Shown here piece by piece: positions 1-32,891 of a stretch of DNA of 32,891 nucleotides (position 1 is the stretch's first letter; each line of letters starts with the position of its first letter). The notes beneath the pieces were generated by a model. The model saw nothing but the letters and a program-made list of their open reading frames with translations. It made no database searches and had not been told where the DNA came from. This DNA is from Noviherbaspirillum suwonense. Its GTDB lineage: Bacteria; Pseudomonadota; Gammaproteobacteria; Burkholderiales; Burkholderiaceae_D. The translations under genes and the position numbers were made by a program. The DNA lies in contig NZ_FXUL01000037.1 in the NCBI RefSeq assembly GCF_900182955.1, positions 1 through 32,891 of the forward strand, written 5' to 3'.

Positions 1-231
1 TATACCGCTTACAACCGCCTTTCTGAAATCAGCAATGGCGACGTTGTTGAGAACAAGCGGCTCGGACACGTCCTTGAGATTGCCCAGTTAGTCCACGACC
101 AACGAGATAACCGGCCCAGTCTTGCCCGAATCTTAAGTCGAAACACGGTCGCTTCCGGTGCGCGTCGCGCACCGTTGCACCGCTTTTATACATTGCACAC
201 GGCCCGCTGGACACGAAGGCAGAATGGGTAA
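1..231 (+). CDS. Possible 3' end of an unrecognised gene (5' partial)
   Basis: Frame 1 is open from the first base for 76 codons to a TAA at 229-231. The first 40 or so residues look protein-like (motif SEISNGDVVENKRLGHVLEI), while the tail is rich in Arg and Thr and less convincing. I do not recognise the family. It may be the C-terminus of a gene that begins outside the window, or a chance open frame; no homology can be claimed from the sequence alone. Confidence 0.22.
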   Translation, partial: YTAYNRLSEISNGDVVENKRLGHVLEIAQLVHDQRDNRPSLARILSRNTVASGARRAPLHRFYTLHTARWTRRQNG

Positions 232-345
232 CTGCACCTTGCAGCCGTCTAGTATCACAGCAATCCCGATTTGTCGTCCTGGTATGGAGATTGCATAGCG
301 AAGCATAGGGATGCTTCCGCCTGTTCACTTGCCCAAGGATTGCTC

Positions 346-1530
346 ATGACCCGTTTCACCATTTCCATGCTCGCCAACGCTTGTCTGATCCTTGCAGGAA
401 GCACGCTCCTCCCTTCTACTCATGCGGCAGAACCGATCAAGATCGGGCTTGTCACTGCGCTCTCAGGGCAGTCTGCGCAAGGCGGTGAAGCAATCGCGCG
501 TGGACTGGGTTTGGCGATTGACGAGATCAATGCAAGGGGCGGCGCCGTCGGTGGGCGCAAGCTCGAATTGGTCAGCAGGGATGACGAAAGCAACCCGGCC
601 AAGGGAGTCATCGCCGCGCGTGAACTGATCTACAAGGACAAGGTATCGGTCATTTTCGGCGGGCTGGATACGCCGGTCTCCATGGCGCTCGTTCCACTGA
701 TGAACCAGACGAAGACGCCGTTCATGGGCCCCTGGGCGGCCGGTACCGGCATTACACGAAATGGCGCCAATCCGAACTACGTCTTCCGCGTTTCCGCCGT
801 GGACGAACTGGTCGACAAGGCAATGGTGCAGTATGCACAGAAGACCTTCAACTCATCAAAGGCCGGGCTGATCCTGGTGAACAATCCCTGGGGAGAGTCG
901 AATGAAAAAGGCCTGATTGCAGCGCTCGCCGAAAAAGGGATGAAACCCGCGGGCAACGAAAAATTTGAAGGGAACGATCTCGATATCGTGCCTCAGCTGA
1001 CGCGGTTAAGGGCCGCCGGGGCGGACACATTGTATTTGGTCGGAAATGTGGGGCCTGCAGCCCAGGTCGTGAAATCCCTTGAACGCATGGATTGGAAGGT
1101 TCCCGTAGTCTCGCACTGGGGTCCGGCGACAGGGCGATTCACCGAACTCGCGGGTCCGAATGCGAAAAACGTCCACTTCGTACAGACCTACAGCTTTTAC
1201 GGAAAGCAGTCCGCGCAGGGAGAGAAGGTCATCGCGGCACTTCGTGCCAAGTATCCCGCCATCAAAGGTCCCTCCGACATAGCCGCCGCGATCGGCGTCG
1301 CCAACGCATACGACGGCATGCAGCTCGTGGCCAAGGCAATGGGCCTGAAGGCTTCGGCCGAACGCGACGCGATCCGCGACGGGCTGGAACAAGTCGATCG
1401 GCATGATGGCCTGATAAAAACTTATGTCCATCCATTTACCCCTTCCAACCATGATGCGCTGGCCGAAAATGACTATGTCTGGGCACGCTTCATCGACAAC
1501 CAGATCCTGCCGGTTGAACTGGCGAAATAG
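346..1530 (+). CDS. Orphan ABC transporter substrate-binding protein (branched-chain amino acid/amide type)
   Basis: Predicted periplasmic binding protein of the Peripla_BP_6 (LivJ-like) family, 394 aa. The ATG at 346 is preferred over an upstream in-frame TTG at 271: AAGGA lies 6 nt before it and the protein then begins with a clear signal peptide (basic MTR start, hydrophobic stretch, likely cleavage after THA near residue 27). The mature part opens with PIKIGLVTALSGQSAQGGEA, the usual first strand and ligand loop, followed by the GLDTPVSMALVP segment. No permease or ATPase gene lies next to it, so it must use a transporter encoded elsewhere or act as a stand-alone binding protein. The next two genes, an SDR and a 2OG-Fe oxygenase, follow on the same strand with gaps of about 80 nt and may be co-transcribed. 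The ligand cannot be told from the sequence. Confidence 0.85.
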   Translation: MTRFTISMLANACLILAGSTLLPSTHAAEPIKIGLVTALSGQSAQGGEAIARGLGLAIDEINARGGAVGGRKLELVSRDDESNPAKGVIAARELIYKDKVSVIFGGLDTPVSMALVPLMNQTKTPFMGPWAAGTGITRNGANPNYVFRVSAVDELVDKAMVQYAQKTFNSSKAGLILVNNPWGESNEKGLIAALAEKGMKPAGNEKFEGNDLDIVPQLTRLRAAGADTLYLVGNVGPAAQVVKSLERMDWKVPVVSHWGPATGRFTELAGPNAKNVHFVQTYSFYGKQSAQGEKVIAALRAKYPAIKGPSDIAAAIGVANAYDGMQLVAKAMGLKASAERDAIRDGLEQVDRHDGLIKTYVHPFTPSNHDALAENDYVWARFIDNQILPVELAK

Positions 1531-1611
1531 ATTCACTCAGTGCTGAAAGGCGGGATGGCATCCATCTGTTTCGCAGCGCCGAGGCATCTACAAATTAGGG
1601 AATAAGGCAAT

Positions 1612-2322
1612 ATGACGTTCACTGACTCTCGTACCCTGGTGATCGGTGGCAGTTCGGGCATTGGGCTGGCGACCGCGGTTGCAGCGGCCCGGGCCGGCGC
1701 AATTGTAACCATCGCTTCACGCCAAGCGGCCAAGCTGGATAGCGCCTTGCGCGAGCTTGGACCATCTGGTTCAGCAGTACAACTCGACATCAGGGATGCC
1801 GCCGCAGTTGAAAATTATTTTGGAGAGTGCGGCGAATGGGATCATGTCGTCGTATCTGCTTCCGAGACCAAGAGCGGGTCCATACACGGGCTTAGTCTTG
1901 GAGATGCACGGGCGGCGATGGAAAGCAAGTTCTGGGGCGCCTATCACGTCGCCCGTGCTTGCCGGATCAGGCCAGGCGGTTCGCTGACGCTGGTGTCCGG
2001 CGTCTTCAGTCAAAGGCCAAACAAGGAAGCGGTGCTGCAGGGCGCCATCAATGCGGCTCTCGAAGGACTCGCACGAGGGCTCGCGCTCTCCTTGGCGCCG
2101 GTGCGCGTCAACGTGGTTTCTCCAAGCGTTACCAGGACGCCGCTGTGGGACAAGCTGGACGAGACGCATCGAGAAATAAAATACACGGAGGCGTCGATGC
2201 GGTTTCCGGCTGGCCGGGTCGGTCAGCCAGAAGACATTGCAGCGGCGATTCTTTACGTCGCCGCCAATCCTTATTCAACAGGCGCCACGATACTCGTCGA
2301 TGGCGGCGATGCGCTCGTTTAG
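1612..2322 (+). CDS. SDR-fold protein lacking the Tyr-x-x-x-Lys catalytic pair
   Basis: A 236-aa short-chain dehydrogenase/reductase fold. The nucleotide-binding motif GGSSGIG is at residues 12-18 and the C-terminal VDGG is present. The helix that normally carries YxxxK reads LQGAINAAL, placing Gln143 where Tyr is expected and Asn147 where Lys is expected; the upstream Ser (LVSG, residue 129) is kept. This matches what is known of the Lin1944-like SDR subgroup, which keeps the cofactor motif but lacks the standard active-site residues. The assignment to that subgroup is by eye. AAGG sits about 6 nt before the ATG, so the start is good. It sits between a binding protein and an oxygenase. Whether it is an oxidoreductase at all is uncertain. 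Confidence 0.85.
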   Translation: MTFTDSRTLVIGGSSGIGLATAVAAARAGAIVTIASRQAAKLDSALRELGPSGSAVQLDIRDAAAVENYFGECGEWDHVVVSASETKSGSIHGLSLGDARAAMESKFWGAYHVARACRIRPGGSLTLVSGVFSQRPNKEAVLQGAINAALEGLARGLALSLAPVRVNVVSPSVTRTPLWDKLDETHREIKYTEASMRFPAGRVGQPEDIAAAILYVAANPYSTGATILVDGGDALV

Positions 2323-2397
2323 GCGACGCAAGTCCCCTCTCTACCGTTGCGGCAACAGGCTCCGATCGTTGGCGCAAAAAAACCGGATCAATAAACC

Positions 2398-3387
2398 ATG
2401 AAATTGCTTAATGTTCCCGTGATCGATATATCTTCGTTCCGTAGCGGCACAGCTGCGCAAAAGAAGGCTGTTGCCATGCAGGTGGACCAGGCGTGCCGGG
2501 ACATCGGCTTCCTCGTGATCGACGGCCACGACATATCGCCGGAAATCATCGCCGACATGCGCAAGGTCTCACGCGCATTTTTCGATTTGCCATTGGAAGA
2601 AAAGGCGCGGGTCGCGCGGCCAGCACCGGATGTCACGCGGGGCTATATCGGCATGGAAGAGGAATCCGTGGGACGGCTGCGTGATCCCACTGCCACAGCA
2701 GGCGACCTGAATGAAAGCCTGATGATTGGCCCTGTGGACCTGCCTCCCGCAGCTTATGCATTTTCTGAGGCGGCGGGCAAGCATTTCGCGCCCAATCTCT
2801 GGCCGGCTAGCCCGGAGGCGCTCAGGACCGTATGGAGCGCGTATTACCGCGAAATGGGCAAGTTGGCCCAGACGTTGATGCGGATCTTTGCGCTCGCGCT
2901 CGGCCTCGATGAATTTTATTTCGACGACAAGATCGACAAGCACATCAGTCGGCTGCGGATAAGGAATTATCCTGCGCAGGCAAGCGTGCCGGTTCCAGGC
3001 CAGATCCGTGCTGGCGCCCACTCTGACTATGGAAGTCTGACGATCCTCGCGGCAGAGGATCGCCCGGGCGGACTGCAAGTCTGCAATGCGGCGAATGAAT
3101 GGGTCGATGTGCCCATCGTGCCGGGCTGCTACATCATCAATATCGGCGACTTGATGGCGCGCTGGACCAATAACACCTGGGTATCGACGCTGCACCGCGT
3201 GGTCAACCCCCCGGCTGGGGCTGGCGAAAGCAGCCGCCGTCAATCGCTTGTCTTCTTTCATAACCCGAACTACGACGCAGAAATTACTTGCCTGCCTACC
3301 TGTGTGTCAAAAGATGAAATGCCAAGGTATCTGCCAATCACATCAGGCGAATATCTGCGGAGCGCCTTTGTGACGACGCAGAACTGA
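2398..3387 (+). CDS. Isopenicillin N synthase-like 2-oxoglutarate/Fe(II) oxygenase
   Basis: 329 aa, the usual size for this family. The N-terminal DIOX_N part (VPVIDISSF, residues 7-14) is followed by the jelly-roll core. The iron ligands are visible as HSD (His208, Asp210) and the distal His266 in STLHRVVNPP; the co-substrate-binding RxS is Arg281-Gln-Ser283 in RRQSLVFFHNP. All catalytic residues are therefore present and an active iron-dependent hydroxylase or oxidase is expected. Members act on varied small molecules, so the substrate is unknown. The ribosome binding site is weak (GGAT about 11 nt upstream), which suggests co-translation with the SDR 75 nt upstream. It is the last gene of the + strand cluster and faces the GGDEF-EAL gene tail to tail. 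Confidence 0.9.
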   Translation: MKLLNVPVIDISSFRSGTAAQKKAVAMQVDQACRDIGFLVIDGHDISPEIIADMRKVSRAFFDLPLEEKARVARPAPDVTRGYIGMEEESVGRLRDPTATAGDLNESLMIGPVDLPPAAYAFSEAAGKHFAPNLWPASPEALRTVWSAYYREMGKLAQTLMRIFALALGLDEFYFDDKIDKHISRLRIRNYPAQASVPVPGQIRAGAHSDYGSLTILAAEDRPGGLQVCNAANEWVDVPIVPGCYIINIGDLMARWTNNTWVSTLHRVVNPPAGAGESSRRQSLVFFHNPNYDAEITCLPTCVSKDEMPRYLPITSGEYLRSAFVTTQN

Positions 3388-3722
3388 TCGCCTCCAGTGT
3401 GATGGGATACGTCTCGCCAGAAAACATGTGAACTTAGTAAGCTATCTCTCGACGCAATCCGGAGCCGAGTCTTGAATTACCATTTCAGCTTCGACCGCGC
3501 GACAAGCGCAAGGCGCGGCTGAAGTTTCGCGTACAGAGATATGCGCCCTAGCCATATTTCCTATCGTTGGTGCAACGCACTCTGTCAAAGTGGGCTTCGT
3601 TTCCGCTCCATAAGTGCATCAAGGCGCGATATTACTCATCCGGGAGCTGGACCTTGAACAAGCCGGCATACAGCCGAAGCGCAGCGCCTTCTGCACTTGT
3701 TTCCAGACACTCATGCGGATTT
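3388..3722. other. Intergenic region between convergent genes
   Basis: About 335 nt lie between the oxygenase stop and the stop of the minus-strand GGDEF-EAL gene. Short open frames exist but none looks like a protein family or has a ribosome binding site. I see no clear hairpin followed by a T-run, although termination of both genes is expected here. Confidence 0.5.
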
Positions 3723-5267
3723 TCAACGGTGAAGCAATCTCGCGAAATTTTCCGCACTTAATGGCGGTGAAAAGTAATTGCCTTGCGCCTCATCGCAATG
3801 CTGGCTCCGCAGAAAATCATGTTGTTCCTTAGTCTCTACGCCTTCGGCTATCACGCGTCTGTTCAGGCTTCGCGCCCTATTGATGATCGCGCTCACAATT
3901 GTCGAATTTTCCGGACGGGGACTGATTTCAATGATAAAAGTCTGGTCAATCTTCAGCGTGTTGATCGGGAATCGACTCAGGTAGTTCAAGCTCGAATAGC
4001 CAGTTCCGAAGTCATCAATCGAAAGCTTTATGCCCATTGCTGCGATCGCGTGCAAGACAGACATGGTCGAATCGATATTCTGCATCAGCACGCTTTCAGT
4101 CACTTCGACCTCCAGCGAACCGGGCTCGATGGCAGTCGCATCAACAATGCTGCGCAGATTTTCAACAAAATCCCTTGCGCGGAATTCAATCGCCGAGCTG
4201 TTGACCGCAATGGTGATCGGCGGTAGGCCGGCCTGCTGCCAGGCCCGAGCCTGCGCACAGGCCTCCCGGATTACCCACTGTCCGATCGGCACGATGAGGC
4301 CGCATTCTTCCGCGATGGCGACGAACTGCGTCGGCAGCAGCAGGCCGCGGTCCGGATGTTGCCACCTGATCAGCGCCTCTGCACCAACAATTGTGCCGCT
4401 GGCGAGTTTGATTTTTGGCTGGTAATACAGTACGAACTCCTGGCGCTGCAGCGCAAGCCGCAGGCCAGCTTCGATGAACTGCCGCTCGACTGCGCGATCA
4501 TTCATCGTTTGCTCGAAGAATTTCCAGTTATTGCCGCCGGACTGCTTGGCATGGTACATCGCCGTATCTGCATTTTTAACCAGGGTCGCCGCATCCGTCC
4601 CATCAACGGGGTAGACGCTGATGCCCATGCTGACACCAATATAGAGTTCGTGTGCGCAAAGCTGGTAAGGCGCCTCGAAGGCATGGAGCGTCTTTTCCGC
4701 GAAGGCCATGGCATCTTCGGGACTTTCGATCGTCGGCAGCAGTATGACAAACTCGTCCCCGCCCTGCCGGCTAACAGTATCCGAATGTCGGGCACAGTTT
4801 AGAAGTCGATTTGCCACCAGCTTCAGCAATTCGTCACCGACTGGATGCCCCAATGAATCGTTGATATGTTTGAAGCCGTCAAGGTCCATAAACAGCAACG
4901 CAAGTTGTTTGCCTTGCCGACGTGCCAGCTCTATGGCCTGGCAGAGGCGGTCCCACAGCAGTGTACGGTTAGGCAAATCTGTCAGCGCATCATGGTATGC
5001 CTGGTGGTGCAGCCGGCCAAGGGCATCCTCGGCGACCTTATGTGCCTCGAGCGATGTAATGACGAGATTCGCGTTCGCTTCCTGCAATGCATCCACATAG
5101 GTGTTCTGATTTGACAGCAAGATGGCTGATTGGCTGAATTTTGGATCGGAAACAATCGTACAGCTCCCTGGACACTTGGGCGGCGAATCGCCTGTTTGCA
5201 GTCTTTCCGCGTCAGGTCCGTGCGTGCGCCAGTCAGGACATCCTTTAACGTTATCGCTACTCGTCAT
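3723..5267 (-). CDS. GGDEF-EAL cyclic-di-GMP protein without a sensor domain
   Basis: A 514-aa protein that makes and/or degrades cyclic di-GMP. Order: about 50 low-complexity N-terminal residues, a helical linker at 58-90 (ALQEANANLVITSLEAH), GGDEF domain from about 91 to 250, EAL domain from about 265 to the end. GGDEF is intact at residues 169-173, and RHSD five residues earlier (160-163) fits the RxxD inhibitory site. The EAL domain keeps its active-site motifs: EALIRW (297 on), the Asn of IAVNSSAIEF, the Glu of VEVTES, DDFGTGYSSL, LKIDQTF and VIAEGVET. Both activities are therefore possible. No PAS, GAF or membrane segment precedes the catalytic part, so input may come through the linker. 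The ATG has GGAA about 9 nt upstream. A small inverted repeat lies at 5393-5414 in its upstream region. Confidence 0.93.
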   Translation of the reverse strand: MTSSDNVKGCPDWRTHGPDAERLQTGDSPPKCPGSCTIVSDPKFSQSAILLSNQNTYVDALQEANANLVITSLEAHKVAEDALGRLHHQAYHDALTDLPNRTLLWDRLCQAIELARRQGKQLALLFMDLDGFKHINDSLGHPVGDELLKLVANRLLNCARHSDTVSRQGGDEFVILLPTIESPEDAMAFAEKTLHAFEAPYQLCAHELYIGVSMGISVYPVDGTDAATLVKNADTAMYHAKQSGGNNWKFFEQTMNDRAVERQFIEAGLRLALQRQEFVLYYQPKIKLASGTIVGAEALIRWQHPDRGLLLPTQFVAIAEECGLIVPIGQWVIREACAQARAWQQAGLPPITIAVNSSAIEFRARDFVENLRSIVDATAIEPGSLEVEVTESVLMQNIDSTMSVLHAIAAMGIKLSIDDFGTGYSSLNYLSRFPINTLKIDQTFIIEISPRPENSTIVSAIINRARSLNRRVIAEGVETKEQHDFLRSQHCDEAQGNYFSPPLSAENFARLLHR

Positions 5268-5585
5268 TTCAGCATATTCCTTGGCGACAGTACCGAGAGG
5301 TGCAACAATTGCTGGCTCTACAACATGGGAGCGAATGCAGACAGGTCAGGAAGTCCGCCTGTGCCTGATAATCCTGCGGATGAGATAGACGATTAGATGA
5401 CGACCGTCATCTGACCTTATTAATTAAAGGCTACTTTCAATCAAACCACTTATACCATTAGTTCTGCAACGATGGACGCTCCTGTGCAGAAAAACTTGCA
5501 GGCTTCCGCACCGGCAACAAGCTTGCTTCTGCGTTCGACTGGGAATCCAGCTTCCGGATGCGGACGAAGAAGTAACGAAATAGTT
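5268..5585. other. Upstream region of the GGDEF-EAL gene, up to the IS30 end
   Basis: About 320 nt without a convincing gene. The only structure seen is an inverted repeat, AGATGAC-GACC-GTCATCT at 5395-5412, about 130 nt upstream of the GGDEF-EAL start. It could be an operator or a chance dyad. The IS element inserted just beyond it may have separated the gene from further upstream control sequence. Confidence 0.4.
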
Positions 5586-6689
5586 GGCGGTTTCAAGTCT
5601 GAAGTGCAACGGCTGTTAATGAATTGACGTATCAGGTTGATGGGCACTCGCCAGAGCGGCAGCATAGACCTGTAATGGCGAGAGCCAGTGATGCGTCGCA
5701 CGTGGCCGCGTATTGAGGCTGTCAGCAATGGCATCGAGCTGTTCCTGGCTATAGACCGACAGGTCCGTTCCCTTGGGCAGATACTGACGCAACAGGCCGT
5801 TGGTGTTCTCACAGGTGCCGCGCTGCCAAGGGCTATGCGGGTCGCAGAAATACACGCGTACGCCAGTGTTGGCAGCCAGTTCGGCATGCCGTGTCATTTC
5901 CTTGCCTTGGTCGTAGGTCAGGCTCTGGCGCAATGGCGCACTGATGGCATTGAGCTTGGCGGTGAAGGCCGCCAGCGCCGAGGCGGCAGTCGCGTCTTCC
6001 ATGCGCGCGAGCAGCACCAGGCGGCTGGTGCGCTCGACCAGCACACCGACCGAGGATTTGTTGCCAGCGCCCTTGATGAAGTCACCTTCCCAATGGCCCG
6101 GCATAACACGATCCTCGACTTCAGGCGGACGCACGTGGATGCTGATCATGTCCGGGATCTGGCCACGGCGGTCGGTACCGCGGCTGCGTGGCAGGCGCGT
6201 GCTGTGGCCATGACGCAGGCAGGCAATGAGTTCGCGGCGCAGTTCGCCCCGGGCATGGGCATAGATGGCGGTATAAATTGTTTCGTGGGACACGTGGAAC
6301 TCGCGTTGGTGAGGAAAGACCCGCTTGAGGGTAGCCGATATCTGCTGCGGCGACCACTTCCAGCCGAGCATGGTGCGCACCACGCCCCAACATACACTTT
6401 GCGCATGCATCTTGCTGTTGCCGCGGGCATTGCGCCGGCAAGCCACCGCACGCAATTGCGCATGGTGGGAGCCATAGCCCTGCCCAGCGCCGGTGTTACG
6501 AGCCACCTCGCGGGCAATGGTAGACGGCGCTCGTTCCAAAGTACGGGCAATGGCCCGCACACTGAAGCCGCGCTGTCTCATCGTGGCAATAGTGATGCGG
6601 TCCTCAGGCTGAAGCTGCTGGTAAGTGGTCGGTTTCTGCATATGCACACCTTACAAGAAAAGGTGTTGCACTTCATATTTGAGGCCGCC
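5586..6689 (-). mobile_element. IS30-family insertion sequence, apparently complete
   Basis: A 1104-bp element defined by imperfect terminal inverted repeats. The left 29 bp (5586-5614) and the reverse complement of the right 29 bp (6661-6689) agree at 23 positions and share an uninterrupted core TGAAGTGCAAC. The flanking bases are GTT on both sides (5583-5585 and 6690-6692), fitting the 2-3 bp target duplications typical of the family. One intact transposase gene fills the element, with its stop codon next to the left repeat. The exact outer ends are inferred by eye and could shift by a few bases. Confidence 0.8.
5616..6641 (-). CDS. IS30-family transposase
   Basis: A 341-aa transposase that moves the element around it. 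Residues 10-60 carry the N-terminal helix-turn-helix (LQPEDRITIATMRQRGFSV, RAIARTLERAPSTIAREV). The DDE catalytic core shows the three expected acidic sites: Asp in GHWEGDFIKG, Asp in TYDQGKEM, and Glu in SPWQRGTCENTNGLLRQY. No frameshift or stop is seen, so it is probably functional. The ATG at 6641 is preferred to a GTG two codons upstream (6647), because AAGGTG lies about 6 nt before the ATG. A 336-aa open frame on the opposite strand of this gene is a shadow. Confidence 0.95.
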   Translation of the reverse strand: MQKPTTYQQLQPEDRITIATMRQRGFSVRAIARTLERAPSTIAREVARNTGAGQGYGSHHAQLRAVACRRNARGNSKMHAQSVCWGVVRTMLGWKWSPQQISATLKRVFPHQREFHVSHETIYTAIYAHARGELRRELIACLRHGHSTRLPRSRGTDRRGQIPDMISIHVRPPEVEDRVMPGHWEGDFIKGAGNKSSVGVLVERTSRLVLLARMEDATAASALAAFTAKLNAISAPLRQSLTYDQGKEMTRHAELAANTGVRVYFCDPHSPWQRGTCENTNGLLRQYLPKGTDLSVYSQEQLDAIADSLNTRPRATHHWLSPLQVYAAALASAHQPDTSIH

Positions 6690-7106
6690 GTTAATTGAAG
6701 ATTCCTCGATAGAACCAGCAAGGTCCTTCAAGGTATTCAAGATCGTATGCCCTCCGAATGTCCGCCGCGCACATAGTTGCTATAAAAAGATAGCTTTTCT
6801 GTAAAGTAATGAGCCATTCTTGGAGCAGCTGTTCCGGGATGCAGGTAAAAATACAATCAGCTGATGACAAGCAGGGAAGTAATCGACGATCTCGCAAGAC
6901 GGTTGTGTGATGCCCCCGGCATTTGGCTATCGTAAGGGCACACGGGCAGCTTCCAGCCTATGCCCACGCAGCCAAAGAGTTTCAGATGAAGACCAGGAAA
7001 AACAAATGTCCGATTATTTTCCCCGGCTTCCGAAAGGTTCTGCTTCCAGAAGGTGGCCGATAAAATTAACCTGGCAGGTGCGAGACTCTTAAATCAGATC
7101 AGTCAA
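6690..7106. other. Intergenic region between the IS30 element and the KaiC-like cluster
   Basis: About 420 nt. Several short open frames occur on both strands, but none has a recognisable family or a good ribosome binding site. One of them, a 68-codon + strand frame at 7053-7259, would overlap the end of the KaiC-like gene. Nothing here is firmly supported. Confidence 0.4.
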
Positions 7107-7211
7107 TTAAGGAATGACGAATTCCCATTCTGCGTAGCTGGCTTCGCCTGTATGAGAAATGCCGGTAACCTTTACGTCACTGGACTTTTCAACTCTGTCC
7201 ATTGGTTTCAT
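7107..7211 (-). CDS. Small ORF (34 aa) directly downstream of the KaiC-like gene
   Basis: An ATG lies 8 nt after the TAA of the KaiC-like gene and opens a 34-codon frame (starts MKPMDRVEKSSDVKV, ends EWEFVIP) to a TAA at 7107-7109. The composition is mixed charged and hydrophobic and reads like a real small protein rather than a random frame, and its position fits translational coupling. The ribosome binding site is poor. I know no family for it. The alternative is a chance frame in the 3' untranslated region. Confidence 0.33.
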   Translation of the reverse strand: MKPMDRVEKSSDVKVTGISHTGEASYAEWEFVIP

Positions 7212-7219
7212 GATAGGCT

Positions 7220-8671
7220 TTATTCAATTTCGGTCGGCCTGTCTGACAGGATGCCCTGATAGCTCTGCAGCGGGTCACCTATCGTAATTTTGTCGCTGTC
7301 GACATCAAAGAACCGGATCTGCTTGCTATGTTTGCTGCCGCGCACTTTCACAACCGACAGCACGCGTCTCAACTCACCTGCAATTTCGACATAGCGATGC
7401 ATCAAAATGGCGTCTGCAAGAAACGCGTTGCCATAAGAACTGAAACGAAGACCGGTATAACGGTCTTCCAGTTCCGCTGTCATCAGAACGGTGACGCCCA
7501 TGCCGGTAAGCACCGCAACCAAGCGATAAAGTGATTCCCGAAAATCTTCGCGGAATGCCGACGCCAGCGCAAGCTCGAACCCCGATAAGGAGTCGATTAC
7601 GACCCGCTTCGCATTCATCTTTCCTATCAATTCCACCAAGTCATGCAGAATCTCGTCTACCGACAAGTCTAGCGCGCGCGTATCGATCAATCCGACGTGC
7701 CCATTCTTTACGAGTTCGTTGAGACGATGGCTAAGCAACTGATTGGGACTTTTCTCGAATGCGGCAATAACGCCTGCCTCGCCGATACGCACGCCTTCGG
7801 CCAGAAACTGGGTTGCCATCACCGTTTTTCCTGATCCCGATGGCCCGACCAAAAGCAGCGAATAGCCCACTGGCAGTCCGCCGCCCAGCATTTCGTCCAA
7901 CGCGGGCACGCCCATGGATTGCCTTTGGTCTCCTGTGATCTGGAGATTGCCCGACATGCCGGCCTTGAGGATGGCACGCGGAAAAATCCGAATACCTTCA
8001 TCGTCGATCCGGAAGGTGTGAATGCCCACGCTCTGCGCTTGGCCGCGCATCTTGACGACCTGTATTTTCCGTATCATCGAATCCCGGTGCACCGCCTGCG
8101 ACATCCAGATAATCCCGTCGGCCACCGTAAATATCGGACTGGACTCGGCTTCAGCGGTCAGGTACTCGCCGATCAGGAAGGTCGTGGCCTGCCAGCTGGT
8201 CATCTGCATGCCGAGCCGCTGCACAAACGTTTGCAGAGCGGAGGTACCTTGTTGCATGTTCTTAGCCGAATGTGCCACGGATCGAAACGAGTCGACAAAC
8301 ACAAGGCTGGGCGAAAATTTTTGCACTTCGTCGCTAATACGGCGCAATACCCCGTCGAATTCGCCTTCCAGCAGGTCATCAGCAAGGTTGACGAATTTGA
8401 CTGACGCGTTGATCTTGTCGACGTCAAAAAAGGGAAATTGCTGCTGGTAGCGCAGCATTTTCAAAGGCGGCTCGCCCAGAACTGTGAAGAAAAGTGCACG
8501 CCGATCAGGACTGGCAAGCGAAAACATCATCTGGTGGGCCAGTGTCGTCTTGCCGCTGCCTGGCGTGCCTGCGATCAGGTTGAACGAAAATTCCGGAATG
8601 CCACCACCCAGCAGATCATCGAGGCCAGGAACACCTGTTGGCAATCGGCCTATGATTACTTTATTTTTCAT
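7220..8671 (-). CDS. Two-domain KaiC-like RecA-fold ATPase
   Basis: 483 aa with two tandem KaiC domains. Walker A motifs are GTPGSGKT (35-42) and GPSGSGKT (276-283); Walker B strands end at Asp127 (SLVFVD) and Asp360 (RVVID). The catalytic Glu pair of KaiC is altered in each half: LGEPP (Gly66-Glu67) and FEKSP (Glu306-Lys307). Aligning on VEI (428-430) puts Ala416 and Phe417 where cyanobacterial KaiC has phosphorylated Ser431/Thr432. The protein ends just after ILSDRPTEI, so the KaiA-binding tail is missing. It is therefore an ATPase of the KaiC family but not a clock oscillator by the known mechanism; no kaiA or kaiB is nearby. The ATG at 8671 lies 2 nt after the stop of the upstream small gene, so translation is probably coupled. 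An in-frame TTG at 8680 is less likely. Confidence 0.92.
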   Translation of the reverse strand: MKNKVIIGRLPTGVPGLDDLLGGGIPEFSFNLIAGTPGSGKTTLAHQMMFSLASPDRRALFFTVLGEPPLKMLRYQQQFPFFDVDKINASVKFVNLADDLLEGEFDGVLRRISDEVQKFSPSLVFVDSFRSVAHSAKNMQQGTSALQTFVQRLGMQMTSWQATTFLIGEYLTAEAESSPIFTVADGIIWMSQAVHRDSMIRKIQVVKMRGQAQSVGIHTFRIDDEGIRIFPRAILKAGMSGNLQITGDQRQSMGVPALDEMLGGGLPVGYSLLLVGPSGSGKTVMATQFLAEGVRIGEAGVIAAFEKSPNQLLSHRLNELVKNGHVGLIDTRALDLSVDEILHDLVELIGKMNAKRVVIDSLSGFELALASAFREDFRESLYRLVAVLTGMGVTVLMTAELEDRYTGLRFSSYGNAFLADAILMHRYVEIAGELRRVLSVVKVRGSKHSKQIRFFDVDSDKITIGDPLQSYQGILSDRPTEIE

Positions 8672-8673
8672 GA

Positions 8674-9078
8674 TCAACAATTCTTATCATTGAGAGTTAA
8701 AACGTCATCACCCCATGCAGAATGAAGAAGGTTGGTCACCATAGTTTCACCGATTAGGGAGGTCAGTATGTCAAGGAACGTGCTTAGCAACAAAATACTT
8801 GCTTCACGCACTTCCATTATGTCCCGTCCTTCCAAGCGGCTTCGTAATCCCGCGACTTGGAAATCAGTCTGTTTCAAAGGCGAATTCTGGGCTAGCCACG
8901 GATAGCGCTTTGCCGCAAGCATGGAACTCCTTACATAGATTGCCTGGAAGCCGCCGTCTCCTATTAAGGAAACGAGTTCGACGGCCAGCTTTTCCCAGAG
9001 CCAGAGAGTGACATCCACGAGTGCATCCGGCCGCCGGGATATGGCTCTGCCGATAAGGGAGTTCCATGAAGTTTCCAT
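8674..9078 (-). CDS. Small soluble protein of unknown function, coupled to the KaiC-like gene
   Basis: 134 aa from the ATG at 9078 (a TTG lies two codons upstream). It begins METSWNSLIGRAISRRPDAL and is mostly helical in appearance, with no signal peptide or clear membrane segment. Features include VTLWLWEKLAVELVSLIGDGGF and a hydrophobic C-terminal helix with TFLDILTSLIGETMVTNLL. Its stop is 2 nt before the KaiC-like ATG, which argues that both are made from one mRNA and may act together. I recall similar small proteins beside KaiC-like ATPases in related betaproteobacteria but cannot name a domain. The ribosome binding site is weak. Confidence 0.75.
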   Translation of the reverse strand: METSWNSLIGRAISRRPDALVDVTLWLWEKLAVELVSLIGDGGFQAIYVRSSMLAAKRYPWLAQNSPLKQTDFQVAGLRSRLEGRDIMEVREASILLLSTFLDILTSLIGETMVTNLLHSAWGDDVLTLNDKNC

Positions 9079-9121
9079 CGGCAATAATTAATTTTTCATC
9101 TGCAGAATTAGAAGCACGTTA

Positions 9122-9199
9122 ATGAAAACTGCATCTAAAAAAAATAAGTCGAAAAATCTCGACGAAGTCGATTTCTGGCCTGACATAGACGTCATTTAG
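9122..9199 (+). CDS. Tiny AT-rich ORF (25 aa) opposite the kinase cluster
   Basis: An ATG at 9122 opens 25 codons (MKTASKKNKSKN, then an acidic and aromatic end DFWPDIDVI) to TAG at 9197-9199. It lies on the opposite strand in the gap between the histidine kinase stop and the small-protein start, overlapping the kinase stop by 8 nt. The upstream sequence has only a weak AGAAG. It may well be a chance frame. Confidence 0.15.
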   Translation: MKTASKKNKSKNLDEVDFWPDIDVI

Positions 9200-10409
9200 C
9201 GCTCGCTGAGTAAAGCAGGCTAGCCAATACTGCCTTGTTGACCGGCTCTTGCAAGAAATGATCAAATCCTCCTGCCGTCGCGTGAGCCTGATCGACCTGT
9301 GAACTCTGTTGGGTCACGGCAATAAAACTATGCACGGAATCGCCGGCACGGGATCGTAATTGACTGCACATTGCATCGTTGTTGATGTCGGCCATTCCAA
9401 CATCACAAATGATGACATCATATGCATTCTTCCCCGCCAGCAGAATGCCGGTTGGCGCATCCCGGGCCAACGTCGCCGCATGCCCTTGCAAGTTTAAATC
9501 GTTTTTCAGGTTTTCCTGCAGGTCGTCGCCGTTCCCAATGATCAGGATGCGTTGCGCCTGCGGGGGTCGCGATTGGAGATCCAGATCCTCGCTCCCGGGC
9601 TGCAGCGGTGCGGCAATGATAGGCAGCTGTACCTTGAATTCACTGCCCGGAACCATGTCATCGCTTTTGATTTCGACCGTGCCGCCGTGCATCTCCACGA
9701 TGGTGCGAACCAACGACAGGCCAATGCCAAGCCCCCCGTGCACGCTTTCGTGCGTACGAGCGCCTTGTGCAAACAGGTCGAACACCACACGCTGAAGTTC
9801 CGCGCTGATGCCTACGCCGTCATCTTTCACGGAGACGATCACGCTATCGGGCGTAGCCACTGCCGACACAGCGATGTGCCCGCCTTCGGGCGTGAATTTG
9901 GCCGAATTAATCAGCAGATTCGAGAATACCTGCCCTAGCCTGACGAAGTCGCCGTTGAGCATAATCGGTGCCGCCGGTAAAGCAATGCTCAAGTGCTGTT
10001 TACGCTCATCCAAAACAGGTTTGCTGGTTTCGACAGCGTACTCAATGACGTCCGCTACAGAAAGTGGCTGTCGTTTCAACCCAAACTTCCCGCTGCTTAC
10101 TCGCGAAGCGTCCAGCAGGTCGGTAACAAGGCGGGTAAGGCTGCCTACCTGCCGGGCCATGACCGCGTGAAGGTGAGGCAGTTTGGGATGCGCTGAAGTA
10201 ATCATGCCGAGTATCTCGGTGGCACTGGTAAGTGGCGCCAGGGGGTTACGCAACTCGTGTGCCAGCATGCAAAGGAATTCCTTTTGCCGATCATTAACCA
10301 GTTCGGCGTTGGCCTGGAGCTCCTTTGCGAGCACGGTCGCAATCACAAGACGCTGGTTGGCCTCCCGCAGCCGTTTGACCAGGTCGTCTTCCGCTTCCAT
10401 GCTCGTCAT
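9192..10409 (-). CDS. Hybrid-type histidine kinase with a degenerate receiver domain
   Basis: 405 aa and cytosolic, as no membrane segment is seen. A short helical linker (residues 8-40, REANQRLVIATVLAKEL) leads into the dimerisation helix with the phosphoacceptor His51 (MLAHELRNPL). The ATPase domain has the N box (NLLINSAKFTPEGG), G1 (DDGVGIS), F box (VFDLFAQG) and G2 (GGLGIGLSLV), so the kinase looks active. The C-terminal receiver (about 286-405) keeps the phosphoacceptor Asp336 (IICDVGM) but has Gly292-Asn293 in place of the acidic pair and Glu388 in place of the conserved Lys. It is probably a pseudo-receiver. The ATG at 10409 is chosen over a GTG at 10433 because AAAAGG lies about 10 nt before it. 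The small protein and KaiC-like genes follow on the same strand, 113 nt downstream, and may belong to the same signalling unit. Confidence 0.92.
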   Translation of the reverse strand: MTSMEAEDDLVKRLREANQRLVIATVLAKELQANAELVNDRQKEFLCMLAHELRNPLAPLTSATEILGMITSAHPKLPHLHAVMARQVGSLTRLVTDLLDASRVSSGKFGLKRQPLSVADVIEYAVETSKPVLDERKQHLSIALPAAPIMLNGDFVRLGQVFSNLLINSAKFTPEGGHIAVSAVATPDSVIVSVKDDGVGISAELQRVVFDLFAQGARTHESVHGGLGIGLSLVRTIVEMHGGTVEIKSDDMVPGSEFKVQLPIIAAPLQPGSEDLDLQSRPPQAQRILIIGNGDDLQENLKNDLNLQGHAATLARDAPTGILLAGKNAYDVIICDVGMADINNDAMCSQLRSRAGDSVHSFIAVTQQSSQVDQAHATAGGFDHFLQEPVNKAVLASLLYSASAK

Positions 10410-10727
10410 TGCGTAATCGCCTTTTATCTGCACCTAGGAACAGGCTCTCCTAGAGTCGCCCATTTTTTTCGAGCGCATAAAACATCGAATTTCAAGTTGA
10501 CAGCTCAGCATACCTTTATTTGACCAATCATCAAATGAAGATTCGTTTCTTCCTTCGCTCCGGATATGAACTCATGTCCACCCAATTCGCTTTATGCTCC
10601 ACTATCTGCGAAAGGGATCCATGACCGGGACGACTGAATGCATTCTCTCACGCTTGTGGCTTATGCAACATTTTTTCGTCGAAAGGTGCATGCGAGCCGG
10701 CATTATCAAAGACAGGCAGATCGACGG

Positions 10728-11369
10728 CTACCGTGCACGGAGCACTTTACGCCGTTCGACCAGGCCTACCCGTTCCAATAGCTTGGCTAACCGCTCAAAC
10801 TCGATAAGCTTGACAAAGTGGTGGTCGAATCCCGTTGCCTTCGCTGATATTTATGACCGCGCTTGCCGTCAACGAGACTGCCCTCAGCCGTCGGCCAAGT
10901 TCATAGCTGTACATTCCAGGCTATCCAGGATCAAGAATGAAAGCTTGGACCGGCGTTTTTCAACGACTGCCACCACTGCGCTGCTTGCATCTTCGAGCAC
11001 GGTTATCTGATGACCACATGCTTCAAGAAGTGCGGCGAGTTATGGCGTGGCATCCAAATTGTCATCGTTAATCATCAGATGCACCAGAACATTTTCCAAC
11101 GCTGCGGTATTTGACAGAACTTGTTCGTCCAACTCTTCTTCTTTGGCGCACAGCGGCAAACTGATGGTAAAAATGCTGCCATTGTCCAGCCCTAAAATCT
11201 TGGCGTCCAACCGGCCAACATGCACTGCAGAAATTTTCTTGACCAACGACAATCTCGGCCCCAGGCCACCCTGCGTACGGTCCGGCGTTCGTTCTCCCTG
11301 CGTAGAGAGATCAAAGACATAAGGCAACAGTGGACGGGCAATACCACTTCCGTTGTCTTTGCCACGGAC
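10728..11369 (-). pseudogene. Remnant of a second hybrid histidine kinase (ATPase end plus receiver)
   Basis: Read on the minus strand, a kinase ATPase domain is recognisable from about 11369: GKDNGSGIARPLLPYVFDL, then RTQGGLG and the STOP-free run to FTISLPL. It continues in frame into a receiver start (INDDNLDATP), meets a TAA at 11042-11040, and goes on in the same frame with LAALLEACGHQITVLEDASS and the phosphoacceptor strand FLILDS before another stop. A shifted frame then gives the receiver end (ATGFDHHFVKL, LAKLLERVG) up to a TAG at 10730-10728. The N-terminal half, with the His box, is absent or unrecognisable. A nonsense mutation, a frameshift and an internal loss make this a dead gene. 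A 138-aa + strand frame over the same bases is its antisense shadow. Confidence 0.85.
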
Positions 11370-11520
11370 TTATCGAGCTGACCGACATCCAATCCGGCAG
11401 CGTTGAGGCTAGGAAGGCCAATCAAAAGGAGAGTCAACTTGCACTACGTCTGTGCCAGCGGTAACTCCCGCCTCTATCGTGCAACGAATTTATTCAAGCA
11501 GAAAAAGTAGCGTTGCGACA

Positions 11521-12456
11521 CTAGCGCAGCTGGTAATCGACTGGCCTGCACGGCGGCGGGATATTTTTCTCGTCCAGCGATTCGCGCAGGCTAATTTCAA
11601 TCCCACGGCAAATCGCTTCTAGCGGCAAGTCGTTTGCCGAGGTACCGAAAGGCTCCTCGATCTCGTCGCCCAGCGCATCCAGGCCAAAGAAGGTATAGGC
11701 GACAATGGCTACCACCAGTGGGGTCAGGGAGCCGATGGCGTCCACCAAACCGAAAGGCAGCAGGAAGCAGTAGAGATAGGCGGTACGGTGCAGCAGCAAG
11801 GTATAGGAAAACGGGATCGGCGTCGTCCTGATGCGCTCGCATGCGGCGGCAGCGGCTACCATCCCGCACAGGGTGTCATCGAGCGCGACCATCAGCACGC
11901 TGTCTATCCTTCCCTCCTCCAGACAAAGGCGCAAATCTGCGCCCATGCACTTCATGAGGAAATGGGGGCGGTTCGATACCACTGCGGTCTGCCGCCATTC
12001 CAGTTCCGAGAGCAATGGCATTAGATCAGCGAGAGCATCACTGCCGCGCAGATGATGGCGCAGCGCATGGGCAAACGCAATCGTACGGTAAATCATGCGC
12101 ACGGCTTCGTCCGCCCCACCGTCTGGCCCGTCCGGCGCGCGGGCTATCATGCTGTCGCATTGCCGGGCGAAGTTGCGGCTCTTCAGCACCAGGTCGCCCC
12201 ATAGCTTGCGTCCCTCCCAAAAGCGGTCATAGGCCGCATTGTTTCGAAAGCCCAGAAAGATCGCCAGCGGCAGCCCCATCAGTGTGAAGGGAATCGTGGT
12301 GAGGACAATCTTGTGGTGCATTAGCGTGCCGTGCGTCAGTGTCACGATCACGGCCAGGACCGTGGTGACCAGGAGGCTCCGCCAAATCTGGGTCAGAACC
12401 GAGCCTCGCATGGTAACGAACAGCCTGAATCCGGACGGCCTGTCACGTACGATCAT
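11521..12456 (-). CDS. Bestrophin/UPF0187-family membrane protein
   Basis: 311 aa, the usual length of bacterial bestrophin homologues, which are thought to form anion or cation channels in the inner membrane. The N-terminal segments SLLVTTVLAVIVTLTHG and TIPFTLMGLPLAIFLGFR are hydrophobic, and the family signature FRNNAAYDRFWEGRKLWG follows directly. A second hydrophobic region lies near 230-260 (TAYLYCFLLPFGLVDAIGS, TPLVVAIVAYTFFGLDALG), followed by the conserved EIEEPFGTSANDLPL stretch. Start ATG with AGGA about 10 nt upstream. Neighbours give no hint of the ion or physiological role; it seems a single-gene unit between the kinase remnant and the CoA-transferase gene. Confidence 0.92.
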   Translation of the reverse strand: MIVRDRPSGFRLFVTMRGSVLTQIWRSLLVTTVLAVIVTLTHGTLMHHKIVLTTIPFTLMGLPLAIFLGFRNNAAYDRFWEGRKLWGDLVLKSRNFARQCDSMIARAPDGPDGGADEAVRMIYRTIAFAHALRHHLRGSDALADLMPLLSELEWRQTAVVSNRPHFLMKCMGADLRLCLEEGRIDSVLMVALDDTLCGMVAAAAACERIRTTPIPFSYTLLLHRTAYLYCFLLPFGLVDAIGSLTPLVVAIVAYTFFGLDALGDEIEEPFGTSANDLPLEAICRGIEISLRESLDEKNIPPPCRPVDYQLR

Positions 12457-12552
12457 GGCGCGGCATTCCTTTGCTTGCTAGTGCCCCTGCAGATGCAATC
12501 ATCAGACACGATATCGTTGGTTGAAAAGGTGGGGACGAACGCGGCTTGAGAG

Positions 12553-12581
12553 CCGGCATGGAAGCAGCATTTGCATGCCGG
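12553..12581. repeat. Inverted repeat downstream of the CoA-transferase gene
   Basis: Perfect 8-bp arms CCGGCATG and CATGCCGG separated by 13 nt, 47 nt past the stop of the minus-strand CoA-transferase gene. There is no T-run after it, so it is at most a weak terminator or an mRNA-end stabilising hairpin. Confidence 0.45.
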
Positions 12582-12627
12582 GCCCGCGCATGGCGCCTCC
12601 CGGCCGGCTTTAGCTGATGTCCCTGGC

Positions 12628-14109
12628 TCAGGGCGCACGCATCGTTTGGGTTGACAGATATCGGCTATGCCAGGAAAACGCTTGTTCGAGCAGGTGCGGG
12701 GTGTGGCCGCCGCGCTGTACTGCCTGCTCGAAATAGGCGCGCAATGGCGCGCGGTAATCGGGATGGGCGCAGCGCTCGATGATCAGCGGAGCACGTTCCC
12801 GCGGCGCCAGGCCACGAAGATCGGCCAGTCCCCACTCGGTAACCAGGATATCGACATCATGCTCGGTGTGATCGACATGCGTGACCATAGGCACGACGCT
12901 CGAAATGGCGCCCTGTTTGGCCGTGGACTTGCTGACGAATACTGACAAGTGGCTGTTTCGCGCAAAGTCGCCCGAACCGCCGATGCCATTCATCATGTGC
13001 GTGCCGCCGACGTGGGTTGAATTGACATTGCCATAGAGATCGAATTCGAGCGCTGTATTGATCGCGATCAGGCCCAGGCGGCGCACGATCTCGGGATGGT
13101 TGCTGATTTCCTGCGGCCGCAGCAGGATGCGAGACCGGTAATCCTGGAGATTACTGATGAAGTGCTCATGCATCGCCGGCGACAGCGTGATCGAGGACGC
13201 CGAGGCGAATGTCAGCTGGCCTGAATCGAGCAACGCGATTGCACTGTCCTGGAGGACTTCCGAATACATCGTAAGGCCGTTGAATGGCGACCCGATCAAG
13301 CCCTGCAGCACGGCGTTGGCGATAGTGCCAATGCCAGCCTGGATCGGCCGCAACGCCCGCCCCATCCGCCCGGCGCTGACTTCGCCACTGAGAAACGCGA
13401 TAATATGCCCGGCAATTGCAGCAGTCTCTTCATCCGGCGGCAGCACATTGGAAGGGCTATCCGGACTGTCGGTAATGACGATCGCGGCTACCCGTTCCGG
13501 GTCCACCGCAATTGCGCTGGACCCGATGCGCTGCTCTGGACGAATTAGCGGAATCGGCAGACCGGTGGCCAGATAGATGTCGTGTAGTCCTTCCAACGCG
13601 CGCGGTGCGCTGAGGTTCAGTTCGATAATGACGGTGCGTGCCTGCTGCACGAAGCTTGCCGAATTGCCGACCGCCATGGTGGGAACGATGCCGCCATCCT
13701 CGGTAATGGCCGTGGCCTCGATGACGGCGATGTCGACCGGAGCCAGGCTGCCCGAGCGTAATTGGACCACGGTCTCCGACAAGTGCTGGTCGATGAACAT
13801 GACCTTCCCGTCATTGATCTTGCGACGGAGGGTGGCATCCGCCTGGAATGGCAGCCTGCGCGCCAGCAGTCCGGCGTCCGCCATCAGCCCGTCGCTGCCG
13901 CTGCCGAGCGACGCCCCCGTGATCAACGTCAGCGCCAAGCCTTCACGCTTTGCCCTCTGCGCTAGTGCGCCCGGTAGGGCCTTGGCATCACCGGCCCGGG
14001 TAAATCCGCTCATGCCGACCGTCATGCCGTTTTTAAACAGGCTGGCAGCCTCCTCGGCTGTCCTGACCTTGTTGATAAATGCTGGATGACGAATACGGTC
14101 CCGATACAC
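12628..14109 (-). CDS. Acetyl-CoA hydrolase / CoA-transferase family protein
   Basis: 493 aa, the size of Ach1/ScpC/AarC-type enzymes, which move CoA between acyl-CoA and a carboxylate such as succinate or acetate. The N-terminal CoA-transferase domain contains GMTVGMSGFTRAGDAK and TGASLGSGSDG. The C-terminal domain has MYSEVLQD, where Glu284 is in the place of the catalytic glutamate of class I CoA transferases, then ALEFDLYGNVNSTHVGG and GIGGSGDFARNS. No membrane or export signal. It is divergent from a LysR-type regulator 107 nt away, and that gap holds a 10-bp inverted repeat, so the LysR protein probably controls it. True hydrolase versus transferase activity cannot be settled from sequence; succinyl-CoA:acetate or propionyl-CoA:succinate transfer is the likeliest. 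Confidence 0.92.
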   Translation of the reverse strand: MYRDRIRHPAFINKVRTAEEAASLFKNGMTVGMSGFTRAGDAKALPGALAQRAKREGLALTLITGASLGSGSDGLMADAGLLARRLPFQADATLRRKINDGKVMFIDQHLSETVVQLRSGSLAPVDIAVIEATAITEDGGIVPTMAVGNSASFVQQARTVIIELNLSAPRALEGLHDIYLATGLPIPLIRPEQRIGSSAIAVDPERVAAIVITDSPDSPSNVLPPDEETAAIAGHIIAFLSGEVSAGRMGRALRPIQAGIGTIANAVLQGLIGSPFNGLTMYSEVLQDSAIALLDSGQLTFASASSITLSPAMHEHFISNLQDYRSRILLRPQEISNHPEIVRRLGLIAINTALEFDLYGNVNSTHVGGTHMMNGIGGSGDFARNSHLSVFVSKSTAKQGAISSVVPMVTHVDHTEHDVDILVTEWGLADLRGLAPRERAPLIIERCAHPDYRAPLRAYFEQAVQRGGHTPHLLEQAFSWHSRYLSTQTMRAP

Positions 14110-14181
14110 AGTGGCTCCCGGTGTTTTGCAAACAAAGATAGTTGCGCGGAAACATTGTAGGAGGTGGCGTACATGCCTTAT

Positions 14182-14218
14182 ATGAATTAAAGTCTCGCGC
14201 TTGAGTCGTTTAATTCAT
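14182..14218. promoter_or_regulatory. Inverted repeat in the divergent LysR / CoA-transferase promoter region
   Basis: Perfect 10-bp arms ATGAATTAAA (14182-14191) and TTTAATTCAT (14209-14218) with a 17-nt spacer, in the gap between divergently transcribed genes. The right arm covers the ATG at 14217, one of the two possible starts of the LysR gene. This fits an operator for the LysR regulator acting on both promoters, but binding is inferred. Confidence 0.55.
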
Positions 14219-15122
14219 GTTTTCCGAGGGAATTTTGGATATTCGTTCGCTTCGTTATTTCATCGAGACTGCAAGGCTGAGCAGTTTCACCCAGGCTGCC
14301 GAAAAGCTGCATGTCACGCAATCCACGGTCAGCAAGATGGTGCGGCAGCTCGAAGCGGAACTGGCGACGCCGCTGCTGCTGCGCGACGGGCGGCAACTGG
14401 CGCTCACGGACACCGGCCGCGTTGTCTTCGACCGTGGGCAGGAAATGCTGGCGACATTGCGGCTGCTCGTGCAGGAAGTGCAGGATACACGGGCGCTGCG
14501 GCAGGGCACGCTGACGGTGGGAATTCCACCAATGATCAACCTGCTGTTCACGCCGGTGTTGAAAGCGTTCAGGAAGCGGCATCCTGAGATTGCGCTGGTG
14601 CTTGCGGAAGATACCGGCCAGGTGATCGAACAGCGGGTCGCGTCAGGGGAACTGGAAATCGGGATGACGGTGCTGCCGTCGGATCCAAGCCTGGAACTGG
14701 TGACGATGCCCGTTGCCAGTTATCCAATCTGGGCCCTGGGCATGCCCGGCACTTTCCGCAAGAAGCAGGCAACCATCCGCCTCAAGTCGCTTCGGGACAT
14801 GCCTCTTGTGTTGCTGAACGATGACTTTGCCCTGACCCGCAGTTTGCTCAGGCGGTTCGATGAAGCCGGTTTCGCACCCACGATCGCAGCACAAAGCGGG
14901 CAATGGGACTGGCTCGTGGCGATGGCTTCTGCAGGCTTGGGCGTGGCATTGCTTCCCGAGCCATTCATCGAGCGTATCGCCGGGGAGCCGGTCGAGGCGG
15001 CGCGGGTCATCGAGCCGGAGATCTCCTGGGACGTCGCACAGGTGTGGAATGGCCGTTACCAGTCACATGCTGCCACTGCCTGGATGCTTGTCTGCCAGGA
15101 AATCCTGGGAAAGCGCCTCTAG
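14217..15122 (+). CDS. LysR-family transcriptional regulator
   Basis: 301 aa if started at ATG 14217. The alternative TTG at 14235 gives the canonical LysR opening (LDIRSLRYFIE) and has GAGGG four nt before it, so it may be the true start (295 aa); the ATG itself lies inside an inverted repeat. The winged helix-turn-helix occupies the first 65 residues (SSFTQAAEKLHVTQSTVSKMVRQLE in two parts). The effector-binding domain begins near residue 95 (GTLTVGIPPMINLLFTP) with later strands LPLVLLNDDF-like and the AGLGVALLPE loop. It is divergent from the CoA-transferase gene and probably regulates that gene and itself; the inducer may be an organic acid or CoA ester, which is inference. Confidence 0.9.
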   Translation: MFSEGILDIRSLRYFIETARLSSFTQAAEKLHVTQSTVSKMVRQLEAELATPLLLRDGRQLALTDTGRVVFDRGQEMLATLRLLVQEVQDTRALRQGTLTVGIPPMINLLFTPVLKAFRKRHPEIALVLAEDTGQVIEQRVASGELEIGMTVLPSDPSLELVTMPVASYPIWALGMPGTFRKKQATIRLKSLRDMPLVLLNDDFALTRSLLRRFDEAGFAPTIAAQSGQWDWLVAMASAGLGVALLPEPFIERIAGEPVEAARVIEPEISWDVAQVWNGRYQSHAATAWMLVCQEILGKRL

Positions 15123-15229
15123 CAGCATGCCGGCAAATAATATCTAGGGTCAGGCATATCGCCGGCCTGTAACGAAAGGCTGACTATTGAAAAGTCAAAA
15201 GTCTCAATCGATCATGCAGATCTGGGTAA

Positions 15230-15276
15230 GGCTGCCATGCTGAAGGCGGCAGCGCGCCGCCTTCAGCATGGCAGCC
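15230..15276. terminator. 21-bp perfect hairpin between convergent genes
   Basis: Arms 15230-15250 and 15256-15276 are fully complementary (21 bp, starting GGCTGCCATG) around a 5-nt loop AGCGC. It sits between the stop of the + strand LysR gene and the stop of the minus-strand SDR gene that ends the amide operon. It could stop transcription from both sides, but neither side has a T-run, so it may instead stabilise mRNA ends or be a remnant of a repeat. Confidence 0.6.
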
Positions 15277-15360
15277 CACCAGAGCCGGATGCCGCGGCGG
15301 CCCGCGCTGGCGCCTTCAACGAAACCGCTTGCAAGCGTGCGCAGTCGCATCATCCCGGGT

Positions 15361-16122
15361 TCAGAATTGCACGCCCCGCGTCAAAGCGCCATCGACAACC
15401 AGATTGGTGCCCGTAACAAAACTTGCTGCCGGGCTTGCTAAAAAGGCGACAGCGTTTGCCATTTCCTGCGGCGTTCCCATCCGTCCGGTTGGGTTGAGTG
15501 CCAACGACTCCTTGAACAGTGCGGGATTTCCCTGTTCGATCTTTTCCCAGACGCCGCCGGGGAAATAAGTATTACCGGGCGACATGGAATTGGCACGTAT
15601 CCCCTTTGCTGCAAGATGAAACGCAAGGCCTTGCGTGTAGTGAATGATTGCTGCCTTGAAGGCGCCGTACGGACCGGCTGCGAAATCCACTTCCCGACCC
15701 GATACGCTTGCAATCGTAACGATGGACGCATTCGCGCTACGGGTGAGTTCCGGCATTGCCGCGTCAACCAGCCTCACGGTACCCATCAGATCTACTTCAT
15801 AGCCCTTGCGCCATGAGGCTTCGTCGTTACCCACTGCTAATGCGCTCACGTTGGCGACGACGATGTCGATTCCACCCATCGCCTTGGCCGCGTCGTTAAC
15901 CCACGCTTTGAGCGCGTCGCCGTCAGATACGTCCGTTACCGAGCCAAAGGACTTTGCCCCGCCAACATTAAATGACGCTTCCGCTGCTGCCACCTCTTCC
16001 GGGTTGCGTGCACAATATGCCACCTGTGCGCCCTCCGACAAAAAAGTTTCGACGATGGCACGACCGATTCCGCGCGTTCCGCCAGTGACAATGACCCTCA
16101 GGCCTTTTAATCCAAGATCCAC
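15361..16122 (-). CDS. Classical SDR-family oxidoreductase at the end of the amide operon
   Basis: 253 aa, predicted NAD(P)-dependent dehydrogenase. The cofactor loop TGGTRGIG is at residues 13-20, active-site serines lie in TIASVSG (138, 141), and the catalytic pair is intact as Tyr152 and Lys156 in PYGAFKAA. The C-terminus has the usual GTNLVVDGA. It starts with GTG, preceded by AGGAG about 9 nt upstream. It is the last of eight same-strand genes and lies 74 nt after the amidase stop, so it is probably in the amide-uptake operon. Its substrate is unknown; it might oxidise or reduce the carbonyl or alcohol left after amide hydrolysis. Confidence 0.92.
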   Translation of the reverse strand: MDLGLKGLRVIVTGGTRGIGRAIVETFLSEGAQVAYCARNPEEVAAAEASFNVGGAKSFGSVTDVSDGDALKAWVNDAAKAMGGIDIVVANVSALAVGNDEASWRKGYEVDLMGTVRLVDAAMPELTRSANASIVTIASVSGREVDFAAGPYGAFKAAIIHYTQGLAFHLAAKGIRANSMSPGNTYFPGGVWEKIEQGNPALFKESLALNPTGRMGTPQEMANAVAFLASPAASFVTGTNLVVDGALTRGVQF

Positions 16123-16196
16123 GATTTCTGCTCCTGTTTTATGCGGCGTTATGCCAGATATTTTTTCATCGATGCCAGCGGCTGCCGTGTATTCCC

Positions 16197-17747
16197 TCAG
16201 GCATATTTAAGCTTGGGGACTTTACGGTGTTGGGTCTTCGCCTCGTATGCGAATGCGAACGCTAGCAAATCGGCCTCGCTCCAGAGCTGGCCAACAAACA
16301 TGATGCTGAATGGAGAGCCGGATGCATAATATCCTGCCGGAACAGTCACGCCAGGCAAACCTGCAATGTTGATTTCTCCCACATTGGTCTCCTGTATGGT
16401 GTCGCGATCCTGTAATAACGGAAGCTCTTCGCGCATTTGAGGCATCAGCATCGCGTCAAGCTGGTGCCTCTCGAAAACCTCTTCGACGATATTCAGATAT
16501 TTCGTCTTCAGCTCGATAAACTGAGAGATATCCGGCGGCGTCCGTGGGTTAGCGGCTATCGCAGCAAACTGCGGGAGATTCGGCATGAAGCTCAGGACGC
16601 CTTCCGGGCCGAACGCATCTTCTTGCGCAGTGACCCGGGCAAACTCCTCTACGGTCTTGATTGCCGCATTCGGGCCAAGCCGGTCAAGATATTGCTGCAG
16701 ATCGTAGGGGATAGACTCAAGACCGCGCGCATCGAAATTGACCAGAGGAGGTGTAGGCTGGCGCAATTCGGCAAATCCACTGCCTGCGAAAGGATCTTCA
16801 ACCAGGATTGCACCCAACGCGCGAAGCTCGTCCTTCGCCCGCTCATAAAGTTCTTCTGCTTCTGCAGAGAGCGGCTGAGTGCGCCAGCCGTTACCATAAA
16901 GACCGAGCCGTTTTCCGTTGAGGGCTTCCTTGCTTAGTTTGGCGGTGTAGCCGCCTTTCGGCTGCTTTCCCACGCCAGCAAGCGTTTTTGGATCCTCCGA
17001 CGAATAACCGGCCAGCACATCCAGACATAAGGCAGCATCTCGAACGCAACGCGCGATCGGCCCTACGACGTCCCGGTTGCTGGACAGGGGCACCACGCCG
17101 GCATTAGGCACCAATCCTATGGTCGGTTTAATGCCAACCAGATCCTGAGCCGAAGCGGGATTTTGAATCGAGCCACCTGTCTCTTCTGCCAAGCCCAGAA
17201 TTGCCATGCCTGAGGCTACCGACGAAGCAGTACCTGCGCTGCTTCCCCCCGGTTTGCGATCGGGCATGACCACATTCAACGTGGGACCAGCCCAGCTGTC
17301 ATTGGCGTGGCTGCCGGAATGGCTGAGCACTGGCACGTTCGTCTTGCCCAGGATAATGGCGCCTGCTGCGCGCATGCGTGCTACCACCGGCGCATCCCGC
17401 TCAGGAAGCAGATCGACTCCCCCTGCCTTGCTGCACAAGAATTTCCAGCCTGCCGTCGTAGGGAATCCCACCATATCCATTGGGTCCTTCACGACGACCG
17501 GAATGCCAGCCAGCGGTCCTAGCGTCTCACCGGATGCACGCCTACCGTCAATCTCTCTCGCATCATTCAACGCGCTTTCGTTCAGAAATATGATGGCATT
17601 GTAGAAAGGATTATATTTTTCAATCTGTTGAAGGCAGGCAGCCACGATGGACTCCGCGGTAAGCTGATTGGTCGCATAAGCCGCCTGAATCGATTCCACC
17701 GTTAGCGTGCTAAGGTCCACGTCCGCCACGCCTGCTTGGTTACTCAT
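16197..17747 (-). CDS. Amidase-signature family hydrolase
   Basis: 516 aa, typical for amidase-signature enzymes, which split amides to the acid and ammonia. The Ser-cisSer-Lys triad can be placed: Lys87 in GIPVVVKDPMD, the Gly/Ser-rich loop GGSSAGTASSVASG (cis-Ser near 169), and nucleophile Ser193 in ETGGSIQNPAS. No signal peptide, so it acts in the cytoplasm. Start ATG with AAGGGAG 7 nt upstream. It lies between the formamidase and SDR genes of the operon, with a 143-nt gap to the formamidase gene, and would hydrolyse amides brought in by the linked transporter. The exact substrate is open; aryl, aliphatic and nitrile-derived amides are all known for the family. Confidence 0.93.
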   Translation of the reverse strand: MSNQAGVADVDLSTLTVESIQAAYATNQLTAESIVAACLQQIEKYNPFYNAIIFLNESALNDAREIDGRRASGETLGPLAGIPVVVKDPMDMVGFPTTAGWKFLCSKAGGVDLLPERDAPVVARMRAAGAIILGKTNVPVLSHSGSHANDSWAGPTLNVVMPDRKPGGSSAGTASSVASGMAILGLAEETGGSIQNPASAQDLVGIKPTIGLVPNAGVVPLSSNRDVVGPIARCVRDAALCLDVLAGYSSEDPKTLAGVGKQPKGGYTAKLSKEALNGKRLGLYGNGWRTQPLSAEAEELYERAKDELRALGAILVEDPFAGSGFAELRQPTPPLVNFDARGLESIPYDLQQYLDRLGPNAAIKTVEEFARVTAQEDAFGPEGVLSFMPNLPQFAAIAANPRTPPDISQFIELKTKYLNIVEEVFERHQLDAMLMPQMREELPLLQDRDTIQETNVGEINIAGLPGVTVPAGYYASGSPFSIMFVGQLWSEADLLAFAFAYEAKTQHRKVPKLKYA

Positions 17748-17890
17748 GCAAAACTCCCTTAAGCAAAAATAAAGCTACATTCCGTCTACAAGAAATACCT
17801 TCGATGCGGTGCGCCTGAAAACGGCATCGAAGATTCCGCAGGTCCGAAAATCGATTTGTTTACTATCCCGGTTGACGGGACCAATTCCCG

Positions 17891-18916
17891 TCAGCTTGCA
17901 ACGGCGGTTGTCAGTTCGGCGTTACCTTCAGCCGCGAGGTAACTTTTTGCAATGGCGGCGCCCACGGTATATTTAGGGTCGACAAAGTTGCCGAGCCTGA
18001 CCTTGCCGCACTGGCTGAGCAGCATGTAAGCATCCCATTTATCAAATCCGTAGTCCTTGGCCATCCAGAGAATGAGCTCCTTGTATGCAATGCGGGTGGC
18101 ATCTTCCAGAGGGCGTGCGCTTCCTATGCCCATGATGCAATTCTCATTTTCCAGTCGTGGCCAGTCGATTGCCCAGCTCTTGATCAGGTCGACACGGATG
18201 GTGGTCACGCTTTTATACTCGACTGCGACCCCGCATACTTCCCCGTCTCCCTGGCACGCATGCGCGTCGCCAATAAAGAGCCGCGCGCCTTCGGAGCGGA
18301 CGGGAAGATAGGTAATGCTTCCCGGCCCCATGTCCGGCAAGTCCATATTGCCGCCGTGATTGTCTGGCGTCAGGGAGTTGATCGAGTCAATCTCGGGCGA
18401 CAGGCTCAATGTGCCGATATGCGGCTTGTAATCAAGCGTCGTGCGTTTGCTCCAGTACACATACTCAGTGTCGATTTTTACCCGACGCACTTTTTCCGGC
18501 AACGGATCATTCAACATCGCCGTATAGTTCGTGCCAGTTAGCGCACCGAACTCTGGAATCATGCAGCAAATGCCATGGGGATCCTCTCCTCTTGGCATCA
18601 TGCTTTCAATATACACGGCGACCACATCCCCTTTTTCGGCACCTTCGATCATGATCGGACCGTTCTGAGGATTCAGGAACGGCATTTTCAAAAGCGCGGT
18701 TGGCGAATCACTTTCGGATTTAATGGCGCCTTCGAAGGCGTCGCGCGTGTCGACAATGATTCTGTCGCCTGGCTTGACGTGCAGCACAGGCTGCGAATAA
18801 GGGCCGATCGTGTAATGGAAGACTTTTTGAAGTTCTTCCGTGAGGTGATGTACGACCGGCTCGCGCTTGGCGCCCACGCCGCGTTGCATCATGATCGAGT
18901 CTTTAAGCCATTCCAT
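17891..18916 (-). CDS. Formamidase/acetamidase family protein (FmdA/AmdA)
   Basis: 341 aa; hydrolyses small amides such as formamide or acetamide to ammonia and the acid. Family features include the N-terminal KPGDRIIVDTRDAFEG, GAEKGDVVAVYIESM, PHIGTLSLSPE, DNHGGNMDLPDMGPGS and the strongly conserved IGDAHACQGDGEVCG. It is shorter than the Methylophilus formamidase type (about 400 aa) and nearer to the short acetamidase/formamidase forms. The ATG has AAGGAG 8 nt upstream and lies 15 nt after the stop of the ATPase gene, so it is translated in the same operon as the transporter. This link, plus the AmiC/AmiR-like genes upstream, supports a short-chain amide as the operon's substrate. Confidence 0.93.
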   Translation of the reverse strand: MEWLKDSIMMQRGVGAKREPVVHHLTEELQKVFHYTIGPYSQPVLHVKPGDRIIVDTRDAFEGAIKSESDSPTALLKMPFLNPQNGPIMIEGAEKGDVVAVYIESMMPRGEDPHGICCMIPEFGALTGTNYTAMLNDPLPEKVRRVKIDTEYVYWSKRTTLDYKPHIGTLSLSPEIDSINSLTPDNHGGNMDLPDMGPGSITYLPVRSEGARLFIGDAHACQGDGEVCGVAVEYKSVTTIRVDLIKSWAIDWPRLENENCIMGIGSARPLEDATRIAYKELILWMAKDYGFDKWDAYMLLSQCGKVRLGNFVDPKYTVGAAIAKSYLAAEGNAELTTAVAS

Positions 18917-18931
18917 GTTTTCATCTCCTTA

Positions 18932-19645
18932 TTAAACCGCCAGGTGTCGGCGCATCAGTTCAGCGTCATTAAGTTGTTGTTTCGTCAGATGTTCGACGAC
19001 TTTTCCCTTGTCCATCACGCAGCATCGGGTAGCGGCCATTTCAACCATGTTCATGTTCTGCTCGACGAGCAGGACACCGATGCCTAGCGAGCCCGAGATC
19101 TCGACCAGTTTTGCCGCGATAGATTGCACAATGGAGGGCTGTACGCCTTCGGACGGCTCATCGAGCAGCAACACCCGCGGCTTGCCGACCAGCACGCGGG
19201 CGATCGCAAGTTGTTGCTGTTCGCCGCCACTCATCGTGCCGGCCTTTTGCCGTAACTTGGCTCGGAGAACAGGAAAAAACGAAAGCGCCATTTCCATCTC
19301 GGTCGTGCCTTTCGACGCGAGCATTTGCAGGCCAACCTTCAGGTTCTCCTCGACAGTCAGTGCAGGAAAGATTTCGCGACCTTGCGGGACATAGCCAAGT
19401 CCGGCTTTTGCGCGGACGTCGGGAGTCAGTGGGGACAGGTCCCGTCCATCAAGTTCGATGGCGCCGCTATCTGTCCTGAGGATGCCGATCAGGGTTTTCA
19501 GCAGCGTTGACTTGCCGACGCCATTGCGCCCGATGATGGCGACGATTTCGGACTTTTCCAGTGTCAGCGTCACGCCATTCAACACCTTGCTTCCAGCGTA
19601 TCCGGACTGTAAGTCGGTCACTTGCAACAGAGGCGTTTCCATCAT
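18932..19645 (-). CDS. ABC transporter ATP-binding protein, UrtE/LivF type
   Basis: 237 aa. Cytoplasmic ATPase that powers import. Walker A is GRNGVGKST (about residues 39-47), the signature is MSGGEQQQLAIARVL, and Walker B is RVLLLDEPSEGVQPS; the H-loop residue is replaced as in UrtE/LivF proteins (LLVEQNM). The ATG at 19645 overlaps the TGA of the preceding ATPase gene by 4 bp (ATGA), a sign of tight coupling. Resemblance to the urea-transport ATPase UrtE is close (GYGS-like start, RAKAGLGYVPQGREIFP), but the operon carries amidases rather than urease, so an amide is the likelier cargo. Confidence 0.93.
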   Translation of the reverse strand: MMETPLLQVTDLQSGYAGSKVLNGVTLTLEKSEIVAIIGRNGVGKSTLLKTLIGILRTDSGAIELDGRDLSPLTPDVRAKAGLGYVPQGREIFPALTVEENLKVGLQMLASKGTTEMEMALSFFPVLRAKLRQKAGTMSGGEQQQLAIARVLVGKPRVLLLDEPSEGVQPSIVQSIAAKLVEISGSLGIGVLLVEQNMNMVEMAATRCCVMDKGKVVEHLTKQQLNDAELMRRHLAV

Positions 19646-20355
19646 CGTTTTCCCAGGTAGATTTCCGCGACATCATCGCGTTCCAGGACTTCCTTGAGCG
19701 GGCCATCGGCAAACACTTTTCCGCCGTGCAGTACGGTTACCTGCGTACCGACTTGCCTGACGAATTCCATGTCGTGTTCGACAACCATGATCGTCAATCC
19801 TTCTGCCTTTAAACGCTTTATCAGCTCGCCAGTATGTTCTGTCTCTTCCGTCGACAAACCGGCGACAGGCTCGTCAAGCAGCAGAAGCTTTGGGCGCAAG
19901 CCGACGGCCATGGAAATTTCAAGCCACTGCTTCTTGCCGTGGGAAAGATTTCCGGCTTTCACGTTGCTTTCAGAAGACAGGTTAAACAGGTTGAGCATGC
20001 GATCAATCTCGTCACTGACCTCGTGAGGGCGAACGACACGGTGCACCACGAGTTTCAGATGTTCCAGAACGGTCAGATCCGGAAAAATGCCGGGGACTTG
20101 AAACTTGATGCTCATGCCAAGCCCAACCCTGCGAAATGGAAGCACGTTCGAGATATCACGGCCCTGGAAGCGAACCGACCCGGCGGTTGGACGGTGTTCT
20201 CCAATAAGCAACTTGAAGAATGTGCTTTTGCCTGCACCGTTTGGGCCAATCACGCAACGTGTCTCACCTTCATTGATCCTGAAGTCGATACCGTTTACTA
20301 CCTGCGCGCCGCCAAAGCTCTTGCATAAGCCTTTCGTTTCCAGAATCGGGATCAT
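19642..20355 (-). CDS. ABC transporter ATP-binding protein, UrtD/LivG type
   Basis: 237 aa from the ATG at 20355 (MIPILETKGLCKSFGG). A longer frame exists upstream to 20676, but that part is out-of-frame reading of the permease gene; GGAAA lies about 8 nt before the chosen ATG. Walker A is GPNGAGKST, Walker B LLLLDEPVAG, and the signature reads NLSHGKKQWLEIS. The LSHG-KQWLE form is typical of UrtD rather than of LivG, which has LSYG. It would pair with the UrtE-type ATPase encoded next. Confidence 0.93.
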   Translation of the reverse strand: MIPILETKGLCKSFGGAQVVNGIDFRINEGETRCVIGPNGAGKSTFFKLLIGEHRPTAGSVRFQGRDISNVLPFRRVGLGMSIKFQVPGIFPDLTVLEHLKLVVHRVVRPHEVSDEIDRMLNLFNLSSESNVKAGNLSHGKKQWLEISMAVGLRPKLLLLDEPVAGLSTEETEHTGELIKRLKAEGLTIMVVEHDMEFVRQVGTQVTVLHGGKVFADGPLKEVLERDDVAEIYLGKR

Positions 20356-20408
20356 TGTGTTTTCCACTTTAGCTATTCGGTTTCGCAAAATCGCACTGCG
20401 AGCTGCTG

Positions 20409-21485
20409 TTATCGCTTGCTGAGCCGGGAAATTTTCGAGGCAATCGTGGGACCCAGCCCCTCCGGGGCGGCCATCACGACAAGCAACAGGATCGCTCCCA
20501 TGATGACAAGAGCATATTGACTGCCGTAGACGACCAGTTCCTGTGAGAGGACCAACAGCGCGACGGTCGCAATGATGGCGCCGGGGATGCTTTTCCGGCC
20601 GCCGGTAGCGACCCAGATGATGGGCATCGCCGCGGACGTCAGGCCCATGGACGAAGGCGTAATGTAGGATCCCCATACGGTGTACAAAACGCCCGAGAGC
20701 CCCGCCAGCGTGCCGCCGAAAACGAAGATCGCGAGTTGATAACGCCGGATGTCTATACCCAGCATTTCAGCCCGATGCGGATTCTCGCGGATGGACTCCA
20801 GTGTCAGGCCAAATGTGGAGTCGAGTAGCTTTCGCGTGCCAAAGTAGACCACCGCCAGCATCAGCAACACGGCGAAATAAAAATAGACCCCCTCCACCAG
20901 GATATTTTCGCCACCCAGTCCAGGCAAAGACAGCGACGGCATCGCAGACATTCCATTGAAGCCATTGAGCCGGGCTTTTCCGATTGCCCATTGTGGGCCG
21001 GCGGTTTGCGCCATGAAGGTCTCGAACACCAGGGTTATGGACAGGGTAACGATGCCGATAAAAACATCCTTGATGCCGCCGTAGAAGATCATGTACCCCA
21101 AGACCAGGGCCATCAGGAAGCACAGGACCAGGGCGACGACGACGCCGCTCCATGTAGACAGCGGCGACTCGCCCAGATTTAGCGTAAAGACGCCGTACGC
21201 ATAACCTGCCAGACCAAAAAAAGCAGTTTGCCCAAAGGACAGGATGCCGCCGTAGCCCCACATCGCCGACAGCCCGATCGCGGCGAACGTCCAGACAAGA
21301 CAGTAAGCAAGATTGTTTACGGCGGAATCTGCAAGAAACAGGGGTAATAAGAAGCAGGCAAGAATTGCCATCAGCATCGGATCGGCCTTCCATCTGGACC
21401 GAAAGGACGCCGTTTTTCGAGTGGGAGCCGCCACCTTTATTTTGGGACTGCTGATGCCGCTCACGGTCGGTTCTGTTGGATTCAC
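20409..21485 (-). CDS. ABC transporter permease, UrtC/LivM type
   Basis: 358 aa inner-membrane permease. After a basic, cytosolic N-terminus of about 35 residues come the hydrophobic segments, starting PMLMAILACFLLPLFLADS. The family motif GYGGILSFGQTAFFGLAGYAYG lies near residue 75-97, and the cytoplasmic coupling loop SIRENPHRAEMLGIDIRRYQL near 235. It starts with GTG, GGAG 7 nt upstream, only 12 nt after the stop of the partner permease, so both are made together and form the membrane pore. Confidence 0.93.
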   Translation of the reverse strand: MNPTEPTVSGISSPKIKVAAPTRKTASFRSRWKADPMLMAILACFLLPLFLADSAVNNLAYCLVWTFAAIGLSAMWGYGGILSFGQTAFFGLAGYAYGVFTLNLGESPLSTWSGVVVALVLCFLMALVLGYMIFYGGIKDVFIGIVTLSITLVFETFMAQTAGPQWAIGKARLNGFNGMSAMPSLSLPGLGGENILVEGVYFYFAVLLMLAVVYFGTRKLLDSTFGLTLESIRENPHRAEMLGIDIRRYQLAIFVFGGTLAGLSGVLYTVWGSYITPSSMGLTSAAMPIIWVATGGRKSIPGAIIATVALLVLSQELVVYGSQYALVIMGAILLLVVMAAPEGLGPTIASKISRLSKR

Positions 21486-21497
21486 GCTTGGCTCCGA

Positions 21498-22364
21498 TTA
21501 CCGACGGTTGAAAAGGCTGCCAACCCCTTGGGGCAGCACGCGGATGATCACGATAACGGTCAACAACAGGCCGATTTGCCCGGCGAGCTGTCCATAATTG
21601 GCAGAAAGGCCGCTTTGGATGAAGCCGAGAAGTGCGGCGGCCGGAAGGGTTCCTTGCAAGACGTTGGCCCCGCCAGTTACCACTGTGACGAATGCCTGAA
21701 CGATAAAGCCGCTGCCCATTGTCGGAACGGCTGTAATCGTAGGCGCGTACACGGCGCCGGCCAGCCCGGCCAGACCGGCGCCAAGGGCAAAGGTAAGCGT
21801 GTAGATTCGCGACGTCTTCAAGCCCAGGCAGCGGGCCATGGTGGCATTCTGTATCGTTGCGCGCGCATAGATCCCGTAATTGATACGGAAGAACAGCCAA
21901 AACAGGCATGCCAGCGTTGCGATGGCGAAAAACGGCAGCAGCGCCCGGTAGGTTGAGAACGAATACTCGCCTAGTTGAAACGGTTGAAACGGCGTTGAAA
22001 GACCTTCGATCGACGGACCCGCGAAGATGAGCATGGCCTGCTGTGTAATAAGGCTCACAGCCCAGGTGGCGACGATGGAATCGAACAGGCGGTTATAAAG
22101 ATGGCGCACAATCAGCCTTTCCAGAATGACACCGGCGATCGCGGATGCCGCGACACCAAGGAACATCGCAATTGGTAGTGGAACGCCCTGTTTCGCGGTA
22201 AGGACTGTCACGTAAGCGCCGCACATGATGAATTCGCCATGTGCCAGGTTAATGACGCCCATCATTCCAAAAATCACGGCTAAGCCAAGTGCCGACAGGG
22301 TCAGGTAAGCGAATGAATCGCCGAACTGGTAGACGTAGGAATAGACGGTGGCGAGAAAATTCAT
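21498..22364 (-). CDS. ABC transporter permease, UrtB/LivH type
   Basis: 288 aa, the short LivH-like form, without the long N-terminal region of urea permease UrtB. Motifs are FGMMGVINLAHGEFIMCGAYV near residue 30-50 and the coupling segment ARATIQNATMARCLGLKTSRI near 175. Several hydrophobic helices follow (LTFALGAGLAGLAGAVYAP). It lies 82 nt after the binding-protein stop, with a hairpin in the gap (22392-22417) that may lower its expression relative to the binding protein. With the UrtC-type permease it forms the channel. Confidence 0.93.
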   Translation of the reverse strand: MNFLATVYSYVYQFGDSFAYLTLSALGLAVIFGMMGVINLAHGEFIMCGAYVTVLTAKQGVPLPIAMFLGVAASAIAGVILERLIVRHLYNRLFDSIVATWAVSLITQQAMLIFAGPSIEGLSTPFQPFQLGEYSFSTYRALLPFFAIATLACLFWLFFRINYGIYARATIQNATMARCLGLKTSRIYTLTFALGAGLAGLAGAVYAPTITAVPTMGSGFIVQAFVTVVTGGANVLQGTLPAAALLGFIQSGLSANYGQLAGQIGLLLTVIVIIRVLPQGVGSLFNRR

Positions 22365-22391
22365 GGTGTGCTTTCAGAATGCAGGAAACGC

Positions 22392-22417
22392 AACGAGCCG
22401 CCGTTTCGCGGCCCGTT
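22392..22417 (-). promoter_or_regulatory. Hairpin between binding-protein and permease genes
   Basis: AACG-A-GCCGC and GCGGC-C-CGTT form a 9-bp stem with one mismatch and a 6-nt loop, between the stop of the binding-protein gene and the first permease gene. Such intercistronic hairpins often protect or partly terminate the mRNA after the binding-protein gene so that it is made in excess. No T-run follows, so this role is inferred. Confidence 0.5.
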
Positions 22418-22446
22418 CTGAACTGCCAATCAGGTGTGAGCCTCGG

Positions 22447-23670
22447 TTACCGCTTCGGTGGATTGGCTGGCGTGTACTGCGACGTATCGGCTTTCACAGC
22501 GAGGTTGCAGCCGGAATCGCCTAGCCAGTAGGGCTTGATGTCATTCCACACCTTGGGAAATTCAATGGAATGATCCGCTTTCACATGGGCGAGATAAATC
22601 GTGTGCGTCAGATGATGACTCTTTGGGTCGATACACACTTTTCCAGAAGGTCCATCGGTACAGATGTTGCCCGCTTCGAGTGCCTTGCGAACAGCGACCT
22701 TATCGGTCGATTTCGCGGCTTCGACAGCCGCCTTGTACAGATAAACGGCATCGTAGGCGTTGGCGGCTTCCTGTGAGATGTAAGGCTCGTCGGCAAACTT
22801 TGCCCGGAATCGTTTTTTGAAATCATTGCTTGCGGGAGAATCTACCTCCTCGATGTAGTTGGGGGTCACATACATGTCCTTCAGCGCAGGCGGCTTGAAC
22901 CGTTTGTGCTCATACGCCTGACCGACCTGGATCGAGCTTCCCATGGGTAGATTGAGGTTTGCGGCAGCCTGTTGCTCGAAAAATGCCGACTGGATATTAC
23001 CTACGAGCAGCGTCATTACAAAATCCGGCTTCGCCTTCTGGATGTTTTGAATGGTTTGACCGAATTGCGAAACGCTAAGCGGAATAAACTCTTCACCGAC
23101 CATGGTGCCGCCATTCTCTTTCACGATTTTTCGAACCCATTCAGCAGAAATCTGGCCGAAGTTATAGTCTGCCGCGATCGTATAAACTTTCTTGCCGTAC
23201 TTTTCCATCAGCCATGGAACCAGTGTGGAAAATTGTTGTTCAGGCACTGCGCCCGTCACAAAGACGTTAGAGTCGCACACCCCGCCTTCATACTGGTTGT
23301 TGTAGAAATAGAGTTGCTTGGCCTTATCCATGATTGGACGAATCGCTTCACGTGACGCACTCGAGAAAGCGCCAAAGATCACATCCGGTTTGTCAGTATT
23401 GACTAGCCGGCGCGCCAGTTCCTGGAATTTTGTATTGTCTGATTGGGTATCGTAGTGAATTAACTTGATTGGCCGGCCCAATACGCCGCCCTTCGCATTT
23501 ATCTCCTCGACCGCCAGCTGTGTAGCATGAATCTTGGGGAGCACAGCGAGCGCGAAATTTCCGGAAGCATCTTCAAGCAGCCCGAGTTTAATCGGGTCGG
23601 CAGCAAAAGCAGATAAAGAAATAGGCAGCGAAACGACACAGCCAGCCAAAAACGTTCCGACTTTATTCAT
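22447..23670 (-). CDS. Periplasmic substrate-binding protein of the amide ABC transporter
   Basis: 407 aa from the ATG at 23670, which has GGAG 6 nt upstream; a longer in-frame start at 23781 would run through the terminator and is rejected. The protein opens with a signal peptide (MNKVGTFLAGCVVSLPISLS, cleavage likely after AFA) and then PIKLGLLEDASGNFA. It belongs to the UrtA/FmdD-like group of Peripla_BP proteins. Two stretches, YDTQSDNTKFQEL and FYNNQYEGGVCDSN, closely match the cytoplasmic sensor encoded upstream (YDPQSDNTSYKRL, FYPEQYEGFEFSN), suggesting that receptor and sensor bind related ligands. It is the first gene of the operon, just after the promoter and leader terminator. Confidence 0.93.
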   Translation of the reverse strand: MNKVGTFLAGCVVSLPISLSAFAADPIKLGLLEDASGNFALAVLPKIHATQLAVEEINAKGGVLGRPIKLIHYDTQSDNTKFQELARRLVNTDKPDVIFGAFSSASREAIRPIMDKAKQLYFYNNQYEGGVCDSNVFVTGAVPEQQFSTLVPWLMEKYGKKVYTIAADYNFGQISAEWVRKIVKENGGTMVGEEFIPLSVSQFGQTIQNIQKAKPDFVMTLLVGNIQSAFFEQQAAANLNLPMGSSIQVGQAYEHKRFKPPALKDMYVTPNYIEEVDSPASNDFKKRFRAKFADEPYISQEAANAYDAVYLYKAAVEAAKSTDKVAVRKALEAGNICTDGPSGKVCIDPKSHHLTHTIYLAHVKADHSIEFPKVWNDIKPYWLGDSGCNLAVKADTSQYTPANPPKR

Positions 23671-23705
23671 AACTTCTCCGAGGAAATCCAAGAAAACGAA
23701 AGACG

Positions 23706-23741
23706 AAAAAAAGCCCGCGCCGAGCAATGCTCGGTTCGGGC
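23706..23741 (-). terminator. Intrinsic terminator in the operon leader
   Basis: On the minus strand the leader reads GCCCG-AA-CCGAGC-ATT-GCTCGG-CG-CGGGC followed by seven T. The stem has 5 plus 6 GC-rich pairs around a 2x2 internal loop. It lies 36 nt before the ATG of the binding-protein gene and downstream of the promoter at 23797-23825, so it would stop that promoter's own transcripts unless disrupted. Confidence 0.88.
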
Positions 23742-23785
23742 TTTTTTGCCGATTCCATGTGTCGACATCGTTGGCGCACACATGG
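23736..23785 (-). promoter_or_regulatory. Candidate ANTAR-target leader (two hexaloop hairpins, antiterminator)
   Basis: Hairpin P1 (23755-23785): outer stem CCATGTGT/ACACATGG, one bulged G, then CGCC/GTCG with one mismatch, closing a six-base loop AACGAT (23767-23772). This has A at position 1 and G at position 4, as known for RNAs bound by ANTAR proteins. Hairpin P2 (23736-23752): TCGGC/GCC-C-GA with one bulge around the loop AAAAAA; G is missing at position 4, a deviation. P2 uses the GCCCG arm of the terminator, so the two structures exclude each other. The ANTAR protein is encoded by the next gene upstream. Function is inferred. Confidence 0.68.
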
Positions 23786-23796
23786 ATTACCTTCAG

Positions 23797-23825
23797 ATAC
23801 TATTCGGCGGCTTGGTACGTGTCAA
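23797..23825 (-). promoter_or_regulatory. Sigma-70-type promoter of the amide operon
   Basis: TTGACA at 23825-23820, a 17-nt spacer, and TAGTAT at 23802-23797 on the minus strand, close to the sigma-70 consensus. Transcription would start near 23790, just before hairpin P1 of the leader, which is the spacing expected for control by antitermination. Confidence 0.78.
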
Positions 23826-24171
23826 CCCCGAAATGAATTTTTCCCCAACAAATTTTTGGCGTAATCCAGCGCAATCTGCATTGCTCGCCTATTTCAGCGA
23901 TAGCTCGTGAAAATCGCAGCGCAAAATGTTGCACACGGAAAATACATATGCCGTTCGGCGAAATCCTCCTACCAAATCGACTAATCACACAAAAAGGCAG
24001 CGTGACGAGCATGACTGTCTGAAGTAAAAGTCAGGCGATAGAAATTAAACGCTGCGGCCGTGCGTTTATGGAATGTATCTATAAATAATCTTAGCGCGAT
24101 ACAAGTAAATCCACGCCCATTATAAGCCAGTAATAGAAATCCATTCGCCGAGCGGATTTTCTGGTATCTAA
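23826..24171. other. Gap between amiR-like gene and the operon promoter
   Basis: About 345 nt, AT-richer than its surroundings. I see no gene. A weak dyad AAATCC/GGATTT at 24134-24156, just after the amiR-like stop, could end that transcript but has no good T-run. The rest may hold activator sites for the promoter; none is recognised. Confidence 0.4.
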
Positions 24172-24822
24172 CTATTCGCTGCTGACTGACTTTTTTAACC
24201 CTGCTGGAATTGCGTTGAATAATATCTTGTTTGCCTGAATAACCTGGCTGGCGACATCTTCAATCTGCAATCGCAAATTCATCGCCTGAGTTCGTAGCAT
24301 TTCGTACGCGTCGGATTCAGATGCCCCATGCATGGCAATCAGAATTTTTTTGGCTTCTTCGATAGTTCGAGCGCTGGTCGCCTTGTTTTCAAGTCGTCGA
24401 ATTCTTTCTTCAGTTTTCTCGTAGTGTCTGGCATGCTGGAGCGCCATCATGACCGTTGACAGTACGCCAAGAGCATGTACGGGACTCACCAGCATTCCCA
24501 TTGCGCCAATCCGTAATGCCTCGTCGACAACCGCCGGGTTTTCGAAATTGATCACCGATACGATGGGGGGGTGATCCTGTTGCAGCCATGGATAAGATGT
24601 TTCCTCAGCCTCGGGGGCGATAAACAAGAAGATGAGATCGATCTGGCCGTCGATCTCCTGTGGTGGCGGCCAACGGAGTTCAACAGTGCACCCGATCCGC
24701 TTCAGTTGCTGTGAAAGCGTGAGTCCATCTAGATCCTCGGGACAAAATACTTTTATCTGGGGTGTCCTGGATAAAACGGATCTCGTAAAGCTTGTAACTC
24801 TTCGATAAGCGGGCTGGGTCAC
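24172..24822 (-). CDS. amiR: AmiR-like ANTAR-domain transcription antiterminator
   Basis: 216 aa from the GTG at 24822, which overlaps the TGA of the sensor gene (GTGA) and has AAGGA 8 nt upstream; an in-frame ATG at 24864 is less likely. The N-terminal receiver-like domain (about 20-130) lacks the phosphorylated Asp (IDLIFLFIAPEAEE), as in Pseudomonas AmiR. A coiled coil follows (TEERIRRLENKA). The C-terminal ANTAR domain (about 145-200) has RTIEEAKKILIAMHGASESDAYEMLR and the alanine-rich RNA-binding helices MNLRLQIEDVASQVI in two parts. Known AmiR binds leader RNA and prevents terminator formation; AmiC holds it inactive until an amide binds. A fitting leader lies just downstream. Confidence 0.9.
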   Translation of the reverse strand: MTQPAYRRVTSFTRSVLSRTPQIKVFCPEDLDGLTLSQQLKRIGCTVELRWPPPQEIDGQIDLIFLFIAPEAEETSYPWLQQDHPPIVSVINFENPAVVDEALRIGAMGMLVSPVHALGVLSTVMMALQHARHYEKTEERIRRLENKATSARTIEEAKKILIAMHGASESDAYEMLRTQAMNLRLQIEDVASQVIQANKILFNAIPAGLKKSVSSE

Positions 24823-25976
24823 GTTGTTTCCTTTTCGAGAGGCTTGGAGTCTTGCCTGTCCCATTTGTGATGCACCATATACGGATCAGGTTCGACCCGC
24901 TGAACAGCATCTTTGAGTATCGTAAATTGTCCCTGACTGTTGGCTTGGCCTATGCGGGGGTACAAGCTTGCATGATGATTGGACGGGCTAATGCGAACGT
25001 TCCCCTGAGGTGCATCTATTTCGCTGCCGAGAAGGCACGGAAGAAGGGATTGGATATCGTCGCTACCAGCCTTTTCGAATGCCTTGGCAAATAGTTTCAT
25101 TCCGAAGTAGGATGCTTCCCAGTTCATATTCGGTATGGCGAGAGTACCGTAAGAACTTTCAAAAAATCGGGCAAGCGTATTACGATTTTCAGGAGAATCG
25201 ATACTTTGAAAGTAAGGAGATGAGGTAAAATGTCCACAAGCCGCATCCGCACCCATGATTGCAATCTCGGCTTCAGAAGTATTGAGACTCCCAATTGGCA
25301 TAGTGCCAGGGTCGAGACCAAAATTACAGAATGCCTGATACAGGTAGGAAACGGACCTCCCGATTAACGTGCAAAAGATAAAATCAGGGCGTTTTTCGAT
25401 AATATCTTTTACCACTTCTTCGATAGCAGCAAAGTTGGCATAGAGACTGACATAACGCTCGCCCACAATTGCATTCCCGGGGAAATTTGAGATAAGCGAT
25501 TGCATCGTGCGGTTGGTCTCGTACGGATAATTGTAGCGAGATCCGATCATGTAAATTCGATTCCCGAACCGGGAAACCATATAGTCGGCGAGTTGGACAA
25601 TATTTTGATTCGGAGCCGCACCCGTATAAATAACATTATTCGAAAATTCAAAGCCTTCGTACTGTTCCGGGTAAAACAATAGCTTATTGTATTTCTCGAC
25701 GATCGGAAGCATTGCCTTTCTGCTACTCGACATATAACCACCAAAGATCACATTAACCTTGTCTTCAGTGATCAATTGCTCCACTAATCGCTTATAACTG
25801 GTGTTGTCGGACTGCGGGTCGTAGCGAACACCAACTAGTTCCCTTCCGTCAACACCGCCTTGTGCATTGATCTCCTGGATGGCAAATAACGCACCATACA
25901 GTTGAGATGACTCCAGTTCGGAAGTCACACCTGTTTCTGAGAACAGCAGGCCAATACGGACCGGGTCTTTATTCAT
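24819..25976 (-). CDS. amiC: AmiC-like cytoplasmic amide sensor
   Basis: 385 aa, about the length I recall for Pseudomonas AmiC. Periplasmic-binding-protein fold without a signal peptide (starts MNKDPVRIGLLFSETGVTS), so it stays in the cytoplasm. Matches to AmiC by eye include YDPQSDNTSYKRL, YPEQYEGFEFSNNVIYTGAAP, MIGSRYNYPYETNR, SLNTSEAEIA, SSPYFQSIDSP, and EIDAPQGNVRISPSNHH. In the known system AmiC binds AmiR and releases it when an amide enters the cleft. The gene overlaps the ANTAR gene by 4 bp, which fits a stoichiometric complex. Start ATG 25976 gives the family's usual N-terminus; a TTG at 25994 is possible but less likely. Confidence 0.93.
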   Translation of the reverse strand: MNKDPVRIGLLFSETGVTSELESSQLYGALFAIQEINAQGGVDGRELVGVRYDPQSDNTSYKRLVEQLITEDKVNVIFGGYMSSSRKAMLPIVEKYNKLLFYPEQYEGFEFSNNVIYTGAAPNQNIVQLADYMVSRFGNRIYMIGSRYNYPYETNRTMQSLISNFPGNAIVGERYVSLYANFAAIEEVVKDIIEKRPDFIFCTLIGRSVSYLYQAFCNFGLDPGTMPIGSLNTSEAEIAIMGADAACGHFTSSPYFQSIDSPENRNTLARFFESSYGTLAIPNMNWEASYFGMKLFAKAFEKAGSDDIQSLLPCLLGSEIDAPQGNVRISPSNHHASLYPRIGQANSQGQFTILKDAVQRVEPDPYMVHHKWDRQDSKPLEKETT

Positions 25977-26648
25977 CGAATATTCTGTTAGCAATAAACA
26001 TGCCGCATCGCCGGCAAGATATTTGGGTGGATTTCGGAAGGTATAGGTTTTGTGTTTGCAATCCTCTGGTGCGCCTGTAACCTTACTGATAATTTTCGCA
26101 CCAGTCTAAAGCATTTAAATCCGGATCGCACCTGATTAGCACGCTGCTGGAATGCTTTCCTTAAATCAATATTGACGGCCGTGAGTGGGTCTGATCCAGC
26201 AGTCTGCGATTGATATTTCCTCGCTTGATCCGGCGAGGAACGCGACTCCATCTGCTGTTGAGTTAGTTGTCCGTCACGAATTCCTGGTCGAAATGCCGAA
26301 AAAATTAAGGCTTCGGCAAGGCTGAGCAATTAAAGAAACGCGGCTCCAACCCAAACATGGTTGGCCTTCTCCATTAATGACCAATTTTGCACCAGTGGTC
26401 GATCAGGGGGGCGTTGCCCACCCCTCACCGAACTGCGACATGGTCCAGCCGCCTTTGCCAGGTCGGTTAAGCCGTCCCCGCCATACAACTGCTGCTATCG
26501 AAGCACCAAGCGCTTACTGCAACAGTTACATTCTCACGAAGGGGCTCAGGCAAGCAGAACCTTGTGCTTCCGGAGTTCCATGTGCCCGCAGCCAGCCGAC
26601 ATCGTCGTCATCGCGCTCCCGCGCAGTCATCCGCGACACCAAGTTCTT
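25977..26648. other. Upstream region of the sensor gene
   Basis: About 670 nt without a convincing gene. A 113-codon minus-strand frame (25988-26329, TTG start) has no recognisable motif and overlaps the sensor start region. A 7-bp dyad, TGCCGAA/TTCGGCA, lies at 26294-26318. The sensor promoter must be here, but I could not single out a good match to sigma-70 boxes. The stretch 26360-26600 may be a decayed gene; I could not identify it. Confidence 0.4.
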
Positions 26649-27551
26649 CTACCGGGGCCGCTGGTCCTGCAGCGTAAATATTCCCGCATAGCCGTTCCTG
26701 AAGCTGGGCGGCAATTCGATCACGCCCGGCTCGACCCGGGCATGGCGCGACGGTTCGCCGCGCACCATGCGGTTGCGGTGGCGGCTGTCGATGACCGGGT
26801 CGGTATACGCAAATGCGTCTGCTGCGACGTACTGGATGATATAGGTGGTCCGCACCGCATCGGACAGGTTGGCGCTGGAACCATGCACCGCCAGGCCATG
26901 GTGGGCAACAATGTCGCCCGGGTCGAGTTCGTTGTCCACGATCTGCGCCATATCCGCAGCCGTCATGCTGGCATTGCAATTGAGCGTATAGAGCCCCTGG
27001 TCCCAGTGGCTGCGCGGCCCTTGTCGATGGCTGCCGGGTATGGTCTGCAGGCATCCGTTGCCCGAGCGCGATGGGTTCAGCGGCACGCTCAGCGCCACGA
27101 TGTTGCTGTTCGTATGCGGGAATACCGCCCAGTCCTGATGCCAGCCGATTTCAGCGCCGCCTTCGGGCAACTTGAAATTGACCTTGGAATGGTAGAACTT
27201 GACCGGCCCGCCGACGAGGTCGGCCGCAATGTCGCCAAGGACCGAATAGAATGCGGTGTCGATAAAAACCGGGTCAAGTTCGGTCGGGCTGGAAATACGA
27301 CGGATGCGCGGCCTTTCGGGCGTGTGAAAGGCATCGAGGTCGATATGCGCTGTCTTCTCTGTCAGTTTGCCGGCTTCCGTGCAGATCCGGTCGATTGCTG
27401 TATTCAAGCGCTGCAGCAGCGCCAGCTCCAGCATGGCGCGCATCGTCAGGAAGCCGGCGGCATGGTATTGCGCGATCTGCGAAGCGCCTAGCACTGGCCG
27501 GTGCGCGGCAGCCTGCGGTGCCATGGTGCTGCCCTGCCCTGCCGCATTCAT
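26649..27551 (-). CDS. Phytanoyl-CoA dioxygenase (PhyH) family oxygenase, second gene of the pair
   Basis: 300 aa, Fe(II)/2-oxoglutarate-dependent. Iron ligands: His138 and Asp140 in GWHQDWAVFPHT and the distal His223 in LAVHGSSANLS, with Arg234 (DAVRTTYI) for 2-oxoglutarate. The conserved SGNGCLQTIPGSH segment (about 163-175) is present. The ATG overlaps the TGA of the preceding PhyH gene by 4 bp. It has a longer N-terminus than its partner and only modest similarity to it, so it is not a recent duplicate; the two may act in succession on one small molecule. The substrate is unknown. Confidence 0.92.
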   Translation of the reverse strand: MNAAGQGSTMAPQAAAHRPVLGASQIAQYHAAGFLTMRAMLELALLQRLNTAIDRICTEAGKLTEKTAHIDLDAFHTPERPRIRRISSPTELDPVFIDTAFYSVLGDIAADLVGGPVKFYHSKVNFKLPEGGAEIGWHQDWAVFPHTNSNIVALSVPLNPSRSGNGCLQTIPGSHRQGPRSHWDQGLYTLNCNASMTAADMAQIVDNELDPGDIVAHHGLAVHGSSANLSDAVRTTYIIQYVAADAFAYTDPVIDSRHRNRMVRGEPSRHARVEPGVIELPPSFRNGYAGIFTLQDQRPR

Positions 27552-28357
27552 GCCGCCACCTGGCGTGTCGTCAGGATAGCGTCGCTGCCTGGCTTCAGCG
27601 GCGCGAAGTTGGTCGAACGGACATAGTCCGGGCGCGGGTTCGGCACATCCAGCGGCTTGTTTGCCACTTGATTGTAGACCACGTAAATAGCCCAGCGGTC
27701 ATGCCGCGACAGGTTGTGGCCGGACGCGTGCAGGATGTTCGGATGAAAGAATACGACGGTGCCGGGCTCGCCGGTGATGGGTACCGGCTCGGGGCTGCGT
27801 TCCATGATGTCCAGCAGGTCTTCCTTGGGCACCACCCAGAATTTGTAGGCAGTCGCTTCGTCGAAGCGCGGCTCCAGGTTGCCGACCTTATGGCTACCCG
27901 GGATGAAATACAGGCAGCCGTTGAATTCGGTGGGCTTGTCGAGCATGACCAGAGCGGTGGTCAGCGCCGGCTCTGGCACGCCATCCTTGCGCCAGGTGCC
28001 GTAGTCCTGGTGCCATTGCCAGACCGAGCCATCGATGGCTGTCTTCAAATTACACTTGGTATGGTAGACATACAGGCTCTCGTCGCCCAGCACGCCTTGC
28101 GCCGGCTCGAGCATGCGCGGGCATCGCGACGCCGCATGAAACACGGGCGACGCGGTCGGGCCGTTATCCTCATGCACCCGGTAGATTGTCTTGGCGACGC
28201 CACCGCTGCGCTCGCGCACCAAGTGGTCGGTGTCGATGTCCTGGATGCGGCGCAATTCGGCCTTCATTGCGTCCACTTCGTCTGTCGAAAAAAGACCGGG
28301 CATGACCAGAAAGCCATCGCGGTCGTACGTCTCGAGCTGGGTCTTGCTGAGTTTCAC
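27548..28357 (-). CDS. Phytanoyl-CoA dioxygenase (PhyH) family oxygenase, first gene of the pair
   Basis: 269 aa. Ligands His116 and Asp118 (WQWHQDYG), distal His210 (FFHPNILHASGHNLS) and Arg221 (RHDRWAIYVVYN) are intact, and the core FNGCLYFIPGSHKVG is typical. It begins with GTG behind a strong AAGGAGA ribosome binding site. It is transcribed away from a LysR regulator that starts 122 nt off, and its stop overlaps the next PhyH gene by 4 bp. The pair looks like a small LysR-controlled catabolic unit. Ectoine, quaternary amines and halogenated or methylated acids are known PhyH substrates, but none is indicated here. Confidence 0.93.
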   Translation of the reverse strand: MKLSKTQLETYDRDGFLVMPGLFSTDEVDAMKAELRRIQDIDTDHLVRERSGGVAKTIYRVHEDNGPTASPVFHAASRCPRMLEPAQGVLGDESLYVYHTKCNLKTAIDGSVWQWHQDYGTWRKDGVPEPALTTALVMLDKPTEFNGCLYFIPGSHKVGNLEPRFDEATAYKFWVVPKEDLLDIMERSPEPVPITGEPGTVVFFHPNILHASGHNLSRHDRWAIYVVYNQVANKPLDVPNPRPDYVRSTNFAPLKPGSDAILTTRQVAA

Positions 28358-28437
28358 GGCTGTCTCCTTAATTTAATCGGATGCGGTGCGGCGATCCCGC
28401 TTAAGTCAAATCATAGGCCGGTTATACTCATACGTAA

Positions 28438-28459
28438 AATAGCGAATTGGTTCGCTATT
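28438..28459. promoter_or_regulatory. Inverted repeat in the divergent PhyH / LysR promoter region
   Basis: Perfect 9-bp arms AATAGCGAA and TTCGCTATT around TTGG, midway between the divergent starts. A TATACT box lies just to its left (28423-28428). A second odd palindrome, TACCTT-A-AAGGTA (28462-28474), covers the ribosome binding site of the LysR gene. Both are candidate binding sites for that regulator, the second fitting self-repression. Confidence 0.6.
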
Positions 28460-28479
28460 GATACCTTAAAGGTACCGAA

Positions 28480-29382
28480 ATGGACTTGCGCCATTTGCGC
28501 TATTTCATCGCCGTCGCTGAAGAACTGCATTTCACCCGTGCCGCCCGCCGCCTGCATATCGCGCAGCCGCCGATGAGCCGGCAGATCCGTGAATTGGAAA
28601 AAGAGCTGGGCGTCACTCTCTTCAATCGAACGCGGCGCCAGGTCGAGCTCACCGATGCGGGGCAGGTGTTCCTGGTCAAGGCCCGGCAAGTACTACGGGC
28701 AGCGGAGTCGGCGGTGCTGGAAACCCAGCGCGCCGAGCGCGGCGAAACCGGCAAGTTGGCAGTGGGCTTTTTCGAGCAGACGGCGTACACCTTGCTGCCG
28801 CCCATCCTGCGCGCGTTCAATCAGCGGTTTCCTGAAGTCGACGTGCAGTTGCGCTGGTTCCCTGTCATCGGCCAGGTCGGTGCGCTTGAGCAGGGGGAGG
28901 TCGACATTGCTTTCGTCCGCCCGGTTACTGACCTGTCGGCAGTGACAAAGCAACTGCTGCTGACGGAGCCTTTCGTCGTCGCAGTGCCGGCCAGCCATCC
29001 GTTAGCGGCACGCGACGTGGTGTCGATCGAGGAATGTGCGAAGGAACGGATCATTAATTACACCCAGCACCTGGCGCCCGACTACCATGCTGCGATCATG
29101 CGCGCCTGCGCGCTGGCCGGCTTTGTGCCGGAGCGGCCGCTCGACGTGGGCCAAGTCTACACCGCGCTGGGCCTGGTCAGTGCCGGGGTTGGCATCGCGT
29201 TCGCGCCCGCTTCGGTGCAAAGAATGCATTTTGATGGCCTGCTCTACAAGCCGCTGCGCGGCCGGCCGCTGGAAAGCATGACGTATCTGGCCTGGCTGCA
29301 GCCAGCGCCGCCCATTCTGTTGACGGCCTTTGTCGAGATTGCGATGCAGGTCATGGGAGAGGCGGCCATGAACACGTTCTGA
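28480..29382 (+). CDS. LysR-family regulator of the PhyH pair
   Basis: 300 aa. The DNA-binding domain is typical (MDLRHLRYFIAVAEELHFTR, then AARRLHIAQPPMSRQIRELE), closest in style to the CatR/BenM/CbbR-like group with RAARRLHIAQPP. The effector domain begins near residue 91 (KLAVGFFEQTAYTLLP). AAAGG lies 8 nt before the ATG, inside a small palindrome. Transcribed away from the two PhyH oxygenases, which it probably activates in response to their substrate. The ligand cannot be read from the sequence. Confidence 0.92.
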   Translation: MDLRHLRYFIAVAEELHFTRAARRLHIAQPPMSRQIRELEKELGVTLFNRTRRQVELTDAGQVFLVKARQVLRAAESAVLETQRAERGETGKLAVGFFEQTAYTLLPPILRAFNQRFPEVDVQLRWFPVIGQVGALEQGEVDIAFVRPVTDLSAVTKQLLLTEPFVVAVPASHPLAARDVVSIEECAKERIINYTQHLAPDYHAAIMRACALAGFVPERPLDVGQVYTALGLVSAGVGIAFAPASVQRMHFDGLLYKPLRGRPLESMTYLAWLQPAPPILLTAFVEIAMQVMGEAAMNTF

Positions 29383-29610
29383 CAACGATACCATGCGCTG
29401 TATGCGCGGACGAGGCCATAGCCAGATTTGGCAACGCGGAGAGCGTGGAAAATGGTCGAGGGACGGGTCTTAATTCTTCCAGATGCCTGCGCTGAGATGG
29501 ACGGCCTCTCCCTTTAAGCCGTTGCGACCGGGCATCCACATTTTGAACAGGCTGCCAAATGAAGACCATGCTTAATGGTAGGCGCTCCAGCAATAACATA
29601 GTTGGATCAC

Positions 29611-32600
29611 TTAACTGGTCTGGTTCCCGTTAGGCATGGTGCCTGACCTGGTGGCTATGATTGCTGCAACATCGTGCGCGGGAAGAGGTTTGGTACACAG
29701 ATAACCTTGGTAAGCGTCACAGCCATGCTGAAAGAGAAAGTCCCGTTGATCTTCTGTTTCCACGCCTTCGGCGATAACTTTCAGTCCCAGGTTGCATCCT
29801 AGTGCAATGATCGTGCGAGCGATGACTGCATCATTCGCGTTAGTCAGCAGGTCACGGACAAACGAGCGGTCAATTTTCAACATATCCAGCGGTAACCGCT
29901 TCAGATAGGCCAGGGAAGAATACCCGGTGCCAAAGTCGTCCAGTGCGAAGCTAATACCGCGCGCTTTTAGCACATTCATTTTGCTGATGGTGCCTTCCAG
30001 GTTTTCGAACAGCATACTTTCCGTCAGTTCGAGTTTAAGCCGCTGTGGAATTGCACCGGTAATGGCCAACGCGCCTAACACTTGCTCGACAAAGCCGTGA
30101 TAATGGAATTGACGGGCGCTGACATTCACGGCAATTTCCAGATCCGCCAGCTTCGGTACGGCAGCCCAGCTTGCCAACTGCCGGCATGCAGTCTCCAGTA
30201 CCCATTCACCCAAAGGCAGAATCAAACCAGTCTCTTCAGCTAGCTGGATAAACTCCAGTGGGGAAACCATTCCCCGCTTGGGATGCTGCCAACGGATCAG
30301 GGCCTCTACGCCCGTTATCCGGCCAGCCTTGTCAACCTGCGGCTGGTAATGGAGCAGGAACTGTCGTTCACGCAAGCCCTGCCGCAGGTCGGCTTCCAGC
30401 GACATCCGTGCGGACACTGCCGCCTGCATTCGTGGGTCGAAAAAGCACAAGGTGTTGCGGCCCGCTGCTTTGGCCTGGTACATGGCCATGTCGGCCTGCT
30501 TCAGTAACTCGCCGATGTCAACCTCGTCATTCTTAAGCAAGGTGATGCCGATACTTGGGGTACTGTTATGCTCATAGTCACCCAAGTGGTAGATTTGATT
30601 CAGGGCATCGAGAATGCTTTCGCCCTTGGACGTTGTTCGGGCTACCGCTTCCTCGATGTTCTCGCCAATTCGCTCTAGAAGCACAACGAATTCATCGCCT
30701 CCAAAACGTGCAACGGTATCGGTATCGTTGACGCAAGCGGTAAGCCGTAGACCGACCTGCTGCAGCAATAGGTCGCCTGTAGCGTGGCCAAGGGTGTCGT
30801 TCAAAGACTTGAAGTCATCGAGATCGATAAACAGCAGCGCACCCACATGGCCGCTCTGTGTGCCGGCTGCCATTGCCCGCTCTAGCCGATCCATTAAAAG
30901 CTGGCGGTTTGGCAACTGGGTCAGCGGATCATAGAAAGCTAGCTGCTGGACCCTGCGTTCAGCCGCTTTGCGTAGGCTGATATCAGTTTTAATTGCGAAT
31001 ATTGATTTCGGCTGGCCGGCTTCATCGTGCACCAGCGTCCACTGCGCCTCGACGGGCAACGTCGTGCCGTTCTTTCGACGCTCCGTAATTTCACCGCTCC
31101 ACTCTCCAAGCTCTATCACCTGACGAGTGGCATCGTGAAGGTCGGTCGGATCTTCGTAGAGAAGCTCTGCCACCGAACGGCCGATAGCTTCCTCCGCGGT
31201 CCAGCCATATAGCCGTTCGGCGCCCTTGTTCCAGTAGTGCACTCGGTTGTCGAGCCCACGCACGACTATCGCGTCCTTTGCCTTGTCCAGCAAGGAGGCT
31301 TGTTCGCGCAGACGCGCATCCGCTTCCCTGCGCTCGGTAAGGTCAACCATGGCGCCCGTTACACGTGTTGCCTTGCCCTCACCATTTCGGATGATGAATC
31401 CACGGTCAAGGACATACGATATCGAACCGTCCTTTCGAACAAAATTGTATTCATCGCTCCAGCGGTCGCCCTCACCCGTCAGGGCAGCATCGAGACTGTT
31501 TAATACCCGGCTTCTGTCATCTTGGTGAATGCGGTCGCTCCACAGGTTGATTGACCCCTCAAATTCCTCGGGAGCGTAGCCGAACAGATTCATGACGGTT
31601 TCGCTGCGCCAGTTCGTATTGCTAATCAAATCGTAATCCCAGAGAGCATCATTGGTGCTTTTTGCAATGATTCGAAACCGCTCTTCGCTTACCTGCAACG
31701 CCTCCTGGGTTTTTTTTGTGTTTGTAATGTCGTGGAAATAGACAGTCAGGCCCTCTTCCGATGGATAGGCTCTGACCTCGGACCAAACATGGTAAGGAGC
31801 ATAAAACTCCTCGAATGCGACCGTGCAATTTTCCTGCACCGCTCGATGGAATTCACGATAGCCGATCTGCCCCTGCAAAGCGCCAAACTCTTCCCACAGC
31901 ACTTTACCAAGTAGCTCTTGGCGCGGCCTTTGAAACAGTCGTTCCGCCTCCCTGTTCAGGTAAGTGAATCGCCATTGACGGTCCAATGTATAGAAGGCAT
32001 CCGTGATGCTATCCAAGGTCGTTGTCATGCGCTGCTCAAGAAGCTGCGCATTTTCCTCAGTACGCTTTCTCTCGCTGATGTCCTGGAAAGCGCCTTGGAT
32101 GCCGGTAATCACATTTTCCACATCGCGTACCGGTTCGCCAATTGCACGCACCCAGACCGTACGTCCCGTCACAGTGATTATTTGCAACTCTTCATCATAA
32201 GGCACGCCATTTTTGATGCAGGCATCAAACCGTGCCTGAATTTTCTGACGCCATTCTGGTGCATAAAAGTTAATTGCTTCTTGCGGCGTGGGGGACGTAT
32301 TGCATGGCACTTCATGAATTCTGCAAACTTCATCAGACCAGATTACGTGGCCCGTGCCAACATCGAATTTCCAGCCGCCCAAATGGGAAATCCGACTGGC
32401 AATTTGAAGCAGCAACGCATTTTTTTCGGCTTCATGTTGGCGCATGATGCGGTCGGTGATGTCCTGCACTGTGCCGAAGAGAATGGCCTGTTCATCATTT
32501 CCATGGATCAGATCTCCGCGCGAATGGACATATCGGACTTCGCCAGTAGGTCGCTTCATCCGGCATTCGATATCGAGTGGTCCCTCGTTTCTTGCAGCTC

Positions 32601-32891
32601 TGTCGATCGCATAAAGCACTCGCTCCCGATCCCCGGGGTGCAGAAACGAAACAAAACTATCAAACCCGTGCTGAAGATCGTCGTGCCGAATGCCCAAGAT
32701 GACGCAGGTCTCTTCTGACCAGGTTATATACCTGCCTTCAACGGCGTCAACGTGGATTTCCCAAAAGCCAATATGCGCGATGCGCTGAACGGTACGTAGT
32801 CGGTGCTGAAATATGGCGGGCGCCCAGTATCCATGCGGCCTTAGCTGAGATAGGTCAGTGTTGGATTTGCAGGAATAGCCAATATAACTGG
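29611..32891 (-). CDS. Multi-PAS GGDEF-EAL cyclic-di-GMP protein (5' partial)
   Basis: The frame stays open from the stop at 29611 to the window edge, giving at least 1092 residues; the TTG at 32697 is not the start, because the codons upstream encode the first half of a PAS domain (IGFWEIHVDAVEGRYITWSE). Order: five PAS-like domains, four of them ending in DIT-, DIS- or DLT-type linkers before GGDEF (PAS1 DITDR, PAS2 DISERKR, PAS3 DITNTKK, PAS4 DLTERRE, PAS5 DISLRKA), GGDEF with RFGGDEF (motif at visible residues 730-734), then EAL (862 on). The RxxD inhibitory site reads NDTD, so product inhibition there is probably lost. EAL motifs (EALIRW, NVSARQF, ELTESML, DDFGTGYSSL, LKIDRSF, VIAEGVET) are complete. 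No membrane segment is seen in the visible part. Confidence 0.93.
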   Translation of the reverse strand, partial: SYIGYSCKSNTDLSQLRPHGYWAPAIFQHRLRTVQRIAHIGFWEIHVDAVEGRYITWSEETCVILGIRHDDLQHGFDSFVSFLHPGDRERVLYAIDRAARNEGPLDIECRMKRPTGEVRYVHSRGDLIHGNDEQAILFGTVQDITDRIMRQHEAEKNALLLQIASRISHLGGWKFDVGTGHVIWSDEVCRIHEVPCNTSPTPQEAINFYAPEWRQKIQARFDACIKNGVPYDEELQIITVTGRTVWVRAIGEPVRDVENVITGIQGAFQDISERKRTEENAQLLEQRMTTTLDSITDAFYTLDRQWRFTYLNREAERLFQRPRQELLGKVLWEEFGALQGQIGYREFHRAVQENCTVAFEEFYAPYHVWSEVRAYPSEEGLTVYFHDITNTKKTQEALQVSEERFRIIAKSTNDALWDYDLISNTNWRSETVMNLFGYAPEEFEGSINLWSDRIHQDDRSRVLNSLDAALTGEGDRWSDEYNFVRKDGSISYVLDRGFIIRNGEGKATRVTGAMVDLTERREADARLREQASLLDKAKDAIVVRGLDNRVHYWNKGAERLYGWTAEEAIGRSVAELLYEDPTDLHDATRQVIELGEWSGEITERRKNGTTLPVEAQWTLVHDEAGQPKSIFAIKTDISLRKAAERRVQQLAFYDPLTQLPNRQLLMDRLERAMAAGTQSGHVGALLFIDLDDFKSLNDTLGHATGDLLLQQVGLRLTACVNDTDTVARFGGDEFVVLLERIGENIEEAVARTTSKGESILDALNQIYHLGDYEHNSTPSIGITLLKNDEVDIGELLKQADMAMYQAKAAGRNTLCFFDPRMQAAVSARMSLEADLRQGLRERQFLLHYQPQVDKAGRITGVEALIRWQHPKRGMVSPLEFIQLAEETGLILPLGEWVLETACRQLASWAAVPKLADLEIAVNVSARQFHYHGFVEQVLGALAITGAIPQRLKLELTESMLFENLEGTISKMNVLKARGISFALDDFGTGYSSLAYLKRLPLDMLKIDRSFVRDLLTNANDAVIARTIIALGCNLGLKVIAEGVETEDQRDFLFQHGCDAYQGYLCTKPLPAHDVAAIIATRSGTMPNGNQTS

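Follow-up and report, generated by a model that had tools for sequence, protein, structure and literature searches.

The window considered here, i.e., the whole 32,891-nucleotide stretch of Noviherbaspirillum suwonense DNA that was analyzed (contig C37 within a 6.45 Mb genome), carries on its minus strand, in order, an amiC-like gene, an amiR-like gene, a leader, a urtA-like gene, urtBCDE-like genes, a gene of the FmdA/AmdA type, and an amidase gene. The features of this region are as follows:

24819-25994, minus strand: amiC-like ligand-sensor gene (Peripla_BP_5, 423 bits)
24172-24864, minus strand: amiR-like gene (AmiR_N, 88.7 bits, and ANTAR, 48.5 bits)
23797-23825, minus strand: sigma-70-type promoter, TTGACA-17-TAGTAT (-35 at 23825-23820, -10 at 23802-23797)
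23754-23786, minus strand: P1 hairpin with a closing C-G pair and loop AACGAU at 23772-23767 (A1 = 23772, G4 = 23769)
23739-23750, minus strand: P2 hairpin GGC[AAAAAA]GCC, the putative antiterminator (GGC at 23750-23748, GCC at 23741-23739)
23706-23741, minus strand: intrinsic terminator GCCCG...CGGGC (hairpin at 23741-23713, seven T at 23712-23706)
22447-23670, minus strand: urtA-like binding-protein gene, the first after the leader (TIGR03669, 589 bits, cut-off 494.8)
18932-22364, minus strand: urtBCDE-like permease and ATPase genes (family matches), singly at 21498-22364, 20409-21485, 19642 to about 20400 (start not fixed), and 18932-19645
17891-18916, minus strand: FmdA/AmdA-type acetamidase/formamidase gene (family match)
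16197-17747, minus strand: amidase-signature family gene (family match)

The gene next upstream of the leader had been called AmiR-like in a first-pass annotation of the sequence, and the matches to AmiR_N and ANTAR domains bear this out; the protein carrying both domains is encoded beside the AmiC-like binding protein, as in an AmiC/AmiR pair. Elsewhere on the minus strand, two adjoining PhyH-type (phytanoyl-CoA dioxygenase) genes (26649-28357) lie upstream of the amiC-amiR region, and a KaiC-like ATPase gene (7220-8680) has a histidine-kinase gene (9192-10433) nearby. Plasmid records, queried with a 700-base region around the leader, gave no match.

The same annotation had described a promoter, a first hairpin with loop AACGAT (A1 and G4), a second hairpin with loop AAAAAA, and a GC-rich terminator followed by seven T, all of which were located on the minus strand between 23825 and 23706. 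Two refinements apply to P1: the G at 23777 is bulged, and a C.U mismatch (23774/23765) adjoins the closing C-G pair. The loops are called six-base loops according to the published manner of counting, since the folding program pairs A1 with U6 in the P1 loop. Together, the two hairpins and the terminator occupy about 80 nt, leaving 35 nt between them and the ATG at 23670. The P2 loop occupies 23747-23742, with A1 at 23747 and an A (A23744) at position 4, and the 3' arm of P2 lies within the 5' arm of the terminator, the annotated common element GCCCG being visible in both; it follows from these shared bases that P2 and the terminator would be mutually exclusive. Folding of the leader, which had been suggested as a check, gave -43.9 kcal/mol, vs -25.3 kcal/mol in dinucleotide shuffles (z = -5.65), 0 of 200 of which were as stable. 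In predicted folds of growing transcripts, P1 forms, then P2 (at lengths 61-81), and P2 is lost once the terminator closes, the terminator fold being 10.4 kcal/mol better than the full-length fold in which P2 is enforced.

As a site, the promoter matches the consensus at 10 of 12 positions and is the best promoter-like site of the 11.5 kb scanned. An ortholog (L139) has TTGACA-17-TATTAT at the equivalent place, and a promoter of at least 9/12 lies upstream of 27 of 79 leaders found by the covariance model described below, vs 3.4% of shuffles. The reverse complement of the terminator (23666-23747, plus strand) also scores with the leader model (32.5 bits), and the terminator looks bidirectional.

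As an alternative, the leader might act by attenuation coupled to translation of a leader peptide, or belong to another known class such as the Thr leader. An ATG (23783) and a GTG (23781) lie inside P1 on the minus strand, and the frame of the GTG is open through the leader into urtA, which also means that an automatically assigned urtA start may be 37 codons too early. Searching Rfam over the window returned a weak match to Thr_leader, and similar ones, yet no family reached its gathering score; specifically, the Thr_leader match scores 20-23 bits against a gathering score of 55. The ortholog L139, moreover, has no ATG in its P1, and the letters that are conserved among relatives are those of the two loops and their stems. 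A leader of either kind is therefore highly improbable, and the stretch is better read as a target of an ANTAR protein.

Leaders of the dual-hexaloop ANTAR class have been described upstream of eut, nasF, and amiE, each reported to carry A1 and G4 in both loops. The leader in the window likewise has two hairpins with stems of at least three pairs and six-base loops, A1 in both loops, a P2 that overlaps the terminator, and a G at position 4 of P1 (G23769). Position 4 of P2 is instead A23744, and the leader is accordingly called a variant of the class. With the eut (Enterococcus faecalis, EutV) and nasF (Klebsiella oxytoca, NasR) leaders it shares two six-base-loop hairpins with A1 and a terminal C-G pair, a P2 stem common to an intrinsic terminator, a nitrogen-metabolism operon, and an ANTAR protein; it differs from them in having A4 rather than G4 in P2 and a pyrimidine mismatch below the P1 closing pair, and in that P1 position 4 across its group is G or A according to the protein. 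Similarly, it resembles the Pseudomonas aeruginosa amiE leader in its AmiC- and AmiR-like genes and amidase operon, though here a urea/amide ABC transporter gene would be the first under control, and P2 carries A4, as opposed to the A1/G4 reported for both amiE loops (PMC3369931).

The consensus recurs in other published accounts. Selection with NasR gave the closing C-G pair, A1, and G4 (PMC7496416), and an actinobacterial survey repeats A1/G4 and allows a single point variation in the loop (PMC8164766). The survey of Ramesh et al. (2012; PMC3369931), whose seed kept A1 and G4 in each loop, listed regions upstream of urea transporters among its hits and named Burkholderia and Pseudomonas; these predicted RNAs have target genes of the same kind as the leader described here, and the survey loci may overlap single loci of the present set. 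A literature search, mostly outside subscription journals, found no report of A4 leaders or of a correspondence between protein residue and loop base. The dual-hexaloop ANTAR leader is itself known; the A4 leaders and the residue-base correlation set out below are apparently new.

Relatives of the leader were sought around genes for AmiR relatives, with the best 80 of the 119 such loci being used. In many of these best 80 loci amiC-amiR lies at the far end of the urtABCDE operon, so that a leader can be searched for upstream of urtA without reference to amiR. Of the 43 regions upstream of urtA, 20 were kept, 18 being too short and 5 lacking a terminator by the test used; three of these five (L034, L042, and L055) later gave a leader by covariance model, and no leader was seen at the other two, which are second urt clusters of L081 and L086. 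Joined by four loci from Methyloversatilis, by the ortholog L139, and by the window itself, the 20 make up a set of 26 leaders chosen by their terminator only. In Methyloversatilis (L050, L057, L059, and L067) there are two leaders on the same strand about 5.3 kb apart, one of them directly before urtA and the other farther upstream.

All 26 terminator-chosen leaders have the P1 closing C-G pair with A1, and A1 in P2. In P1, both partners have changed at five of six pairs, and pairing is kept in 93.6% of cells. Scored jointly, P1 and P2 gave a covariation of 0.438, compared with 0.134 +/- 0.022 after shuffling and no more than 0.094 when the alignment was slid; two of five covariation measures were not extreme, specifically the count of doubly changed pairs (equaled in 55 of 500 shuffles) and that of pair types (equaled in 122 of 500). 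The terminator covaries in the leader alignment as well. P2 is nearly invariant, with GGC facing GCC in all but one cell, and so shows no covariation; its pairing rests on conservation and spacing, and the distant relative L140 has other outer P2 pairs. The covariation of both hairpins that had been proposed as a check was therefore found for P1, whereas P2 hardly changes at all. The second P1 pair among 79 leaders is C.C in 58, C.U in 12, A-U in 8, and U.C in 1, and a mismatch below the closing pair, being common among relatives, looks like a component of the motif.

Spacing provides a second line of evidence. In 81 sources, 122 terminators were found, 52 of which have a three-pair P2 with an A1 hexaloop, and among these 52 the distance from P1 loop to P2 loop is 18 in 38 cases, vs about one expected per distance. 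The full leader finder gave no hits on five block shuffles. In the 79 model-found leaders the distance is 18 in 61, 19 in 15, 17 in 2, and 20 in 1, the window and the ortholog L139 both having 19 nt, and all 79 have a six-base P1 loop with A1. Exceptions occur in P2: a seven-base loop as scored in L041 and L056, and, outside the set of 26, the absence of A1 in L078 (GAAAAA), L056 (TAAGAAA as scored), and L221. The proposal that P2 is merely the A-run of a bidirectional terminator was considered and rejected, as P2 loops are 80% A vs 27% A elsewhere, the latter value being that of the six bases before the arm in 59 terminators outside leaders.

Two further scans relied upon narrower definitions. 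A finder that demanded strict pairing recovered 46 matches, of which two in L039 overlap, from 39 of 82 sources, but missed the window and its ortholog because their P1 is bulged. A scan of the 81 sources for A1 and G4 in both loops gave one hit against 1, 1, 0, 1, and 0 in controls, which is not above chance; this null result was initially taken as speaking against an ANTAR target, and was explained once the real loops, in which P2 is without G4, had been read.

These data bear upon the simplest reading of the region, in which P1 and P2 serve no function and the terminator merely ends the amiC-amiR transcript, standing by chance behind a promoter-like site. The region indeed holds no more promoter- and terminator-like sites than shuffles do (eight promoter-like sites in the scanned 11.5 kb, 7.8 in shuffles), and generic terminators of the GCCCG...CGGGC kind are widespread, 135 of 294 genomes of the same family matching the leader model at E <= 0.001. 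Yet in many relatives the leader still stands before urtA when amiC-amiR is at the other end of the operon, P1 covaries, the spacing is fixed, only 1 of the 59 other terminators has a P2 (by a stricter, exact rule), and the promoter recurs in the ortholog. A functionless arrangement is thus very unlikely, and the two hairpins are more readily understood as the parts of an ANTAR target.

The association of the leader with AmiR was followed across genomes with a covariance model (R1) built from the 26 leaders, the window's included and those of G001 (a genome of the same genus) and G007 excluded. Weak R1 matches are, as read, mostly generic terminators, and so matches at E <= 1e-8 alone were used for co-occurrence. 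Ten of the 294 same-family genomes have such a match, and nine of these fall among the 16 of 294 with a P0001-like AmiR (E <= 1e-14); AmiR was not found in the tenth, G023, whose assembly is 86% complete. The seven AmiR genomes with no strong leader consist of four from one genus with a distant AmiR (about 30% identity) and three fragmented assemblies. Searches were extended to 38 genomes, the source of 39 AmiR loci that had previously yielded either no leader or one outside the stretch, and a match at E <= 1e-6 was found in 32 of the 38 and none in 6.

Investigation of EutV has provided the structural frame in which the AmiR-like protein can be read. Tyr164 is the stacking partner of G4 in the EutV-RNA structure, and Arg142, Lys149, and Glu160 hold this base; the solved complex has one base-specific contact, and the E160A change weakens binding 60-fold (PMC8934654). 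With EutV numbering fixed by matching the residues named in that account to the aligned chain, residue 183 of the window AmiR (Glu, codon 24318-24316) aligns with EutV Glu160, a position at which P. aeruginosa AmiR also has Glu in the alignment. Seven of 11 EutV RNA-contact residues are identical in the window AmiR (Lys149, Glu160, Tyr164, Arg168, Met172, Asn173, and Arg175); Arg stands for Lys143, and Ala, Glu, and Gln replace Arg142, Lys147, and Arg177, respectively.

The first-pass annotation had asked whether recognition is relaxed or P2 is recognized differently, given that P2 lacks G4, and a partial answer comes from the group as a whole. Position 4 of P2 was tallied in the 75 leaders for which a six-base A1 P2 loop was scored and the AmiR residue is known, giving 69 with A, 4 with G, and 2 with T (L041, L056, and L078, with a seven-base or non-A1 P2 loop, are outside the 75). 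Absence of G4 from P2 is therefore the rule in this AmiR group, and it is position 4 of P1 that tracks the protein. Specifically, for the 76 AmiRs whose genome also has a leader, P1 carries G4 in 42 of the 43 leaders that go with Glu at residue 183, and A4 in 42 of the 45 that go with Asp, Lys, or Arg, such that the rule holds in 84 of 88 leaders overall. When the leader and amiR lie within one fetched stretch, it holds in 53 of 53; three Pararobbsia alpina paralogues outside the table, of which two fit and L221 does not, bring this to 55 of 56.

Residue 183 ranks first among AmiR columns for mutual information with the P1 base (0.759 bits, the next being 0.503; columns with more than 20% gaps were excluded). 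On a tree built without column 183, the residue class changes at least six times and the base at least seven. A dependent-evolution (Pagel-type) test, run on a quick tree rooted at its midpoint and with each AmiR represented by a single leader, gave a likelihood ratio of 27.6 (p = 1.5e-5), and p = 0.21 and 0.053 for two other high-ranking columns. A pair test on supported branches, which offered only two independent pairs and hence too few for a sign test, gave on average 0.9 agreeing, 0 disagreeing, and 1.1 without a difference.

Several exceptions to the rule have been identified. Firstly, L047, a metagenome-assembled genome in which leader and amiR are on different contigs, pairs Glu with A4. 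Secondly, Paraburkholderia oxyphila (G784) pairs Lys with one G4 and one T4 loop; these odd loops are the second copies of tandem pairs, its five leaders are on contigs other than those of the amiR genes, and a second Lys-type amiR of this genome (L046) was not counted apart. Thirdly, L221 pairs Asp with G4, and its ANTAR domain lacks the Met plug and the binding-loop Arg. Left out of the 88 were G023 (AmiR not found), L233 (no AmiR seen in the fetched stretch), the low-scoring second leaders of L035, L064, L079, and L092, the leader L224:4666 (G4, between two AmiR genes), a further L140 leader, and antisense and duplicate matches. The loops of L036, L052, L088, L107, L140, L220, L221, and L222 were entered by hand.

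The rule was also applied to new genomes, with AmiRs taken from a set of 399 that represent the order. Leaders matching at E <= 1e-6 turned up in 16 of the 22 genomes searched and in none of the other 6; residue and loop could both be read in 13 of the 16, every one of which agrees with the rule, and G1084, G905, and G1113 could not be scored. Among the 13, six leaders are identical to ones already used (L048, L060, L068, L081, L110, and L111), leaving seven that are new, all of which fit: six pair Glu with G4, and G059 pairs Ile, a residue absent from the 76-AmiR set, with an A4 loop. The G057 leader is 90% like that of L110, the other new leaders being at most 71% like any earlier one when compared without gaps. 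The AmiRs of G057 and G059 were already present in the query alignment (A1), and their leaders were previously unseen.

A correlation of this kind may reflect shared operon ancestry rather than recognition, and the small number of changes on the tree, together with there being just two independent pairs on its starred branches, lends that explanation some weight. However, residue 183 is first among the scored columns and its EutV equivalent contacts G4, the tree-aware test was passed by residue 183 and not by two control columns, and Ile, a residue not seen in the 76 AmiRs, came with A4 in G059; common ancestry on its own is thus unlikely, though far from negligible. Recognition by an AmiR residue remains the preferred reading, and the data suggest that one residue of AmiR would determine which P1 loop base is read, an apparent one-residue, one-base code in the ANTAR dual-hexaloop class. 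We consider it likely that single-residue switches in AmiR changed the RNA target several times, with docking that is base-specific at P1 and a P2 that is captured in cis with no requirement at position 4; in this joint reading, Glu at the EutV-160 position would go with G4 in P1, and Asp, Lys, Arg, or Ile with A4. A link between P2 position 4 and EutV position 147 was also looked for, appeared partial only, and is not claimed.

The genome encodes a second ANTAR protein (G000:C1:126018, at L001), NasT-like by eye, which might be proposed as the protein that acts on the leader in place of AmiR. This protein also has Glu at the Glu160 position (read by eye), but its gene lies beside what appears, again by eye, to be a nitrate-type binding-protein gene, and the leader of relatives goes with AmiR, the P1 base following AmiR residue 183. 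A role for the NasT-like protein at this leader is extremely unlikely, which leaves AmiR as the favored partner.

Taken together, the anatomy and conservation of the leader, the covariation of P1, the linkage to amiR, and the correlation between residue 183 and the P1 base argue that the leader is very probably an RNA switch operated by the adjacent AmiR-like protein. The first-pass annotation had proposed an AmiR/ANTAR antitermination leader, and P1 covariation, amiR linkage, and the conserved loops lend support to that proposal; confidence is high that the leader of the urtABCDE-fmdA-amidase operon is the RNA target of the neighboring AmiR-like ANTAR protein, acting by the antitermination mechanism proposed below. 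The absence from P2 of G4, a published feature of ANTAR targets, counts against this reading, as do the three of 11 EutV contact residues that differ, the 4 of 88 leaders that break the rule, the invariance of P2, and the AmiR genomes that gave no leader match (6 of 38 and 6 of 22).

By default, the nascent RNA would fold P1 and then the terminator, and RNA polymerase would stop before urtA. Upon binding of a ligand by AmiC, probably a short amide or urea-like compound, AmiR would be released, much as amide-dependent release of AmiR has been reported in P. aeruginosa (PMC3369931). The ANTAR domain of AmiR would then dock on P1, with Glu183 reading loop position 4 alongside the conserved aromatic residue and the Met plug, and would subsequently capture P2 at the fixed loop-to-loop distance of 18-19 nt. 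Captured P2 would occupy the 5' arm of the terminator, allowing transcription to continue into the operon, the whole of which would thereby come under amide control. In this scheme only P1 carries the protein-matched base, while P2 retains its stem and nearly always A1 but has not kept G4, so that P1 would be the specific entry site. The authors of the EutV study propose successive binding, P1 first (PMC8934654); contacts in the EutV crystal are fuller at P2, and the AmiR group may therefore use its two loops differently.

Published descriptions, as far as these cover the choice of target by ANTAR proteins, give one consensus (A1 and G4) for all, and a residue that covaries with the contacted base would explain how targets are chosen. 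Were this to hold, ANTAR regulons would be predictable with the right search model, the G4-only scan having found none of these leaders, and there would be natural, mutually insulated ANTAR-RNA pairs, some in one genome. The contrast between a matched base in P1 and an unmatched one in P2 supports successive binding with P1 first, and makes it testable in a natural system. The urea/amide ABC transporter operons of many Burkholderiales are, in addition, placed under likely AmiC/AmiR control.

Some genomes carry more than one such leader. In P. oxyphila, tandem leaders about 100 nt apart precede urtA (L229:5062-5260 and L230:2670-2864), with G or T at P1 position 4 of the second copy and Lys in both AmiRs read. 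Pararobbsia alpina (G796; L224-L227 and L233) has six AmiR-like genes, and among the four AmiRs of this species with a nearby leader, Arg and Lys go with A4, Glu with G4, and the Asp protein with a degenerate binding loop (L221) with G4. Finally, a distant relative that represents another family of the class (L142, 9535-9623, plus strand) has its leader directly after amiR, with P1 loop AACAGC above a pyrimidine mismatch, P2 loop AAUAAA, and a spacing of 19 nt; its AmiR has Arg at the EutV-160 position, and its P1 loop has A4.
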